From Haloflavibacter putidus (GTDB lineage: Bacteria; Bacteroidota; Bacteroidia; Flavobacteriales; Flavobacteriaceae), in NCBI RefSeq assembly GCF_006546625.1, contig NZ_VIAR01000011.1:1-64000 (forward strand): a DNA stretch of 64,000 nt. Reading direction: 5' to 3'. Below the pieces are notes generated by a model. That model searched no databases and was not told where the DNA came from. It saw only the letters and a program-made list of their open reading frames with translations. Made by a program: the position numbers and the translations under genes. Shown here piece by piece: positions 1 through 64,000 of the stretch. Every line of letters starts with the position of its first letter. Position 1 is the stretch's first letter.

Positions 1-280
1 TAAAACCTAAAAGAGGGCAAGGACTAATGCTCAAGATGAAACTTAAATTTCAAGAGTCGAAATAGTTCACCTTGCCCTCTGGTTTTTCAGAAATTTAATA
101 AGGTTAAACTTCTTGTAAATATAAAATGTAAAACTAATAGTGCAGTCGAAATGTCTTACAGAAAGCAATCAATTTATTAGCTTAAACTGCTGCTGAGGAG
201 CATTTTCGAGAAAGTTAATTGGTAACTAGTTAATTGGGGTTTGGTTAATTCGTGTGTTCGTTAAGCTTTTTACAAAACAT
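1..280. other. gene-free left edge
   Basis: No convincing reading frame is seen here. It holds an 11-bp perfect inverted repeat (12-22 and 70-80, listed separately) and a low-complexity stretch around 215-250 in which GTTAATTGG-like words recur. A similar stretch lies at about 51421-51470. Any gene to the left of the window would end before this point. Confidence 0.5.
12..80. repeat. 11-bp inverted repeat with 47-bp spacer
   Basis: AGAGGGCAAGG at 12-22 is perfectly complementary to CCTTGCCCTCT at 70-80. The spacer is too long and there is no T tract, so this is not a classical terminator. It could be the end of a repeat element cut by the window edge. Confidence 0.4.
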
Positions 281-637
281 TTACTTTATAAACCTAATCG
301 TAAGCGGATATCGCACTTGCTCTTGGCGTTTAGATTTTTGTGCTTGTAAAATTGGGGTTACGATACTCACGATTAGTACAAAACCTAAAAACACAAATCC
401 AACCAAGAAAATAATTAGTATCACACTGCCAATAGTGTAGAGCAACAAACTTATTTGAAAGTTTATAATTTCCTTGCCTTCGTGATCTACGTTTGCTATT
501 TCGTCTTTTTTAAGAAGCCAAAGTACCAATGGTACGATAAAACCACCAAAACCGGTTACCAAATTTAATAATTGCGAAATATGCATCCAAAACAGGAAAT
601 CTTTATCTTCTTTTAGAGAGTTGTTTGCTGTATTCAA
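281..637 (-). CDS. DUF4870 family small membrane protein
   Basis: This 118-residue protein matches the DUF4870 (Tic20-like) pattern: an N-terminal hydrophilic HISQLLN segment, a first hydrophobic helix around residues 30-46 (GFGGFIVPLVLW), the signature LKKDEI followed by a GKE..NFQIS motif, and two further hydrophobic helices around residues 63-97. It should be an inner membrane protein; no reaction is known for the family. The next gene upstream on the same strand is a clear paralog with the same motifs, 95 bp away, so the two look like a tandem duplication and probably one transcript. Family call is firm, function unknown. Confidence 0.85.
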   Translation of the reverse strand: MNTANNSLKEDKDFLFWMHISQLLNLVTGFGGFIVPLVLWLLKKDEIANVDHEGKEIINFQISLLLYTIGSVILIIFLVGFVFLGFVLIVSIVTPILQAQKSKRQEQVRYPLTIRFIK

Positions 638-732
638 AGTAATGATTTTAAAGGCAAAAATAGTTGTTTTTCTATAAATAATATAGTCTTAGAAATTGCT
701 TTCCGTAAAGATTTTTTAAGAAATAAAAGAAG

Positions 733-1086
733 CTACTGAATGAATTTTATGGTAAACGGGTAATTTATTGGATTGCCATCTTTAGCTTTAATGCCATTAA
801 TTATAGGAAAGATCAAACCGATGATTGCAACTACGGCCAATACTAAAAATCCGATTAAAATAACGGCTAAAACTCCGCCCACAAGCAAATAAATAAATAA
901 GCTTATTTGAAAATTAACCACCTCTTTGCCTTGTTCATCCATTTGTTCTATTTCATCTTTTTTGAGTTGCCATAAAATAACAGGAACAATAATGCCACCG
1001 AAGCCGGTTATTAAATTTAAAAGTTGGCTAAGGTGCATAACCAGTAGCATTTCGCGATCTTGTTTCTTTTGGTTTATAACTTCCAT
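733..1086 (-). CDS. DUF4870 family small membrane protein (paralog)
   Basis: This 117-residue paralog of its downstream neighbour shares the motifs HLSQLLN, GFGG-IVP, LW-LKKDEI and GKE-VNFQIS, and has the same order of three hydrophobic helices. It is the first gene of the tandem pair and is transcribed divergently from mnmE across an 86-bp gap. DUF4870 proteins are common in Bacteroidota and Firmicutes and have no established function. Start chosen because the next in-frame methionine would delete conserved N-terminal residues. Confidence 0.85.
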   Translation of the reverse strand: MEVINQKKQDREMLLVMHLSQLLNLITGFGGIIVPVILWQLKKDEIEQMDEQGKEVVNFQISLFIYLLVGGVLAVILIGFLVLAVVAIIGLIFPIINGIKAKDGNPINYPFTIKFIQ

Positions 1087-1160
1087 AAGTAAGGCTTTTC
1101 TATTGTGACGCTTAAAGTTACTAATTTGTTACATTATTAGGTGTATAATTTTGGCTTTCT

Positions 1161-1168
1161 TACCTTTG
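1161..1168 (+). promoter_or_regulatory. probable -7 element of the mnmE promoter
   Basis: TACCTTTG fits the Bacteroidota -7 consensus TAnnTTTG. It lies only 4 bp before the mnmE ATG at 1173, so the transcript would have almost no leader. No clear -33 TTTG/TTG partner is seen at the usual spacing, which lowers confidence. Confidence 0.4.
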
Positions 1169-1172
1169 CAAA

Positions 1173-2570
1173 ATGATTTTAAACGATACTATAGTTGCCT
1201 TAGCCAGCGCCCCCGGAGCCGGAGCCATAGCGGTAATTCGTGTTTCCGGACCAGATGCAATTGCCTACACCAGTCCTGTTTTTAAAGCCAGAAATAAAAA
1301 AACTTTACAAGAACAAGCATCCCATACTGTTCAATTAGGTAATATTGTAGATGACATTCGCATTATAGACGAAAGTTTGGTAAGTGTTTTTAAAGGCACG
1401 CGCTCTTATACGGGAGAACCTACGGTAGAAATCTCTTGTCACGGGAGTCCGTTTATTCAGCAGGAAATCATCAATTTGTTATTAAAACAAGGCTGTAGGT
1501 CTGCCAAACCCGGCGAATTTACGATGCGAGCTTTTCTTAACGGAAAAATGGATTTAAGTCAAGCAGAGGCTGTAGCCGATTTGATTGCGAGCGATAATGC
1601 TGCCAGTCACCAAATGGCAATGCAGCAAATGCGTGGCGGTTTTGCTACCGAAATTCAGAAACTACGAGAAGAGTTATTAAATTTTGCATCGCTCATTGAA
1701 TTAGAATTGGATTTTGCCGAAGAAGACGTAGAGTTTGCCAATAGGGAGCAGTTTCAAGAACTGGTAACAAGGATACAAAAGGTTTTAAGTCGCTTAATCG
1801 ACTCGTTTGCGGTGGGGAATGTTTTAAAAAACGGAATTCCCGTTGCTATTGTAGGCGAACCCAACGTAGGGAAATCAACTCTACTCAATGCTTTACTGAA
1901 TGAAGATCGCGCTATTGTTAGCGATATTGCCGGCACGACCAGAGATAGTATAGAAGATGAAATTGCCATTGGGGGAGTGGGATTCCGCTTTATAGATACG
2001 GCCGGGATTAGGGAAACCACAGACACCATTGAAGGTTTGGGCATAAAAAAGACCTTTCAAAAAATGGAACAGGCCCAGGTGGTTTTATACTTATTCGATG
2101 CCGAAAAAATAAAAACTCAACAGCTTAGTTTGGAGCAAGTAAAAACCGAAATTGAAAAGATTAAAAACCGTTTTCCGGGAAAACCTTTATTAATTATTGC
2201 CAATAAAAAAGACAGTTTAACCAAAGAAGAGCAAACTGCTTATCAAGAAGCCATAACCGATTTACACTTAATTTCGGCCAAAGAAAAACAGGGGGTTGAG
2301 GTATTACAAGATAAACTTTTAAACTTTGTAAACACCGGGGCATTAAAAAGTAACGATACCATTGTTACCAACTCGCGACATTACGATTCTCTGCTAAAAG
2401 CACAAGAAGAAATAAACAAAGTACAAGAAGGTTTAAATATGGGTCTCACCGGCGATTTGCTGGCCATAGACATTCGGCAAGCCTTATATTATTTTGGCGA
2501 AATAACAGGAGAAATCACAAATGATGATTTACTAGGTAATATTTTTGCTAATTTCTGTATCGGGAAGTAA
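1173..2570 (+). CDS. mnmE: tRNA uridine-5-carboxymethylaminomethyl(34) synthesis GTPase MnmE
   Basis: MnmE works with MnmG to modify U34 of certain tRNAs (cmnm5U/nm5U), using tetrahydrofolate-bound one-carbon units, GTP and glycine or ammonium. At 465 residues the length is normal. The N-terminal folate-binding domain begins with the canonical NDTIVALASAPG; a helical domain follows; the inserted G domain shows G1 GEPNVGKS (residues 228-235), G3 DTAG (about 275), G4 NKKD (about 344); and the C-terminus ends in the essential CIGK (462-465). The ATG at 1173 gives exactly the family N-terminus. It is monocistronic here: divergent DUF4870 genes lie upstream and a strong hairpin begins right after the stop codon. 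Confidence 0.98.
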   Translation: MILNDTIVALASAPGAGAIAVIRVSGPDAIAYTSPVFKARNKKTLQEQASHTVQLGNIVDDIRIIDESLVSVFKGTRSYTGEPTVEISCHGSPFIQQEIINLLLKQGCRSAKPGEFTMRAFLNGKMDLSQAEAVADLIASDNAASHQMAMQQMRGGFATEIQKLREELLNFASLIELELDFAEEDVEFANREQFQELVTRIQKVLSRLIDSFAVGNVLKNGIPVAIVGEPNVGKSTLLNALLNEDRAIVSDIAGTTRDSIEDEIAIGGVGFRFIDTAGIRETTDTIEGLGIKKTFQKMEQAQVVLYLFDAEKIKTQQLSLEQVKTEIEKIKNRFPGKPLLIIANKKDSLTKEEQTAYQEAITDLHLISAKEKQGVEVLQDKLLNFVNTGALKSNDTIVTNSRHYDSLLKAQEEINKVQEGLNMGLTGDLLAIDIRQALYYFGEITGEITNDDLLGNIFANFCIGK

Positions 2571-2656
2571 GCAAAACAGCATTCGCCTTAAGCGAATGCG
2601 CAGTTTTGCTTATCCCGAAACGCTGCACTGAGTTTACCGAAGTGTCGCTTCGGGAT
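2571..2656. repeat. double hairpin repeat directly after mnmE
   Basis: Two adjacent hairpins. The first pairs GCAAAAC (2571-2577) plus GCATTCGC (2579-2586) with GCGAATGC (2592-2599) plus GTTTTGC (2603-2609), starting one base after the mnmE stop. The second pairs ATCCCGAA (about 2612) with TTCGGGAT (ending about 2656) around a GCACTGAG core typical of flavobacterial REP-like repeats. There is no clean T tract, so it may be a repeat element that also ends the mnmE transcript. Confidence 0.6.
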
Positions 2657-2683
2657 CTTTTGTGTGATGGGAGTTGCACTTTG

Positions 2684-2752
2684 AAACAGTATTCGCCTCA
2701 TGTGCATATGTAGTTTTGGTTATCCTAGATATACGTACTGAGATCTGTTACA
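2684..2752. repeat. diverged second copy of the post-mnmE repeat
   Basis: The order of short words (AAACAG, ATTCGCCT, AGTTTTG, TTATCC, ACTGAG) follows that at 2573-2633, with many substitutions that break the hairpins. This looks like an older tandem copy of the same element. The rest of the interval up to 3033 contains a short CCTTCCCCGAGGGAAAGG palindrome at about 2778-2796 and no credible gene. Confidence 0.45.
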
Positions 2753-3033
2753 ATAATAAGCTTTCGTCCCATCCCCAGCCCTTCCCCGAGGGAAAGGAGA
2801 GAACTTTGAAAAGTTTAAAAAGAGATTTAATTACGTCAGTAGTAGTTTACCGTAATGTTGTTTTTGAGATTTTTTATTTTCTCTTGTGTGCTGTATCCTA
2901 TTAATTGTTTGTAGGTCTTTAACATCATATTCGATTAAAAGGATTTTTTTTAGTTTAAAGTGTATTTAAATGAATTTTTTAGATATTTTTGTCAAAATTT
3001 TTTTTAAAAACAACCTTCTTACATTCAAAATTA

Positions 3034-6000
3034 ATGAAACAGAACTATAATCTCCGGCTATTTGCCGAGAAGTATTTCATCACCGCATTTTGTATATTAT
3101 TTTTTATAACCACCATAAAACTTAATGCGCAGGAAGCTCCGGGCGGAGTTTCTGATGGTTTAGAGCTTTGGTTAAAAGCAGGCGAAGACTTTACGTATAC
3201 CGATGCTACTTATGCAGAATGGTTGGATCAATCTAACAACGCATTCGTACTTAATTCGGCCTATGTGCTAAATCCGGATGGTAATGCGTCTCCCAATATT
3301 TCAAGTACTACTTTAAATTTTAATGCTGCTTTATATTTTGATGGCAATCATACCGGCCTTTCAACGCAAGTTAATGAAGTAGATTTTAGCTTTAGCGAAT
3401 GGTCTATTTATTCTGTTCAAAAAGTACCGGATATAGGAAATGGTCCTTCTCCGTGTATATGGACGTATGCCGATGATAACAATAATTTTAACAATACACT
3501 CAGTTTTTTTATTGACCCTACAGAATTTAATGTGACTGTAAACGGAACCAAAGATATTATTCTTTCTAATCCTGTCTTAGATGATAATGTCACCCATATT
3601 TTTGGGTATACTGCAGATTCCGGCTCTACAGAGCTTTATTTAGATGCAAAAAATATAAATACGCACGGTGGGCAAGCTTCCCCTTTAACCGGCCCCGGAG
3701 CTTTTATGGTAGGATTAGATGCCGATGGTGGTCAAGCTGTAGATGGGGATAATCATTTAAAAGGAGATGTAAGCGAAATCTTTTTCTATAATCGGAAACT
3801 TACGGCTTTGGAGCGCAGTAAAGTAGAAACCTATTTGGCTATAAAATATGGAAAAACATTAGACCAAAATACGGCAACAGATTATGTAGTTTCTAATGGG
3901 AGTGCGGTTTGGGATGCTTCTGCAAATACGGCTTATAACCAAACTGTGTTTGGAATTGGAAGAGACGATGCCAGTGGATTAGACCAGCGGGTTTCCAAAT
4001 CTGTTAATGATATAGTAAGCATTGCTTTAGATCTTGATTTTACTTCTTTAAATAATGATGTAAATAGAACTAGCAATCATATAAACAATTTACAATTTTT
4101 AATGCTGTCTAATAATAACGGCAGCATTTCGGAAACCACTGCCGAGCTGCCCACGGGGAATTTTTTCGCGCGTGTTGCTAGAGAATGGCGGGTAGAAAAA
4201 ACAGCAAATTTTAATCAAAATGTACATTTGAAATTTGATGGATTTGATGAAAATTGGAAGTTGTATAAAGATAGCGATGGTGATTTTAGCTTCGGGGCGG
4301 TTCAAATTGCCTCTTTAAACGCCAATGGAGAAGCTGCCAATGTACAACTTAATGATGGCGATGTGCTTACCTTGGTTAAAATTGATAAATCTCCGGGTGG
4401 CGTTTTTGCCGGTTTAGAACTGTGGCTAAATGCGGAAGAAGGCTTTACTTATACCAATGCAATGAACGCAGAATGGCTAGATCAATCTGCCAACGCTTTT
4501 GTTCTTAAATCTAGCTATGTCTATGAGCCTACTCCCGGCGATTTAGCTCCAAATATTTCCAGCAATACTTTAAATTTTCATTCTGCTTTGTATTTTGATG
4601 GTAATAATACGGCCCTCTCCACACAAATAAACCAAGTAGATTTTGGGTTTAACCAATGGTCTATTTATTCTGTGCAGCAAATACCGCCTATAAACCCGTC
4701 AAGCTCTGCACAAGCGGTATGGACATATACCGATAAGGGTAGAAATACTTTTAATTTCTTTGTCGATTCAGATGAGTTCAATTTAAATGTTAACAATGCT
4801 AGGGACGTAACAATTACATCTCCTAATTTAGATGATAATATAACGCATATATTCGGGTATACTGCCGATAGTAATTCTACTGAAATTTATTTAGATGCCG
4901 AAAATATAAGCACCCATGCAGGGCAACCGGCAGCATTAAATGGAGCGGGAGGTTTTATGGTTGGTTTAGATTGTGACTCTTATGAAACCCAAGATGGTGG
5001 TAACCATTTAAAGGGAGACATAGGCGAAATCTTTTTCTATAACCATAAACTTTCCGCCTTAGAGCGTCAAAAAATAGAATCTTATTTAGCTATAAAATAC
5101 GGGAAATCACTAGATCAAAGTACAGTAACCAATTATGTAGCTTCTAACGGAAGTGCGATTTGGGATGCCTCTGCAAATAGCACCTATGCTACCGGTATTT
5201 TTGGAATTGGTAGAGATGTAGCCAGTGGTCTAGACCAACGTGTTTCTACATCGTCTGATGATATTTTAACCATTGCGTTGGATAACGATTTTGTTTCTGT
5301 AAACCATGCAAGTTCAAGGACTACCCAACATTTAAATGATTTGCAATTTTTATTCTTTTCTAATAACGGAGAAGGAATTTATACTACTAGCAACGAGGTA
5401 GAATTCGGTAGATTTAACAAGCGCATCGCTAAAGAATGGAAAGTAGAAAAAACCACCAACTTTTCGCAAACTATCCATTTGAAATTTGATGGCTTTGACG
5501 AAACTTGGAGTGTATATGCAGATATGGATGGCGATTTTACTTCGGGTAGCTTTTTGTTAGGAGATTTAACTACTGATGGAAAACTTTTACACACACTTGT
5601 AGAAGATGGTATGTATATTAGTCTTGCTAAAAACGAACCGGTAGAATATGTTTGGGAAAATAATGTATGGACTCCTGCCAGCCCTGTTGGAAACGCTACT
5701 TTTTCTGATAATATTTCTGTAATTAACGGGAGCGTTAGTTTAGCAGGAATTACAGAAATCAATGATATTACGGTAAATTCCGGAGCAAGTTTAACTATCG
5801 AGTCGGTTTTATATATTAACGGCGACATTGTAAACAATGGGGAGTTTATATTTAGTAGTGATGCTAGCGGCAATGGAGAGTTAGGGCCGGTGCCGGAGAA
5901 TTCTTCTATAACCGGAGATATTACCGTACAGCGCTATATGCTTGCAAAGCGTTCTTATAGAATGGTCTCTAGTGCGGTTACAACTTCAACAAGTATTCAT

Positions 6001-7380
6001 GCCAATTGGCAAGAAGGCGCTACTAGTGCTGCTGCCAATCCTGCAAACGGGTTTGGTACGCATATAACCGGTACCTTAATAGATCAAGAAAACGGTTTTG
6101 ATGCCACCCCGTCCGGAAATTCTTCTATGTATACTATAGATGTTGCCAATCAGCAATTTGAGGCTATTGCCAATACAAATTCTAACACTTTAATAGCCGG
6201 CAATCCTTATCTGTTATTTGTAAGAGGAGACAGAGGTATAGATGTTACCAGTAATCAAGCAACACCTACTGCCACGCGTTTAAGAGCAAGCGGTACGCTG
6301 CTTACCGGTAATCAGGTGCAAAATTTTAATGTGACCAATCCAGGAGATTTTGTGATGATAGGAAATCCGTATCAAGCAAGCGTGGATATAAATAATGTTA
6401 TTTCAAACTCCAACAATTTAGACGCAAATGAATATTATGTCTATGATCCAAGTTTAGGCGATCACGGGGCTTATGTAACGGTGAGTTTGCCTGATGGTTT
6501 AAATACTACTTCGGGATCTTCTTCTGCAAATCAATATTTACAACCCGGGCAAGGAGCGCAGATAGCTACGCTTAATGCCGGATTAGTTTCTATATTGTTT
6601 AAGGAAGAAAGTAAAAAACCCGGGGCAGCACAATTTACAAGCACTAATAGAGAGCAAATAAACGCTAGCGAATTAGCTTCTATAACCGGACAGCTGTATA
6701 CTACCAGTAGGTATAATAATGGCGAAAGTCTCCACGATAGTTTCGGGGTTTTCTTTCATCATAATTTTTCTAATTCTTTTACGGAAGAAGACGCTGCTAA
6801 GCCATACAATTTTGGAGAAAATATGGGTATTCAGGTTGACGATCAGTTAGTAAGTATCGAGAAGCGCAAGCTCCCTACGGAAGAAGAGGAGGTTCTGCTT
6901 TTTTCTGATGGCTATGCTCATACTAATTATAGTTTGGTTCTTAGCCTAAATGGCTTAGAAGATTACGAAATTTACTTGAAAGATACTAATAATCAAAGCT
7001 TAACTGCCTTAAACGACGGAGAGAATGTATTTGTTTTTTCAGTAGACCCGACTAATCCTAACAGTATAAACGCGGACCGTTTTAAGATTGTATTTGCAGA
7101 GCAATCTTTAGATGTTACCGCAAATAGTATAGATAAATTTATGGTATATCCAAATCCGTTAAACGACGATCAACTTTACATTACTACTGCAAGTATGCTG
7201 GGTCAAACTGTTAAAGTGAGCCTCGTAGATATGTTAGGAAGAGAAGTTTTTACCTCTTTAAAAACTTTTAAGAAAGCAGAAGTTTCAATAGATACTGCGG
7301 GCTTGCCGAGCGGAATATATATTCTACATCTTAAGAATAACGGGCAAGTAATAACTACCCAAAAAATTGTAAAGCAATAA
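3034..7380 (+). CDS. very large secreted protein with two LamG-like units and a T9SS sorting domain
   Basis: About 1448 residues. The ATG at 3034 is preferred over a TTG at 2989 because it puts a signal peptide at the N-terminus (hydrophobic core, cut after LNAQ). Two long homologous units follow, each opening with PGGV-GLELWL and carrying YFDGN, GYTAD, HLKGD and RKLTALER-like motifs: a concanavalin/LamG-like fold followed by a segment common in Bacteroidota surface proteins. The last about 80 residues form a type A T9SS C-terminal domain (YPNPL, VSLVDMLGREV, LPSGIYILHL, IVKQ). The protein should cross the outer membrane by the type IX system and be cell-surface or released. Ligand unknown; LamG-like folds often bind carbohydrate. 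Its stop overlaps the next gene's ATG. Confidence 0.9.
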   Translation: MKQNYNLRLFAEKYFITAFCILFFITTIKLNAQEAPGGVSDGLELWLKAGEDFTYTDATYAEWLDQSNNAFVLNSAYVLNPDGNASPNISSTTLNFNAALYFDGNHTGLSTQVNEVDFSFSEWSIYSVQKVPDIGNGPSPCIWTYADDNNNFNNTLSFFIDPTEFNVTVNGTKDIILSNPVLDDNVTHIFGYTADSGSTELYLDAKNINTHGGQASPLTGPGAFMVGLDADGGQAVDGDNHLKGDVSEIFFYNRKLTALERSKVETYLAIKYGKTLDQNTATDYVVSNGSAVWDASANTAYNQTVFGIGRDDASGLDQRVSKSVNDIVSIALDLDFTSLNNDVNRTSNHINNLQFLMLSNNNGSISETTAELPTGNFFARVAREWRVEKTANFNQNVHLKFDGFDENWKLYKDSDGDFSFGAVQIASLNANGEAANVQLNDGDVLTLVKIDKSPGGVFAGLELWLNAEEGFTYTNAMNAEWLDQSANAFVLKSSYVYEPTPGDLAPNISSNTLNFHSALYFDGNNTALSTQINQVDFGFNQWSIYSVQQIPPINPSSSAQAVWTYTDKGRNTFNFFVDSDEFNLNVNNARDVTITSPNLDDNITHIFGYTADSNSTEIYLDAENISTHAGQPAALNGAGGFMVGLDCDSYETQDGGNHLKGDIGEIFFYNHKLSALERQKIESYLAIKYGKSLDQSTVTNYVASNGSAIWDASANSTYATGIFGIGRDVASGLDQRVSTSSDDILTIALDNDFVSVNHASSRTTQHLNDLQFLFFSNNGEGIYTTSNEVEFGRFNKRIAKEWKVEKTTNFSQTIHLKFDGFDETWSVYADMDGDFTSGSFLLGDLTTDGKLLHTLVEDGMYISLAKNEPVEYVWENNVWTPASPVGNATFSDNISVINGSVSLAGITEINDITVNSGASLTIESVLYINGDIVNNGEFIFSSDASGNGELGPVPENSSITGDITVQRYMLAKRSYRMVSSAVTTSTSIHANWQEGATSAAANPANGFGTHITGTLIDQENGFDATPSGNSSMYTIDVANQQFEAIANTNSNTLIAGNPYLLFVRGDRGIDVTSNQATPTATRLRASGTLLTGNQVQNFNVTNPGDFVMIGNPYQASVDINNVISNSNNLDANEYYVYDPSLGDHGAYVTVSLPDGLNTTSGSSSANQYLQPGQGAQIATLNAGLVSILFKEESKKPGAAQFTSTNREQINASELASITGQLYTTSRYNNGESLHDSFGVFFHHNFSNSFTEEDAAKPYNFGENMGIQVDDQLVSIEKRKLPTEEEEVLLFSDGYAHTNYSLVLSLNGLEDYEIYLKDTNNQSLTALNDGENVFVFSVDPTNPNSINADRFKIVFAEQSLDVTANSIDKFMVYPNPLNDDQLYITTASMLGQTVKVSLVDMLGREVFTSLKTFKKAEVSIDTAGLPSGIYILHLKNNGQVITTQKIVKQ

Positions 7381-7604
7381 TGAAAATTATAGAAACAATG
7401 AAAAAACCAAAATATTTTCCACTTCAGATTATAAGCATTTTAATTTTTATTTTATTGATCAGCGCCACTGCAAATGCTCAAGTCACTTTACCCGGTGGGA
7501 TAGATGATGTTGACGATGAAACTCCCGCAGCTCCTATAGGAAATTTAGTTTGGGTAGGACTTATAGTAGGCGGGTATGTTGGAGTTAAGAAAATAAAGAA
7601 ATAA
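7380..7604 (+). CDS. small secreted/membrane-anchored protein coupled to the T9SS protein
   Basis: 74 residues: a signal peptide (to about residue 34, ANAQ), a short acidic linker (GGIDDVDDE), a PAAPIGN motif, a glycine-rich hydrophobic helix and a basic tail KKIKK. The layout resembles the short PID-CTERM type tails of Bacteroidota, but the motif reads PIG rather than PID, so that assignment is tentative. The ATG shares its A with the TAA of the preceding gene (TAATG), showing translational coupling; a second methionine six codons in is an alternative start. A terminator follows at 7641. Function unknown, probably an accessory of the large surface protein. Confidence 0.65.
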   Translation: MKIIETMKKPKYFPLQIISILIFILLISATANAQVTLPGGIDDVDDETPAAPIGNLVWVGLIVGGYVGVKKIKK

Positions 7605-7640
7605 TAACCGCTTTAGAAAAAATCTAAGCGTTTGTTTAAT

Positions 7641-7680
7641 AAAAGTCTCTCTTATTATTAGAGGGACTTTTTATTTTATA
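7641..7680 (+). terminator. Rho-independent terminator
   Basis: AAAAGTCTCTC (7641-7651) pairs with GAGGGACTTTT (7661-7671) with one G-T wobble and a 9-base loop, followed by a T-rich run. It ends the two-gene T9SS transcript. Confidence 0.8.
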
Positions 7681-8286
7681 TTGCTAAGATTAGCCGTATC
7701 TATAGAATACAAAAATTTTGAAAAGCATTGTTAGTGGCGAGAATTTCTAAAAGTCATTTTGGGGGAGGGAGTAAACTTTTAAAAGTCTGAAAACCAATAT
7801 TTATTCTATGTATTAAGAATAGCGCAATTGTGAACTCTTTAACCTTAGAAAACAAGCTTTGCATGCAGTTTTTCTTTTTGTATTCTTTTTTTAGTAGAGG
7901 GGTAATAAAAATTATTCTCGATAAGAAATTCTGGATTAAAAGATTAAATCAAATAAATGCTCCAAATAGATAAGGCTTTTGCTAAAGATATTCATGATTA
8001 TACTAATAATCCACTAAAAGAATTAAGTACTATAATTTTTAATCATAAATATATAATTCAAGATATAACAAGTGATCAAGCCCTATACTGTTTATAAATA
8101 CAAATAAGATGCATAATGCACTTTATAAAATATTATTTTAAACCTTTTACTTGCTATTAGTTTGCCTTTAAAATCTTAATTTGTACCCCACATCTCTTCT
8201 GGCTCCGTATAAATAAAGCATTTTAAGATATTGCATCGGCATCTTTTGTTTCGGAGTTCAATTTTTTATTCCGGCAAATCTATGCT
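7681..8286. other. gene-poor interval
   Basis: No recognisable gene in about 600 bp. One short open frame exists on the plus strand at 7957-8097 (46 codons, beginning MLQIDKAFAKDIHDYT and ending QALYCL). It has no clear ribosome binding site and no family I recognise, so it is mentioned only as a possible gene remnant. It shares nothing obvious with its neighbours. Confidence 0.3.
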
Positions 8287-9210
8287 TTAGAAATTAATCA
8301 ACGCGTACACCAAACTATTTACTGCACGACTCATAATTTCGAAGTCTAAAGTTTCAATGGTATCGGTAGCTTTGTGGTAATGCGGATTCCCGTGTCCGCC
8401 GGTACCAATCACCATTACGGCCGGAATTCCATATTTCCAATAATTGCGATAATCGGAGGGACCGTTGTTTCGGTAATTATCGGCATAAGATAATCGTCGG
8501 GAATCAATTGCTCCGTAAGCTTTCAGCAACTTAGATATATTCTTATTGAACCCATCAAAACGCTTAATGCCAGAGACTATTAAAAAGTTTTTATTAGACT
8601 TATTCTCAGCAGTATGCTCCGGTTCTTCATGATAATAGCCAATCATCTCCAGCGCAACCATTCCAATATATTCTATGTTTTGATCTCTAATAGATTTTGC
8701 GTGAATATAACTTCCCATTTCTTTCTTTTTAAAAAACGGGGGCTCTTCCAAACAAAAGGAAACAAAATCGATTCCGTAATCTAGTGCTACTCCCTTCTTT
8801 GTTAGCATTCTTGCTATTTCAAGCAATCCTGCCACACTACTGGCATTATCATCTGCCCCGGGCTGGTTCTTATACACATCATAATGCGCCCCAATAATAA
8901 AGCGTTTTGTTTTCTCGGGCTGATATTTTGCGATAATATTCTCGTAGGTTTCCTTCCCAACCAACCATTCTTGTCGCGCGGTGTGTAAACCGGTTTTCTT
9001 GAATTCATTTTCAATAAAATTTGCCGCCTTCTTAAGACTTTCAGGATTTTTATAATTTCTGAACGGATATATGGATGTTAGAAATTCTACATCTCGATAT
9101 AAACTATCTTTATTTGCTTTTATCTTATTTCCCACTCTAAATTTCTTTACTGCATAGAAATATTTTAAACCCTGGCGCACATTACTCAAAAATAGTTTTT
9201 TAACAGACAA
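8287..9210 (-). CDS. M28 family zinc aminopeptidase-like protein
   Basis: 307 residues with the co-catalytic two-zinc centre of M28 peptidases: H109-x-D111 (GAHYD), the bridging aspartate in GADDN (about 120-122), the general base/ligand pair E155-E156 in CLEEPPFF, an acidic residue in ALEMIGY (normally aspartate, glutamate here), and a late histidine in the GHGNPHYH stretch. These enzymes remove N-terminal residues from peptides. No signal peptide or lipobox is seen at the chosen start, which is unusual since many Bacteroidota M28 proteins are exported. It stands alone, with a DUF1206 gene upstream on the same strand 92 bp away. Confidence 0.85.
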   Translation of the reverse strand: MSVKKLFLSNVRQGLKYFYAVKKFRVGNKIKANKDSLYRDVEFLTSIYPFRNYKNPESLKKAANFIENEFKKTGLHTARQEWLVGKETYENIIAKYQPEKTKRFIIGAHYDVYKNQPGADDNASSVAGLLEIARMLTKKGVALDYGIDFVSFCLEEPPFFKKKEMGSYIHAKSIRDQNIEYIGMVALEMIGYYHEEPEHTAENKSNKNFLIVSGIKRFDGFNKNISKLLKAYGAIDSRRLSYADNYRNNGPSDYRNYWKYGIPAVMVIGTGGHGNPHYHKATDTIETLDFEIMSRAVNSLVYALINF

Positions 9211-9302
9211 AAACTTCGTGAGATTTATGGTAATTATAGAGATTCCTACCTTTTCAGGAATGTATAATTATGCTTAGGCAGTATTCAACGCCAAGCAATA
9301 AC

Positions 9303-10082
9303 TCAATCTTCCGTTTCAAAACTTCTAAACCGCGTTAGAAAAATATAAAAGACACCATAGGAGATAAAGCCGATAGCGGTTACCCCCATTAACATTCGGC
9401 CGAGTGTAGATTGCTCTAAAAAGGCAAAAGCATCTTGCATACCTTTTATATCGTGGTTGCCCGTATAAATGCCTGCACGTAAAAAGAAATAGGCAATAAT
9501 AAGCACCACAAAGGCCCGGGCATAAAAACCAAACCTCCCTACAGATCTAATTATTTGATGGTATTTTTGGCCTTCTAAATTAAACTGATCTAACAAACCT
9601 CCTTTAAATGCTCCAACAATAAGAATAATACCTTGTACAAGCAGTATAATACCAATCCCAATAAATAGATAAGACAAGACCAACGGATCAATAAAACTGA
9701 GATAACGCGTTTGGTAGTCGCCGGAATAAGAACTTGTAAACAAATGATAAAACGCCAAGATAGCCACAACGGTATAAACCAAGCCAGTGGTAAAAAGTCC
9801 GAAGCGGTGAAATTTTGCCTTGCGGTCAGAACCTAAATTTTCCGGGTCTTTTATACTCTGTAAAAACATCCAAGCAGAGTAACACAAGAGGCCGGCCCCA
9901 AGAAGCAAAAGCATTATCTGTCCGAAAACCTGTCGTTTTAAAAAAGCCAAGGCTTGATTGGTGCCGGAGCTTTCGCCGCCCATTTGCAAGGCAGCCAATA
10001 AAGAAAGCATACCAATTACGATATAAATAATGCCTTTGGACGTAAAACCGATTAGAGCAATGGTTTTGTATGATTTTTTCAC
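9303..10082 (-). CDS. DUF1206 family integral membrane protein
   Basis: 259 residues with about six hydrophobic segments arranged as three two-helix repeats, each starting with a small-residue-rich GF-xK-GIIYIVIGML-like first helix (residues about 8-30, 95-112, 178-196). This repeated pattern is the DUF1206 signature. It should sit in the cytoplasmic membrane; no function is established. The short gap to the M28 gene allows co-transcription but there is no functional link visible. Confidence 0.85.
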   Translation of the reverse strand: MKKSYKTIALIGFTSKGIIYIVIGMLSLLAALQMGGESSGTNQALAFLKRQVFGQIMLLLLGAGLLCYSAWMFLQSIKDPENLGSDRKAKFHRFGLFTTGLVYTVVAILAFYHLFTSSYSGDYQTRYLSFIDPLVLSYLFIGIGIILLVQGIILIVGAFKGGLLDQFNLEGQKYHQIIRSVGRFGFYARAFVVLIIAYFFLRAGIYTGNHDIKGMQDAFAFLEQSTLGRMLMGVTAIGFISYGVFYIFLTRFRSFETED

Positions 10083-10279
10083 AAAAAATATCTGTTTAAA
10101 CTAATTTGGAAAGATACGATTACTCGGAAAACTCTCAGCATTTAATTTCCGGTAGTTCAGGGGGAAAGAAATAGCTTAGCTTTTTGATTGCAACTTGGAT
10201 TTCGATTTCGGTGCGTGCACAAGATTAGTGAAATAAAACGTTTTTTGATTGATTGGGTTAAATTAATGAGTTTTAGATA

Positions 10280-10834
10280 TTATTCTTTACAACCTTTAAC
10301 CCTATAAACAGAAAATTTATTTTCTCTTTCGTGCAGTAGTATATCTATAATATCTGAATTTCTAATTAAATTTCTTAAAGAAGAGAATCTTATTTTTTCT
10401 ATTTCTTTTGTGTGCAATATATTCATATTCTCTTTTAAATTTTGAGACAGACGCATACTTCGTTCTTCACATTGTAAAGAAAGCCATACTAATGATATTT
10501 TGTTATCATCTCCCATACAGCTGGAAACTCCAGGGATTGCTTTATATAACTCTCCGCTACTATAATAGCCAATAAAATATTTAAAATCTTCTTCCGGTAT
10601 AAATTTACTAAGTTGAAAATAGATTGTTGAAAAATTCTGATTTTTTGACCTATAAATACTTGCATTATCATTTTCTTCAAACAAAATATACAAGTGTTTC
10701 TCGCCATAATGTTTTTTTACCAGTTGAAAGGGTTCAATAATAGTATCTGACTTTAGGTTTGAAATAGGGATAATTTGAGCAGAGCCTACATTAACAAAAA
10801 TAAATCCAATTAGAAAAACAATTGCTTTTTTCAT
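10280..10834 (-). CDS. hypothetical secreted protein
   Basis: 184 residues with a classical signal peptide (lysines at 2-3, hydrophobic core, cut after GSAQ near residue 19). The mature part is polar, with two cysteines in its middle region (SSCMGDD and LQCEERS) and one near the C-terminus (VKGCKE), so disulfides in the periplasm are plausible. I do not recognise a family. It is isolated between a DUF1206 gene and a divergent serine hydrolase gene. Confidence 0.6.
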   Translation of the reverse strand: MKKAIVFLIGFIFVNVGSAQIIPISNLKSDTIIEPFQLVKKHYGEKHLYILFEENDNASIYRSKNQNFSTIYFQLSKFIPEEDFKYFIGYYSSGELYKAIPGVSSCMGDDNKISLVWLSLQCEERSMRLSQNLKENMNILHTKEIEKIRFSSLRNLIRNSDIIDILLHERENKFSVYRVKGCKE

Positions 10835-10943
10835 AATTTTAAAAATGTTGCTCTCAAATATACATATTTACCAGCATTTCTATTCTATTGATAAAAACAA
10901 GACAGGTAAAAAGTAACTTTCTTTTTTTCAAAGCATATATCTT

Positions 10944-10951
10944 TATATTTG
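10944..10951 (+). promoter_or_regulatory. -7 element for the serine hydrolase gene
   Basis: TATATTTG matches TAnnTTTG. It lies 21 bp before the ATG at 10973, so a transcript starting about 7 bp downstream of it would have a leader of roughly 15 nt. A TTG at 10949 that would extend the reading frame falls inside this element, which argues for the ATG as true start. Confidence 0.55.
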
Positions 10952-10972
10952 CACCCCCAAAACATTCGGTAT

Positions 10973-12190
10973 ATGCATCTTCAACAAAAATTTGTAATTC
11001 TTCTACTTTTAATCTTTTCCGCGTTAAGCGTAAACGCACAAGACTGCAAACAAATTTCTACCGCTCAAGGCGAAAAAGAACGCGCCATTATATCCGGGGA
11101 AACCATGGGGCAAAAATTAGAAAGTTTGCTTTTTTGGTCGCAAGCTGAAAAAGAAAAGCGCTTTTCTATGATGCACGAGATTTTTCCGAGTATTGCGGTA
11201 AAGCCGGGCTCAAAAACGCTAAACCTTAAAAATGCCGAAGAAATTGTACCGCAATGGCAAGATAAAACTACACTAAATTCGTATATAAAAGAGAATCATA
11301 TTGTTGGTTTACTGGTGCTGCAAGGCGATACCATTCGTTTAGAGAAATATGCCAACGGATTTAAAAAAGAAAACTTATGGACGTCCTTTTCTATGGCAAA
11401 ATCTGTTTCTTCTATGTTGTTGGGCGTGGCTTTACAAGAAGGCGCTATTGAAAGTCTGGACGATTCGCTAGAAAAGTATATTCCGGAACTTAAAGGTTAC
11501 GATTACGGAAAAGTAAGCGTGCGGCAATTGCTCACGATGACTTCGGGCATTGCGTGGAATGAAGATTACGAAGATCCAAATGCAGATGTAGCGCAAATGT
11601 ATCAAAATCTGTGTGAGAATGACGAGTCGCACATTCTTACCTATATAAAAACTTTAAAAAGTGCGCACGAGCCGGGAACGCATTGGAATTATAACACCGG
11701 CGAAACCGATTTAGTCGGAATTTTAATACAAAAAGCAACCGGAAAAAGTCTGGCAGAATACCTTTCCGAAAAGATTTGGCAGGCTTACGGAATGGAAAAC
11801 TGTGCTTATTGGCTGGCAGACGAATGCAGTAATTTAAACATTGGCGGCAGCGGACTTTCGGCCAGCTTAGGCGATTATGCGCGTTTGGGCAGGTTGATGT
11901 TAGAACAATCTAAATTGGGCGGAGAACAGCTTTTTTCTAAAGCTTATATAAAAGATGCTACTTCGCTTTTATACGAAACCGACGGCAATGGCAGCGGTTA
12001 TGGCTATTTGTGGTGGCGTTTTAAAAACGGAAGCTACGCCGCGGTGGGTATTTTTGGACAAATGTTGTATGTAGATCCGCAAAAAGAGTTGGTTATTGTA
12101 CAATTGGCCGCTTGGCCAAAAGCCAGTTCTAAAAAGTTAGTGCAAAGCAGGCGTAATTTTATTCAAGCCGTACAACGGGTGGTGGACTAA
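10973..12190 (+). CDS. secreted serine hydrolase of the class C beta-lactamase/DD-peptidase family
   Basis: 405 residues from the ATG at 10973, which starts a signal peptide ending SVNAQ. The catalytic SxxK reads S-M-A-K in WTSFSMAKSVSS, the second motif is Y-N-T in HWNYNTGETD, and a GIFGQMLYVDP stretch holds the third active-site strand. Family members are esterases, D-aminopeptidases, penicillin-binding proteins or 6-aminohexanoate-dimer-hydrolase-like enzymes; substrate cannot be told from sequence. It acts in the periplasm. The gene is monocistronic with its own promoter. Confidence 0.85.
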   Translation: MHLQQKFVILLLLIFSALSVNAQDCKQISTAQGEKERAIISGETMGQKLESLLFWSQAEKEKRFSMMHEIFPSIAVKPGSKTLNLKNAEEIVPQWQDKTTLNSYIKENHIVGLLVLQGDTIRLEKYANGFKKENLWTSFSMAKSVSSMLLGVALQEGAIESLDDSLEKYIPELKGYDYGKVSVRQLLTMTSGIAWNEDYEDPNADVAQMYQNLCENDESHILTYIKTLKSAHEPGTHWNYNTGETDLVGILIQKATGKSLAEYLSEKIWQAYGMENCAYWLADECSNLNIGGSGLSASLGDYARLGRLMLEQSKLGGEQLFSKAYIKDATSLLYETDGNGSGYGYLWWRFKNGSYAAVGIFGQMLYVDPQKELVIVQLAAWPKASSKKLVQSRRNFIQAVQRVVD

Positions 12191-12713
12191 GTCATCCATA
12201 GAAAATTTCCGTAAAGAAAAAACGTACTTAACTACCTAAAATTAGTTTTTTTGTCATCTTGATGCACAGTCGAAAGATAAGACAAAACGCCTTAATTTTA
12301 ACCGATTTAATCGTTTCAGATAACTAGTCAAAAAAGGTCTCAGACGAGATGCATTATAAAAAATGGAATCAAAAATGGTTTTCACAATTTTCATGTAATT
12401 ACTGAAAATAATAGAGATTCAGATTTAATTTTATAACTATTTAGTTTTGGTATTGAGTTTATTCTAGCGGCAGTTAGAGAAAACTATGGTAAAGTTATAG
12501 CCATTAATGTTCAATATATATATAAAGCGAACTTGTTAAATAGCAATGGAGATGTGATAAACAAATGTTCGGGGAGATCTAAAAGTGCTTTAAATAACCT
12601 CACGCTTCAACCGGCTTTAATTGCAACAAAAATAACTATTGATATACTAAAAAAATAATAGAAACGTTAATAAGTAATAATCTACTTGCTGATTATATAA
12701 ATATTAAATAAGA
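12191..12713. other. intergenic interval with REP-like word and a decayed frame
   Basis: Near 12250-12285 there is a GCACAGTCGAAAGAT word of the REP-like family dispersed in flavobacterial genomes. From 12437 to 12658 a start-less open frame is found (separate entry). Nothing else is convincing. Confidence 0.4.
12437..12658 (+). pseudogene. possible gene remnant without a start codon
   Basis: Seventy-three sense codons remain open between a TAA at 12434 and a TAA at 12656. The frame has coding-like composition (FGIEFILAAVRENYG ... LQPALIATKITIDILKK) but no ATG, GTG or TTG at a sensible place. It may be the 3' end of a lost gene. I recognise no family. Confidence 0.3.
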
Positions 12714-13160
12714 ATGAGAATGAAAAAAATAATTGTGGTATTAGTAGTAATGGTTGTAAGCGTGAGCGCAGCTATTGCTCAAGAATGGCAAACAGATATT
12801 AACGTTGCTAAAGAAATTGCAACTAAAGAAAGTAAGCCTATTATTCTAGTGTTTCAAGGTTCTGATTGGTGTGCGCCTTGTATAAAACTAGACCGAGAAA
12901 TTTGGAGTACTGATGCTTTTAAAAAGTATGCAAAAGAAAATTATGTGATGCTAAAGGCAGATTTTCCAAGAAGAAAGAAAAACAAATTGTCAGAAACACA
13001 AACAAAGGCAAACGCATTACTTGCTGAAAAATATAACAAACAAGGTTTTTTTCCTTTTGTTGTGGTACTTGATTCTAATGGCAAAGTGTTAGGAAAAAGT
13101 GGTTATAAAAAAACTACGCCAGAAAAGTATATTAAAGAATTAAACACTTTTACGAAGTAA
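12714..13160 (+). CDS. periplasmic thioredoxin-like protein (WCAPC)
   Basis: 148 residues: signal peptide to about residue 23 (AIAQ), then a thioredoxin_7/DsbD-gamma-like fold with the redox motif W-C53-A-P-C56 in GSDWCAPCIKLD and a probable cis-proline in GFFPFVVVLD. It is first in a tight four-gene operon with apbE (1-nt gap), DUF4266 and DUF3570 genes. A likely role is disulfide or thiol redox chemistry in the periplasm on the cysteine-rich DUF4266 lipoprotein or on a flavinylated partner; that is inference from context. The ATG six bases later is an equally possible start. Confidence 0.85.
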   Translation: MRMKKIIVVLVVMVVSVSAAIAQEWQTDINVAKEIATKESKPIILVFQGSDWCAPCIKLDREIWSTDAFKKYAKENYVMLKADFPRRKKNKLSETQTKANALLAEKYNKQGFFPFVVVLDSNGKVLGKSGYKKTTPEKYIKELNTFTK

Positions 13161-13161
13161 T

Positions 13162-14142
13162 TTGAAACATCTAATCACTTTATTACTTTTTTTCTCAATT
13201 ATAGATTGTATAGCACAACAACCTTATAAGAGAACACTCAAACTAATGGGTAGTCGATTTGACATTACTGTTGTAGCAAACGATTCTATACAAGCAAACC
13301 AATATATTGCTACTGCTATAGCAGAAATTACAAGGGTTGAAAAATTGATTTCATCTTGGGATGATAATTCTCAAACATCAGAAATTAATCGTAATGCAGG
13401 AATTAAGCCTGTGAAAGTTGACAAAGAACTCTTTGATTTAATTGAAAGAGCAATAGGTATTTCAAAATTGACCGATGGTGCTTTTGACATTAGCTATGCC
13501 TCAATGGACAGGATTTGGAAGTTTGATGGCAGTATGACCAAAATGCCTTCAAAAGAGGAAATAACAGCTTCCGTAGAAAAAGTTGGCTATCAAAACATTG
13601 TTTTAGATAAGAGTAAAAGCACTGTATTTCTTAAGTTAAAAGGGATGAAAATAGGCTTTGGCGCTATTGGGAAAGGTTATGCAGCAGATAAGGCCAAAAA
13701 ACTTCTTATTTCAAAAGGTATAACTTCAGGAATTATTAATGCTTCTGGCGATATGAATACTTGGGGAAAACAACCAAAGGGAAATGAATGGAAAGTTGCT
13801 ATTACAAACCCGATGAATAAAAACAAAGTCTTTGCATTACTACCAATTACAAATGGAGCTGTAGTTACTTCTGGAAATTATGAAAAGTTTGTAAACTTTA
13901 ATGGTAAACGCTACACTCATATTATCGACCCAAGAACAGGCTATCCTTCTTCCGGAATTATAAGTGTAACCGTATTTGCGCCAAAAGCAGAATTGGCAGA
14001 TGCACTAGCAACTTCAGTATTTGTTATGGGAAAAGAGACTGGTTTAGATCGCATTAACCAATTGCCAAAAATAGAATGTATCATCATAGATGATAACGGG
14101 AAAATTATGAAGTCAAAGAATATAGAAATAGATAAATTATGA
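13162..14142 (+). CDS. apbE: FAD:protein FMN transferase
   Basis: 326 residues. ApbE moves FMN from FAD onto a threonine or serine of exported proteins. Diagnostic motifs are present in order: MGSRFDI (about 29), GFGAIGKGYAADKA, INASGDMNTWG, HIIDPRTGYPSSG, and ADALATSVFVMG near the end, where magnesium and FAD are bound. The start is a TTG one base after the thioredoxin stop; it gives a signal peptide (cut after IAQ), whereas the next methionine would remove it and the first strand. The 3' end overlaps the DUF4266 gene by 4 bp (ATGA). No protein with an obvious flavinylation site (DxxTGAT type) lies next to it, so the target is unknown. Confidence 0.95.
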   Translation: MKHLITLLLFFSIIDCIAQQPYKRTLKLMGSRFDITVVANDSIQANQYIATAIAEITRVEKLISSWDDNSQTSEINRNAGIKPVKVDKELFDLIERAIGISKLTDGAFDISYASMDRIWKFDGSMTKMPSKEEITASVEKVGYQNIVLDKSKSTVFLKLKGMKIGFGAIGKGYAADKAKKLLISKGITSGIINASGDMNTWGKQPKGNEWKVAITNPMNKNKVFALLPITNGAVVTSGNYEKFVNFNGKRYTHIIDPRTGYPSSGIISVTVFAPKAELADALATSVFVMGKETGLDRINQLPKIECIIIDDNGKIMKSKNIEIDKL

Positions 14143-14351
14143 TCAAGAAGTTTATATGCGCTGCATTAATAACAACTTGTTTTAGTAGTTGTGTTGTAGT
14201 TAAAGAATACGAAAAAGTAAATATAAATGACCCAGATATGGCCTTGTCTGAAAAAAAGGTTGACCGAAATGTTTCTACAATGCATTCTTATCGAGAAGCT
14301 GCTGTAGGAGCAAATGGAGGAAAAACTGGTGGAGGCTGCGGCTGTAATTAA
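14139..14351 (+). CDS. DUF4266 family small lipoprotein with C-terminal GGGCGCN
   Basis: 70 residues. A lipoprotein signal peptide ends in a lipobox FSSC (about residue 17). The mature peptide contains DPDMAL, the YREAAVGANGG motif and a terminal glycine-cysteine tail G-G-G-C-G-C-N, which is the DUF4266 hallmark. It overlaps apbE by 4 bp and precedes DUF3570 by 14 bp, a conserved neighbourhood in Bacteroidota and Proteobacteria. The two tail cysteines could bind metal, be redox partners of the thioredoxin, or be a modification site; none is shown by sequence alone. Confidence 0.85.
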   Translation: MIKKFICAALITTCFSSCVVVKEYEKVNINDPDMALSEKKVDRNVSTMHSYREAAVGANGGKTGGGCGCN

Positions 14352-14365
14352 TAAAACAAGAAATT

Positions 14366-15679
14366 TTGAAAAAATTAATTTTAATATTCTGCGTATTTGC
14401 TTTTGCCAAAACCTATTCGCAAACAGGACAAGACTCAACCCAAGTTTATAAAAAACGTGTATTAGAAACTACCGAAGTAGATTTTCTAACAAGTTATTAT
14501 TCTCAAGATGGAGATAATGCTGCGGTAAGTGGCGGTATTGGTACTGAAGAATTAACAGATGTTACTGGAACTTTTGTAGTTTCTATACCTCTAAATGACG
14601 ATGACGTATTAACCATTGATGCAGGAGTTTCCGCCTACACATCAGCATCTTCAAGTAACGTTGGACCTTTTGATGATGGACCAGCAGACCCATTTCAAGC
14701 ATCTTCTGGTGCATCAAGTAGTGACCTTTGGGCAAATTTAACGGGAAGCTATAGCCATAGCTCTGACGATAGAAACGATATTTGGTCTGCAAAAATATCT
14801 ATTTCATCAGAATACGATTACTTTTCTGCTGGCGTTGGTGGTAGTTACACAAAATTATTTAACGAAAAAAATACAGAATTAAGTGTAAACGCAAATGTTT
14901 ATATAGATACTTGGAATGCTATTTACCCAACCGAATTAAGACCGTTTGGAGAAAATGGTAATGGTTTAAACAATAATTTATTTACGCAAAACACAATTAC
15001 AGGAAACACAAATTATAATCCTAGATTTAGTGAGTTTAAAGATGAAGGGCGTAATTCTTATTCTTTAGGTTTCGGGTTCTCTCAAATTCTTCATAAGAAT
15101 GTACAAGGTTCGTTAGCATTAGATTTTGTGCAACAACAAGGTTTATTATCTACACCATTTCAACGCGTGTATTTTAATGATGTAGCAGATTCATTTATAG
15201 ATAATTTTCAACTTGCAGATGCAGTTGAGCGTTTGCCAGATTCAAGATTTAAAATAGCTGTTGGCGGACGTTTGAATTGGTATTTAAATGAAACATTTAC
15301 AGTAAGAACATTCTATCGTTATTATTTTGATGATTGGGGAATCTCTTCCCATACTGCAAGTATTGAAGTGCCAATTAAAATAACAGATAAGTTTACGTTG
15401 TATCCATCGTATAGATTTTATAACCAAACAGCAGCCGACTATTTTAATCCTTATGAAAGTGCATTATCTACCGATGAGTTTTATACTTCTGATTATGACC
15501 TTTCGGAATATGCTGCCAACCAAATTGGTTTTGGAGTATCGTACACAGATATTTTTGCAAAAACACATATATGGAAACTTGGTTTAAAAAGTATTGACTT
15601 AAAATTTTATCAGTACGATAGAGATACATCTTTTAGTTCTAGTATTATTACAGCAGGATTTAAGTTTATAATGGATTAA
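14366..15679 (+). CDS. DUF3570 family outer-membrane beta-barrel-like protein
   Basis: 437 residues beginning at a TTG 14 bp after the DUF4266 stop; this start yields a signal peptide (cut after TYSQ) and no ATG does so. The mature chain shows the DUF3570 opening (ETTEVDFLTSYYSQDGDNAAVSGGIGTEELTDVT), then many alternating hydrophobic/aromatic strands and ends with a hydrophobic aromatic segment (ITAGFKFIMD) fitting an outer membrane barrel, though the last residue is not F. It is the last gene of the redox operon, so the operon probably builds an envelope complex joining a barrel, a cysteine-rich lipoprotein, a thiol redox protein and a flavin transferase. Confidence 0.85.
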   Translation: MKKLILIFCVFAFAKTYSQTGQDSTQVYKKRVLETTEVDFLTSYYSQDGDNAAVSGGIGTEELTDVTGTFVVSIPLNDDDVLTIDAGVSAYTSASSSNVGPFDDGPADPFQASSGASSSDLWANLTGSYSHSSDDRNDIWSAKISISSEYDYFSAGVGGSYTKLFNEKNTELSVNANVYIDTWNAIYPTELRPFGENGNGLNNNLFTQNTITGNTNYNPRFSEFKDEGRNSYSLGFGFSQILHKNVQGSLALDFVQQQGLLSTPFQRVYFNDVADSFIDNFQLADAVERLPDSRFKIAVGGRLNWYLNETFTVRTFYRYYFDDWGISSHTASIEVPIKITDKFTLYPSYRFYNQTAADYFNPYESALSTDEFYTSDYDLSEYAANQIGFGVSYTDIFAKTHIWKLGLKSIDLKFYQYDRDTSFSSSIITAGFKFIMD

Positions 15680-16458
15680 TCGAATATTCGAAATTTGTTT
15701 GCTTTAGTCCAAGACTAAACCCAAATTAAATAATAAAGATCAAAAATCAAGGTAATCGGGAAAAGTAATACCGAACACCGTATTCAGCTTGCCATAGAAT
15801 ATAAAGTTGTTGCAGAGCTAAAATTTAAATTCTGGGTAATATTATTAAATGTTGAATACGAATTAGTACTTTGGAAATCCTTGAGAAGAGCCTTCTTTTT
15901 TTAGAGAAAAGTAAAAGGCAAAGAAAATAAGTTTTGGAATTTTGGAAATCGTGTTTTCCATCACGTACCGATTTCTTGGAATTTAAGCAGGCTTGAAGAT
16001 ATGCAGAATACAATTTTTTAAGTAATGGCATGGCTAAATGATGACCTTCCTGAAATTGCAAAAGAATAGGATAACGTTCCAATATAATCGAAAAAGCTAA
16101 AAGAGAACTATAAAAAACTCACCAACACCAACAATCCTTACCTAAGCTCCTAATTTTTTAAAATTCGCACGGAATTGTGTCTCTTTTATGGCTTAAGGTA
16201 AAAGTTAAGTAGAGAGAGATCAGTAGTTGCTTACTCAACTTCAACAGAATATGTTTTCAAACTATAGCCGTTATTCCATCTTTTGCAGCAGCAATAATTT
16301 GAATTATTTTCTATCTTTATCGTTTCAGCTATATTTTCAAAAAGAATTAATACCAAGAAAATTAACCTAGAAAACGAGCCGCCTATATAAGGGGGAAAAC
16401 AGCGTTTTCTTTCAGTATCCTAAATAAATACGTTGATTCACAACTTAAACAATAAACT
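15680..16458. other. gene-poor interval with decayed coding sequence
   Basis: A small hairpin TTTAGTC/GACTAAA lies at 15703-15719 shortly after the DUF3570 stop. From about 15735 to 15900 and 15930 to 16080 there are short open pieces on the plus strand broken by stops and lacking starts, which look like eroded genes; no family is recognisable. The region 16130-16458 is AT-rich with no gene and should hold the promoter of the TPR gene. Confidence 0.35.
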
Positions 16459-17310
16459 ATGAGATTATTACTACTAAGCTTTTTTCTACTGGCAAATACA
16501 GTATTTGCACAAAATGAGACTCCGGCATTAAAGTTTGATACCAAATTTTATGATGCTGTTGATAATTGGGTGGCTTTTCCATCCCAGAAAAGTGACTCCA
16601 TCTTTAATTATGGCTACATTTACATTGACGAAGATGCTGGTTTTACTTTTGAAATAGGAAACACGTTTACCATTACCAATGATAATAAATTTATAGCTAA
16701 ACCGCCCAGTAAGACCAATAGAAGCATATACCGAATTGATAAAAACTGGAAGCCACTAGCTATTATTCCCAAAGACAAAGTTGCGGAAATGGGCTTGCCG
16801 GAACAACCGGAATCTATGGACGTTTATAAGGAAAATTCTGAAAGCGCTTCCTATTTAAAAAACATCGGTTATTTTTATAACAGCGTTGGAGCTAGTCACC
16901 AAGCTTTAGAACCTTTAAAAAAGGCCTATAAAAAAGAACCGCATTTTAACGGATTAGAGTTTGAATTAAGCTTTGCTTATAATGCTTTACGGAAATTTGA
17001 GAAAGCTGTTCCTGTTTTAAAAAAAGCATTAGAAAACGATCCCGATAATTACCGGTTTTACAGAGAACTTGGTTTTGCTTCCCTAAACCTACAAAGATTT
17101 GACGAGGCTGAAAAAATTTACAGAAACGGAATTGCACTTACCGAAGATACATTTCAAAAAAGTGAAATGGCGGTAAATATGGCGCAAGCTTATTTTCAGT
17201 TAAAGAACAAAGAAAAGTTCAAAGAATGGGCGGAAATAACCCGTAACTATGCAAAAGAAAACTCGAGGTATAGTCAATATATAACTTTATTGGAACAAAA
17301 TTGGAAATAA
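16459..17310 (+). CDS. secreted TPR-repeat protein
   Basis: 283 residues with a signal peptide (cut after FAQ at about residue 18). Residues about 20-120 have no recognised domain; residues about 128-250 form at least three tetratricopeptide-like helix pairs (GASHQALEPLKKAYKKEP, YNALRKFEKAVPVLKKAL, GFASLNLQRFDEAEKIYRNG). TPR arrays bind protein partners, so this is probably a periplasmic scaffold. It is monocistronic and nothing around it points to a pathway. Confidence 0.75.
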   Translation: MRLLLLSFFLLANTVFAQNETPALKFDTKFYDAVDNWVAFPSQKSDSIFNYGYIYIDEDAGFTFEIGNTFTITNDNKFIAKPPSKTNRSIYRIDKNWKPLAIIPKDKVAEMGLPEQPESMDVYKENSESASYLKNIGYFYNSVGASHQALEPLKKAYKKEPHFNGLEFELSFAYNALRKFEKAVPVLKKALENDPDNYRFYRELGFASLNLQRFDEAEKIYRNGIALTEDTFQKSEMAVNMAQAYFQLKNKEKFKEWAEITRNYAKENSRYSQYITLLEQNWK

Positions 17311-17996
17311 GAATAACGGCTTGCCGTTAAGCAAAGCCAGTCGACCCGGTAAATAAAACTTTATGATGTTTTTAGTCTTTTTTTCTGTAAAGCTAAACTT
17401 CCGGAAAGAATTACTGTATCAAAAAAGTTTTGCGTTTTCTGTTTTATTGAAGGAAAAAGTTTAACTTTGTAGAGGTTAGTAGATACTTAGCTTTAAGCGC
17501 ATATTGGTTCTGTATGTCAAACTGAGACTAAATTTAAAATTTAGAAGATACTGTAATTGCCGTTTCAAAGCAGCGCTTTGCAATCTTTTTCTTCAGTATA
17601 AGGTTTGTTTTGCGGTAAAAAATCTTGTTTTCAAATCTATTTGGGGATTGGCATGGTTTATCCTGAGCGCAGACGAAGAGTTTTCTATTGTATCCGACGA
17701 GTGAAACGAGAGGAATACAAAGCAAAGAAAATGAAAGAACACAATTTAGAATACTAAGTTAAAAGGTGGGTAAATAAATAGTTGTTGAAAAAACGTCAAT
17801 GATAGCGCATTCGAAGTCCACTTTCTACCGCTAAAAGTTCTTGACTGCGTTCAAACAAACATTCGTAATGACTTTAAACTGTTGCTTATTAAGCAAATAA
17901 TTACGCAATTATATCTAGATTTTTATATCTTTATATACTAAACCTTAAGAAATCACCTACAAATAAAGCGGCTTACTTAGGTTTTTAAGCCGAGCT
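17311..17996. other. gene-free interval with REP-like repeats
   Basis: A short hairpin (GGCTTGC/GCAAAGCC) follows the TPR gene at about 17321-17340. GAGCGCAGACGAAG and CGACGAGTGAAACGAGAGGA words at 17664-17715 belong to the dispersed REP-like family. No protein gene is supported. The stretch 17740-17996 ends in two hairpins and could encode a small RNA (see the hairpin at 17997). Confidence 0.4.
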
Positions 17997-18045
17997 AAAA
18001 AAGTTGTACAATTTAATCTGAAAAATTGTACAACTTTTTTATTTT
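17997..18045 (+). terminator. perfect 18-bp hairpin, orphan terminator-like
   Basis: AAAAAAGTTGTACAATTT (17997-18014) is exactly complementary to 18023-18040 with an 8-base loop, followed by ATTTTTATT. A smaller hairpin CGGCTTA/TAAGCCG sits just before it at 17969-17992. No protein gene ends nearby (the closest stop is at 17310), so it either ends a non-coding transcript or works as an attenuator in the leader of the HU-like gene. Confidence 0.6.
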
Positions 18046-18069
18046 TATTCTACAATATTTATATAAATT

Positions 18070-18097
18070 GCTTAGCAGTTTTAGCAAAAAGCTAAGC
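18070..18097 (+). promoter_or_regulatory. hairpin in the leader of the HU-like gene
   Basis: GCTTAGC (18070-18076) pairs with GCTAAGC (18091-18097) around a 14-base loop, with further AATT pairing outside. It lies 33 bp before the ATG of the HU-like gene and after the orphan terminator, so it may shape that mRNA leader. Confidence 0.35.
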
Positions 18098-18130
18098 GAA
18101 TTATAAAAACTCCTCTTTAAAACAACTACA

Positions 18131-18523
18131 ATGCCTATACAATACCGACATACAAAACGACAAAATAATATAAAACAAGCCGCAGAAACCCAGTACATCA
18201 TGCAAGCCGTGCATACGGGCGAAATTAATTTAGAAAACTTAGCCAAAGAAATAAGCAACGAGTGTACCTTATCGCAAACCGATGTTATTGCAGTTTTGCA
18301 CGCCCTGGGCGAAAAAACAAAGTTTTATCTGGAAGAAGGCAAAGTGGTAAACCTGGATAATCTTGGCAGGTTTAAAATAGGTTTTCAAGCTACAGCTAAA
18401 GAAAAGCCGCAGCAGCTGTCGGTACAAAGTATTAAAAAGTTTTATATAAACTACCAACCCAGTAAGCAGCTTAAAAAATGGCTTAAGGCAGGTTTGCAGG
18501 TGGTGCAGGAAAAGAAAAAATAA
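18131..18523 (+). CDS. HU-related DNA-binding protein
   Basis: 130 residues matching the Bacteroidota HU-related family (TIGR01201 type). It has an N-terminal basic segment (YRHTKRQ), the two-helix dimer region (NLENLAKEISNECTLSQTDVIAVLHAL), the beta-arm region around VVNLDNLGRFKIGFQ, and a C-terminal KKFYINYQPSKQLKKWLK. HU-like proteins bend and coat DNA. It stands right at the left border of the cassette-like region, and shares no operon with the neighbours. Confidence 0.85.
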   Translation: MPIQYRHTKRQNNIKQAAETQYIMQAVHTGEINLENLAKEISNECTLSQTDVIAVLHALGEKTKFYLEEGKVVNLDNLGRFKIGFQATAKEKPQQLSVQSIKKFYINYQPSKQLKKWLKAGLQVVQEKKK

Positions 18524-18600
18524 ATCTGGAATAAAAAATAAGCTTAATTTTTGCTGTACTAATTAGCTCAATACTATAAATTGTAAAAAAACCACTGTTG

Positions 18601-18699
18601 GTTCTTAAAATAATATTATTTTTAGGCTTGTTAATTAGCAATCCGTTAAAAACTTAATTTTATAAAACTACTTATATCCAGCCGTTGGTTAGTTTAAAG
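18601..18699 (+). repeat. 99-bp intergenic repeat, copy 1 (right half of a cassette-boundary site)
   Basis: Matches 23324-23422 with only four substitutions over 99 bp. It contains a GGCTTG/CAATCC near-palindrome around TTAATTAG and ends in ATATCCAGCCGTTGGTTAG, the CGTTG-type right end seen at other boundaries. It marks the left edge of the cassette-like array. A third, more diverged copy is at about 33395-33488. Confidence 0.8.
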
Positions 18700-18736
18700 G
18701 TTTGGTTGTGGGTTTAGGATGGGAGTTGGCGGTAAT

Positions 18737-19219
18737 TTAAAACAATCGTCCCAATTTAGAATTTAATGGGGTAGTTAAGTCAATAACTTCAAACTTAAAA
18801 TTAAATTCTTGTTTTAAAGGTTCGATCATCTTTCTAAACGACTTTCTATCTTTTGTTATGTAAGCATCAATTTTTCTGTTATGAATTTGAGCAAAAAGTT
18901 TTATATCATTGATAACAACTTTTCTCTCCCCAAAATCACCAAATTTACCTATTTCTTTAAGTAAGGCTAAAAATTCTCCGGAAAATTTAGCGTCATTAAA
19001 ATCAAATTCTAATAATCTAAAGGAATTTAAGGAAAGTAAATTTTCAGGATTATCACCAACTGAGTATTCACTTATTACAATTGTTGACAAATACATTTCT
19101 ATATTATTCTCAATAAAATATTTAAAATAATCAACACAGTTTTGATGAAACTCATCATCTCTTTTGAGTAAACGAATACAAAAAGAACAATCTAATAGAA
19201 CACTAGTTATTCCATTCAT
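18737..19219 (-). CDS. PIN-domain protein, probable toxin nuclease
   Basis: 160 residues with the acidic residues of a PIN RNase: the first aspartate in SVLLDCSF (about residue 10), a glutamate in VISEYS (about 49), and aspartates in VINDIKLF and DAYITKDRKSF (about 102-121). PIN toxins cut RNA with Mg or Mn ions. It overlaps the upstream 255-residue gene by 4 bp (ATGA), the usual arrangement of a toxin translated from the same mRNA as its antitoxin. The pair is inverted relative to most cassette genes. The family of the partner is not a standard antitoxin, so the system is a candidate only. Confidence 0.7.
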   Translation of the reverse strand: MNGITSVLLDCSFCIRLLKRDDEFHQNCVDYFKYFIENNIEMYLSTIVISEYSVGDNPENLLSLNSFRLLEFDFNDAKFSGEFLALLKEIGKFGDFGERKVVINDIKLFAQIHNRKIDAYITKDRKSFRKMIEPLKQEFNFKFEVIDLTTPLNSKLGRLF

Positions 19220-19983
19220 GCTTCTTCAGCTTTTATGTCGTTTAACCACGTATCGACATTAGTTATCTTACTTAGATTTTCAGAAGCTTTATCTATAACT
19301 TTATCTAAAAGTGACTTATTGAAAACAGGTTTATATTGTATAAATTCTAAAAGAACTAAATCAGACAAACTTTCATCTTCTAGATTTTTTTTACCTCGCA
19401 CTTTAATACCATAAGGTTTGTAAGTTTTTTTCTCGCCATTCATAATTTGTTCCTTAGTGGCTGAAACTGTGATATTACCATACTTGTTGGTGCTTATGTG
19501 AAGGTTTGGATTTTTTCCGCCTTCTTGATAAATTTCTCCATATAGATAAAATTCACTTTCAAAATATCTAGGAGCAATCATTTCATAGCTTGTGGACTCA
19601 TCAATGACTAAAGTAGGGTTATTAGACATGGAATTGTTAAACTCAATTTTATAGCCTTCTTTTAAAGCTCTTTTTTGAAATTTATCAATAATTGACTGTC
19701 TCTTATAATCCAAAAAATCTAAATTACTTCTATTTCTTATTTCACTAGTGAGACCATTGAATAGGATTACTGCTGTTATAGGCAAGAAAAATTTATGTTT
19801 TGCAGAACCTTTTTCTATATCATATGAAATATGTGGACGATTACGCTTTTCTTTTCTATTTGGGTACAAGAAAGTTTCAACATCTGATATAAAATCTTTA
19901 ACCTCGTTTATATCGACATCTTTAGGAGACAGCGAATTATCTCTGTTTGTGACTCTTATTTCTATGTAACCTTGCTCTTCCAC
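19216..19983 (-). CDS. hypothetical partner of the PIN protein
   Basis: 255 residues, acidic-basic mixed, no signal peptide. One short hydrophobic stretch (FFLPITAVILFNGL, about residues 65-78) could be buried. No helix-turn-helix or ribbon-helix-helix is evident, so it is unlike common PIN antitoxins such as VapB. It is the first gene of the two-gene unit and overlaps the PIN gene by 4 bp. The upstream side ends 45 bp before the palindromic site at 20029. By position it is a candidate antitoxin or effector partner; I do not recognise the family. Confidence 0.6.
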   Translation of the reverse strand: MEEQGYIEIRVTNRDNSLSPKDVDINEVKDFISDVETFLYPNRKEKRNRPHISYDIEKGSAKHKFFLPITAVILFNGLTSEIRNRSNLDFLDYKRQSIIDKFQKRALKEGYKIEFNNSMSNNPTLVIDESTSYEMIAPRYFESEFYLYGEIYQEGGKNPNLHISTNKYGNITVSATKEQIMNGEKKTYKPYGIKVRGKKNLEDESLSDLVLLEFIQYKPVFNKSLLDKVIDKASENLSKITNVDTWLNDIKAEEA

Positions 19984-20028
19984 TTGTTTAAACTAAAATA
20001 CAAATTTAATTGATTTAAAAAAACTACC

Positions 20029-20156
20029 GCTAACAATGGGTATAAAAAATAGCTATTAATTGCTTACTCGAAGATTTTGTGTATTTTTAAAATCATTATT
20101 AATCTTAAGAGTATGCGTTTGTACCTACGCTACTTTTCATATACAAACTCGTTGGC
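20029..20156. repeat. cassette-boundary palindrome A
   Basis: The left arm (20029-20053, GCTAACAATGGGTATAAA...) pairs with the right arm (20129-20156, ...ATATACAAACTCGTTGGC). Aligned, the arms match in GC-AAC, GTATA, AAAA and TAGC, with three extra bases on the right arm that would bulge out. The inner part contains TTGCTTACTCGAAG and GTGTATTTTTA, both found in other sites of the window. It ends 20 bp before the next ATG. Confidence 0.7.
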
Positions 20157-20176
20157 AAAAAGCGGTAAAAACCATT

Positions 20177-20650
20177 ATGCGAAGAACAGTAATTATCGGA
20201 ATTTTAGTCTTATTTAGTCAATTCAGTTATTCTCAAGAAAAATCTGAATCGAATCAAACACAGAAAAATATGGGGCAAAAATCGATTTTAGGTTTAAGAA
20301 CGACCATTTACAAAGTAGCTGATATAGAAAAGGCAAGAGATTGGTATGAAAGAGCATTTGAAACGAAAGCCTATTTTGACGAGCCATATTATGTTGGATT
20401 TAATATTGGCGGATACGAATTAGGACTTCAGCGAGAAGAGGGAAAAAAAGCAGAAAAAATAGAAAGTGTTGTTTCCTATTGGGGAGTTGAGAAAATTCAA
20501 GAGGTTTATGACCGCCTTATATCATTGGGAGCCACGGAAAATGAAAAACCATATAATACTGGTGGTGAAATGATGACTGCAACACTAAAAGACCCATTTG
20601 GAAACGTTATCGGACTTATATACAATCCATATTTCAAACTAAAAGAATAG
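20177..20650 (+). CDS. secreted VOC (glyoxalase/bleomycin-resistance fold) protein
   Basis: 157 residues from the ATG at 20177; longer upstream readings run into the boundary palindrome and would bury the signal peptide (MRRTVIIGILVLF, cut after SYSQ). The mature part is a single vicinal-oxygen-chelate unit: LRTTIYKVADIEKARDWYERAF, YVGFNIGGYELGLQ, and a last strand with TATLKDPFGNVIGLIYNP. VOC proteins bind metals or small molecules; secretion is unusual for the family. It is followed after 13 bp by the helix-hairpin-helix gene, forming a two-gene cassette. Confidence 0.85.
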   Translation: MRRTVIIGILVLFSQFSYSQEKSESNQTQKNMGQKSILGLRTTIYKVADIEKARDWYERAFETKAYFDEPYYVGFNIGGYELGLQREEGKKAEKIESVVSYWGVEKIQEVYDRLISLGATENEKPYNTGGEMMTATLKDPFGNVIGLIYNPYFKLKE

Positions 20651-20663
20651 ATTTTTTAGAACA

Positions 20664-21152
20664 ATGAAAAGTAATACCAATATAAAATTAGAGCTTTCTG
20701 ATGACGAAAGAAAAAATCTACGGAAGAACAAAATAAAGAAATCCGAAATATTAGAATATGCGTCTGATGAGCTATCAGTTTTGTTAAATATTTCTGAGAT
20801 TAGAGCAAAGGAAATTTATGCTTTAGCTAATTTTCAGCAAATTCCATCAATCGGAATTGAGTTTGCGAAAGATTTAATTTTTTTAGGCTATTATAGCGTT
20901 GAGGAATTGAATGGAAAAAGTGGTTCGGAATTAGTCGACCATTATGAAAAAAAGAAAGGTTATAAAACTGACCCTTGTGTAGAAGACCAATTTAGATTAG
21001 TAGTTGATTTTGCCAAAAATAAAGATTACTCAAAAAAATGGTGGGATTTTACTAATGATAGAAAAAAATATAGAACGGAAATTGGCTATCCAATTGACAG
21101 GCCAAAACTAAATTGGACAGAGGTATTAAACGTGGGAAAAGCCAGTGGCTAA
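20664..21152 (+). CDS. helix-hairpin-helix (Cdd1/pathogenicity-locus type) protein
   Basis: 162 residues. The central part LSVLLNISEIRAKEIYALANFQQIPSIGIEFAKDLIFLGYYSVEELNGKSGSELVDHYEKKKG has the pattern of the Cdd1-like helix-hairpin-helix family, followed by the conserved DPCVEDQFRLVV segment and a tryptophan-rich end. Such domains bind DNA or serve as protein contacts; role here unknown. Its TAA stop (21150-21152) lies inside the CTAACAA start of the next boundary element, as expected when a gene runs right into a cassette end. Confidence 0.8.
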   Translation: MKSNTNIKLELSDDERKNLRKNKIKKSEILEYASDELSVLLNISEIRAKEIYALANFQQIPSIGIEFAKDLIFLGYYSVEELNGKSGSELVDHYEKKKGYKTDPCVEDQFRLVVDFAKNKDYSKKWWDFTNDRKKYRTEIGYPIDRPKLNWTEVLNVGKASG

Positions 21153-21220
21153 CAATATATATAGCTCATCGCTTATTAGTTGCTTAATCGAAGTTAAGGC
21201 AGATTTGGAAAGTCGCCAAA
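21147..21220 (+). repeat. cassette-boundary element B (left half)
   Basis: GGCTAACAATATATATAGC followed by TTAGTTGCTTAATCGAAG repeats the left half of element A, and AGTCGCCAAA at 21211-21220 recurs in elements E and J. No matching right arm is found before 21448; the rest of the interval (21221-21448) holds no gene I can support. The element looks truncated or rearranged. Confidence 0.55.
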
Positions 21221-21448
21221 TTTTTAAATTTACTGTCCTTTTTATTTTCTATTGTGGTAGCAGTAGTCCTTCGGCGGTTGATTTTCAATAAAAACATAAA
21301 TAGTTCAATTTAAAAATCTAGCTTGTACTTAATCCGAAAATATTTTTCTAACTTACTACTTCCCCTTAACCGTAACTGTTGTACTTAATGCTGCGGCTGA
21401 AACAAAAATCTTATTGAGTCGTCCTATAGAAAGAGAGAAGATACAGAA

Positions 21449-22480
21449 ATGAAAGTATTTAAAGTAATAGCAATTTTTATAGGAATAATTTTAATAGTAG
21501 CTATTGTTAAATTTGGGCTTCCAATTGGAGAAAAGTTGTATAACAAATATCAGTTCGAAAAATCACTAACAAACACGGTCTTTGATCAAGAGATAGAATC
21601 TAGTGCTTATCTAAAAGCAAAAAGTTTAAAAGATGGACAAATTGTATCCAAGGAATTATTTCAGCTATCAGAAATACCCCCAATTTGGAATAAAATATCA
21701 GCGAATGATTCGTTGCTAAAAAAGTATCAACATCTAGATAAAATAAATTTCTCTCTAATAGTATATAAAAGCGATTCATTATTAGTAAGTGGGATAATTG
21801 CCGAGCCTAAACAAAATGGTATACTCCCTGTGGTTATTTTTAACCGAGGGGGTAATAAAAAAGTTGGCAAGTCTTCAAAAGGCAAAACACTTTTTTCATT
21901 ACTTCAAGTCTCCAATTTAGTTGAAGAAGGATATATAATTTTGGCACCTTGCTACAGGGAAAAGGATGAATTTGGAGGTAGCGATATTAACGATGTTCTG
22001 AATCTAATAAAAACTACCAAATACTTGCCAAAAGCCGACTCAGAAAGAATTGGGATGGCTGGATGGTCTAGAGGAGGAATGATGACATATTTAGCGCTTA
22101 AAAATTCTGATAAGATTAAAACAGCAGTGGTTATAAATGGTCCAACGAATTTATCAGAATTAATTAAAGAAAGGCCGGAAATGGATTGGAGGGTTTGCGC
22201 AAAACTCATACCAAATTACAAAGACAACAAGAAAGAGGAATTAGAAAAACGCTCGGTTGTATATTGGGCAGAAGAGCTAGATAAAAATGCTAATCTGCTT
22301 GTTGTATGTGGCACTCAGGATAAACGTGTCAACCCTAAACAGGCACATCTAATAGCCGAAAAGTTAGCGGAAATAAACTATAATTTCACCTTAAAAGAAT
22401 TTGAGGCAGACCATAAATTCAGCGGTAAGAATAAAGAACTAAACAATTTTATTGCAAATTGGTTTAATAAAAATTTATAG
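21449..22480 (+). CDS. membrane-anchored alpha/beta hydrolase (S9-like)
   Basis: 343 residues. An N-terminal hydrophobic helix (residues about 5-24) anchors it or acts as an uncleaved signal. The C-terminal about 220 residues are an alpha/beta hydrolase: nucleophile serine in GMAGWSRGGMM, acid in VVCGTQDKRV, histidine in FEADHKFSG, matching the prolyl oligopeptidase-like (S9) subfamily without a propeller. It probably hydrolyses peptides or esters in the periplasm. It is a single-gene cassette between elements B and C. Confidence 0.8.
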   Translation: MKVFKVIAIFIGIILIVAIVKFGLPIGEKLYNKYQFEKSLTNTVFDQEIESSAYLKAKSLKDGQIVSKELFQLSEIPPIWNKISANDSLLKKYQHLDKINFSLIVYKSDSLLVSGIIAEPKQNGILPVVIFNRGGNKKVGKSSKGKTLFSLLQVSNLVEEGYIILAPCYREKDEFGGSDINDVLNLIKTTKYLPKADSERIGMAGWSRGGMMTYLALKNSDKIKTAVVINGPTNLSELIKERPEMDWRVCAKLIPNYKDNKKEELEKRSVVYWAEELDKNANLLVVCGTQDKRVNPKQAHLIAEKLAEINYNFTLKEFEADHKFSGKNKELNNFIANWFNKNL

Positions 22481-22487
22481 ACCTACT

Positions 22488-22636
22488 AAGCACACCACCG
22501 TAAATAATTTATGGCTAGTTCTAGCCTACTTACGAATCCCGATAGCTAACGGAACGCGGATTTTCTATTTGGTTTTTATTTGCTAAATTAGTTGCTTAAA
22601 CACGCAACGAAATCATACATAAACTCGTTGTGTTTA
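22488..22636. repeat. cassette-boundary palindrome C
   Basis: The left end AAGCACACCACCGTAAAT begins 8 bp after the hydrolase stop; the right end CATACATAAACTCGTTGTG closely resembles the right arm of element A (CATATACAAACTCGTTGGC). The middle has GCCTACTTACGAATCC and GCGGATTTTCTATTTGGT, resembling the inner part of element I, and TTAGTTGCTTAA as in B. It ends about 20 bp before the next ATG. Confidence 0.6.
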
Positions 22637-22655
22637 ATGTTTTAGAACAAAAATA

Positions 22656-23120
22656 ATGACAATCAAGGATGTAAAATATAATAAGAGTTTTCAAAAGGAT
22701 AATAAGCTCTCTAAACTTCTGAATCAATTTGAAGATCTTATCAACGAGCTGAAGAAAAAAAAGTTACCTGAAAATTTAGTCCTATTAATTAATTTTAAAA
22801 TTGAAGAAATAAATTCAATAGATGACTCGAAAAAAAGATTAAAAAATAAAATCAAGAAAAATCAATCAAAAATTATTCAACAAGTAGAGAAAGAAAGTAA
22901 GATTGTACCAAAAAATCATTACAGAAATACCTGGTTAGCCATTGGTATGGCTGCTTTTGGTATACCTATGGGGATTGCATTTGGAACCAGTATGGGAAAT
23001 ATGGCCTTTATAGGTATAGGATTACCAATAGGAATGGCAATTGGAATAGCTATCGGAACTAATAAAGATAAAAAAGCTTTAGAGGAAGGTAGACAACTTA
23101 ATTTCGAAGTAAAATACTAA
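22656..23120 (+). CDS. small protein with coiled coil and glycine-zipper membrane hairpin
   Basis: 154 residues. Residues about 10-85 are lysine/glutamate-rich and helical, probably a coiled coil. Residues about 95-135 are a glycine-rich hydrophobic hairpin (GMAAFGIPMGIAFGTSMGN and GIGLPIGMAIGIAIGT), typical of glycine-zipper proteins that oligomerise in membranes. I know no function. Similar short proteins occur as lone genes in flavobacterial accessory DNA. Its stop lies directly before the GCACAACAACGG start of element D. Confidence 0.65.
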   Translation: MTIKDVKYNKSFQKDNKLSKLLNQFEDLINELKKKKLPENLVLLINFKIEEINSIDDSKKRLKNKIKKNQSKIIQQVEKESKIVPKNHYRNTWLAIGMAAFGIPMGIAFGTSMGNMAFIGIGLPIGMAIGIAIGTNKDKKALEEGRQLNFEVKY

Positions 23121-23150
23121 GCACAACAACGGTTCACCGCAAATAACGGG
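23121..23150 (+). repeat. cassette-boundary element D (left end)
   Basis: GCACAACAACGGTTCACCGC begins right after the stop codon at 23120. AACGGTTCACC-CAAATAA is found again near 29730 and, with changes, near 30942. The right end of this boundary is the 99-bp repeat at 23324-23422; between them (23151-23323) no gene is supported. Confidence 0.6.
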
Positions 23151-23323
23151 TAGTGGATTGAAAACAAAAGTATCGTATTGATTTTTTTTAACGAATTACG
23201 TGAAGAGTTTATTGATGTTGTAAGCCGACCGAAATTCAAAAAACACTTCTCAAATAAAGATATTAAAAATAATACTTAAATATTTTGACCAATTCGGAGA
23301 ATTAGTAAAAGTAACCTCCTACG

Positions 23324-23422
23324 GTTTTTAAAATAATGTTATTTTTAGGCTTGTTAATTAGCAAGCCGTTAAAAACTTAATTCTATAAAACTACTTATAT
23401 CCAGCCGTTGGTTAGTTTAAAG
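23324..23422 (+). repeat. 99-bp intergenic repeat, copy 2
   Basis: 96 percent identical to 18601-18699. In this copy the inner palindrome is intact (GGCTTG, loop TTAATTAG, CAAGCC). It ends AGCCGTTGGTTAGTTTAAAG, 22 bp before the esterase ATG, so it supplies the right half of boundary D. Confidence 0.8.
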
Positions 23423-23444
23423 TAGCCAATTTGAGCAAAAAATT

Positions 23445-24275
23445 ATGAGACAAATAATATTAAGTCTAATTCTAACGCTGACAGTACAAATTTCCTACGG
23501 TCAAGAATTAGTCGAAAAAATTAGCGAAACGGAATTTACAATTGGCAAAGCACTAAAAATTAAATCACAACTACTAAATGAAACGAGAGATTTAAATATT
23601 TATCTGCCTCTAGATTATTCGCAGGACAGTTTAAAAACTTATCCAGTGATATATTTACTGGACGGCTCAAAAAATGAAGATTTTATACATATTTCTGGGA
23701 TTGTTCAATTTGGTTCTTTTTCTTGGATTAATATGATTCCTGAATCAATAGTTGTGGGTATTGGTAATGTGGACAGAAAAAGAGATTTTACTTATCCTTC
23801 TCAAAATGAACTTGACCAAAAAGAATTTCCCACATCTGGAAAATCAGAAAACTTCATCGCTTATATTGAAAAAGAACTTCAACCCTTTATTGATTCTACA
23901 TACAAAACAACGGAAACAAAAACGATTATTGGACAATCATTAGGTGGGCTATTGGCGACAGAAATTCTATTAAAAAAACCTGACCTCTTTGATAATTATA
24001 TTATTGTAAGTCCGAGTTTATGGTGGGATGACGAAAAACTTTTAGACTTTCAATCGACATCCTATAACTCAACTAAATCGATTTATATCGCTGGTGGAAA
24101 AGAAGGGGAAGTAATGGAACGGATAGCAAAGGAATTGTATGATAAGCTCAAAAAAGAGCAAAAACCGAATACGAATCTACTTTACGAGTTTTTAGAGGAC
24201 AAAACACACGGAGACGCATTACATATTGCCGTTTATAATGCGTTTGAGAAAATATTTGAACGACAAAAAGAATAA
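23445..24275 (+). CDS. secreted esterase of the Fes/IroE/esterase-D family
   Basis: 276 residues: signal peptide (cut after SYGQ), then an alpha/beta hydrolase with DLNIYLPLDY opening, YPVIYLLDG, the nucleophile GQSLGG (serine near residue 165), SPSLWWDD and a late histidine in KTHGDALHIA. This arrangement fits the putative esterase family that includes siderophore esterases (Fes, IroE) and tributyrin-type esterases. Substrate unknown. Single-gene cassette between elements D and E. Confidence 0.85.
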   Translation: MRQIILSLILTLTVQISYGQELVEKISETEFTIGKALKIKSQLLNETRDLNIYLPLDYSQDSLKTYPVIYLLDGSKNEDFIHISGIVQFGSFSWINMIPESIVVGIGNVDRKRDFTYPSQNELDQKEFPTSGKSENFIAYIEKELQPFIDSTYKTTETKTIIGQSLGGLLATEILLKKPDLFDNYIIVSPSLWWDDEKLLDFQSTSYNSTKSIYIAGGKEGEVMERIAKELYDKLKKEQKPNTNLLYEFLEDKTHGDALHIAVYNAFEKIFERQKE

Positions 24276-24281
24276 AAAATT

Positions 24282-24478
24282 GGCTACAACAAGGGGTATA
24301 ATTAATACGGGTTTGGTGCTTAACCAAAAGTTTAGTGTATTTTTATAGAGTCCGCCAAATTTTTTGATTTGGCTTTAGAATAAAAAAGATAAAACAAAAT
24401 AAAAAGTTTTGGCCAAGTGCTTAATCGGGAATTAATCGCTTTTAATCCCCGTGCTAATCATAGCCGAAACGTTGGCAA
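24282..24478. repeat. cassette-boundary palindrome E
   Basis: The left arm GGCTACAACAAGGGGTATAA... (24282-24310) pairs with the right arm ...CCCCGTGCTAATCATAGCC...CGTTGGCA (24447-24477): 14 of 18 positions match in the GG-TAT-ATTA--ACGGG segment, with offset bases that would bulge. Inside is a perfect 7-bp hairpin GCCAAAT/ATTTGGC (24354-24373) and GTGTATTTTTA (24335-24345) shared with A and the 29769 site. It starts 7 bp after the esterase stop. Confidence 0.7.
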
Positions 24479-24509
24479 GAATTAGAAAAAAAATTAAGAA
24501 AGAATAATT

Positions 24510-25439
24510 ATGATTAAAACTAGATTAATAATTCTGTTAATTTTAATTTCAAATTTATTATTGGCTCAAAATGAAAATGGAATTATTCAATTTAATGAGA
24601 AACTAAATCAATTTAATAATGTACGAGATTTCTGCATTTCTAACGATGGAACTGAAGCTTTTTTTACTATACAAAGTCCTTTTTCAGAAATCTCACAAAT
24701 TGCAAGTATCAGAAAAGAAAATAACGAATGGCTAGAACCTGAACTATTACCTTTTTGTGATTCGTATAGGTATTTAGAGCCTTTTTTATCAGCAAATGGA
24801 AACCGCCTATTTTTTGTTTCGGACAAACCAATAGATGCCAACAATAAAGATAAAAAAGATTTTGACATTTGGTATGTTGACAGAAATAATAAAGATGATA
24901 AATGGTCTGAGCCTAAAAACATTGGAAAACCTATTAATTCAGATTTAGATGAATTTTACCCTTCAGTTAGCGACAACAATAATCTATATTTCACAATGGA
25001 TTCTCCAAATGGTTTTGGGAAAGATGATATTTATTTTTGTAAATGGGAGAACGATAAGTATTTAGCTCCTATCCTTTTAAGTAAGAATATAAATAGTAAT
25101 GGATACGAATTTAATGCTTTTATATCCAGAAAAGAAAATTTTCTGTTATTCACAAAATATAATGAGAAAGATGGACAAGGAAGTGGTGACTTATACATTT
25201 CAAAAAAAGATAAAAGTGGAGAATGGCAAAAAGCGAAAAATTTAGGGACTCCTATTAATACGAAATATATGGAATATTGCCCTTTCTATGATGAGGAAAA
25301 CCAAATCTTATATTTTACAAGCAAAAGAAGAAATCTTAATCCAAGAAAATTTAGCAATATTTCAGAATTTAAAAAATATATTGCAGAAAACTCAAATGGT
25401 TTGAGTAAAATTTATTCAACATCAATAAAAATAAAATGA
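24510..25439 (+). CDS. secreted PD40/TolB-like beta-propeller protein
   Basis: 309 residues with a signal peptide (cut after LLAQ). At least four propeller blades show the PD40-type pattern: YLEPFLSANGNRLFFVSDKP, DEFYPSVSDNNNLYFTMDSP, YEFNAFISRKENFLLFTKYN and MEYCPFYDEENQILYFTSKR, each preceded by a sentence such as WSEPKNIGKPIN. These propellers bind proteins or ligands in the periplasm. Single-gene cassette between element E and the element at 25443. Confidence 0.8.
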   Translation: MIKTRLIILLILISNLLLAQNENGIIQFNEKLNQFNNVRDFCISNDGTEAFFTIQSPFSEISQIASIRKENNEWLEPELLPFCDSYRYLEPFLSANGNRLFFVSDKPIDANNKDKKDFDIWYVDRNNKDDKWSEPKNIGKPINSDLDEFYPSVSDNNNLYFTMDSPNGFGKDDIYFCKWENDKYLAPILLSKNINSNGYEFNAFISRKENFLLFTKYNEKDGQGSGDLYISKKDKSGEWQKAKNLGTPINTKYMEYCPFYDEENQILYFTSKRRNLNPRKFSNISEFKKYIAENSNGLSKIYSTSIKIK

Positions 25440-25442
25440 CAA

Positions 25443-25530
25443 CTGCTGCCAACACCAGTAACCGTTGCACAAGTTTATAATTTATAAAAGCAAGAAACTA
25501 TTTAAGGCGTTTTAAGCGATTTTACTCTTT
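25443..25530 (+). repeat. second-type boundary repeat, copy 1
   Basis: CTGCCAACACCAGTAACCGTTGCACAAG followed by TTTATAATTTATAAAA and AAACTATTTAAGGCGTTTTAAGC. The same series occurs at about 31037-31120 and 38686-38770 in front of the two methyltransferase genes. It starts 4 bp after the propeller stop codon. AACCGTTG repeats the CAAC/CGTTG theme of the other boundaries. Confidence 0.6.
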
Positions 25531-25647
25531 GATTATTAAGCTAATAACAAAAAATATCGAGGGCTTAAAAGCAAGTTTATAGCTTGCTTAAAGTGATTTT
25601 CTAAAGCCTGGCGTGAAGCGAGACTATTTGCCCTACTTTTTATCTTT

Positions 25648-25934
25648 TTAGTGAAATACTATAGTTTTTTTCAAGTTATAGGCTATAGCGGCTAGGTGCA
25701 TACACCTGTTGGCTTGCTTAATTCCTATAGAATTTTTCTTAACCCCATAAATTCTTTAAGTGTGCCAAAAATCGGCTCGACTGTACTTTGGTGTTTGCCT
25801 TTTAAATATCGGCCTTGACGGCTATTTATTGGGGTAATGTTGTGCTCATATTCTTCACGATAAGCGGTGATGTTAATCCGTTTCTCGTGGCTTTTGCCAA
25901 TGATTGGTTTTTGAGCGGGTAGTCTTTACAGTGC
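25648..25934 (-). pseudogene. IS1182-type transposase remnant
   Basis: Reading the minus strand gives pieces of the C-terminal end of an IS1182-family transposase: HCKDYPL, then after a frameshift GKSHEKRINITAYREEYEHN, RYLKGKHQSTVEPIFGTL and FMGLRKI, then after a second frameshift GIKQANRCMHLAAIAYNL. The N-terminal two thirds and both inverted repeats are missing. It is dead DNA that shows past insertion or recombination in this region. The rest of the interval to 26038 holds only the probable promoter of the next operon. Confidence 0.8.
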
Positions 25935-26038
25935 GTTTAGACTCTTGTTATATCATTAAAGTTTTAATTTTTTCTTAACCTTCTACATCTATAAAAATTC
26001 TTATTTTAGAAAGCCTAAACTTTTAATTTACATACTCT

Positions 26039-27439
26039 ATGGCTTTAAGATTTGTACCCATTTTAGCAGAAGGTATTGCCCAGGTTTCCTATTTTCTATG
26101 TGATGAAAGTGAAGGCTGCGCAGCAGTAATTGATCCTCGTCCCGATGCCGATATTTACCTTGATAAAGCACGACAATATGGTGTAACTATTACTCATATT
26201 TTTGAAACCCATATTCATGCAGATTTTATGAGCGGGTCTCGTGAGTTGGAAGATCGGTGTAAGGGAAGCGCTAAAATTTTTGTGAGTGTTGAAGGCGATG
26301 CTACGTATAATTTTGCGCATGAATCGGTTAAAGAAGGAGATGAGTTTGCATTCGGCCAAATTAAATTAAGGGCTATACATACTCCTGGTCACACCCCCGA
26401 ACATTTATCTTATTTATTATGCGAACCTCACAAAGAAGAACCCTGGGGAATAATGACCGGGGATTCGCTCTTCGTAGATTCTTTAGGCCGACCAGACTTA
26501 TTGGGTGATGAGAAAACTGATGAATTGACCGAGGCTCTTTATAAAACCATGCGGGAAGTTTTCTGCAAGCTTGGGGATGAAGTGATTGTTTATCCGTGCC
26601 ATGCAGCAGGCTCAGCTTGCGGCCCTGATATAGGTGACCGTATGCATACAACCATTGGATACGAGAAGAAACATAATCCATTCATGCAGTTTACGACTTA
26701 CGGGGAGTTTAAAGAAGCCATTCAGGAAAATGCACCTCCCATACCGACCCATTATCCTAAGATGAAAAAATTGAATGTTAAGGGACCGGAAATCTTTGGT
26801 CATACACCACAAGTGCGGTCTTTAAGTCTAAAAGAGTTTACGAAAGAAATAAAGAATAAAGATACAATCATTATTGATACCCGAGATATGTTGGCATTTG
26901 GAGGCGGACATATAGAAGGTGCTCTAAACATAGGACTACGCCCCATTCTCTCGGTTTGGACCGGTTGGTTGATAGATACAAACGCACCTATTTTACTGGT
27001 GCTCCCCAAAGATAAAGATCTGAAGCGAGTCGTAACTTTGCTATGGCGCACCGGCCATACTAATTTTAAGGGCTACCTGGCAGGGAATATGCGCACCTGG
27101 CAAGAATCTGGTAAACCAATTAAAAAATTGCCTCAACTCAGTGTGCATGAACTCAATCAAAACAAAAGACAATATCAGCCATTGGATGTGCGCAAGGATA
27201 AAGAATGGCAAAATGGCTATATTCCTGATGCCACACATATATTTCTTGGGGAAATAAGGCATAAGATCAGCAGGCTAGATAAAGAACAAAATTTAGCTGT
27301 GTATTGTGCCAGCGGCTACAGGGCCAGCATTGCTGCTAGCTATTTACAAAAAAAAGGATTTAAAAATGTTCACAGCATTCCCGGCAGCTTTATGGCGTGG
27401 AAGGCTGCGGATTTACCAATTGAAAATACAGAAAATTAA
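26039..27439 (+). CDS. MBL-fold persulfide dioxygenase-like protein with two rhodanese domains
   Basis: 466 residues. The N-terminal about 250 residues are a metallo-beta-lactamase fold of the ETHE1/CstB type: H58-x-H60-x-D62 in THIHADFMSG, HTPGHTPEHLSYLL, and MTGDSLFVDSLGRPDL with the metal-binding aspartate. A first rhodanese domain (about 265-365) lacks the catalytic cysteine (VLPKDKDLKR at that place). The second (about 375-460) has an active loop C-A-S-G-Y-R. Such enzymes oxidise glutathione or protein persulfides with oxygen to sulfite and can pass sulfur on. It forms an operon with the DUF442 gene 14 bp downstream, a sulfide-detoxification pairing. Confidence 0.9.
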   Translation: MALRFVPILAEGIAQVSYFLCDESEGCAAVIDPRPDADIYLDKARQYGVTITHIFETHIHADFMSGSRELEDRCKGSAKIFVSVEGDATYNFAHESVKEGDEFAFGQIKLRAIHTPGHTPEHLSYLLCEPHKEEPWGIMTGDSLFVDSLGRPDLLGDEKTDELTEALYKTMREVFCKLGDEVIVYPCHAAGSACGPDIGDRMHTTIGYEKKHNPFMQFTTYGEFKEAIQENAPPIPTHYPKMKKLNVKGPEIFGHTPQVRSLSLKEFTKEIKNKDTIIIDTRDMLAFGGGHIEGALNIGLRPILSVWTGWLIDTNAPILLVLPKDKDLKRVVTLLWRTGHTNFKGYLAGNMRTWQESGKPIKKLPQLSVHELNQNKRQYQPLDVRKDKEWQNGYIPDATHIFLGEIRHKISRLDKEQNLAVYCASGYRASIAASYLQKKGFKNVHSIPGSFMAWKAADLPIENTEN

Positions 27440-27453
27440 AAAAGAAAGAAATT

Positions 27454-27900
27454 ATGGAAAAGGAAATTAAAAAGGTAAATGATGAAATTTCGGTAGCGGC
27501 TTTTGACCCGGATGAAAACAGCTTTAAAACCTTTGCCGAAAAAGGTTTTAAGTCGGTTATTAATTTGCAGACCGATGCTGAAGCGCAAAATGTTTCCTCA
27601 GAGACTGAAAAAGCGCTAGCTAAGAACAATAATCTGAATTATAGACAAATAGAAGTGTCCGAAGATAAATTATCAGAAGCAATGGTAGATAATTTTAGAC
27701 AGGAGCTTAAAAACCTGCCCAAGCCTCTTGTGATTCATTGCAAATCTGGAAAGCGCTCTGGTGCTTTAGTGATGATGCATATTGGGTGTCAAAAAAACAT
27801 GTCTGGCGAAGAAGTAATTCAACAAGCGGAAGAGATGGGCTTTGAATGTGATGTGCCCGAACTAGAACAGTTCCTTAAGAAATACGTAAATGAACATTGA
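27454..27900 (+). CDS. DUF442 (beta-lactamase hydrolase-like) phosphatase family protein
   Basis: 148 residues with the protein-tyrosine-phosphatase loop H-C-K-S-G-K-R-S (about 95-102) and a NLQTDAE motif typical of DUF442/Blh proteins. These are often fused to, or adjacent to, persulfide dioxygenases and sulfide:quinone oxidoreductases; the real substrate is not settled and may be a sulfur compound rather than phosphate. Its 14-bp spacing to the MBL/rhodanese gene supports co-translation and a joint role in sulfide handling. Confidence 0.85.
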   Translation: MEKEIKKVNDEISVAAFDPDENSFKTFAEKGFKSVINLQTDAEAQNVSSETEKALAKNNNLNYRQIEVSEDKLSEAMVDNFRQELKNLPKPLVIHCKSGKRSGALVMMHIGCQKNMSGEEVIQQAEEMGFECDVPELEQFLKKYVNEH

Positions 27901-28349
27901 AAACAAAGTAATTGCATACAGTGTTTCGTTTAGATTTATAAATTTAAATTGACCCGTTTCATTTGAAGTAATTAAAAACTAAAATTTATCTACATAAACC
28001 TATATGGGCAAGAAATTGATTTCTAGCTAGAAATTGGAAGTAACGATTTCTAATTAAATACTGAATGAACACTGCTTAGATAAATAAAATGTTATTTAAG
28101 ACAAATTTCAGAAAAACGGGATCTCCTTGATGAATTGCCTGGTTATACTCACGTAAAAGAGTAGTAAAAAACACTATACAAAGAAAAGGTTTATCGCAGA
28201 TAACGAGTATTGCCGAAAAAGTGGAATTTTAGAAACCAGGAAATAGAATTCTAAGCCAACCACTCCAGATTCTCCTTGCGAAACCTAACCAATGCGTGCA
28301 ATTTGAAAAGAACAATTTTTGAAGACAAAATTGTGTTTTTGGTAAGGTA
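27901..28349. other. intergenic interval with diverged boundary repeat
   Basis: No gene is supported. At 28187-28245 the series GGTTTATCGCAGATAACGAGTATTG...GAAAAAGTGGAATTTTAGAAACCAGG parallels 29732-29790 (GGTTCACCACAAATAAAGACGAATATTG...GAAAAAGTGTATTTTTAGAACCCAGG), so it is an eroded boundary element. A hairpin ACAATTTT/AAAATTGT (28312-28334) beyond the 3' end of the minus-strand amidohydrolase may end its transcript. Confidence 0.5.
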
Positions 28350-29663
28350 TTAAATTGATTTATCGATATAGATGTTACCATCCTTCATTACAAAAACAAC
28401 ATTTTTTATAGCGTTTAGAAAATCATTCTCTATATTACCTTTTAGTGCAATGATATCAGCAAAGGATTTAGGCTGTAAAATTCCAAGTTCATTTTCCTTG
28501 CTAATATTTTTAGCAGCTAAATATGTCGCCGATTGAAGAATATTAAGCGGTTTCATACCGGATTGATAATAAGCCTTAAACATATCTTGTGAGGAGGCTC
28601 CACGCGTAACTTGAATATTAGTGTAATTATCCGATCCTGCAACTATCGTTACTCCTTTTTCTATGGCTTTCATCAATCTACGTTCCATGTCGGTCATATA
28701 TCTATCTAACCAAGAAAGCTGGTCAGGATTTTTTCCCTGTAGTTGATAATAAGTTTCCATATAATCCAGACTGTTTTCAGTTGGAACTAGAAAAACATTT
28801 TTCTCGGCCATAAGATTAAGTGTGGAATCGGCCAGAAAAAATCCGTGTTCAATACCATCTACTCCCGCCTTTATTGCATCCCAGGCAGATTCATTTTTAA
28901 TTGCGTGAGCAGTTACCGTTAGACCATTCTTATGGGCTGTTTTTACAATAGCTTCCATTTCCGGCACCGTTAACTTTGTATTATTCGGTAGATTGTCAGC
29001 ACAAATTTTAATTAAATCAACGCCTTGATTAATATGTTCACGAACGGCATTTATAGCATCTTCCGGATTTTTAATGATTCGATATTCATCACTTATAACT
29101 TCCTGATATTTCTTTTGCACCCCGTAAATCTGGCCGCCGGGTCCAGACATAATTTGGCCAGCGGCAAAAATTCTTGGACCTTCAATAGAGCCTTCATTAA
29201 TTGCATCTCTTAGTGCGATATCTAAGAACTCGCCAGAATTTCCCAGGTCTTTGATAGAGGTTATTCCCACATCAAGATAAGATTGAGCTCTTTTAACACC
29301 TCTTAGAGTTCTGAGAGCTTGATTTTCGAGAACTAAGGTGCTAATGCTATGTTTTGCAAAGTCATCGTGTGGTTCCTGATCGAATAATACATGCGTATGA
29401 GAATCAATCAATCCAGGCAGAACCGTATAATCGGTTAGATCTATAATTTTAGCATCCTTTGGAATACTAATATCTTTTTTAACTTCAATTATTTTGTTTC
29501 CTTTTATGCGAATTATTCTGTCTTTTACTAAAATATTTTGTTCACTATCATAAAATGTACCTGCCAATATGAATTTTTCATTTTCCTGAGCTTTAATTAT
29601 GCTAGTGAAAAATAGAAAAAAGAATATGCAATAAGATTTAATTTGAATCATAGAGAATTTCAT
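28350..29663 (-). CDS. secreted metal-dependent amidohydrolase
   Basis: 437 residues: signal peptide (cut after IKAQ), short beta-sandwich, then a TIM-barrel amidohydrolase with the metal motif HTH in LIDSHTHVLFD, a metal-region histidine in VTAHAIKNESA, IEHGFFL, and the late aspartate in IVAGSDNYTN. It belongs to the imidazolonepropionase/Xaa-Pro dipeptidase-like branch (adenine deaminase superfamily). Substrates in this branch are cyclic amides or dipeptides, unresolved here. It is inverted relative to most of the array and flanked on both sides by related boundary repeats (28187 and 29725). Confidence 0.85.
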   Translation of the reverse strand: MKFSMIQIKSYCIFFFLFFTSIIKAQENEKFILAGTFYDSEQNILVKDRIIRIKGNKIIEVKKDISIPKDAKIIDLTDYTVLPGLIDSHTHVLFDQEPHDDFAKHSISTLVLENQALRTLRGVKRAQSYLDVGITSIKDLGNSGEFLDIALRDAINEGSIEGPRIFAAGQIMSGPGGQIYGVQKKYQEVISDEYRIIKNPEDAINAVREHINQGVDLIKICADNLPNNTKLTVPEMEAIVKTAHKNGLTVTAHAIKNESAWDAIKAGVDGIEHGFFLADSTLNLMAEKNVFLVPTENSLDYMETYYQLQGKNPDQLSWLDRYMTDMERRLMKAIEKGVTIVAGSDNYTNIQVTRGASSQDMFKAYYQSGMKPLNILQSATYLAAKNISKENELGILQPKSFADIIALKGNIENDFLNAIKNVVFVMKDGNIYIDKSI

Positions 29664-29724
29664 ATTAAAGAGATTTGGAAGTTTGAATAATCGTTTTTAA
29701 ACGAAAATAAAGATAGAAAAACTT

Positions 29725-29800
29725 TGTACAACGGTTCACCACAAATAAAGACGAATATTGTAGAAAAAGTGTATTTTTAGAACCCAGGAAAGAAAATGGT
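29725..29800 (+). repeat. cassette-boundary element G (left half)
   Basis: GTACAACGGTTCACCACAAAT (29726-29746) repeats the start of element D; GTGTATTTTTA (29769-29779) is shared with A and E. The right end is unclear: a GGTAACC-containing stretch near 29850 is a weak candidate. The next ATG is at 29939. Confidence 0.55.
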
Positions 29801-29938
29801 TAATCCTACAAGTACGGTTTCTTACTCTGGCAACTTGTAAACCGGGACCTTGGTAACCATTTCAGTGCAGCAGCTTAGTAATTTTTTTTGAGAATTATTA
29901 ATCACTTGAAATACTTTTAGGTAAACAAAAATACAACG

Positions 29939-30919
29939 ATGAATAAAATTTTAAAGGGACTATTAATTTTTCTAGCAGTTAATATATGTTTATTCTTTAT
30001 AACTGCATTTGTACTTATCAATTGGCCAATTCCCAAAAAAGAAACAAATAAAAATTATGATTATAGTTCTATTGATACTCTTTCGGTAAAATCTTTTAAG
30101 AAAAATGAGAATTGGATTAAAATGCGTGATGGTAATAAGTTATTTAGTAAAATTTATCCAAGTAAATCTAAAACCGCTTTAATTTTAATACATGGAAGTG
30201 GCTCAGAAAGCCGATATTTGGAAACATTAGCTGGAAATATTTCTCATGATTACTTTGCCACAGTAATTACACCAGATTTAAGAGGTCATGGGCGTAACCT
30301 TAAAGACCAACCAGACATTAATTACATTGGTCAATTAGAAGAAGATATTGAAGATATTATCAAATACACAAAAGATAGTTTACACGCTAAAAAGATTATT
30401 TTGGCGGGACATTCTTCAGGTGGCGGTTTAGTTTTGAGATATATTGCCAATTCAGCCCTCACAAAAGTTGATAAAGCAATAATGATTGCTCCTTATCTAG
30501 GACACGACGCTCCAACTGTAAAGCCCAAAAGTGGAGGATGGGTAACGGTTGGAATAAAAAGATGGGTTGGGTTATCTTTGCTAAATACTATAGGTATTGA
30601 AAAGTATAATGAAAAACCTGTTTTATTTTTTAACCGGGCTAAAGCTTACGAAGATAGTTTGCAAAATAAATCCTATTCCTACCGTATGGCCGTAAATTTT
30701 GCGCCTAAAAACTATGAAAAGGATATTGCTAATGTACGAACAAACAGCTTAGTTTTAGTTGGTTCTGAAGATGAGAGTTTCTATTCCAATAAATTTAAAG
30801 AAGTTTATAGTCCAGCTGCTGAATATACCGATATACAAATTATGCAAAATGTGAATCATCTAAACATTGTAAAGGATAGCGAAGTATTAAAAAAAATTGC
30901 GAAATACCTGTCAAATTAA
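29939..30919 (+). CDS. membrane-anchored alpha/beta hydrolase
   Basis: 326 residues with an N-terminal hydrophobic helix (about residues 7-28) and an alpha/beta hydrolase domain: LILIHGSGSESR (oxyanion loop), PDLRGHGRN, nucleophile serine in ILAGHSSGGGLV, acid in VLVGSEDESF and histidine in NVNHLNIV. This matches monoacylglycerol-lipase-like serine hydrolases. It probably faces the periplasm. Single-gene cassette between G and the repeats at 30937. Confidence 0.8.
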   Translation: MNKILKGLLIFLAVNICLFFITAFVLINWPIPKKETNKNYDYSSIDTLSVKSFKKNENWIKMRDGNKLFSKIYPSKSKTALILIHGSGSESRYLETLAGNISHDYFATVITPDLRGHGRNLKDQPDINYIGQLEEDIEDIIKYTKDSLHAKKIILAGHSSGGGLVLRYIANSALTKVDKAIMIAPYLGHDAPTVKPKSGGWVTVGIKRWVGLSLLNTIGIEKYNEKPVLFFNRAKAYEDSLQNKSYSYRMAVNFAPKNYEKDIANVRTNSLVLVGSEDESFYSNKFKEVYSPAAEYTDIQIMQNVNHLNIVKDSEVLKKIAKYLSN

Positions 30920-30936
30920 GTGGTATAGATACTTTA

Positions 30937-31170
30937 CCAACAACGATTCATTGCAAATAAAGGCTTTTGTGGGAAAATGAAGAGGTTAAAAGCATTAAAA
31001 AACTATACTTGTCTGGAGAACAAAATAAAGTAAAAACTGCCAACAACACCGACAACTACTGCACAAGGCTATAATTTATAAAAATAGGAAACTATTTTAA
31101 GGCGTTTTAAGCCTATTTAATTTTTAGTTAGCTTACGGAAAACACAAAATTAGGAAGCCCACAATTCAAC
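30937..31170 (+). repeat. boundary element H: D-type left end plus second-type repeat, copy 2
   Basis: CCAACAACGATTCATTGCAAA (30938-30957) resembles the D and G left ends. Then CTGCCAACAACACCGACAAC... at about 31037 begins the second-type repeat, with TATAATTTATAAAA, AAACTATTTTAAGGCGTTTTAAGCC and GCTTACGGAAAACACAAAATT. The last part is almost identical at 38786-38815, so the repeat was duplicated together with the methyltransferase gene. Confidence 0.6.
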
Positions 31171-31176
31171 TTAAAC

Positions 31177-31833
31177 ATGAAAAAACAGCCAAATAAGCCT
31201 TGGCCAACTAAAGATGCAATGGCGCAGATTTATGAGAAAAACCTGTGGGGTGGTGCATCGGCATTTTATTCCGGTCTAGGTTCGCACCAGACGGAAGTAG
31301 TACAACCTTACTTGGCGGTAGTTTCCAGCTTTTTAAAAAGTTTTAAAACGCCCCCGGTAGTTTGTGATTTGGGGTGTGGCGATTTTAATATTGGAAAAGA
31401 ACTGGTCAAATTCTGCCGGAAATATATTGCCATAGATATTGTTCCGGAGCTGATCGCTTATAACAAAAAAACCTTTAAAGCACCTAATTTAGAATTTCAA
31501 ACCCAGAATATAGCAACAGAAACCTTGCCACCGGGAGATTGTGCCATTCTAAGACAAGTTTTGCAACATTTATCGAATGCGGAAATAAAAAAGATAATAG
31601 AAAAATTATATGCTTATAACCATATCCTGTTAACCGAACATATACCGGAAGAAGATTTTAAACCGAATTTAGATATAATCTCCGGACAAGGAATTAGACT
31701 AAAAAAACAAAGTGGCGTCAATCTTTTAGCGGCTCCTTTTCATTTTAAGGTAAAAGAAGCAAAGAAATTATTAAGCATTAAGTCGCCTAACTTTAAGGGC
31801 GTTATAGAAACCACGCTTTATAAAGTAAAATAA
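31177..31833 (+). CDS. class I SAM-dependent methyltransferase, copy 1
   Basis: 218 residues. The SAM-binding motif I is V-C-D-L-G-C-G-D (residues about 62-69), followed by YIAIDIVPELI (motif with acidic residue for the ribose), then a GDCAILRQVLQHLSNAEI segment (motif IV/post). The acceptor is unknown. A paralog of the same length lies at 38828-39484; about 30 of 218 residues differ, and the 5' flanks are also related. The two copies are in direct orientation 7 kb apart, so recombination between them could delete the DNA in between. Confidence 0.85.
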   Translation: MKKQPNKPWPTKDAMAQIYEKNLWGGASAFYSGLGSHQTEVVQPYLAVVSSFLKSFKTPPVVCDLGCGDFNIGKELVKFCRKYIAIDIVPELIAYNKKTFKAPNLEFQTQNIATETLPPGDCAILRQVLQHLSNAEIKKIIEKLYAYNHILLTEHIPEEDFKPNLDIISGQGIRLKKQSGVNLLAAPFHFKVKEAKKLLSIKSPNFKGVIETTLYKVK

Positions 31834-32037
31834 TGCAGTCTTTGTGATGCGTGGTTTTGCAAAAAACAAAAGTTAAAGCAGTAAATTATTTAATGGGCAT
31901 CTATTTCAGTTAATAAAAAAGTACGCCTAAGTATATAACAAGCTAAGAAAGAAAAATGTTTTTTTATAAAATGTTTCTAACTTTACGTATTCTGCCGCGC
32001 AATCATATTAAAAAAATCAACTAAAAAAAATTTACAG

Positions 32038-32610
32038 ATGAATAGCATAAGAATTTACTTTTCCTCCTTCTTTCTACTTTGCTTTATAACCAGCATTCAA
32101 GCACAAACAACTGCAAATTGGACTCTTTTGAAAGATGAACCCACAACCCAATTGGTTTTTACGAGCTCTACTACAAAACAAGTGAAAGACTACACTTTTA
32201 AAGCAAAATGGGATGATAAACTAAGCTATTCTGAAAACATTGGTTACTACGGTGGTATTGCAGAATTAAAAATCTCTAAAGACAACAAGGAGCTACAATC
32301 CATAAGGAATATAGAAGATGGCATTGCCTTAGGAGAAATACGATTCACTTTTTATGATTATAATATGGATGGTCATATAGATTTTACTGTTCCAATAAAT
32401 TGCAGCAATTCATGTTATGATGCTTATTATTTATACAATCCGGAAACCAATACTTTTGAATATCAAAAAGACTGGGATTATTTGCGCATTCAAAAATTGG
32501 ATAAAAAGAACAAACAAATCCTCTCACAACCTGAAGGCACTGCGCGCGATATTGAGCAAAAACTGTATAAAGTAGAGGGAAATAACTTGCAGCTTATAAA
32601 AAAACTCTAA
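32038..32610 (+). CDS. secreted protein with a single EF-hand-like loop
   Basis: 190 residues: signal peptide (cut after IQAQ), then a beta-rich domain with the calcium-loop-like D-Y-N-M-D-G-H-I-D-F (about residues 105-114), and a pair of cysteines in NCSNSCYDAYYLYNPETNTFEY. This resembles the XAC2610-like/FG-GAP-like secreted proteins that present a repeat-like 'DxNxDGxxD' loop and a 'YLYNPETxxF' strand. Function unknown; periplasmic or surface location likely. Preceded by 204 bp with no gene. Confidence 0.7.
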   Translation: MNSIRIYFSSFFLLCFITSIQAQTTANWTLLKDEPTTQLVFTSSTTKQVKDYTFKAKWDDKLSYSENIGYYGGIAELKISKDNKELQSIRNIEDGIALGEIRFTFYDYNMDGHIDFTVPINCSNSCYDAYYLYNPETNTFEYQKDWDYLRIQKLDKKNKQILSQPEGTARDIEQKLYKVEGNNLQLIKKL

Positions 32611-32833
32611 AAAGATTGAGTGTTTTTAGTTTGCTCTGAAGTATCAGCTTAATAGGTAGTTGATTTTTAGGGTAGAAGAAGGTTATTTCAGCCGTTCTTT
32701 TTTGGTCAGTTTAGACAAAAAACTTTTTAAGTCCGTCACGTTTTGGCGAACCGTAACTTTAGCTTTGAAATAAAGCAAAGGAAGAGAAATTCACTTTGCA
32801 AATAATAAACTAACCTAACAAATTTTAAACATT

Positions 32834-33226
32834 ATGATCAAAAAATTAAATCTTGGAGAGATTATAAACGAGTATCAAGAATACTTTTCGGAAAAAGAAA
32901 TAGTAGAACTCAAACAGATTCAGCAAAGTTCGGGTACGCTTGCCGCTAAAGCAAAAGCTTTACACGCGGTTTTATTTAGCGAAGAGACTGATTTTATGTT
33001 AGATTCCAGCTCCGATGCTAAAGACCGTTCAAGAGGTATAAACCCAATGTCTGCGGAATACACCAAACGGATGAACAGCAAAAGAGAAGCTTTTGGTATA
33101 GAGCCTTTGTCTGTAGATGGTTACGCGGTTTGCGGAAAATCAGAGCCATTTTGCGAAGAAGTTATCCGCCAAGATAAAAATTATAAAGAATTTTTAGAAG
33201 CTAAAGAAGCGGGCGAAAGCAAGTAA
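32834..33226 (+). CDS. hypothetical protein
   Basis: 130 residues, soluble, no signal peptide. The N-terminal half is predicted helical (LGEIINEYQEYFSEKEIVELKQIQ), followed by a low-complexity serine/aspartate stretch and the phrase INPMSAEYTKRMNSKREAFGIEPLSVDGYAV. Two cysteines lie at CGKSEPFCEE. I do not recognise a family. It has its own 220-bp upstream region and is followed by the boundary palindrome at 33294. Confidence 0.55.
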   Translation: MIKKLNLGEIINEYQEYFSEKEIVELKQIQQSSGTLAAKAKALHAVLFSEETDFMLDSSSDAKDRSRGINPMSAEYTKRMNSKREAFGIEPLSVDGYAVCGKSEPFCEEVIRQDKNYKEFLEAKEAGESK

Positions 33227-33293
33227 TGTTGGTTCGATAGAAAAATTAAATTATTTTTTCCATATAGTATAGCTACAATTTTAAAGAAAAGTT

Positions 33294-33488
33294 CCGGATA
33301 TAGCCTAACACGGCGTCAGAATATTTTTTTGGCTGAGTTAGAAATAAACAAATATTCTGTTGTTTTTAAACTAATACGTTATAGTCGTAAATAATTCTTA
33401 AAAAAATGTTATTTTTAGGGTTTTAGAAATTGATAGGCTTTTGAGAAAGCACTTTTTTAAAACGTATTATATCCGGGTTTTGGTTAGG
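33294..33488. repeat. cassette-boundary palindrome with diverged copy 3 of the 99-bp repeat
   Basis: CCGGATATA (33294-33302, approximate) and TATATCCGG (about 33468-33476) face each other near the two ends. The right part (33395-33488) parallels the 99-bp repeat: TTCTTAAAAAAATGTTATTTTTAGG at the start and ATTATATCCGGGTTTTGGTTAG at the end, with the inner region diverged. It ends about 45 bp before the next ATG. Confidence 0.5.
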
Positions 33489-33532
33489 ATATAAGAGTGG
33501 ATATTGATTTACAAAAATTATTGTATACCATT

Positions 33533-35575
33533 ATGAGAAAATCATTTTACATACTACTAATATTTTTGCTCTCAGGAAATATTTACTGTCAAAATTCAAT
33601 AATTAGTGAAAATGATATTCCAAAACTTAATTCGATTATAAATGACTTGGAAGAGAATTACAGTCGAAGTGAAACACCTAATTTTTACACATTGCCGCAG
33701 GCATCAGCCAGTTACTTCAAAATCATAACAAAAGACCCAATTAATTTTCTTGCTGAATTAAAGAAATCAAAGAGCGTAGAAGAATTGCAAAATAAATTCT
33801 ACGGTTTACAAGTGGACAAGGATTTATTAGTAATAAAAAATGTTTATGCGGACTATAATGATGAAAAGCAATTAGAAATAAAATCTTTTGAAATTACTAA
33901 CAATCAAAACCACCGTGTTAAACTGCCTTCTAATGATTCTTTAAACCAAAATAACATAAAATATTTTCATACTAGTTATACAAGTAAAAGAGATAGCATA
34001 ACCACTATTCGTGGCTTTTATTTGAATACTGAATTCAAATCAGTTAAAATTACAAGAAAACTTTCTGATTGGATTAACTACACAGATAAAATTGTTAAAC
34101 CGGAAATATCAATTTTTTACGATAGTGATAATAAATTGAATAAATATAGAGCACGTAAGGAAACTATTATTGACTCATTAGTGCGTTACTATGAACTAAA
34201 AACCAACAAACCACCTTATAGAAAAGAGCAAAATTTTATAGCGCGAAGAAAGAAATTAAACGATTGGCAATCTAAAAAAGAAAAATTTGCAGACAGCCTT
34301 TATAAAAATGACAGTAACTTTAAAAATCTGCTATTAGAAGCTTTAGATTACGCAGAAAAAAATAAAGTTTCAAACGGGGATTTGGAGGATTTTACTGCGC
34401 AATTAATTTCCCAAAAACGAGCTTTGGAGTTGATGAGGCAAAATAGACAAGTAGGAACTTGTAGCTTTGACAACGGACCTATTATCCAGCAAAAAAGAAT
34501 TGCAAATTTGGCTGCCAAAACTCAAAATTGGAACGTTTTTATAAAGTCTTTCCTAAACGTAATGAATGATAATGTTTCGAGAAATGCAAATAGCAATATT
34601 GCTTCAAATGCGAGAAAAACGTATATAGAAGAACTTGCAAAACTTAATTTAGATTTGGATAAGATGCTATTAGGTTCTAATGTAAGATTTAAAGATACAA
34701 TCCGTAAACACTATTTTTCTAATGGTAGTAAAATTGCAAAAGCTTATGCTAACTTAAATTCTGAAAAACAAGAATACTTTGAGAATACGATTTGCCAAAT
34801 AATTAGAGACAAAAAAATTGATGCTTTTAATAAACTTCATTTTTATAATACGCTCAAAAACTATCAATACTTCATAAATGATAGCATCAAAAAAACAGAA
34901 TTAGAGAAAGTTATTCAAGATCTAGTTCCATCGCTTCCAAAAGAAATAAAATCTAGAATTGAAAACCCAAACAAACAGCTATACGATTTACTTTATCGTG
35001 AAAAAGAAGAACTAGATAATTTTGAAATAAAATCTTCAATTATAGCATATATTGGTTCTTATAGTTATGATGGTGAATGTTGGCAAGCTGAACTTATTGA
35101 CAAAAATTCTGACGGAAAGATTATTTACAACTTAACAATGCCTATTGGGGGAAAAATAACACCGCTTCAAAATTTTATTGACAAAAAAAATGAATTGAAA
35201 TCTCGTGTTGAAGCTCACTCTTTTTTACAACAAATTATCAATGATAATGAAGAAAGTAAAGTTCATATAAAATTCACAAAAGATAAGTCGTTTGTTAATC
35301 GCAGAAACAAAGTAACCAAAGATATGCCCAAGGAATTAGTAGAGGAATTGGACTTTGAAAATGCAATATCTCTTTATGTTTCATTTCCAAAAAGAAAATA
35401 CGTACGCTTTGTATTATTAAATAATGGAAACTTATTGATGTTAGGAATTCCGAAGGATTTTGAATTATTAGAATATAAATTTGAAGAATTAATGACTAAA
35501 GAAAAAAAATCATTCTTATCTACTTCCTACAAGAGTTTTAAACTATTTGATGAGAAGGGAAAAATGTTGAATTAA
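33533..35575 (+). CDS. large hypothetical secreted protein
   Basis: 680 residues from the ATG at 33533, chosen over a GTG at 33497 because it begins a signal peptide (MRKSFYILLIFLLSGN, cut after YCQ). The mature chain is lysine/asparagine-rich and mostly helical between about 150 and 500, with beta-rich segments near 500-620. There are few cysteines and no hydrophobic anchor. I do not recognise a family. It is alone between two boundary palindromes (33294 and 35588), so it is a single-gene cassette despite its size. Confidence 0.6.
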   Translation: MRKSFYILLIFLLSGNIYCQNSIISENDIPKLNSIINDLEENYSRSETPNFYTLPQASASYFKIITKDPINFLAELKKSKSVEELQNKFYGLQVDKDLLVIKNVYADYNDEKQLEIKSFEITNNQNHRVKLPSNDSLNQNNIKYFHTSYTSKRDSITTIRGFYLNTEFKSVKITRKLSDWINYTDKIVKPEISIFYDSDNKLNKYRARKETIIDSLVRYYELKTNKPPYRKEQNFIARRKKLNDWQSKKEKFADSLYKNDSNFKNLLLEALDYAEKNKVSNGDLEDFTAQLISQKRALELMRQNRQVGTCSFDNGPIIQQKRIANLAAKTQNWNVFIKSFLNVMNDNVSRNANSNIASNARKTYIEELAKLNLDLDKMLLGSNVRFKDTIRKHYFSNGSKIAKAYANLNSEKQEYFENTICQIIRDKKIDAFNKLHFYNTLKNYQYFINDSIKKTELEKVIQDLVPSLPKEIKSRIENPNKQLYDLLYREKEELDNFEIKSSIIAYIGSYSYDGECWQAELIDKNSDGKIIYNLTMPIGGKITPLQNFIDKKNELKSRVEAHSFLQQIINDNEESKVHIKFTKDKSFVNRRNKVTKDMPKELVEELDFENAISLYVSFPKRKYVRFVLLNNGNLLMLGIPKDFELLEYKFEELMTKEKKSFLSTSYKSFKLFDEKGKMLN

Positions 35576-35587
35576 AAAATAACTGTG

Positions 35588-35717
35588 TACAACAATGGCT
35601 ATAAGTAATTGCTTGTTCTCGCCTACTTCTGAAAATCCTCGCGGATTTTCAGTTTGGTGTGTACTTGCAAAGTTAAGTACTAAACCATGCGAATACTTAT
35701 AGCCGATACCGTTGCCA
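35588..35717. repeat. cassette-boundary palindrome I (best example)
   Basis: The left arm TACAACAATGGCTATAAGTA (35588-35607, on to 35612) and the right arm (35689-35717) pair with GGCTATAAGTA perfectly matched, CAAC pairing with GTTG, and four extra bases on the right arm that would bulge. In the middle sits a perfect 10-bp hairpin CTGAAAATCC-TCGC-GGATTTTCAG (35629-35652). It starts 12 bp after one stop codon and ends 10 bp before the next start codon. Confidence 0.8.
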
Positions 35718-35727
35718 ATAATACAAA

Positions 35728-36231
35728 ATGATGCTAACTAACAAACAGGCAGAATACTTAATAAAACTAGAAAAATCATTAGTTGTGCCAGATCAAATAA
35801 TTGATTTGAGAAATAAAACTAATACGATTGAGCTAATATCTTATGAAGACTCAGATTATAGTTTTAGATTAGATATTACTTCAAACCAAAAAATAATTCT
35901 CAAAACATCAATCCATCATATGGAAAGTAAGTCATTTATTGGTTTAATGAGAATAGACTTTAAAGGGACTCATCAAAATCCACCACAGGTTTTGGATACC
36001 TTACCTGATTTTTTGAAACCTTACATTGGGAAATGGTTTGAACCTACAGAACCTCATTTGCACATCTACGTAGAAGGTTATAAACCATTAGCTTGGGCTA
36101 TTCCTTTAGAAGATACTGATTTTCCGACAAAATATCTCAACCACCAATCAGATCTAAATAAATTAATTGTTAACTTTGCTAAAGAAATAAATTTAAAATC
36201 AAAAATTAATATTCAACAAGCAATAATTTGA
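35728..36231 (+). CDS. DUF6978 family protein
   Basis: 167 residues, cytosolic, resembling DUF6978: MLTNKQAEYLIKLEK opening, a segment of beta strands with FRLDITSNQKIILKTSIHH, and a PHLHIYVEGYKPLAWAIPLED motif. It overlaps the following DUF1828/DUF1829 gene by 4 bp (TTGA), so both are made together. The pair recurs in accessory regions of many bacteria, which suggests a toxin-antitoxin or defence role; that is inference. A second ATG immediately follows the first. Confidence 0.7.
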   Translation: MMLTNKQAEYLIKLEKSLVVPDQIIDLRNKTNTIELISYEDSDYSFRLDITSNQKIILKTSIHHMESKSFIGLMRIDFKGTHQNPPQVLDTLPDFLKPYIGKWFEPTEPHLHIYVEGYKPLAWAIPLEDTDFPTKYLNHQSDLNKLIVNFAKEINLKSKINIQQAII

Positions 36232-37007
36232 GCTGGGTAAATACATACGTTGATAATTATTATAATTGGTTAAGAGAAAAAACTTACATCCAACAGGATA
36301 CTAATACCAATTGGTTTTTAATAAATACTCCTTTTTTAGGAGCATTTAATGACAGTATTGAAATATATGCTCAAAAAAAAGGGAGTTATTTAATTTTGAG
36401 TGATAACGGAGAAACTATGGCTAACCTTGAGTTACAAGGTTTAAATATTCAAGGTTCAAAAAAAAGAAGAAATATTTTAGATACAATTCTTCTTAATTAC
36501 GGTATTAGAAATAATAGCGATGAACTGATAATAGAAAGTAATATAGAAAAATTTTCTCAAGCTAAACATAATTTCCTATCAGCTATAATTGAAATAAATG
36601 ACTTGTATATTTTGTCTAAACATAATGTTGCTTCAATATTCAAGGAAGACGTAAGAAGTTATTTAGATTCAAAACGAATAATTTATACTCCCGACTTTAT
36701 TTCTAAAGGTTCTACAGGATTAGAGTTCAATTTTGATTTTCAAATTGCTAAGTTGAAAAGTGAAATTGTGATAAAGTCTTTTAACACAATAAATAAATCA
36801 AATTTACCTACTTTTTTATTTGCTTGGGATGACATTAAGCCTGTAAGAGAAAAAATAACACAAAAAAACGTTAAAGCGGTTGCCATAATAAATGACACTG
36901 ATAAAGAAATTAAGAGTGAATATTTAGATGCTTTAAAATCAAAAAATGCTGATTATATTCTTTGGTCTGAAAGAGAATTCGAGAAAAATATAGAATTAGT
37001 TGCATAA
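36228..37007 (+). CDS. DUF1828/DUF1829 domain protein
   Basis: 259 residues. The N-terminal half has the DUF1828 pattern (WLREKT, NWFLINTPFLGAFNDSIEIYAQKKGSYLILSDNGETMANLELQG), the C-terminal half the DUF1829 pattern (FNFDFQIAKLKSEIVIKSFNTI ... FLFAWDD ... AVAIINDTDKEI, a nuclease-like alpha/beta core by appearance). Start is a TTG overlapping the DUF6978 stop (36228); the next methionine would delete half the first domain. Function is not established. Confidence 0.8.
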   Translation: MSWVNTYVDNYYNWLREKTYIQQDTNTNWFLINTPFLGAFNDSIEIYAQKKGSYLILSDNGETMANLELQGLNIQGSKKRRNILDTILLNYGIRNNSDELIIESNIEKFSQAKHNFLSAIIEINDLYILSKHNVASIFKEDVRSYLDSKRIIYTPDFISKGSTGLEFNFDFQIAKLKSEIVIKSFNTINKSNLPTFLFAWDDIKPVREKITQKNVKAVAIINDTDKEIKSEYLDALKSKNADYILWSEREFEKNIELVA

Positions 37008-37017
37008 AAGTAGTAAT

Positions 37018-37219
37018 GGCAACAAAGCCGTATATAGCAAATAACGGTTTGGTTATAAACCGGAAGTTCCTGCATTTTTGCGAAGTCGCCAAAAACCAAT
37101 TTATTTAATTTATATTTGAAAAAGAAAAACCAAAAAATTGATTTTTGGTTTCTTTTATGGCGAAATGTAAATCGCTTGTTTGCCAACCACTTGCCAAGTT
37201 ATACAAACACATTGTAGGC
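37018..37219. repeat. cassette-boundary palindrome J
   Basis: GGCAACAAAGCCGTATATAGC at the left (from 37019) faces ...GTTATACAAACACATTGTAGGC at the right end (to 37219). AGTCGCCAAA (37084-37093) recurs in B and E. The middle carries a 10-bp perfect hairpin AAACCAAAAA/TTTTTGGTTT (37127-37151), nested with a wider CCAAAAACCAATTT/AAATTGATTTTTGG pairing. It begins about 10 bp after the DUF1828 stop and ends 21 bp before the next ATG. Confidence 0.65.
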
Positions 37220-37240
37220 AATTATAACCGACATTACCGA

Positions 37241-37942
37241 ATGAATGAATATTTAATACTTACTTTAATTTTTTTGGTTTATTTTTCACCAGTATTTTAT
37301 CATATATATCTTGCTATAAAAGAAAATAGAAAAGGAAATAAAATACGGCTAAAAAAGTTTAAAAGATTCTTAAAATATAGCTTTGCGATTATAATTCCCC
37401 TTATAATCGGTTTCGGAATTTTAAGCCACACTAATTTCTTGAACTATGAAAAACCTATGACTTTTGATAAATATGATCAAATAACGTTTGAAAATTTCCG
37501 GGGTTTAGAGTTTTTTAAAAAATCACTTTATGGAAATGAAAGGTTTGCTTATGTCGTTACATCAATAGATACTGAGATAAATGATAATTCAGTAACTGTT
37601 CAATCGCTTTTTTATCCTGCCCGTTCATTTGTTTACAAGAAAAATACAAATAGCAAGGAACTTTTAACGCACGAGAAATATCACATTAAAATAACTGAAT
37701 TATTTGCAAGAAAAGCAAAAGAAAAAATATCAAAACTCATTAGATTTGACGAAAACAAAATTGAGGGAATAATTAGACAAGCAGAAAAAGAAGAACGAAA
37801 ATTTCAAATTGAATACGACTACAACACTTTCCATAGTTACGTTTTAAGTGAACAAAAAAGATATGAGAAAGAAGTTGATAGTTTATTAAATTTACTGACT
37901 GAATATAAAGAACCAAAAATTGAATTTAATGACAAAAATTAG
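37241..37942 (+). CDS. hypothetical two-helix membrane protein
   Basis: 233 residues from the ATG at 37241; upstream extensions run into palindrome J. Two hydrophobic helices (about residues 3-21 and 43-62) flank a short basic loop (KENRKGNKIRLKKFKRF), leaving a charged, mostly helical domain outside the membrane, presumably periplasmic. It overlaps the next lipoprotein gene by 14 bp, so the two proteins probably act together at the envelope. No family recognised. Confidence 0.6.
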   Translation: MNEYLILTLIFLVYFSPVFYHIYLAIKENRKGNKIRLKKFKRFLKYSFAIIIPLIIGFGILSHTNFLNYEKPMTFDKYDQITFENFRGLEFFKKSLYGNERFAYVVTSIDTEINDNSVTVQSLFYPARSFVYKKNTNSKELLTHEKYHIKITELFARKAKEKISKLIRFDENKIEGIIRQAEKEERKFQIEYDYNTFHSYVLSEQKRYEKEVDSLLNLLTEYKEPKIEFNDKN

Positions 37943-38681
37943 AATTATTCTTTTTGCTTTAATAAGCATAACACTGACGAATTGCACTACAGAAAAACAT
38001 GAATTTCCACTCGACAAACGTTATTGGGACTTAAATGACTACGACAAAGTAGTTTTGGAACTAAATTATGGTTATGAAGCAGACGAAGAACTTCCAACTT
38101 TTGACAATCCACAAACAAGAATTATCGTAGAAAAACTTACTGACCAACAAAATTTTAATATTGTTCTTGATGATAACGAATTGGGAATTAAGCACAGAAA
38201 TGAAGTTGCACAAAAATTCTTCAGCGAATGGAGGAATATGATTAAAATATATGATGCGCTTGATAGAAAAGACCAATATTTATACGATAAAGAAATGCTT
38301 GCAGTTTGGCATTTTGGTTTAGGACTTCAACTAAAGTATTTCAAATTAGGAAATGCCCAAATAAAAGAGAATGCAGACGACCCAAATTCTTCAAGAGTTA
38401 AAAATAATATCAACTCAAACGTAAGTACTTTAATAAAAAATTATTTGATTTATTTAGATGAGATAAATAATGAAAAATCATTCACAGAAGAGGGAAAGGC
38501 AAAACTTGCCAATGGAATTGATAAGTACTTTCCTACTTTAATTAAACTTTATCCAGATGCAAATTATAGCGGAATGAAGAACAAGGCGGAATTAATGCTG
38601 AAAAAGAGTGAATCGAACCAAATAAAGTCCTCATTGAAAAATTTGATCGAGCTGATTGAATCGAAAAAAGAAACCGAATAA
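37929..38681 (+). CDS. hypothetical lipoprotein
   Basis: 250 residues. The N-terminus MTKIRIILFALISITLTNC is a lipoprotein signal with lipobox LTNC; this ATG is preferred to a TTG at 37920. The mature part is strongly charged and helical (e.g. WRNMIKIYDALDRKDQYLYDKEML) with no recognised domain. It overlaps the upstream membrane protein by 14 bp and is the second gene of a two-gene cassette closed by the repeat at 38686. Confidence 0.65.
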   Translation: MTKIRIILFALISITLTNCTTEKHEFPLDKRYWDLNDYDKVVLELNYGYEADEELPTFDNPQTRIIVEKLTDQQNFNIVLDDNELGIKHRNEVAQKFFSEWRNMIKIYDALDRKDQYLYDKEMLAVWHFGLGLQLKYFKLGNAQIKENADDPNSSRVKNNINSNVSTLIKNYLIYLDEINNEKSFTEEGKAKLANGIDKYFPTLIKLYPDANYSGMKNKAELMLKKSESNQIKSSLKNLIELIESKKETE

Positions 38682-38685
38682 AGTA

Positions 38686-38827
38686 ACTGCCTACACTACC
38701 GACAACCGTTGCCCAAATCTTTAATCTATACAAACAGAAAACTATATACTGGGTCGTTTTAAACCTATTTAATTTTAATTAGCTTACGGAAAACACAAAA
38801 TTGGGAAGCTTACAATTCCACTTAACC
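38686..38827 (+). repeat. second-type boundary repeat, copy 3
   Basis: AACTGCCTACACTACCGACAACCGTTGCCCAAA begins 4 bp after the lipoprotein stop codon. Downstream, CGTTTTAAACCTATTTAATTTT and TTAGCTTACGGAAAACACAAAATT repeat 31105-31150 almost exactly, leading into the second methyltransferase gene. Confidence 0.65.
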
Positions 38828-39484
38828 ATGAAAAAACCACCAAAAAAGCCTTGGCCAACCAAAGATGCGATGGCACAGATTTATGAGAAAAATCTGTGGG
38901 GTGGTGCATCGGCATTTTATTCCGGTTTAGGTTCTCACCACCCGGAGATAGTACAAGCTTACTTGGCGGTGGTTTCCAATTTTTTAAAAAGCTTTAAAAC
39001 GCCGCCGGTAGTTTGTGATTTGGGCTGCGGCGATTTTAATATTGGAAAAGAACTGGTCAAATATTCCCAAAGATATATCGCCGTAGACATTGTTCCGGAG
39101 CTGATAGCCTATAACCAAAAAAGCTTTAAAGCAGCTAATTTAGAATTTCAAACGCGCGATCTAGCAACAGAAACCTTGCCACCGGGAGATTGTGCTATTC
39201 TAAGACAAGTTCTGCAACATTTATCGAATGCAGAAATAAAAAAGGTGGTAGAAAAATTATATGCTTATAAGTATATCCTGTTAACCGCACACATACCCGA
39301 AGAAGATTTTAAACCGAATATAGATATAATCTCCGGACAAGGAATTAGACTAAAAAAACAAAGTGGCGTCAAGCTTCTAGCAGCTCCTTTTCATTTTAAG
39401 GTAAAAGAAGCAAAGAAATTATTAGCGGTTAAGTCGCCTAACTTTAAGGGCGTTATAGAAACCACGCTTTATAAGCTAGAATAA
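38828..39484 (+). CDS. class I SAM-dependent methyltransferase, copy 2
   Basis: 218 residues from the ATG at 38828, which aligns with the start of copy 1 at 31177; an upstream in-frame start would add residues absent from copy 1. Motif I VCDLGCGD, IDIVPELI-like motif II (YIAVDIVPELI) and the GDCAILRQVLQHLSN segment are unchanged, so both copies should be active on the same or a similar substrate. Changes are scattered and mostly conservative, indicating selection on both copies. It is the last gene of the cassette-like region. Confidence 0.85.
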   Translation: MKKPPKKPWPTKDAMAQIYEKNLWGGASAFYSGLGSHHPEIVQAYLAVVSNFLKSFKTPPVVCDLGCGDFNIGKELVKYSQRYIAVDIVPELIAYNQKSFKAANLEFQTRDLATETLPPGDCAILRQVLQHLSNAEIKKVVEKLYAYKYILLTAHIPEEDFKPNIDIISGQGIRLKKQSGVKLLAAPFHFKVKEAKKLLAVKSPNFKGVIETTLYKLE

Positions 39485-39891
39485 TATAACAGAGTTCAGT
39501 AGCTAATTACGCAACCTGAATTAAATATGCGTTTTGTACGTCAGACTAGCGTAGTAGAAAGGTTAAACATAGCCTGTCTTGCGCAAAGCCGAAAGGCCCG
39601 ACGCGACATCAGAACTATTATTTAATTAACTCGACACTAAATGGATATACAAATTACTGATTATTAAATAGGCAATTGTATAGTAACCGCTACTATATTG
39701 TTTGAATCGGTGATATAAGCTTGAGTCGTAATTTAAAATGGCAAAATCCCATAAAATGGACAAAGGACAGTTTTAATCCTGAAAATTTTAATGAAAAAAA
39801 TGAAATGTATAAGGGAAAGAAGATTGCATAACCGGTGCTTTTGAAGATTTAATCTTTATAGCGGTAACAGCAACCTCAAAAAGCCGTTTCT
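39485..39891. other. intergenic interval with a dispersed repeat
   Basis: No gene supported. 39570-39627 is, in reverse complement, a copy of 53211-53268 (separate entry). Around 39735-39830 there are coding-like but start-less and stop-broken pieces (KWQNPIKWTKDSFNPENFN) that may be a gene remnant. Confidence 0.4.
39570..39627 (-). repeat. dispersed 58-bp repeat, inverted copy
   Basis: The reverse complement reads AATTAAATAATAGTTCTGAT followed by GTCGCGTC and continues to AAGACAGGCTA. Against 53211-53268 it shows five differences in 58 positions, with the first 28 identical. Both copies are intergenic and both lie next to a change of gene direction. Confidence 0.7.
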
Positions 39892-41598
39892 CTAATCAAC
39901 ATGCACATAAATCTTATTAAACTTCCGTTTCATTTTACCATTGCCCAACATAACAATTTCGGCACCGGTTGGTAGTTGGGTATCGGCAGATAGCTGGGTA
40001 CTTACTTCCGAATCTTCTTTTATAGCAATAACAGATAAGCCGGTTTTAGCGCCTATCTGCGATTCTGCAAGCGATTTGCCTTCCAAAGATTTCGGTATCG
40101 GAAGGATAAATAAGGTAATACCTTCGCCCAATACGGTTAATTCTTGGCCTTTAAAAATAGATAAAACAGCCTCTGCGCCCAAAGTAGAATAACTCAATAC
40201 AAAATCGGCTCCGGCTTTATGAATTATATCAATGTTTCGGGCTTCGGTTATCCTACTTACGATGCGCAGTTCTTTATTCAACTGCCTGCAATAGGAGGCA
40301 AGATAAATATTCATCGTATCGTCGTGCGTAGAAAGTAAAACCGATGGCGCTTCCAGAATTCCTGCTTTTTTTAAGAGTTCATAATCAGAGGCGTCTCCTG
40401 CAAAAACCTGGTTACAAAACGGCCGTGCTTTTTTACATACCAGCGGATCTTTATCTACGACATTTACCATAACGCCATTTTTGTGTAAAGATTCGGCGGC
40501 AGCCAAACCAACGCGTCCGGCACCAATTACTAAAACCGGATTGGGATTTACATTATAATCGTGAAAAAGCGCATCTATTTTATCCAGTTGGTTTTTATTT
40601 CCTATAATTACCAATACACTATCTTGGGTTAATTCTTCTTTACCGGTTATGGGTTCTAGTTTTCCGCGTTCCCAAATTCCTACAATACTAACTCCAAAAT
40701 CTTGGCGTAAGTTGGTTTCCCTAATAAATTTAGAGACTAAAGGCGTATTGTGTATGGGCAATTCTGCAATTAACAAATCTTCGTATTGCCCTATGGGTTG
40801 CGATTTGGCATATTGTGCATTTACCCGATTGGCCAGTTGTTCTCCCAACCACTTTTTTAGCGGTAAAACGTGATCTGCGCCGCTTAACTGCTGTACATCT
40901 ACAGAATCTATGGCGGTGGCAATGGCTACAATTGGAATAGTAGGAGCAATTTTACGTATGGTGAGAATAATTTTTGTATTTACAACATCGTTTTTATTCA
41001 CTAAAACCAGCCTTGCGTCGTTTATGTTTACCGCTTTAAAAAAATCTTCATCATCCAACTCGCCATATAATACAGGAATCTGATTATCGTGGTTTTCAAG
41101 CGCTTTTTCCAAATCGCTTTCTATAACATAATACGGCGTGTTATCTTGTTGTAAACGCTCTGTAAGGTCTTTGGCTATAATATCGTAAGAGCAAATTAAA
41201 ATATGATCTTTTGTTTTGGAAGGCACTTGACGTGGAACTTTATTCTTCTTTTTAGATTCTAAAAGCGGAACATAGAAGTGCCGTATAAACGCAAACGGCA
41301 AAACAATTAAGAGCATAAAAATACCCGAAAGCAACACCACGATACTAAAAGCCCGGCCCAGGTCAGATGCAAAGGTAATGTCTCCAAATCCCAACGTACT
41401 CATTACGGTAAGTGTCCAATAGAAACCCGTAACCCAAGAGTGGTTTTGCCCTTCAATTTCCATTATAAAATGAAAAAGAACGGAGAAAACAACCACTACA
41501 ATTGCTAAAACAATTAGATATTTAAACAGGATTTTAGAGTTGCGTTTAAACTCCCGGTCTTTTACATAATAAGCTAATTGACTACCAACAAATTTCAT
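39892..41598 (-). CDS. potassium channel protein with two RCK (TrkA-N/TrkA-C) units
   Basis: 568 residues. Two transmembrane helices (about 25-45 and 78-100) flank a pore loop with selectivity filter T-L-G-F-G-D in MSTLGFGDITF (about 66-73), a variant of TVGYGD also found in prokaryotic channels. Two cytosolic NAD-type regulatory folds follow: the first (about 118-240) begins HILICSYD without the usual GxGxxG, the second (about 345-470) has VIGAGRVGLAAA. Each has a C-terminal TrkA-C-like part (about 255-335 and 485-565). It should be a potassium channel or K-efflux-like system gated by nucleotide. Single gene. Confidence 0.9.
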   Translation of the reverse strand: MKFVGSQLAYYVKDREFKRNSKILFKYLIVLAIVVVVFSVLFHFIMEIEGQNHSWVTGFYWTLTVMSTLGFGDITFASDLGRAFSIVVLLSGIFMLLIVLPFAFIRHFYVPLLESKKKNKVPRQVPSKTKDHILICSYDIIAKDLTERLQQDNTPYYVIESDLEKALENHDNQIPVLYGELDDEDFFKAVNINDARLVLVNKNDVVNTKIILTIRKIAPTIPIVAIATAIDSVDVQQLSGADHVLPLKKWLGEQLANRVNAQYAKSQPIGQYEDLLIAELPIHNTPLVSKFIRETNLRQDFGVSIVGIWERGKLEPITGKEELTQDSVLVIIGNKNQLDKIDALFHDYNVNPNPVLVIGAGRVGLAAAESLHKNGVMVNVVDKDPLVCKKARPFCNQVFAGDASDYELLKKAGILEAPSVLLSTHDDTMNIYLASYCRQLNKELRIVSRITEARNIDIIHKAGADFVLSYSTLGAEAVLSIFKGQELTVLGEGITLFILPIPKSLEGKSLAESQIGAKTGLSVIAIKEDSEVSTQLSADTQLPTGAEIVMLGNGKMKRKFNKIYVHVD

Positions 41599-41959
41599 AA
41601 ACTACATTATTAAATAGCAACTTGCAATTTCGTCATTTTAAACTCTTATCCTAAACAAATTACAGCTTGTTTTTAAAAGTTTAAAGACATAACATTTTTT
41701 CGCACTAAATTTCGATTTCAACTTCAATCGCTGGTTGCTAAAGGAAAGGTGATTCTTTTTTTACCACTTTATAAGCCAAATCTTAAGTAACTAAAAAATA
41801 CAAAAAACACATATTGGTGTAATTTAGAAGTTTTAAACTTTCGATACGCTTAACATTAGTAATCTTTTCTTGATAATAAGTTTAGTTACACTTAATAGGC
41901 AGGTAACATCTATAAGGTAAAGGTTAGCTTTCTTTACATCGAAAAGAAAAGTGACCCAA
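41599..41959. other. intergenic region upstream of the TonB receptor
   Basis: AT-rich, no gene. It must hold the promoters of the divergent channel and receptor genes. TAGCTTTC near 41924 is a weak -7-like word for the receptor. No clear Fur-type palindrome is seen. Confidence 0.3.
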
Positions 41960-44752
41960 ATGAGAATTTTAACTTTATTATTTTTAAGTATGTTAACCGG
42001 TGTATCCTACAGTCAAGAAACCGGAGTTTTAAAAGGATCTTTAACAGACAAAGAAACAAACAACCAGCCCTTACCGTTTGCCAATATTGTAATTAAGGGA
42101 ACAAGTAAAGGTGTTACTACAGATTTTGACGGTTTCTACGAAATCAATAATATCGAACCGGGATCCTATACCGTAGTATTTAGTTTTGTAGGCTATGAAA
42201 CCAAAGAGATTCCGGATGTTGTTATCAAAGATGGAGAAACTACCGTCTTTAATGAAAGTTTGGGAAGTAGTGCTGCGGCTCTTGATGCAATAATGCTACA
42301 AGGGGTTGGCAGAAGAGACTCTGAGTCTGCTCTTTTGCTTGAACAGAAAGATGCTATTGAAATTAAAGAAAGCATAGGAGCGCAGGAATTAGTGAAAATG
42401 GGCATTAGCGATGCTGCAACGGCAACTACAAAAATATCTGGAGTTAATAGTAGTGAGGCTTCCGGAGACGTTTTTGTACGTGGTTTAGGAGATCGTTACC
42501 TCTATACCACTTTAAATGGTTTGCCAATTCCTTCTAATGATATTGAAAAAAAGAATATAGATTTGGGGCTATTTCCTACTAGGGTGGTAGAGAGTGTTTC
42601 TATTAGTAAAACGTATTCTCCAAGCTCTTCGGCAGATCAATCTTCCGGGCATATCGATATTACTTCACGCTCCTTAGCTGGCACAGAAGAATTTAAATCC
42701 AGTATGCGTATTGGGGTTAATACTAATGCAATACAATCTGGAGTTGGAAATAATTTTAAGCAAACAGCTAATACGAATGATATTTCTTTAGGCTTTTACT
42801 CAAAAAGCAGGTCTACAGAAAATGCGGTAACCGGGCAAACCTGGAATGCAGGAACTACCAGTATGCCCATAAATTACCGTTATACTTTTAGGGGTGGGAA
42901 AAAAATTGGTGAAAAACTCAAGTTTTTTATTACCGGATCACATCAGGGAGACTTCCAATACAGAGACGGGTTTTTTAAAGAATACCAAAACAACAGGTTG
43001 GTTAAAAATTTTAGTGATGTAGAGCAATTCCGTAAAAATGTAACCACATCTGCTCTGTTAAACATTGATTATAAATTTAATAATAATCACTCTATAAGAG
43101 CGGTGAGTTTACTTGTAAATGAATTATCTGACCGGGTATATGAATCGGGTAGAAATGGCCAAGGCTTTGTTTTTGAAGAGACTGCCGTAGATGATAATTT
43201 GTCCCAATTTATTAGAGATCAAAACACACTACAAACCCGCTTATGGGTAAATCAACTTATAGGAGAACACCAACTAGGAGAGAGAAACGCCTTAAGTTGG
43301 GCAGTAGGTTATACTATGGTAGATGCAGACCAGCCAAACCGAATTAGAAATGAACTGAACTTTTCTCGAAACCAAGAAGATGTTTACCTAGGAGAAGTTG
43401 GAGGATATCAAAATAATAAAAGTTATCAATATATAGATGATACGGAATACAATGGACGCCTTAGCGATGAGTTTAAAGTACTCACCGAAGAAAACAAAAA
43501 ACTTAAATTAACCGCCGGTGGTAATTACCGTAGAAAAGATCGTGATTTTAAAGCTCGCTCTTATGGTTTATCGGAACCGAATAAACGTACCTTAAGCGCT
43601 CCTTCTATAGATAATCTTGATCCTATTTTAAATCAAGAAAACATCGATAATGGGATACTAAATTTTGTAGACTTTCTACCGGAAGACTTATATGATGCTT
43701 ATTTAGAGTCTAGCGGGGGCTTTTTATCGGCAAATTTCCAACTTAATAAGTTTAATTTTAACCTAGGTGCACGTTATCAAAAGGACGATATCTATGTTAA
43801 TTACGATGTAAACAACATTAGTGATGGTACCGTTAACAAAACTTACGATAACATATATCCTACATTTAGTGTCAAATATGCTTTGAATGATAAAAATAAC
43901 TTTAGAGTTGCCGGAAGTAAAACAATCACCTTACCGGAGTTAAAAGAAATTGCTCCATTTGAATATGTACCGGCCAATGGTCAAATTGTAGCAGGTAATC
44001 CGGAAATTGAAGCAAGTACCAATTACAACTTAGATGCTAAATGGGAGTTTTTTCCTTCTAGCGGAGAATTATTATCACTCACCGGGTTTTATAAACAAAT
44101 TCAAGATCCAATTAATCGTGTACAGCGTCGCGGATCGTCAGGTGTATTCTCGTACTTTAACTCTGGTAAAAAAGCAGAAGTATATGGTGTAGAGATCGAC
44201 GCCAATCTTAATTTAATTGAAAAAGATGTTGTTGACAATACCGGTTTCAGCTTAGACTTAAACGCTAATGCTACACGCATGTGGCATAATCAAGATTTAA
44301 AAGAAATCGTTTATAAAAATGGAATGATTGCCAACTCCTTCCGTTACGCAGGAAAATCTGAAGAAGGATTGCAAGGTGCTTCCGACTGGATTTTCAATGT
44401 GGCCTTAAACTTTAGTACGGCCTGGGAAAATGAATTATCGGCAAACCTGTCGGCTAATTACTCTTCAGATAAAATATTTGCACTAGGGCGTGCTGTACAA
44501 GACTTATCCTTAAGTGATGTTTATTACAATGATGCTATTATAGAAAAAGGCTTTGTTACCTTAAACTTGGTAGTAAACCAAGAATTAAACGAAAATTGGA
44601 CTTTACGTTTTACAGGTAAGAACCTATTAAACCCAACTATAGAACGTGAACAAGATGTATTACCCATTAATGGGAATACTGTAGAAACCAATACGGTGCA
44701 ATCGTACACAAAAGGAGCCGTCTTGTCATTTGGGGTAAGTTATAATTTATAA
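41960..44752 (+). CDS. TonB-dependent receptor with CarboxypepD_reg-like N-domain
   Basis: 930 residues; the ATG at 41960 is preferred to a GTG 9 bp earlier as it starts the signal peptide (cut after SYSQ). Residues about 22-105 are a carboxypeptidase-regulatory-like domain (GVLKGSLTDKETNNQPLPFANIVIKGT, GVTTDFDGFYEI, GYETKEI). The plug follows (about 120-235: SGVNSSEASGDVFVRGLGDRYLYTTLNGLPIP, HIDITSRS) and then a barrel ending in an aromatic C-terminus (AVLSFGVSYNL). It imports a ligand across the outer membrane using TonB energy. The next gene, 50 bp on, is a duplicated-domain lipoprotein, so both probably form a receptor-lipoprotein pair; substrate unknown. Confidence 0.92.
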   Translation: MRILTLLFLSMLTGVSYSQETGVLKGSLTDKETNNQPLPFANIVIKGTSKGVTTDFDGFYEINNIEPGSYTVVFSFVGYETKEIPDVVIKDGETTVFNESLGSSAAALDAIMLQGVGRRDSESALLLEQKDAIEIKESIGAQELVKMGISDAATATTKISGVNSSEASGDVFVRGLGDRYLYTTLNGLPIPSNDIEKKNIDLGLFPTRVVESVSISKTYSPSSSADQSSGHIDITSRSLAGTEEFKSSMRIGVNTNAIQSGVGNNFKQTANTNDISLGFYSKSRSTENAVTGQTWNAGTTSMPINYRYTFRGGKKIGEKLKFFITGSHQGDFQYRDGFFKEYQNNRLVKNFSDVEQFRKNVTTSALLNIDYKFNNNHSIRAVSLLVNELSDRVYESGRNGQGFVFEETAVDDNLSQFIRDQNTLQTRLWVNQLIGEHQLGERNALSWAVGYTMVDADQPNRIRNELNFSRNQEDVYLGEVGGYQNNKSYQYIDDTEYNGRLSDEFKVLTEENKKLKLTAGGNYRRKDRDFKARSYGLSEPNKRTLSAPSIDNLDPILNQENIDNGILNFVDFLPEDLYDAYLESSGGFLSANFQLNKFNFNLGARYQKDDIYVNYDVNNISDGTVNKTYDNIYPTFSVKYALNDKNNFRVAGSKTITLPELKEIAPFEYVPANGQIVAGNPEIEASTNYNLDAKWEFFPSSGELLSLTGFYKQIQDPINRVQRRGSSGVFSYFNSGKKAEVYGVEIDANLNLIEKDVVDNTGFSLDLNANATRMWHNQDLKEIVYKNGMIANSFRYAGKSEEGLQGASDWIFNVALNFSTAWENELSANLSANYSSDKIFALGRAVQDLSLSDVYYNDAIIEKGFVTLNLVVNQELNENWTLRFTGKNLLNPTIEREQDVLPINGNTVETNTVQSYTKGAVLSFGVSYNL

Positions 44753-44802
44753 ACAAAAAATTTTATTAATCAATTTTTAATCTTTAACTAAATCAAACAA
44801 AA

Positions 44803-46716
44803 ATGAAAAAATCAATTAAAAAATTATCGATTTTATTTTCGATTTTATTTCTAGCTGTTTTTACAGTTAGTTGTAGCAACGATGATGATTTATCTACTGA
44901 TAATGATTCAACTATAGACGCAGAACTTAACGGGTCTATTACAGAAGACCTAACTTTAGATGCTAACACTACCTACCAATTAACAGGTACATTTAGTGTT
45001 GAAGAAGGGGCTAAATTAACTATCCCGGCAGGAACTAATATTGTAACCGGTACGGGAACTGATGTTTATATGGTAGTACAAAAAGGCGCGCAAATTGATA
45101 TTCAAGGTACTCCTTCAGCACCAGTTCATATGGCTCCAGAAGGAGAAGGTAACTGGGGAGGTTTAGTAATCTTAGGAAATGCTGAAACTACAGCAGGCGT
45201 TAATGCTATTGCAGAAGTTGGAAACTTAATTTATGGAGGTAGCAATAATGCTGACAATTCAGGTTCTATCAAGTATTTAGTAATTGAACAATCTGGAGCC
45301 CAAATAAATACAGATTCGCAGTACAACGGTCTTACACTTTATGCTGTAGGTTCAGGAACGACTATAGAAAACGTAGCTATTCTTGACGGATTAGATGATG
45401 GTCTTGAGTTTTTTGGTGGCGCTGTTAACGTTTCTAACGTATATGTTGAAAACTTAGAAGATGACGCTATAGACTGGACAGAAGGTTGGAATGGTACATT
45501 GACAAATACCTACGTGCTACATACCATTGAAGGATTTTCAACTGCCATAGAAGCTGATGGAACAAACAATAATCCAAACATTATCAACTTTACTGCTGTT
45601 TCTGAAACTGGAGGAACTGCGTTGCAATTTAAAGCTGAATCTGGAGCAATAATCACAGGATTATCATTAAATGGATACGATACTTCTGTAGAAATGGCAG
45701 ATAACGGTCCGCTTACTAATATCTCTATTGATGGAGATGTTGCAGATCCTGCAAATACCTATACAGGTCCTTCTACCGTAAATCCAGCCGATTTTGATTG
45801 GATTGCAAATGCCAACATAGACAATGTATTAAACGGAAGTATTACTGGTAATATAGAATTAGATGCTAACATTACGTACAAACTCCCTGGGGTTCTTAGT
45901 ATTGAAAACGGAGCTTCATTAACTATTCCTGCCGGAACTAACATTCAAACTGGAACAGGAACAGATGTATACATCGCTGTACAAAAAGGAGGTCAGATTT
46001 TTATCGAAGGAGAAGCTTCTAATCCTGTAACTATGGGACCAACAGAAGAAGGTACTTGGGGAGGTTTATTGCTACTTGGTAATGCTACAACAACAGCAGG
46101 AGTAGATGCTACTGCAGAAGTTGGTGGATTAATTTATGGAGGTAGTGATAATCAAGATAACTCAGGGTCTATTAATTACTTGATCATTAGAAAATCTGGA
46201 GCCCAGATCAATACAGATTCGCAGTATAACGGTCTTACACTTTATGCTGTAGGTTCTGGAACTACAATTAGCAATATTGCAATTATAGATGGGCAAGATG
46301 ATGGTATCGAGTTTTTTGGAGGAACCGTAAACGCTTCGAATGTATATGTTGAAAACTTAGAAGATGATGCTATCGACTGGACAGAAGGATGGAGCGGTAC
46401 ATTAACTAACACTTATGTAAAGCATTCTATCACAGGATTCTCTACCGCAATTGAAGCAGACGGAACAAACAACAATCCTACAATTGTAAACTTCACTGCT
46501 GTTTCTCAAGAAGGAGGTACTGCGTTACAGTTTAAAGCACAATCGGGAGCAACAATTACAGGTTTATCATTAAATGGTTATGATACCACTATCGATATGG
46601 CAGACAATGGGCCACTTTCAAACATATCGATAAATGGTAGTATTGCAGATCCTGCTTTAAGCTATGATATTGAAGCAACTGTAAATGTAAACGATTTTAG
46701 CTGGGCAATAAACTAA
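44803..46716 (+). CDS. outer-membrane lipoprotein with two nearly identical beta-helix-like domains
   Basis: 637 residues. Lipoprotein signal with lipobox TVSC (about residue 24) followed by SNDDDLSTDND, an acidic surface-export-type tail after the cysteine. Two domains of about 300 residues follow (about 45-340 and 343-637), each with LNGSIT, TIPAGTNI-TGTGTDVY, WGGL-ILGNA, INTDSQYNGLTLYAVGSGTTI, ENLEDDAIDWTEGW and AIEADGTNNNP. The recurrent short strands and turns suggest a right-handed beta-helix. The DNA of the two domains is also similar at a 900-bp offset, indicating recent duplication. It follows the TonB receptor by 50 bp and is closed by a terminator. Confidence 0.8.
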   Translation: MKKSIKKLSILFSILFLAVFTVSCSNDDDLSTDNDSTIDAELNGSITEDLTLDANTTYQLTGTFSVEEGAKLTIPAGTNIVTGTGTDVYMVVQKGAQIDIQGTPSAPVHMAPEGEGNWGGLVILGNAETTAGVNAIAEVGNLIYGGSNNADNSGSIKYLVIEQSGAQINTDSQYNGLTLYAVGSGTTIENVAILDGLDDGLEFFGGAVNVSNVYVENLEDDAIDWTEGWNGTLTNTYVLHTIEGFSTAIEADGTNNNPNIINFTAVSETGGTALQFKAESGAIITGLSLNGYDTSVEMADNGPLTNISIDGDVADPANTYTGPSTVNPADFDWIANANIDNVLNGSITGNIELDANITYKLPGVLSIENGASLTIPAGTNIQTGTGTDVYIAVQKGGQIFIEGEASNPVTMGPTEEGTWGGLLLLGNATTTAGVDATAEVGGLIYGGSDNQDNSGSINYLIIRKSGAQINTDSQYNGLTLYAVGSGTTISNIAIIDGQDDGIEFFGGTVNASNVYVENLEDDAIDWTEGWSGTLTNTYVKHSITGFSTAIEADGTNNNPTIVNFTAVSQEGGTALQFKAQSGATITGLSLNGYDTTIDMADNGPLSNISINGSIADPALSYDIEATVNVNDFSWAIN

Positions 46717-46740
46717 AGTTAGTTTTTGTTTTCATTTTAG

Positions 46741-46770
46741 TAGGCTGTTCTTAGCGAACAGCCTATTTTA
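46741..46770 (+). terminator. Rho-independent terminator
   Basis: TAGGCTGTTC (46741-46750) pairs perfectly with GAACAGCCTA (46756-46765) around TTAGC, followed by TTTTA. It ends the receptor-lipoprotein transcript and could also serve the convergent UvrA-like gene. Confidence 0.85.
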
Positions 46771-46851
46771 TGCTACAGTTTTTTAAAAGATAAATTTACC
46801 TCAATAGTAACCAAAAGTCCTGTTTCCAAACGTCTTGTCTCGAAAAACACA

Positions 46852-49800
46852 TTACTCCAAAACCATTCCTACGCCAATTTTTTGCAGTAAATACAAATTA
46901 TGGTCTATTACCAAAACATCGTTTTTTTTACTTAGTTTTTGTAAAATAGTCAGCAGCAAATCTATGTCTGCATAATGCAAACCGGTACTTGGTTCGTCTA
47001 AAATATAAAGCGCGCTGGTGGTTTTGTTTTGTAGCCAATTCAGTAGCAATAAACGTTGTTTTTCTCCAGACGAAAGCGATTGCACCGGCTGCTCTAAAGT
47101 AAGATGCCCCAGTCCAATTTCTTCCAATTCATTTAAAAACGGAAAATCTTTAGTGGGTAAATTGTTTTCTATCAACCAGGTGTTTAATTCTGTGACATTT
47201 AAAATCAGAATTTCTGCAATATTTTTTCCGTTTACGGTAGATGCTAAAATTTTTGGTAGATAACGTTTGCCTTTGCATACTTCGCAGGTTTCAATACTAT
47301 TGGCAGTTACATCTAAACTGGTTTCTATAAAACCTTTTCCGTTACAATTTGGGCACTGACTGCTTTTTGTTTTATATGAGAAAGCTTTGGCTTTTAGTTT
47401 TGTTTTGTCAGCAAAAATCTTACAGATTTCTTTTAGTAGGTTTAAATAATCTACCAGCAAAGTGTTGGTGTGGCTGCGTAATTTTTTAGTTTCAAAATAA
47501 TGAGCTTCTGTATATCTTTTCGGAAAATTTATAGCGGCGCAATTTATAGCTTGCCCGCTCTTAATACTTGGTAATAAAATCTCTTTTACCAAAGTGGTTT
47601 TTCCAACGCCAGATTTCCCACTTATAGCAGTTATACCGCTTACGGGTATTTTTAAATGCTCTTTTACCAAGCTGTGTTTGGCAATTTTTTCTACTACAAT
47701 TTGTGTTTTTGCTTTTTGGAATTCTAATTTGTGAGTTGGTTTTTTTAAGTACGGATGGCAAGCTGCTTCTTGTAAAAAATCTTGCGGTTTGCCCTCATAA
47801 GTAATATAACCACCCAAATTACCGGCTTGTGGTCCTATCTGAACCAATTTGTCTGCTGCCAGAATAATTTCTTTGTTGTGCTCAATTACTACTACAGTAT
47901 TTCCTTTTTGAATAAGTTCTTGTAAGATTGCCAACAAATCCGGAATGTTATCTTGCGATAAGCCCGCCGAAGGTTCATCTAACAAATAGGTAATACCTTT
48001 TAACGGACTGTTTAATTGTTTGATCAACTCTACCCGCTGATTTTCTCCTCCGGATAATGTGGGCGATTTTCGGTTGAGTTGTAGGTAATCTAAATGCAGT
48101 TGTTTGGCTCTTTGAATCGTGTTGCTTAAATGCGTTTTAATTTTATCCAGTAATTTCCCGTCGATATCTTGTTTGTTAGCATTTGCGCTTAAAAAATGAC
48201 CCAATGTTTTAAAATTCAGCGCTTTTATTTCATTTATAGATTTCCCCGCTATTGTATAAGATAACCGCTCCGGTTTTAAGCCACTTCCTTGACAATTTTC
48301 ACATTTTCTGTAAGAAAATAGCGCAGTAAGTTGTTTGGTGTTTTTGTTTTTTCTAGTTTTAAAATATTCCTCTTGTAAATAGTTAAAAAGACCTTCCCAT
48401 TTCATCGATAAAGCTTGTGTGCCTTTCCTGGTTTTTGTTGTGTACTCCCAGTTTGCTTCCCATACTTTTTCTCCTGTTCCGGAAAGCAAAACCTCTTTTT
48501 GCGCTGCGTTTAATTCCCCGAAAGGGGTTTCCAAATCAAAACCATAATCTTGCCCTACTTTTTTTAAGACGGCCATATGTTTACCGGCCGGATCGCCATA
48601 ATAACCAATTACTTTGTTATGGGCAAAAAGTCCGTTGGTGATGCTTTTCTCTGCATCTAACACCAATTTGTTGAGGTCTGGCAAAAGTTCTTGTCCAATG
48701 CCTTCGCAGATCGTACATTTCCCCAATTCGTGGTTGTTAGAAAAATGACTGGCAGATAAATCTTCTCCTTCAGACTGTGCTTTTCGCGAAAAAGCAAAAC
48801 GTAAAATCTTATCAATTCCGGTTTGTTTGGCAACATCGGTTCGCTGCGAGTAGTTTTTTTGCTTTCGGGTAATGCAAATAGTTGGTGTAAGGCCTTCTAT
48901 ATAATCTACTTCAAACTGAAAATTTATACCTACGCGCGATTGTTGGTAGCTCGAAAATTGCTTGGTCATTTCTTGCAAGCCAAAACCGTGTAAAGTATCT
49001 ATTACCAAAGAAGATTTTCCCGAACCCGAAATGCCCGTAACCGCTGTAAAAGAATTTTTGGGCAAATCTAAATCAAGGTCTTTTAGATGGTGTGTTCGCG
49101 CATTTTTAATAGAAATAGTATTTCGCTGCTGCGGATTTTCTTGTTTGAACTTAAAATTCTCGGTTTCTGCGGAATTATCTACCAAAATATCTGCATTCGC
49201 CTGAAAAAGACTATGGTTTTCAAAACAAATAATACCTGCTGTCTCTAGTTTTAATTGGTGCAAGGCAGTTAATAATTCTTTTACGTTTTGCTGGTGCAAG
49301 CCAATGCTAGGTTCTTCAAGGAATAAAAGCGTTTTCTTTGATTTTTTAGCGAAATGTTTGGTAAGTTTTATGCGCTGCGCTTCTCCGCCAGATAAAGTGT
49401 TAGAAGGTTGGCCCAGTTTGATGTACCCCAAGCCTAATTGCAGCATTAATGCCAAGGTTTCTTTAATTTTCTTTTCAGGAGAGAAAAAAGTATGCGCTTC
49501 TTGGATGCTGAGGTTATAAATTTCGGCAATGTTTTTATCTTTCCAATGCACGCGCAAAACTTCCTCTTTAAAACGCTTGCCGTTGCAGGTAGGACAAACT
49601 TGATTAATCGTGCCCAGAGCGCTCATAGAAAGGCTTATAACTCCGGCACCTTCGCAAGCCGGACATCTGCCGGTTTTGTTGTTAAAAGAAAAGGCGCTCT
49701 TGGTTAGTTTTAAAGCTTTTGCTTCTGGTGTTTTTGCCAGAAGGTTACGTATAAAGTTTGCTAAACCCGTATAAGTCGCCGGATTACTGCGTGGGGTTTT

Positions 49801-51348
49801 TCCTATAGGTTGATCGTTTACACTAAGAACAGTCCATTCTTTTTTTTCGCAAAAAGCAGTAATATCTTCTAATAATTGCGGTGTTTTTTTACTTAGAACG
49901 CAGAGTTTATGTAGAACGGGCTGGAAATCTTCAGTAGCTACTTTTTTGAATTTGTTTTTTGGTACGGAAGTATTTTTTGCTTCTTGAAGAGCCAATTGCG
50001 TTGGACTGTTAAGATGTTTTGCTTTTAAAAAATCTTGGAGTTTTCCGTTAAAAACCACTTCGCCGCCATTAATTCCTGCTTTTGGTCCTAATTCTACTAT
50101 CCAATCTGCCGCTTTTATAAAGTCTAAATCATGCTCAACAACAATTACCGTATTTCCTCTTTTAATCAATCGGTTTAAAATATGTAGCAGATATTTTTGA
50201 TAATTTGCAGGTAATCCAATAGAAGGTTCGTCAAAAACATATAAAATGCCTTGCAATTTGCTGTTTACTTGATTGATGAGTTTGATGCGCTGCCCATCTC
50301 CCGACGATATTTGGGTGCTGGGAGTATTTAAACGGTAATCTGCCATTCCCAGTCTTATCAAGTCATATAATTTGGGGCGTAACTTTTGTACCAATTCTTT
50401 TTCCCCGCTAAGGTAATTTTGCGTCTCTAAGCGTTTATATAGTTGGATTAAAGGAAGTTTCATCCAAGCGTGAAAGTTAAATCCTTTCCATTTATACTTT
50501 AGATTTTCTGCTTTTATGCGCGCCCCTTTGCAGCTGGGACAAATCTTGGAACTGGCAAATTTTAGAATATTCGGATTTCTGTCGCGTCTTAAAATGTCTT
50601 CCATCACGGGAAGCATTCCTTTATAAAAACCTTCTTCGCGTGGTTTTGCTTTAATACCTTTCCACCTAAGCCGGGATTCTAAGCCGTGTTTACCAAAGAA
50701 AACCTTAGTTCTATCACTTCCGTGTAAAACGACATCTTTTTGTGCGGGAGTTAGTGCTTTCCACGGGATATCTACATTAAAGTCGTGCGCCTTACATACT
50801 TTGTTTAACTCTTCTACAGTTATTTGCGAATAAACAATGTAACCGTTGGGTAGGGTAGTGGTAATGGCACCTTCTCGAAGCGTTTTATTTTCATCTCCTA
50901 TTAATTTGTTAAGATCAATATATTCTGCTTCGCCAATTCCCCTACAAGTTGTACAAGCACCTTTGGGATGGTTAAAAGAAAAAAGCGATTTGCTCATTGT
51001 TTCCTTGGCGGAATAGCGCGCAAATAAAATTCGGAAATAGGTGTTAATTTCTGAAAGCGTACCAAAAGTAGTTTTTATAGATTGGAAACGTTTGGACTGT
51101 TCTACTTTAATAACCGGTGGCAAATTTTGTATAGAATCTACGTTGGCAGTTGGAATTACTTGTGCATTTTGTTGGTTGTATGCCGGCAAACTTTCTAAAA
51201 AATACCGGTAACCTTCGTTTGCAATTACATCCATAGCCAAAGAAGATTTTCCCGAACCGGATAAGCCGGTAAGTACAATTAATTGATTTTCAGGAATACG
51301 AATATCAATATTTTTGAGGTTGTTTTGGTGTGCATTTAGAATTTGCAT
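46852..51348 (-). CDS. tandem-fused double UvrA-like ABC ATPase
   Basis: 1498 residues against about 940 for UvrA. It contains four ABC halves, i.e. two UvrA-like units fused. Unit 1 (1 to about 740): Walker A GLSGSGKSS (28-36), Zn motif CTTCRGIG and CPSCKGAR, signature ISSGDGQR (about 346) with FDEPSIGL; then a half with DQPIGKTPRSNPATYTG, zinc motifs CPACEGAG/CPTCNGKR, signature LSGGEAQR (about 649) and LEEPSIGL but no Walker A. Unit 2 (about 745-1498): Walker A GISGSGKSS (about 768), CTICEGIG/CENCQGSG, signature LSGGENQR (about 1096); then Walker A GKSGVGKTT (about 1241), CPNCNGKG/CEVCKGKR, signature LSSGEKQR (about 1421), but no TPRSNPATY motif. It likely binds DNA as one chain; no uvrB or uvrC is adjacent. 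Confidence 0.9.
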   Translation of the reverse strand: MQILNAHQNNLKNIDIRIPENQLIVLTGLSGSGKSSLAMDVIANEGYRYFLESLPAYNQQNAQVIPTANVDSIQNLPPVIKVEQSKRFQSIKTTFGTLSEINTYFRILFARYSAKETMSKSLFSFNHPKGACTTCRGIGEAEYIDLNKLIGDENKTLREGAITTTLPNGYIVYSQITVEELNKVCKAHDFNVDIPWKALTPAQKDVVLHGSDRTKVFFGKHGLESRLRWKGIKAKPREEGFYKGMLPVMEDILRRDRNPNILKFASSKICPSCKGARIKAENLKYKWKGFNFHAWMKLPLIQLYKRLETQNYLSGEKELVQKLRPKLYDLIRLGMADYRLNTPSTQISSGDGQRIKLINQVNSKLQGILYVFDEPSIGLPANYQKYLLHILNRLIKRGNTVIVVEHDLDFIKAADWIVELGPKAGINGGEVVFNGKLQDFLKAKHLNSPTQLALQEAKNTSVPKNKFKKVATEDFQPVLHKLCVLSKKTPQLLEDITAFCEKKEWTVLSVNDQPIGKTPRSNPATYTGLANFIRNLLAKTPEAKALKLTKSAFSFNNKTGRCPACEGAGVISLSMSALGTINQVCPTCNGKRFKEEVLRVHWKDKNIAEIYNLSIQEAHTFFSPEKKIKETLALMLQLGLGYIKLGQPSNTLSGGEAQRIKLTKHFAKKSKKTLLFLEEPSIGLHQQNVKELLTALHQLKLETAGIICFENHSLFQANADILVDNSAETENFKFKQENPQQRNTISIKNARTHHLKDLDLDLPKNSFTAVTGISGSGKSSLVIDTLHGFGLQEMTKQFSSYQQSRVGINFQFEVDYIEGLTPTICITRKQKNYSQRTDVAKQTGIDKILRFAFSRKAQSEGEDLSASHFSNNHELGKCTICEGIGQELLPDLNKLVLDAEKSITNGLFAHNKVIGYYGDPAGKHMAVLKKVGQDYGFDLETPFGELNAAQKEVLLSGTGEKVWEANWEYTTKTRKGTQALSMKWEGLFNYLQEEYFKTRKNKNTKQLTALFSYRKCENCQGSGLKPERLSYTIAGKSINEIKALNFKTLGHFLSANANKQDIDGKLLDKIKTHLSNTIQRAKQLHLDYLQLNRKSPTLSGGENQRVELIKQLNSPLKGITYLLDEPSAGLSQDNIPDLLAILQELIQKGNTVVVIEHNKEIILAADKLVQIGPQAGNLGGYITYEGKPQDFLQEAACHPYLKKPTHKLEFQKAKTQIVVEKIAKHSLVKEHLKIPVSGITAISGKSGVGKTTLVKEILLPSIKSGQAINCAAINFPKRYTEAHYFETKKLRSHTNTLLVDYLNLLKEICKIFADKTKLKAKAFSYKTKSSQCPNCNGKGFIETSLDVTANSIETCEVCKGKRYLPKILASTVNGKNIAEILILNVTELNTWLIENNLPTKDFPFLNELEEIGLGHLTLEQPVQSLSSGEKQRLLLLNWLQNKTTSALYILDEPSTGLHYADIDLLLTILQKLSKKNDVLVIDHNLYLLQKIGVGMVLE

Positions 51349-51476
51349 GCTGCGGAGTTGTTTCTTTAGTAAAAAATTAAATATAGAAAGATTTGTGTAT
51401 TGGGGATTAGGGGATTTGTTGATTAATGAATTAGTGATTCGTTAATTGGTGAGTTTGTTAATTTGTGATTAGTTTT

Positions 51477-51504
51477 CCGTCAGTCCGAGCGCAGCCGAGG
51501 ACGG
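51477..51504. repeat. REP-like palindromic word
   Basis: CCGTC-AGT-CCGAGCGCAGCCGAGGACGG forms a short stem between CCGTC and GACGG. It is of the same GAGCGCAG-CGA family as words at 12255, 17664 and 53290. It sits between the UvrA-like and esterase genes, beside a TTAATTGGTGAG low-complexity stretch. Confidence 0.45.
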
Positions 51505-51523
51505 GTAGCCTAAAGCCTAAAGC

Positions 51524-52018
51524 TTAAATCTTTACTTCTCTAAAAAAGCTATCTGTTGCATTTTTAAAAACCGCTACCGGAATTTGGTGTTCCAAATCTT
51601 TTTTGATAGAAATTTGATAATCTTGTGTTTTCGGAAAGTGATTGGCAATAAACTCCAGGGTTGCTTTGGGGTTGACAGTAGTATCTTGTGCGCCCAAAAT
51701 AATTTGCAACAAACTCTGATGCGGGGGCGCATTCTCAGGAATTTCTTGTTTTACCTTGCGTTCTGCCAAAGCCGGATTAAAAAGCAAAGCCGGACTTTGT
51801 AATAACCTGCTTAAATAATAACCGGTAAATCCGCCCATGCTGCTGCCAATAACCACATCTATTTCGTGTTCTTTATAGCTTTCGTAAAGCCAATCTATCG
51901 TGTCTTTGCGTTGCTCATAGTTAATATCCGGTCCGTAAACTTTGCCGTGCTTTTCTAAAATTTCGCGCTTTTCGGGTTTTAACGAACTTCCCAATCCGTG
52001 AAGGTATAAAATATTCAT
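51524..52018 (-). CDS. YqiA/YcfP-type alpha/beta hydrolase (esterase)
   Basis: 164 residues, small alpha/beta hydrolase of the UPF0227 kind: ILYLHGLGSS (oxyanion region), DINYEQRKD, nucleophile serine in VVIGSSMGGFTGYYL, the NPA motif in LLFNPAL and a late histidine in DLEHQIP. E. coli YqiA hydrolyses short acyl and palmitoyl-CoA esters; the physiological role is unclear. Cytosolic. It is separated from the copper genes by 77 bp and is probably independent of them. Confidence 0.85.
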   Translation of the reverse strand: MNILYLHGLGSSLKPEKREILEKHGKVYGPDINYEQRKDTIDWLYESYKEHEIDVVIGSSMGGFTGYYLSRLLQSPALLFNPALAERKVKQEIPENAPPHQSLLQIILGAQDTTVNPKATLEFIANHFPKTQDYQISIKKDLEHQIPVAVFKNATDSFFREVKI

Positions 52019-52095
52019 AAGGCTGATTTTATAGGAAAGTTAAGCAAAAGCAAGAAATTGGGAAACTTTAAAGTTTTAATGTTTTATTAAACAGG

Positions 52096-52587
52096 TTATT
52101 CCCCTTCGTTTTCCAAACGGTAGATAATCTTTTTCATCTGAGCGATCTCTCTTTTTTGCGCTTCGATAATTTCTTTAGCCAATTTTTTGGTTTCGGGATC
52201 TTTTAGGTCTGCACGTTTGCTGGTAAGAATAGCAATGGAGTGGTGGGGAATCATCGCTTTCATATAAAGAACATCTCCAATTATGGGGCGTTGTGCCCTA
52301 ACTAAACCTAATGCCGAGATAAACAAGACAAGACTACCAAGATAAATAGCTATATTTTTCATCTTGTTTTTATACATTTTAAGCATAAGAGACAACATAA
52401 TTACCGCCATGGCAGAAATACCCAAACAGGTCATATAGAGGCGGGTAAGGCTAAAATATACGTGATCAAACTCATAGGTATTCATATACATCGTGATGTA
52501 CATCGCTATAAACGATAAACCAAGCATTAGAAAAAATCTACCGTAATTACTGCCGTTTTTTTTATGTTTATTATTTTCTGAATTCAT
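52096..52587 (-). CDS. DUF305-type membrane protein of the copper island
   Basis: 163 residues. Three hydrophobic segments (about 18-36, 48-66 and 76-94) precede a C-terminal domain with the DUF305 hallmark MIPHHSIAILTSKRADLKDPETKKLAKEIIEAQKREIAQMK (methionine and two histidines). DUF305 proteins such as CopM bind copper in the periplasm. It is the last gene of the copper group on this strand, 30 bp after the DUF3347 lipoprotein, and so probably co-transcribed. Confidence 0.8.
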   Translation of the reverse strand: MNSENNKHKKNGSNYGRFFLMLGLSFIAMYITMYMNTYEFDHVYFSLTRLYMTCLGISAMAVIMLSLMLKMYKNKMKNIAIYLGSLVLFISALGLVRAQRPIIGDVLYMKAMIPHHSIAILTSKRADLKDPETKKLAKEIIEAQKREIAQMKKIIYRLENEGE

Positions 52588-52617
52588 TTTACTTAGTTTT
52601 TGGTTGGTTACTATATT

Positions 52618-53166
52618 TTACTTTTCAATCGTTTTCTTTACGGAACCGCATCGCAGCATTTTATCGCCAAAATATGGATTATTTATTTCCTCGATATCAG
52701 CATACCAATATGCCCCCTCATTATTGAAAGCCATAGGGCAGAATTTTTTATAAATAGTTCCTCCGGAAAGTGCATCTTCAAACATATTGCCGGCCAGTTC
52801 CGTAAAGTTTGAAAAAAGTTCGCGTTGCTTTTCAAGATCATTGGTGTTTGCCAATTGCTTGGCAACGGCTTTCATCTCTGCACGTTCTTCAGAAAAAGAT
52901 TCAGCCATACTTTTGGCAGCGTCTTTCGCCTTATTGGCATCGGCGTTTGTCAATGCTATTTTAATCTCTAGGTAGTTATGCCATATTTTTCCGGTCATAC
53001 CATCTTTAAAAGCTTGATCGGCGATATCTGCAGTATTTTTTTCTGCTTTTTTTACTTCTTTTGGAGTGTCTATCTCTACCTCTTGTTTTGCTTTATTATC
53101 TAAGCAAGAGGTTGCTACAACCGCGGTGAAAAGAATTACTCCAAAGTTTAAAATACTATTTTTCAT
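52618..53166 (-). CDS. DUF3347 lipoprotein, copper-island member
   Basis: 182 residues with a lipobox VATSC (about residue 21) and an acidic KEV-rich spacer. The DUF3347 domain follows, ending in the ligand-rich stretch YKKFCPMAFNNEGAYWYADIEEINNPYFGDKMLRCGS, in which Cys-Pro-Met and Met-x-x-Cys could hold Cu(I). The same domain ends the CusB-type adaptor at 54025, with HCPMVNNNQGADWLSL and MLNCGD. It is likely an outer- or inner-membrane-bound metal chaperone that feeds the pump. Confidence 0.85.
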   Translation of the reverse strand: MKNSILNFGVILFTAVVATSCLDNKAKQEVEIDTPKEVKKAEKNTADIADQAFKDGMTGKIWHNYLEIKIALTNADANKAKDAAKSMAESFSEERAEMKAVAKQLANTNDLEKQRELFSNFTELAGNMFEDALSGGTIYKKFCPMAFNNEGAYWYADIEEINNPYFGDKMLRCGSVKKTIEK

Positions 53167-53210
53167 TTTTTAATTGATTTTATTTTTGTATATCCGTTTA
53201 GTGTCAAGTG

Positions 53211-53323
53211 AATTAAATAATAGTTCTGATGTCGCGTCCAGCCTTTCGACTTTGATCAAGACAGGCTAAAGTCGAGACGCTTTTGTTTAACCTCTCGACT
53301 GCGCTCTCCCGAAGTTTCGGGAG
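53211..53323 (+). repeat. dispersed repeat with perfect hairpin
   Basis: 53211-53268 matches the reverse complement of 39570-39627 (53 of 58). Further on, CTCCCGAA (53306-53313) pairs with TTCGGGAG (53316-53323) with a two-base spacer, inside a CTCGACTGCGCTCTCCCGAA context of the REP-like family. It separates the AraC gene from the DUF3347 gene, so it may end the upstream minus-strand transcript. Confidence 0.7.
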
Positions 53324-53420
53324 TGACAAAAGCTACTTAAAGGAATGAAAGCGGATAATCAAATTTATTTCTAAATTACTGTTTAATAAAAAATTATGTT
53401 GTTATAATTTGGTTAAGCAT

Positions 53421-53990
53421 CTATAAAATTTGGTCTAAAGGATTTCTAAAATTTTTCTCTAAAGTTTTGTATTCGGTTAAATTTATTCCTGTTTCCGCTT
53501 TAAATTGCCGGGAAAGATGGTTTACACTGCTATAATCTAATAGCTGACTTATTTGCGTGAAATTATATTGTTTTGATTGAATAAGCTCTTTTGTTTTTTC
53601 TATTTTAAGCTTTATAAAATATTTCTCCAACGTGGTATTTTCGATATGAGAAAACGTCCTGCTTAAACGGGAATACTCATAATTGGTTTCTCTTGATAAA
53701 TAACTGGAAAGTGTGCCGTTTTTTTGAATGGGTAGGTTTTCCAAAAGACGTATAAGATTTAGTTTTACATTTTCGACTAAAATTTTATCGGTGCTTTCCA
53801 GTAATTCAAAATCATTATCAAGAAGAACTTTTTTCAACTTTTTAGCATCTTCAGTTTTATCCTTGCTTTTATAAACAACTCGGCCTAATTCTACTTTTAT
53901 TACTGCCACCCCAGCTTCAAGCAGCTCGTTTTTTACTACTTTAATACACCGGTTACAAACCATGTTTTTGATAAAGACTTCAACTAGCAT
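53421..53990 (-). CDS. AraC-type regulator with N-terminal CxxC (HMA-like) segment
   Basis: 189 residues from the ATG at 53990. An upstream start at 54050 would overlap the adaptor gene by 26 bp and add residues outside the domain, so the shorter form is preferred. Residues about 1-65 (FIKNMVCNRCIKVVKNELLEAG... VIKVELGRVVY) look like a heavy-metal-associated fold with the ligand pair C-N-R-C. The C-terminal about 100 residues are the AraC double helix-turn-helix (FSHIENTTLEKYFIKLKIEKTKELIQSKQYNFTQISQLLDYSSVNHLSRQFKAETGI). By design it should sense metal and control this pump cluster; direct evidence is absent. Confidence 0.85.
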   Translation of the reverse strand: MLVEVFIKNMVCNRCIKVVKNELLEAGVAVIKVELGRVVYKSKDKTEDAKKLKKVLLDNDFELLESTDKILVENVKLNLIRLLENLPIQKNGTLSSYLSRETNYEYSRLSRTFSHIENTTLEKYFIKLKIEKTKELIQSKQYNFTQISQLLDYSSVNHLSRQFKAETGINLTEYKTLEKNFRNPLDQIL

Positions 53991-54024
53991 AAATTTATAT
54001 GGTTTTAATAAACTTTCAATCTTT

Positions 54025-55737
54025 CTATAATTCTCTTTGGGTGTCGCCACAATTCAACATTTTCTCGCCGTAATAAGGATTTTTAATTTCCGAACTTAAA
54101 CTTAGCCAATCTGCGCCTTGGTTGTTATTAACCATTGGGCAATGTTGTAAATAAATGGGCTTATCTAAGTTTTTCATATTAGAAGCAAAAGCAATTATAT
54201 TTTCGGATAGTACTATAAAATGATCCCGCTGATTTTCTATATTATCATTTTTGGAAATAGCTTTTAGCATACTTTCAATTTTGTTTAAATGCTGCATTTC
54301 CATAGCGCCCAAATTGAAAGTTTTTAAGCTTTTAAGTCGCTCAAACATATTGTTTGCTAAAGTTTTTGTTTGCTCTATGTTGCTGTCTACAAATGCATCT
54401 TTTAATTCGAAATAAGTTGCCAAAACTGTGGTAAAATCTTTTTGAAATGTCTCCGGTAATTCCATTTGCATTTTTGAAACATCTTCTTTCGCCGTAGGTT
54501 GATTCATCATAGATTTTTTACCCTGTAATTGGGCAGCCGCATCTACGGTAAAGGTTCCGTTGGTTACAATTACATCGCCGTCTTTTAAACCGCTGGTTAT
54601 TGAATAATTTTCGCCATTTCTGTTACCTAATCTTACTTCTCGCATTTCAAAAACAGGATGGTTAGGATTTGTTTTAACGTAAACCAAAGAACGTTCTCCC
54701 GTCCACATTACCGCACTTGCCGGGATTAAAAGTTGCTGCTCGCCAGCAATTTCAGCTACTTTTACCTTACCGGTTACAAACATACCCGGCTTTAGTAAAT
54801 TGTCTTTATTTTTTATAGTTGCCCTTACTGTTACTGTCCTGGTTTGTGTGTTTAAAACCGGATCTATAAAAGATATAGTGGCATCAAATTCTTTATTAGG
54901 ATAAGCGTTTGCCGTAATTTTTATATTTTGCCCTTCTTCAAATTCGGCAATTTGATTTTCGTATGCATCAAACGCTGCCCAAAGCGTGTTTAGATTATTT
55001 AATTTTAAGATAGGTTGTCCTTTTTTTACATAATCTCCTTCAGATGTCATTTTTTCGGAAACCGTTCCCGAAACAGTAGCATATATAGGAAAATTCTCGC
55101 GTACTTCTCCCGAGGCTTCAATACGTTTAATTTGGCTTTCTGAAAGTTTCCAGAGCTTTAATTTGTTCCGTACAGATTTATAAAGCGCCGGCTGACTTTC
55201 TTTAAGTCTTGCAGTGGTAAGAAGTTCTTGTTGGGCTGCAACTAAATCTGGGGAGTAAATAGTTGCTAAAAGTTGTCCTTTTTGTACTTCTTGTCCTTCA
55301 AAATTTATATTAAGGCGTTCTATTCTACCATCAAAATAACTGGCTTGAACCGTATTTGCTTCTTCGTTTTCTACAATTTTTCCAGATAACGATATACCGT
55401 TGTCACTTTTACCAGAGCTATTACCAACTACACTGGTCTGAATATTTGCCAATGCCATTGCATTTTTGGTCATTTTAATTTCGTTGGCAGAAAGGCCATC
55501 TGCTTCAGAGCCTGCAGGAATAAGCTCCATTCCGCAAATAGGGCAGTCGCCGGGTTCCGGTTGCATAATTTGTGGATGCATAGAGCAAGTCCATAGTTGT
55601 TCAGTAGCAACTTCTTTAGAATGCTTGTGATTATCTTTGTTGTGTGCATCGCCGGTTGCATCGCCACCAAAAAGCAGAAAGCCCGCGACCAACCCCACTA
55701 TTAAGGCCAAGATTATATAAATGCTGTTCTTTTTCAT
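54025..55737 (-). CDS. cusB: CusB-type periplasmic adaptor with heavy-metal-binding domain and DUF3347 end
   Basis: 570 residues. An N-terminal hydrophobic anchor (about 6-24), a histidine-rich stretch (DAHNKDNHKHSKE), then the heavy-metal-binding domain W-T-C-S-M-H-P with CPICGMELIP (about 48-75). The body is the membrane-fusion fold: a VQASYFDGRIERL barrel-lipoyl piece, a helical hairpin (VAAQQELLTTARLKESQ), GTVSEKMTSEGDYVKKGQPI and barrel domain. The last about 130 residues are a DUF3347 domain with HCPMVNNN and MLNCGD. It links CusA to the outer membrane channel and hands over Cu(I)/Ag(I). The E. coli CusF-like role may be filled by the DUF3347 end. Confidence 0.92.
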   Translation of the reverse strand: MKKNSIYIILALIVGLVAGFLLFGGDATGDAHNKDNHKHSKEVATEQLWTCSMHPQIMQPEPGDCPICGMELIPAGSEADGLSANEIKMTKNAMALANIQTSVVGNSSGKSDNGISLSGKIVENEEANTVQASYFDGRIERLNINFEGQEVQKGQLLATIYSPDLVAAQQELLTTARLKESQPALYKSVRNKLKLWKLSESQIKRIEASGEVRENFPIYATVSGTVSEKMTSEGDYVKKGQPILKLNNLNTLWAAFDAYENQIAEFEEGQNIKITANAYPNKEFDATISFIDPVLNTQTRTVTVRATIKNKDNLLKPGMFVTGKVKVAEIAGEQQLLIPASAVMWTGERSLVYVKTNPNHPVFEMREVRLGNRNGENYSITSGLKDGDVIVTNGTFTVDAAAQLQGKKSMMNQPTAKEDVSKMQMELPETFQKDFTTVLATYFELKDAFVDSNIEQTKTLANNMFERLKSLKTFNLGAMEMQHLNKIESMLKAISKNDNIENQRDHFIVLSENIIAFASNMKNLDKPIYLQHCPMVNNNQGADWLSLSSEIKNPYYGEKMLNCGDTQREL

Positions 55738-55870
55738 TTGATTATGTCTTATTTAATATTCTGTTTTTATATTTTTTCACTTCCGTAAAACTCTCTTTCT
55801 TGTTTTTATATATTTTTCACTTTACGGAATTCTTTTGTGTTTTTTATATTATATAATTTGCTTACCGAAT

Positions 55871-57112
55871 TTAATTGGTTGTGTAATAAGCAATTATAGC
55901 CAATTGTGTATAATAGGCTTGAACGGCTTCTATTAGCTTAAGGCCAAATTCTAACTGCAATTCTTGAATATCCAATACATCGTTAAAGTTTATTGTACCT
56001 GTTTCATAACTTTTAAGCAGTATATCTTCTGCATCTTTAGCTTGTTTTAAATTTTCTTTTTGCGTTTGAACACGAATACGGGCTACATTTCTACTCTTGA
56101 CGGCTGTTTGCAATTGTGTTAATAAATTATTCTCAACCGCTTCTTCTTGCTTGTCCAGCTCGTCGTAGCGTAATTTGTTTTGCCGGGCAACAGATTTGTA
56201 TTTTTTGTTGAATAGGGGAATGGAAACCGAAACCATAGGCATAAACATATCGGGCATTTCCGTAAAGTACATATATTCCATACCCACGCCAAGTTGCGGC
56301 CCGCTTTCCTTTTGGTTAAGTGCATCTGCTTGGGAGACAATTTTATTGAGTTGGTTAATTTTTTTTATTTTAGGATGAAGCCGAAGCTTTTCAAAATCTA
56401 TTTCTGTATCTTTTTTAGGAATTATCAAACTATCTACAATAGCGATATTTGCATCTTTTTCTCTGTTTAGTAATTTGTTAAAAACCGTACGCTCTGCTTC
56501 ATAGTTTTGCGCTAACACCTGTTTTCTTTCCCGAAGTTTGTTTTGACGAATTTGTAAACGCAAAACCGCTACGGCCGAAGCATTTCCTACCTCTACAGAG
56601 GTTAAGGCCATTTGTTCATAAGCCTGCAAAAGCTCAATATTGGCATCTACAACTTCTTGTTTTTGAATTATTTCATAAAGACGGTAATACGACAGCGATA
56701 AATCTTTTACAATTTTTCGTTTAGCGATTTCAATTTCTAAGAAATCGGCATCAGCCAAAGCTGTAGAATAATTTTCGCGAGCTGAAAGGGTTCCAAACCA
56801 AGGAAACATTTGCATTACAGAGAATTCTCCTTGCCACATCATAGGCATATCTTCTTTACTAAACATGTATCCGCCTGAAAACTTGGTGTTTGGTAAGGAT
56901 TTACTTGCCGTTATTTTTTCTGCGGAAATAGCATATTGTTTTTTAATTGCTTGAATATCTGGGTTGTTATTTACCGCTTTTTCTATATAATTATTTAAGT
57001 GCTGCCCATTTGTATTCCAGCTAAAAAACAGGAGCATAACTAGCAATACTACTCCTGTAGGAAAGCAGGTTTTCTGTAATCGAAATGCATTTATTAATTT
57101 TACTTTTATCAT
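55871..57112 (-). CDS. cusC: TolC-family outer membrane channel (CusC-like)
   Basis: 413 residues, signal peptide (cut after TNGQ near residue 37), then two repeats of the OEP helix-strand pattern (NNPDIQAIKKQYAISAEKITASKSLPNTKFSGGY, and LHPKIKKINQLNKIVSQADALNQKESGPQLGVGMEYMY). It forms a trimeric outer membrane and periplasmic tunnel. It starts 2 bp after the RND pump's stop and is followed by the adaptor gene after a 133-bp gap, a standard Cu/Ag efflux order. No lipobox is seen, unlike E. coli CusC. Confidence 0.88.
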   Translation of the reverse strand: MIKVKLINAFRLQKTCFPTGVVLLVMLLFFSWNTNGQHLNNYIEKAVNNNPDIQAIKKQYAISAEKITASKSLPNTKFSGGYMFSKEDMPMMWQGEFSVMQMFPWFGTLSARENYSTALADADFLEIEIAKRKIVKDLSLSYYRLYEIIQKQEVVDANIELLQAYEQMALTSVEVGNASAVAVLRLQIRQNKLRERKQVLAQNYEAERTVFNKLLNREKDANIAIVDSLIIPKKDTEIDFEKLRLHPKIKKINQLNKIVSQADALNQKESGPQLGVGMEYMYFTEMPDMFMPMVSVSIPLFNKKYKSVARQNKLRYDELDKQEEAVENNLLTQLQTAVKSRNVARIRVQTQKENLKQAKDAEDILLKSYETGTINFNDVLDIQELQLEFGLKLIEAVQAYYTQLAIIAYYTTN

Positions 57113-57114
57113 TT

Positions 57115-60100
57115 CTACTTTTCTTTAAGCGTTTTTAATCGTCTTTTTAATTTTGCTTCTCTCGTCCAACTATACAATACGGGAACTACAAAAAGAGTAA
57201 TTAAGGCAATCACCATTCCGCCAAAGCTAGGTATTGCCATAGGAATCATAATATCACTTCCTCGGCCCGTGGAAGTTAGAATAGGAAGAAGCGCAAGAAT
57301 AGTGGTGGCAGTGGTCATCAAACAAGGGCGTATACGTTTGATTCCTGCTTCTACAACAGAGGCGCGAACTTCATTTATATTTTCCGGTTTATTTTTATCG
57401 AAAGTTTGGGTAAGATAGGTTGCCATTACCACGCCATCGTCTGTAGCAATTCCAAAAAGAGCAATAAAACCTACCCAAACTGCAACACTTAAGTTAATAG
57501 TGTGCATTTGAAATAAATCTCTTAGGTTTTCACCGAAGAAAGAAAAGTTTAAGAACCAATCTTGTCCGTAAAACCAAATCATTAAAAAGCCACCGGCAAA
57601 AGCTACGGCAATACTAGAAAACACCATTAACGAAGTAGCTACCGAACGGAATTGGAAATAGAGAATCAAAAAGATAATGGCCAGTGCCAAAGGAATAATA
57701 ACAGATAGTGTTTTTTCGGCACGTAATTGATTTTCGTAGGTTCCGGTAAACTGGTAATTTATTCCCTTTGGCACCGTTAATTCACCACTTTCTATTTTAT
57801 CTTTAATTAGAGCTTGGGCGTTTTCTACCACATCTACCTCTGCATAAGTATCCAGTTTATCAAACAAAACATAACCTACTAAAAAGGTATCTTCACTCTT
57901 GATAACTTGCGGTCCTTGCTCATACCTGATTTCTACCAATTCTCCTAATGGCACCGGACTGCCTTTTTCAACCGGCACGTATATATCTTTAATGTCGTCT
58001 GGATTGGCACGTAATTCTCGCGGATAACGCACTCTTACGCCATAACGCTCTCTGCCTTCTACGGTTTGTGTTAATGGCATACCGCCCACAGCAACCTGAA
58101 GTACTTGTTGCACATCTTCTATAGAAATACCGTATCTGGCAAGACGTTCTCGTTTAATATCTATTAAAAGATAGGGTTTGCCTACAATTCTATCTGCAAA
58201 AACAGCTTCTTTTTTTACGCCTTCTGCTTGTTTTAGAATATCTTCCAGCTGCATTCCAAAAGCTTCAATTTCTCGTAAATTTTGTCCTTTTACTTTAATT
58301 CCCATAGGCGCGCGCATACCGGTTTGCAGCATAACCAAACGAGTTTCTATAGGTTGTAGTTTTGGCGCTGAGGTTATTCCGGGGAGCTTGGTTGCGTTTA
58401 CAATTTCGTTCCAAATATCATCTGGCGATTGTATTTTTGGTCGCCAATTTCGGTAAAATTCGCCATCTTCGTCTGCTATTAGATCTTGGTTTTCCACACG
58501 AAAAGGATCTTCAATTTCTGCATCCTTATAACTATCCTCTTCCGTCACATCGCTATTAGGATTAACAACCAGGTTTCCGTTTTTCAGAATAAACAAGCCA
58601 TCTTCGTTTACTTTATAGCGTTGCCGATTGCCATTGTCATTCAGCATATATTCTGATTTATACTGAATAATATTTTCATACATAGATAAAGGTGCTGGAT
58701 CTAAAGCAGATTCTGTACGGCCGGCTTTACCTACCACGGTCTTAATTTCCGGAATATTGGCAACAGCCATATCCAGTTGCTGCAAGACTCTTTTATTTTC
58801 TTCAATGCCTGCGTGTGGTAAAGAAGTTGGCATAAGCAAAAAGGAACCTTCGTTTAAAGAAGGCATAAATTCTTTGCCCGTATTTTGCATAATTAAAACT
58901 CCACAAACTACAATAGCGGTAGGTAAGGAAAGAAATAACAGTTTGTTTCTAAGCGCCCAACCTAAAATTCTGGTATAGTAATTTTGAAACAACCAGAATA
59001 TTCCTGTTAAACCAAAACAAATTAACCCGACAAAAAGCAGATTCCAGAAGATACTTTTATCTACTCCTAGCGGTCGCCAATATTCTGCAAGTAAAAAGAT
59101 GATTGCTAAAGCGGAAATAAAAATGTTTATGCTATTAGCGCGTTTTTTGGTTAGTTGATATTTATCGGAAATTTTAGCAGCAATTTTATCGTCTCTTAAA
59201 AGTGCTGTAATTCCAAAAGCAAGTAGTAATAAGCCCAACCAGTAACCAAATATTATTGCTGTTATTCCTATTAAAAACAGTAAAGCATTGATAAGAAGTT
59301 TACTTGTTCTTCTAATATTTTTTTTACGGAATAGATAAGAGGCGAAAGGAGGAATTAAAAATAAAGCTATTATTAACGCTGCAACTAAAGCCATGGTTTT
59401 GGTAAAAGCTAAAGGTCTAAACAATTTCCCTTCGGCCCCGACCATAGTAAACACAGGAATAAAACTGATAATGGTAGTAAGTACCGCCGTAAGTATAGCT
59501 CCCGAAACTTCGGCAGTGGCATTGTAAACCACGGTATTCATGGTTTGTCTTTTACCGGTTTTTATAAAACGCGCATCTTCTTCGTCCAGATGCCTAATAA
59601 TATTTTCGCAAAGAATGACCCCGACATCTACCATTGTACCAATAGCAATGGCAATCCCGGATAAAGCCACAATATTGGCATCTACATTAAAAAACTTCAT
59701 TGCAATAAAGACCATTAATACCGCAACGGGCAACAGACCAGAGATTAAAACCGAAGCTCTTAAATTGAATACCATTACGATAATAACAAAAATGGTAATA
59801 AGAATTTCTAAGCTTAGCGCTTCGTCCAGTGTTCCTAAGGTTTCTTGAATAAGTTCTGTACGATCATAAAACGGTACGATGGTAAGTTGCGAAGTACGGC
59901 CATCTGATAGTTTTTTAGAAGGTAAACCTGCTTTGAGCGCTTCTATTTGATCTTTTACATTATTAATAACCTCCATTGGGTTTGCGCCGTGGCGGGCAAC
60001 CACAACCCCGCCAACTACTTCTGCTCCTTCTTTATCTAAAATGCCGCGTCTAGGTGCCGGTCCTAAGCCTACTTTTGCAACATCTTTAATTTGGATAGCG

Positions 60101-60915
60101 GTATAATTTTCTGAGCTAACTACTGCGGTTTCTATATCTGCAATAGATTTTACATAGCCCAGACCACGCACTAAATATTCTGCTTGATTAATTTCTAAAG
60201 TTTGGGCGCCAATATCTTTATTGGTTTCTTTTACTGCTGTGACAATATCACCTAAGCTAATACCGTATTGACGCATTTTTTCGGGGTTAACATCTATTTG
60301 GTATTCTTGCACATAACCACCAATAGAGGCTACTTCAGAAACGCCGCTTGCAGAAGCAAGAGCGTATTTTACATAGTAATCTTGTATACTGCGGAGTTCG
60401 TGTAAATCCCAGCCGCCGGTTACATTACCGTCTTTATCGCGTCCTTCTAAAGTATACCAGAAAATTTGTCCCAAGCCCGTAGCATCGGGTCCTAAAGCGG
60501 GATTTACATCTTCGGGTAACAATCCGCTTGGTAAAGAATTTAATTTTTCCAGAATACGACTCCGACTCCAATAGAATTCTACATCTTCTTCAAAAATGAT
60601 ATAGATACTGGAAAAACCAAACATAGACGAACTCCGAATGGTTTTTACGCCGGGAATTCCTAATAACGCAGTAGTTAGCGGATAGGTGATTTGATCTTCG
60701 ATATCTTGTGGGGAGCGACCTTCCCATTTGGTGAATACGATTTGCTGATTTTCGCCAATATTGGGAATAGCATCTACGGCTACGGGGTTGGTAGGTAAGA
60801 AACCGGTATCCCAGTTAAATGGAGCGTTAACAACACCCCAGCCAACAAAAAGCACGAGTAAAAGTACCGCTACCAATTTGTTTTCTATAAGAAATTTTAT
60901 GCCTTTATTTAGCAT
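57115..60915 (-). CDS. cusA: CusA/CzcA-family heavy-metal RND efflux pump
   Basis: 1266 residues, longer than the usual about 1040. The N-terminus, GMVDV-type TM4 (IGTMVDVGVILCENI, about 417-431, with the proton-relay aspartate), the AEGKLFRPLAFTKTMALVAALI region and the C-terminal helix bundle fit the Cu/Ag subclass (GTMVD rather than CzcA DFGIIVDG). Two insertions account for the extra length: four or more added hydrophobic helices at about 545-640 (LLINALLFLIGI, NIFISALAIIFLL), and a hydrophilic stretch in the second periplasmic part (about 770-860). Methionines for metal relay occur in LLMPTSLPHAG and MLQTGMRAPMGIK. It pumps metal from periplasm or cytosol to the outside. Confidence 0.92.
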   Translation of the reverse strand: MLNKGIKFLIENKLVAVLLLVLFVGWGVVNAPFNWDTGFLPTNPVAVDAIPNIGENQQIVFTKWEGRSPQDIEDQITYPLTTALLGIPGVKTIRSSSMFGFSSIYIIFEEDVEFYWSRSRILEKLNSLPSGLLPEDVNPALGPDATGLGQIFWYTLEGRDKDGNVTGGWDLHELRSIQDYYVKYALASASGVSEVASIGGYVQEYQIDVNPEKMRQYGISLGDIVTAVKETNKDIGAQTLEINQAEYLVRGLGYVKSIADIETAVVSSENYTAIQIKDVAKVGLGPAPRRGILDKEGAEVVGGVVVARHGANPMEVINNVKDQIEALKAGLPSKKLSDGRTSQLTIVPFYDRTELIQETLGTLDEALSLEILITIFVIIVMVFNLRASVLISGLLPVAVLMVFIAMKFFNVDANIVALSGIAIAIGTMVDVGVILCENIIRHLDEEDARFIKTGKRQTMNTVVYNATAEVSGAILTAVLTTIISFIPVFTMVGAEGKLFRPLAFTKTMALVAALIIALFLIPPFASYLFRKKNIRRTSKLLINALLFLIGITAIIFGYWLGLLLLAFGITALLRDDKIAAKISDKYQLTKKRANSINIFISALAIIFLLAEYWRPLGVDKSIFWNLLFVGLICFGLTGIFWLFQNYYTRILGWALRNKLLFLSLPTAIVVCGVLIMQNTGKEFMPSLNEGSFLLMPTSLPHAGIEENKRVLQQLDMAVANIPEIKTVVGKAGRTESALDPAPLSMYENIIQYKSEYMLNDNGNRQRYKVNEDGLFILKNGNLVVNPNSDVTEEDSYKDAEIEDPFRVENQDLIADEDGEFYRNWRPKIQSPDDIWNEIVNATKLPGITSAPKLQPIETRLVMLQTGMRAPMGIKVKGQNLREIEAFGMQLEDILKQAEGVKKEAVFADRIVGKPYLLIDIKRERLARYGISIEDVQQVLQVAVGGMPLTQTVEGRERYGVRVRYPRELRANPDDIKDIYVPVEKGSPVPLGELVEIRYEQGPQVIKSEDTFLVGYVLFDKLDTYAEVDVVENAQALIKDKIESGELTVPKGINYQFTGTYENQLRAEKTLSVIIPLALAIIFLILYFQFRSVATSLMVFSSIAVAFAGGFLMIWFYGQDWFLNFSFFGENLRDLFQMHTINLSVAVWVGFIALFGIATDDGVVMATYLTQTFDKNKPENINEVRASVVEAGIKRIRPCLMTTATTILALLPILTSTGRGSDIMIPMAIPSFGGMVIALITLFVVPVLYSWTREAKLKRRLKTLKEK

Positions 60916-61063
60916 CTTTAGTGATAATTAAACAGTTATACAAGGAATAATTGCCTGAGCGTATCAGAAAATTAAACACAATAAAATATACCCTGAAATG
61001 GAATTAACCATAGGGTTATTTATCCCTTTCCCGGTAATTATTGGGACTGGGAACTGTTTAAAA

Positions 61064-61480
61064 TCAAATTAAGTAAGTCTCGTGTATTTTTTGGAAATCC
61101 CGTATGAGATAGGGAGGATTATAATCTTTAAACGGAACGATATTATTATCTAAACCGTCAAAAAGATTATGGTAGGTGTAGAAAAAAGCAGCAACAAAGC
61201 TTTGTTGCTCAAAAGTTAATTTGTTAACGGAAGATTTGATATCGTCTTGCCCATCTACCACCAATTGTTTGTCAGAACAACAATTGTCTTTATCTGGATG
61301 AACAGCACAACTTTCGTCAGGTTGCTGTTGCTCCATTCCACAGGTTTCAACATCGTGAAATATCGAAAAATCAACTAAAGTATCGCCGCAAAAGTGTACA
61401 TTTACGGTAAACGAAGTAGTGGCAATAAAAACCAAACTTGCTAAAAATATAGATACTATTTTGTGAAATAGAGATTTCAT
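61064..61480 (-). CDS. HYC_CC_PP family protein
   Basis: 138 residues with signal peptide (cut near SFTVNV) and the pattern HFC-GD, a CSD-type C-C pair (NCCSDKQL) and a PP pair (YNPPYL) that give the family its name. Extra cysteines (ETCGMEQQQPDESC) point to metal binding. It is the first gene of the copper cluster, 148 bp upstream of cusA, as common in Bacteroidota. Function not established; an exported copper-binding role is inferred from the neighbours. It has a TATCTTTG promoter element 7 bp upstream. Confidence 0.85.
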   Translation of the reverse strand: MKSLFHKIVSIFLASLVFIATTSFTVNVHFCGDTLVDFSIFHDVETCGMEQQQPDESCAVHPDKDNCCSDKQLVVDGQDDIKSSVNKLTFEQQSFVAAFFYTYHNLFDGLDNNIVPFKDYNPPYLIRDFQKIHETYLI

Positions 61481-61486
61481 ATACTT

Positions 61487-61495
61487 GCAAAGATA
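61487..61495 (-). promoter_or_regulatory. -7 element of the copper cluster promoter
   Basis: On the minus strand TATCTTTGC fits TAnnTTTG. It lies 6 bp before the ATG at 61480, and a T-rich run (TTTTTT) is 3 bases upstream of it; no -33 box is certain. If used, the mRNA would be nearly leaderless. Confidence 0.45.
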
Positions 61496-61650
61496 AAGAA
61501 AAAATTATTATCGCATAAAAAGCCTTATCGAATAGTTAGTTTTTCTGGTAGTTTTGTATTAAATAAATTCTCTGGTGACGACTGGAAAGAAACTTTAACT
61601 AAGCTAAACTACTTTAAAGATATTTCCTTTTTTCAATTTGCATAAGATAA

Positions 61651-61752
61651 TTAGAGTAGGGCGATTCCAATTCCCAGCAATAATAAAGAAGCAATTAGAA
61701 CATATTGCAATGTCTTTGATTTACCCTTTTTTGAAAGCCAAATTCCTAACAT
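61651..61752 (-). CDS. possible 33-residue single-helix membrane protein
   Basis: MLGIWLSKKGKSKTLQYV followed by LIASLLLLGIGIALL and a stop. It has a basic N-terminus and one hydrophobic helix, typical of real small membrane proteins, and lies upstream of the copper cluster on the same strand. No homolog known to me, and the ribosome binding site is unclear. The rest of 61496-62100 has no gene and should contain the porin promoter. Confidence 0.35.
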   Translation of the reverse strand: MLGIWLSKKGKSKTLQYVLIASLLLLGIGIALL

Positions 61753-62100
61753 AATTATTCGATTTATAGATTATACAATTAAAAATAAGCAATTTTTTTT
61801 ATCATAATAATTAAAATTCTGTCACAATTTTAATTGTAAACAGAGGGAAAGCCAAATCAACTTCAGAAAAGATGCCAAAATAATTAGTCTTGAAGTTTTA
61901 AGTATGCAATAATAACTATTGAGTGTATTTTATTCTTTAATGTACAACTAAGTCAATAAGAATCTTTAGTTGGGTTAACACAACCAAAAGTTTATTATCT
62001 TTATAATGCAGTTGTAGAGAAGCTTGTTGTTTTAGGAATTAATAGAAGTAACAATCCCATCTGCCAATCATTGCAGCCACTGTTAAAAGACTATCACTTT

Positions 62101-63255
62101 ATGATAAAATTATTTTTGACCGGTTTACTTTTAATAATTTCTCTAGTCGCGTTCTCGCAACAAAGAGACAGTGTGCCGCAACCAATTATTCCCATAGAAA
62201 AGACCGGACTATTAAAAAATATAAACATCACTTTTGATATGCGAATGGGCTTGCGCGCCTATACTTTTAGGGGAGGCGACCAATATTATAATGGGGTACA
62301 GTTTCAGAACGGTCATACGGCGCTTGGTATTTCAGCGCAAGTGCACGAAAAAGTAGATTTTAAATTTAGAAACAGGTTTAATAAAGGTAGTGATGTACAA
62401 ACGCTAGATCAATTGGGCAGTAATATCGAGTTGGCTTACATTAATGTTGAAGCCAGTCCGGATCTGAATGTTTTATTGGGGAAAATGCATGCGTTTTACG
62501 GCGGTTACGAATACGAATTTAGTGCGATGGATGTTTTAGAATATAACGATATTCATAGCAATGCTTTGGCGTATGTTACCGGTGCCGGAATAAAGTTTCA
62601 AGCTTTTGAAAAACAGCAATTTGGCCTGCAAGTATTAAACTCCCGTACAATGCATTACGATGATCTTTACGGAAATGTTGCTGCCCAAAATATTCAAGAG
62701 CCGGATTGGCCGGTGGCAGTTGTTGTAAATTGGCGGGGAAACTTTTTTAACGATACGTTCGGAACAAATTATAGTGTTAGTTATTCTAATCAAGTAAAAA
62801 AGAGAGGAACCTATTTTTTTACACTAGGCCATAAATACCAAAACAAAAACCTGACGCTAATGTACGATTTTGACTACAGCTATGAGGAAATAGATACAAA
62901 GGGAATTGCAACCAATATTTTTGCGGTAGATAGGGTGGCAGAAAATGTTAGGTATATAGAAAATTGGTTGAGAGCAGAATATAGGTGTAATTCAAAATTC
63001 ACAGCTCTGTTAACCCTAATGACTAGTAGTGCTTACGGCAATGTGAAAACCAGCGACGACCATTTAAGAACCAGTTATGGCGCGATTCCTACGCTGTATT
63101 ATAGTCCGTTTAAAGATTTAGATCTGCGCTTTTTTCTAGCTTATATTGGTAGGTATTATGACTATTCCACCTATGCTATAGAAAATTTTAACGCTTCTAA
63201 TTATAACAAAAACGAAGTGAGAATTGGTTTTATCACGCCACTTAGGTTATTGTAA
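62101..63255 (+). CDS. porin-like outer membrane beta-barrel protein
   Basis: 384 residues from the ATG at 62101; it begins a signal peptide (cut after AFSQ). The mature part has alternating aromatic/polar strands (NITFDMRMGLRAYTFRGGDQYYNGVQF, ALGISAQVHEKVDFKFRNRFNK, LAYINVEASPDLNVLLGKM) and a final strand EVRIGFITPLRLL, resembling phosphate-selective porin O/P-like proteins. It should form a passive or semi-selective channel. Divergent from the copper cluster, single gene. Confidence 0.78.
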   Translation: MIKLFLTGLLLIISLVAFSQQRDSVPQPIIPIEKTGLLKNINITFDMRMGLRAYTFRGGDQYYNGVQFQNGHTALGISAQVHEKVDFKFRNRFNKGSDVQTLDQLGSNIELAYINVEASPDLNVLLGKMHAFYGGYEYEFSAMDVLEYNDIHSNALAYVTGAGIKFQAFEKQQFGLQVLNSRTMHYDDLYGNVAAQNIQEPDWPVAVVVNWRGNFFNDTFGTNYSVSYSNQVKKRGTYFFTLGHKYQNKNLTLMYDFDYSYEEIDTKGIATNIFAVDRVAENVRYIENWLRAEYRCNSKFTALLTLMTSSAYGNVKTSDDHLRTSYGAIPTLYYSPFKDLDLRFFLAYIGRYYDYSTYAIENFNASNYNKNEVRIGFITPLRLL

Positions 63256-63258
63256 AAA

Positions 63259-63285
63259 AAGGGCAGACTTTTAAAATCTACCCTT
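63259..63285 (+). terminator. weak terminator after the porin-like gene
   Basis: AAGGGCAGACTTT (63259-63271) pairs with AAATCTACCCTT-like sequence (about 63273-63285) with two mismatches, and a T-rich run is a little further on. Position 3-10 bp after the stop supports the call. Confidence 0.5.
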
Positions 63286-63404
63286 ATAGTGTTTTCTTTA
63301 CGGAATGTTTTCTCGCTATAACCCTGTAGTTGTAAGTAAAATCTAAGACATTTAATTTCCACAAGCTTCTACCAATAGCGGGAAGAAAAAATAATTACCG
63401 CATT

Positions 63405-63935
63405 TTAATTTACCTCTTTTACCTCTTTCACTTCCTTCTCTTCCATTTGATTCACCTCTTTTTCTGTTTCTAAAACATTAAATTTCTCCAATTGCTCTTC
63501 TTCTCCCGTAAAATAAGGAAAAACGTCTAAGATTGGCGATTCGGTAATAGAAGGAATTGTATAATCTCCCATTGTGCCTGCCATAGCTGTGGTAGTATTT
63601 TCATAGGCTTCTTTTACATCATTGGCTTGCACCAAGAGATAAATATTGGTTTTTTTCTCTTTGCCGCTTTCTTCATCAACTGCTACTAAAGAAACTTTTG
63701 CTTTAAACCACCTATCGGAATTTTCAAAAGGATGTACTTCTGCAAAGTTGGCCAATTTTATGTTCATAATTCTAAATTCCTCACTGGTGTAAGCCTTTAT
63801 CTCTTCGCTAATTCTGGCTTCTGCTTCGGTATAGGATACCGCATCCAAAAGATAGGTGTCGGTAGTCATTTTCTGTTCGCCTGTGTCGTGTGTTTTTTTG
63901 TATTTCACCTTACATTCATACCAAGTTGCGCTCAT
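63405..63935 (-). CDS. DUF4494 family protein
   Basis: 176 residues. It opens with WYECKVKYKKTHDTGEQKMTTDTYLLDAVSYTEAEARI, the DUF4494 motif, continues with NIKLANFAEVHPFENSDRWFKAKVSLVAVDEESGKEKKTNIYLLVQANDVKEA and ends in an acidic, repetitive tail (KEVNQMEEKEVKEVKEVN) in which the word EVKEV repeats. Cytosolic, function unknown; common in Bacteroidota as single genes. Its start is 65 bp from the window end. Confidence 0.88.
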   Translation of the reverse strand: MSATWYECKVKYKKTHDTGEQKMTTDTYLLDAVSYTEAEARISEEIKAYTSEEFRIMNIKLANFAEVHPFENSDRWFKAKVSLVAVDEESGKEKKTNIYLLVQANDVKEAYENTTTAMAGTMGDYTIPSITESPILDVFPYFTGEEEQLEKFNVLETEKEVNQMEEKEVKEVKEVN

Positions 63936-64000
63936 ATCTAATTTTTTTAGGAGGCCAAAAATAGAATTTATAGCATATCTAGAACTCCAAATTAAAAATA

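Follow-up and report, generated by a model that had tools for sequence, protein, structure and literature searches.

Haloflavibacter putidus has genes for two ordinary UvrAs (of 947 and 929 aa) and for a single complete UvrB. It also encodes a third, longer UvrA-like gene, which lies in the window analysed here (a stretch of 64,000 nt, positions 1 to 64,000 of contig NZ_VIAR01000011.1) and carries two UvrA-like units in one chain, each degenerate in a different way. What kind of protein is this, and is it the product of an accident? The gene is a single intact frame with an ATG start and no internal stops upon translation of the window:

46852..51348, minus strand: tandem UvrA-like gene, 1498 aa, stop codon included (from the ORF and its orthologues)
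49135..51348, minus strand: unit 1, aa 1-738; predicted UvrA fold that lacks the UvrB-binding domain and has a dead distal ATP site (alignment and AlphaFold model)
46855..49134, minus strand: unit 2, aa 739-1498; predicted UvrA fold that lacks the UvrB-binding domain and retains the Walker, signature and H-loop motifs at both ATP sites (alignment and AlphaFold model)

Motif scans of the chain find four ABC signatures (at aa 347, 652, 1098 and 1425), as originally noted, and eight CxxC pairs; Walker A occurs exactly three times (aa 28, 772 and 1244) and TPRSNPATY once (aa 518). Two stretches match the insertion domain (Pfam UvrA_DNA-bind), and each unit has two zinc modules. All 16 zinc cysteines are conserved in the 64 aligned orthologues on which the motif counts are based (64/64). 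The two ordinary UvrAs, both of class I and both with a UvrB-binding domain, lie about 30 kb apart, at 131-134 kb and 161-164 kb of contig C22 (genome G000).

Scanning one genome each of 84,980 species with a unit-1-specific stretch gives 67 loci, 66 of which are close relatives in Bacteroidota. A complete tandem gene of 1493-1557 aa is present at 62 of the 67 loci, in named Bacteroidota of about 18 genera; of the other five, three hold fragments cut off at contig edges, one a broken copy and one an unrelated UvrA of the ordinary kind. Of 199 sampled genomes of the family, 5 (H. putidus counted) have a full-length tandem gene, at 63-74% identity, the order-level sample adds one further genome with a full-length relative, and 8 of 16 genomes of the same genus have the gene. 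Hosts include Mesonia, Salegentibacter, Christiangramia, Psychroflexus, Zunongwangia, Sinomicrobium, Brumimicrobium, Marivirga and Echinicola; the host genera are mostly marine or saline. In the gene tree, the closest relatives of the H. putidus gene are from Mesonia. The tree separates members of Marivirga, likewise those of Salegentibacter, and mixes orders, which suggests horizontal transfer of the tandem gene. A match in Planctomycetes (L111) was rejected as a tandem relative, being an ordinary UvrA of 940 aa. The broken gene, in Lacinutrix neustonica (L072, 9932-13275), consists of separate frames of 511 and 574 aa.

In UvrA, the proximal ATP site is built from ATP-binding domain I and signature II, and the distal site from ATP-binding domain II and signature I; adenine stacks on a Gln before the proximal signature and on an Arg before the distal signature (PMC6486640). 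The corresponding elements of unit 1 are as follows:

51244..51267, minus strand: Walker A of NBD-I, GLSGSGKS, aa 28-35; proximal site 1, invariant in 64/64
50563..50928, minus strand: insertion (DNA-binding) domain, aa ~141-262; Pfam UvrA_DNA-bind, mean pairwise identity 0.82, 54 of 122 columns invariant
50287..50310, minus strand: degenerate signature I, ISSGDGQR, aa 347-354; half of dead distal site 1, with I347, S348, G350 and D351 in 64/64 and S349 in 63/64
49882..49905, minus strand: remnant of the lost Walker A of NBD-II, LCVLSKKT, aa 482-489; glycine loop gone, K488 in 63/64 and T489 in 61/64
49765..49815, minus strand: DQPIGKTPRSNPATYTG of NBD-II, aa 512-528; Q-loop/DNA-contact stretch kept
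49372..49395, minus strand: signature II, LSGGEAQR, aa 652-659; pairs with Walker A-I in proximal site 1, 64/64
49297..49329, minus strand: Walker B of NBD-II, LLFLEEPSIGL, aa 674-684; Asp replaced by Glu, E678 in 62/64

The loss in unit 1 covers the whole distal ATP site of the published scheme. Specifically, the Walker B Asp is Glu in 62 of the 64 orthologues, the H-loop His is Asn in 59 (a His usually comes next), signature I reads ISSGD in 63 and ISAGD in one, and the adenine-stacking Arg is Thr or Ser in all 64 (T342 in the H. putidus chain). The proximal site is unaltered, with GLSGSGKSS, LSGGEAQR and Q647 each present in 64/64 and the H-loop motif retained. The original observation that the second half of unit 1 lacks Walker A yet has TPRSNPATY holds for the family as a whole: both features are fixed, with a P-loop in 0/64 and TPRSNP(A/S)T in 64/64. 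AlphaFold still predicts the strand (482-485) and the helix (490-503) that flank the lost P-loop, and therefore the NBD-II domain probably persists without its nucleotide loop.

E. coli UvrA requires for DNA binding an arginine quadruple that includes R712 (PMC3025350; the numbering of R712 was verified against the E. coli K-12 gene), and this residue aligns with R534 of unit 1, present in 64/64. The four-arginine set is only partly retained in unit 1, namely R712 as R534, while R722 is mostly Lys, R724 mostly Leu and R730 mostly Ala.

In unit 2, the corresponding elements are:

49012..49035, minus strand: Walker A of NBD-I, GISGSGKS, aa 772-779; proximal site 2, with G772, K778 and S779 in 64/64
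48325..48693, minus strand: insertion (DNA-binding) domain, aa ~886-1008; Pfam UvrA_DNA-bind at 891-1005, mean identity 0.62
48034..48057, minus strand: signature I, LSGGENQR, aa 1098-1105; belongs to distal site 2, with R1093 retained
47596..47619, minus strand: Walker A of NBD-II, GKSGVGKT, aa 1244-1251; distal site 2, with G1244, G1249, K1250 and T1251 in 64/64
47437..47499, minus strand: replacement of DQ-PIG-TPRSNPATYTG, aa 1284-1304; E1286 at the Q-loop Gln position, Y1284 in 63/64, F1285 and E1286 in 64/64
47053..47076, minus strand: signature II, LSSGEKQR, aa 1425-1432; belongs to proximal site 2, with Q1420 retained

The glycines and the lysine of both Walker A motifs, R1093 (distal), Q1420 (proximal) and the H-loop histidines are all invariant in unit 2 (64/64). 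Its second half had been described as having a Walker A and no TPRSNPATY, and the orthologues agree, with the second P-loop in 64/64 and TPRSNP(A/S)T in 0/64. Both Q-loop glutamines are replaced, by R828 in 62/64 and by E1286 in 64/64; these changes may impair coupling at the sites of unit 2. The two insertion domains also differ, that of unit 1 being among the most conserved parts of the chain (0.82) and that of unit 2 among the less conserved (0.62).

The losses in the two units had been called complementary. It is true that each unit carries fixed losses of its own; the term itself needs softening: what unit 1 has lost is a whole ATP site, and what unit 2 has lost is a DNA-contact/Q-loop stretch, which in some single-unit class II UvrAs is partly eroded too. 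Single class II UvrAs of 749-755 aa (L030, L036, L037 and L038) keep DQS and have an eroded TPRSNPATY stretch, e.g. DQSLFAASARSNLLTYL. The Q-loop DQ, absent from unit 2, is kept in the sampled single class II UvrAs. Since the same losses are found in all 64 orthologues, they are far from chance or a one-strain accident.

The AlphaFold models of unit 1 and unit 2 have pLDDT of 81.1 and 87.6, respectively. The best PDB matches of the unit 1 model are UvrA chains, with Z of 36.6 to 3zqj_A and 33.0 to Ecm16, and both unit models score UvrA chains well above all else. Overlay on Ecm16 gives RMSD of 2.5 Å for unit 1 (556 residues) and 3.3 Å for unit 2 (582 residues). From these models, a UvrA fold can be assigned to each unit with good confidence.

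In the alignment, the UvrB-binding domain (~120 residues) is skipped by both units. Consistently, Pfam UvrA_inter is not among the matches listed for the tandem chain and is present in both ordinary UvrAs of the genome. Ecm16 and UvrA2 are without a UvrB-binding domain, and Ecm16 is independent of UvrB (PMC10192343, PMC5128194). The absence of this domain therefore places the tandem protein in the company of Ecm16, Deinococcus UvrA2 and other class II UvrAs. Of the class I features, the UvrB-binding domain is absent and unit 1 does not have two complete ATP sites. Of the class II features, a predicted UvrA fold without UvrB-binding domain, an insertion domain and two zinc modules are present in each unit; in place of a single unit and four ATP sites there are two unlike units per chain and three P-loops. 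The chosen root leaves both units on the class II side of the tree, on very long stems and with modest support. The tandem protein passes the cut-off of TIGR00630 (1090 versus 729.8 bits), and automated annotation will therefore probably name it excinuclease subunit A.

The surroundings of the gene vary between species. No conserved operon was found, the commonest neighbour cluster occurring in 9 of about 63 loci and at varying places. Because no biosynthetic, resistance or repair neighbour is conserved, the context gives no indication of a drug or repair role. No close relatives of the tandem gene were found in phage or viral records; carriage of close relatives by phages or plasmids was rejected, as the phage and plasmid matches are below 60% identity and fall at ordinary UvrAs. 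Promoter and terminator scans gave sites no more numerous than in shuffled sequence. On one side of the gene, window positions 41773-46767 (a TonB-receptor-like gene and a 637-aa two-repeat lipoprotein-like gene) are 97.3% identical in a congener (G748). The tandem UvrA gene is 81.6% identical in G748 and is there not adjacent to the counterpart of 41773-46767, which indicates that the neighbouring segments have different histories. On the other side, window positions 52096-60915 hold heavy-metal-type genes (DUF305, two DUF3347, an AraC-type regulator, a CusB-like protein and a CusA-like ORF); in G748, the tandem UvrA gene has no such block beside it.

Taken together, we consider it on balance probable that the protein is a covalent asymmetric class II-type UvrA pseudo-dimer that acts without UvrB on drug-bound or damaged DNA. 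That the pseudo-dimer is obligate and has three ATP sites and just one reading half, with one unit reading the DNA and the other powering the damage or drug sensor, is plausible, if just short of probable. Unit 1 would be mainly the DNA-reading half, having the conserved insertion domain, the DNA-contact stretch of signature domain II and the proximal ATP site. Unit 2, which has the motifs of the proximal and distal sites and from which the second DNA-contact stretch is gone, would be mainly the ATP-cycling half. The units would dock like a UvrA dimer, and the ATP sites, judging by their motifs, would work as named, so that the chain would run three of them rather than four. The chain would recognise distorted or ligand-bound DNA, and ATP turnover would leave the site cleared or shielded with no hand-over to UvrB/UvrC, as with Ecm16 on echinomycin-DNA; its role would then be tolerance of DNA-binding compounds or DNA damage. 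A division of labour as in a covalent UvrA dimer had been proposed for this gene, and two units in one chain with fixed, differing degeneration (64/64) are consistent with it.

Several other explanations bear on this reading. The tandem protein might be an accessory factor of nucleotide excision repair that finds lesions and passes them to the ordinary UvrA and UvrB, or that competes with the class I UvrA and thereby tunes repair. Ordinary UvrA and UvrB are indeed encoded in the same genome, and class II UvrAs are reported to affect UV and chemical tolerance (PMC5128194). However, neither unit has a UvrB-binding domain, no uvr genes lie nearby in the window, the neighbours are not conserved, and most relatives do without the tandem gene, as the sample of 199 family genomes shows; we therefore regard such a role as unlikely. 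We hold a further arrangement to be similarly improbable, namely that tandem chains dimerise into a four-unit assembly in which like pairs with like, the fusion serving only to fix a 1:1 supply. UvrA, UvrA2 and Ecm16 are all homodimers (PMC10192343, PMC5128194) and nothing in the sequence speaks against this assembly, but a chain left with a single DNA-contact stretch and a single dead distal site would most simply make one asymmetric pair.

The remaining alternatives carry far less weight. A role outside DNA repair, i.e., anti-phage defence or another DNA transaction, would fit the patchy distribution and probable horizontal spread, and the PADLOC model mad3 matches the tandem protein. The mad3 match is stronger for E. 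coli UvrA (342 versus 283 bits) and no defence neighbours recur, and we consider such a role very improbable; the PADLOC assignment to anti-phage defence was rejected because the mad3 match is generic to UvrA. A chance fusion, a frameshift product or a decaying duplicate can point to the single broken copy in L. neustonica, against 62 complete genes of about 1500 aa from many genera, in which the 16 zinc cysteines and the retained ATP motifs hardly vary despite deep divergence. A frameshift fusion in this strain would predict two separate genes in relatives; instead, 62 of the 67 loci have the full-length tandem gene. Chance fusion, refuted by loci across species, is therefore rejected, and we give this explanation next to no credence.

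How the asymmetric chain arose can be approached from the tree, which took in no NF001885-type sequence. Units 1 and 2 form one clade each, each on a long stem. They join with SH-aLRT 94 when both are included; because the stems are 2.4 and 3.2 changes per site, this may reflect long-branch attraction. With one unit left out, the other keeps its deep place. The C-terminal ~40 residues of other UvrAs are missing from both units, a shared loss that possibly favours tandem duplication over fusion of two different UvrAs, although it could be convergent.

In a symmetric UvrA dimer, each mutation alters two sites together, and the roles of the ATP sites in damage search are therefore hard to assign. 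A natural asymmetric UvrA, from which one distal site and one DNA-contact stretch are gone, provides a test system ready for use. If the proposed mechanism is true, the pseudo-dimer naturally separates roles that are mixed in the symmetric dimer. Public annotation hides this distinct protein, since the TIGR00630 name is that of an ordinary excinuclease subunit, although the protein lacks the UvrB-binding domain on which the excinuclease depends.

Our searches of the literature, with most subscription papers outside their reach, found no description of a tandem or fused UvrA of this family. The class II UvrAs (Ecm16, PDB 7sh1; Deinococcus UvrA2, PDB 2vf7; DrrC and related self-resistance proteins) share with it the UvrA fold, the insertion domain, two zinc modules per unit and the lack of a UvrB-binding domain. 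They are homodimers of one unit, each protomer carrying two ATP sites, whereas the tandem protein has two unlike units, one of which (unit 1) is without a distal site; either unit is only ~30-33% identical to the single class II proteins sampled. With the canonical class I UvrAs (E. coli, Bacillus and the 947- and 929-aa proteins of the host), it shares the overall fold, the zinc modules and the signature and Walker motifs.

Two UvrA units per chain are likewise expected, from the model length, in the proteins of NCBIfam NF001885 (1809 positions, cut-off 3054 bits), the Chlamydia-type tandem UvrA and the only tandem UvrA model that came up in the analysis. The H. putidus tandem protein is of a different type: it scores 701 bits, below the 3054-bit cut-off, with unit 2 aligned to the model's first half. 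Residue 928 of the chain, the 190th of unit 2, corresponds to NF001885 position 315, so that the model has ~125 extra residues before the insertion domain, as would be expected if the Chlamydia-type protein keeps the UvrB-binding domain.

Asymmetric ABC proteins, e.g. CFTR and TAP, also have paired ATP sites, one of them without catalytic residues and usually still able to bind ATP. Those proteins are membrane transporters; unit 1 of the tandem UvrA has instead lost the P-loop itself.
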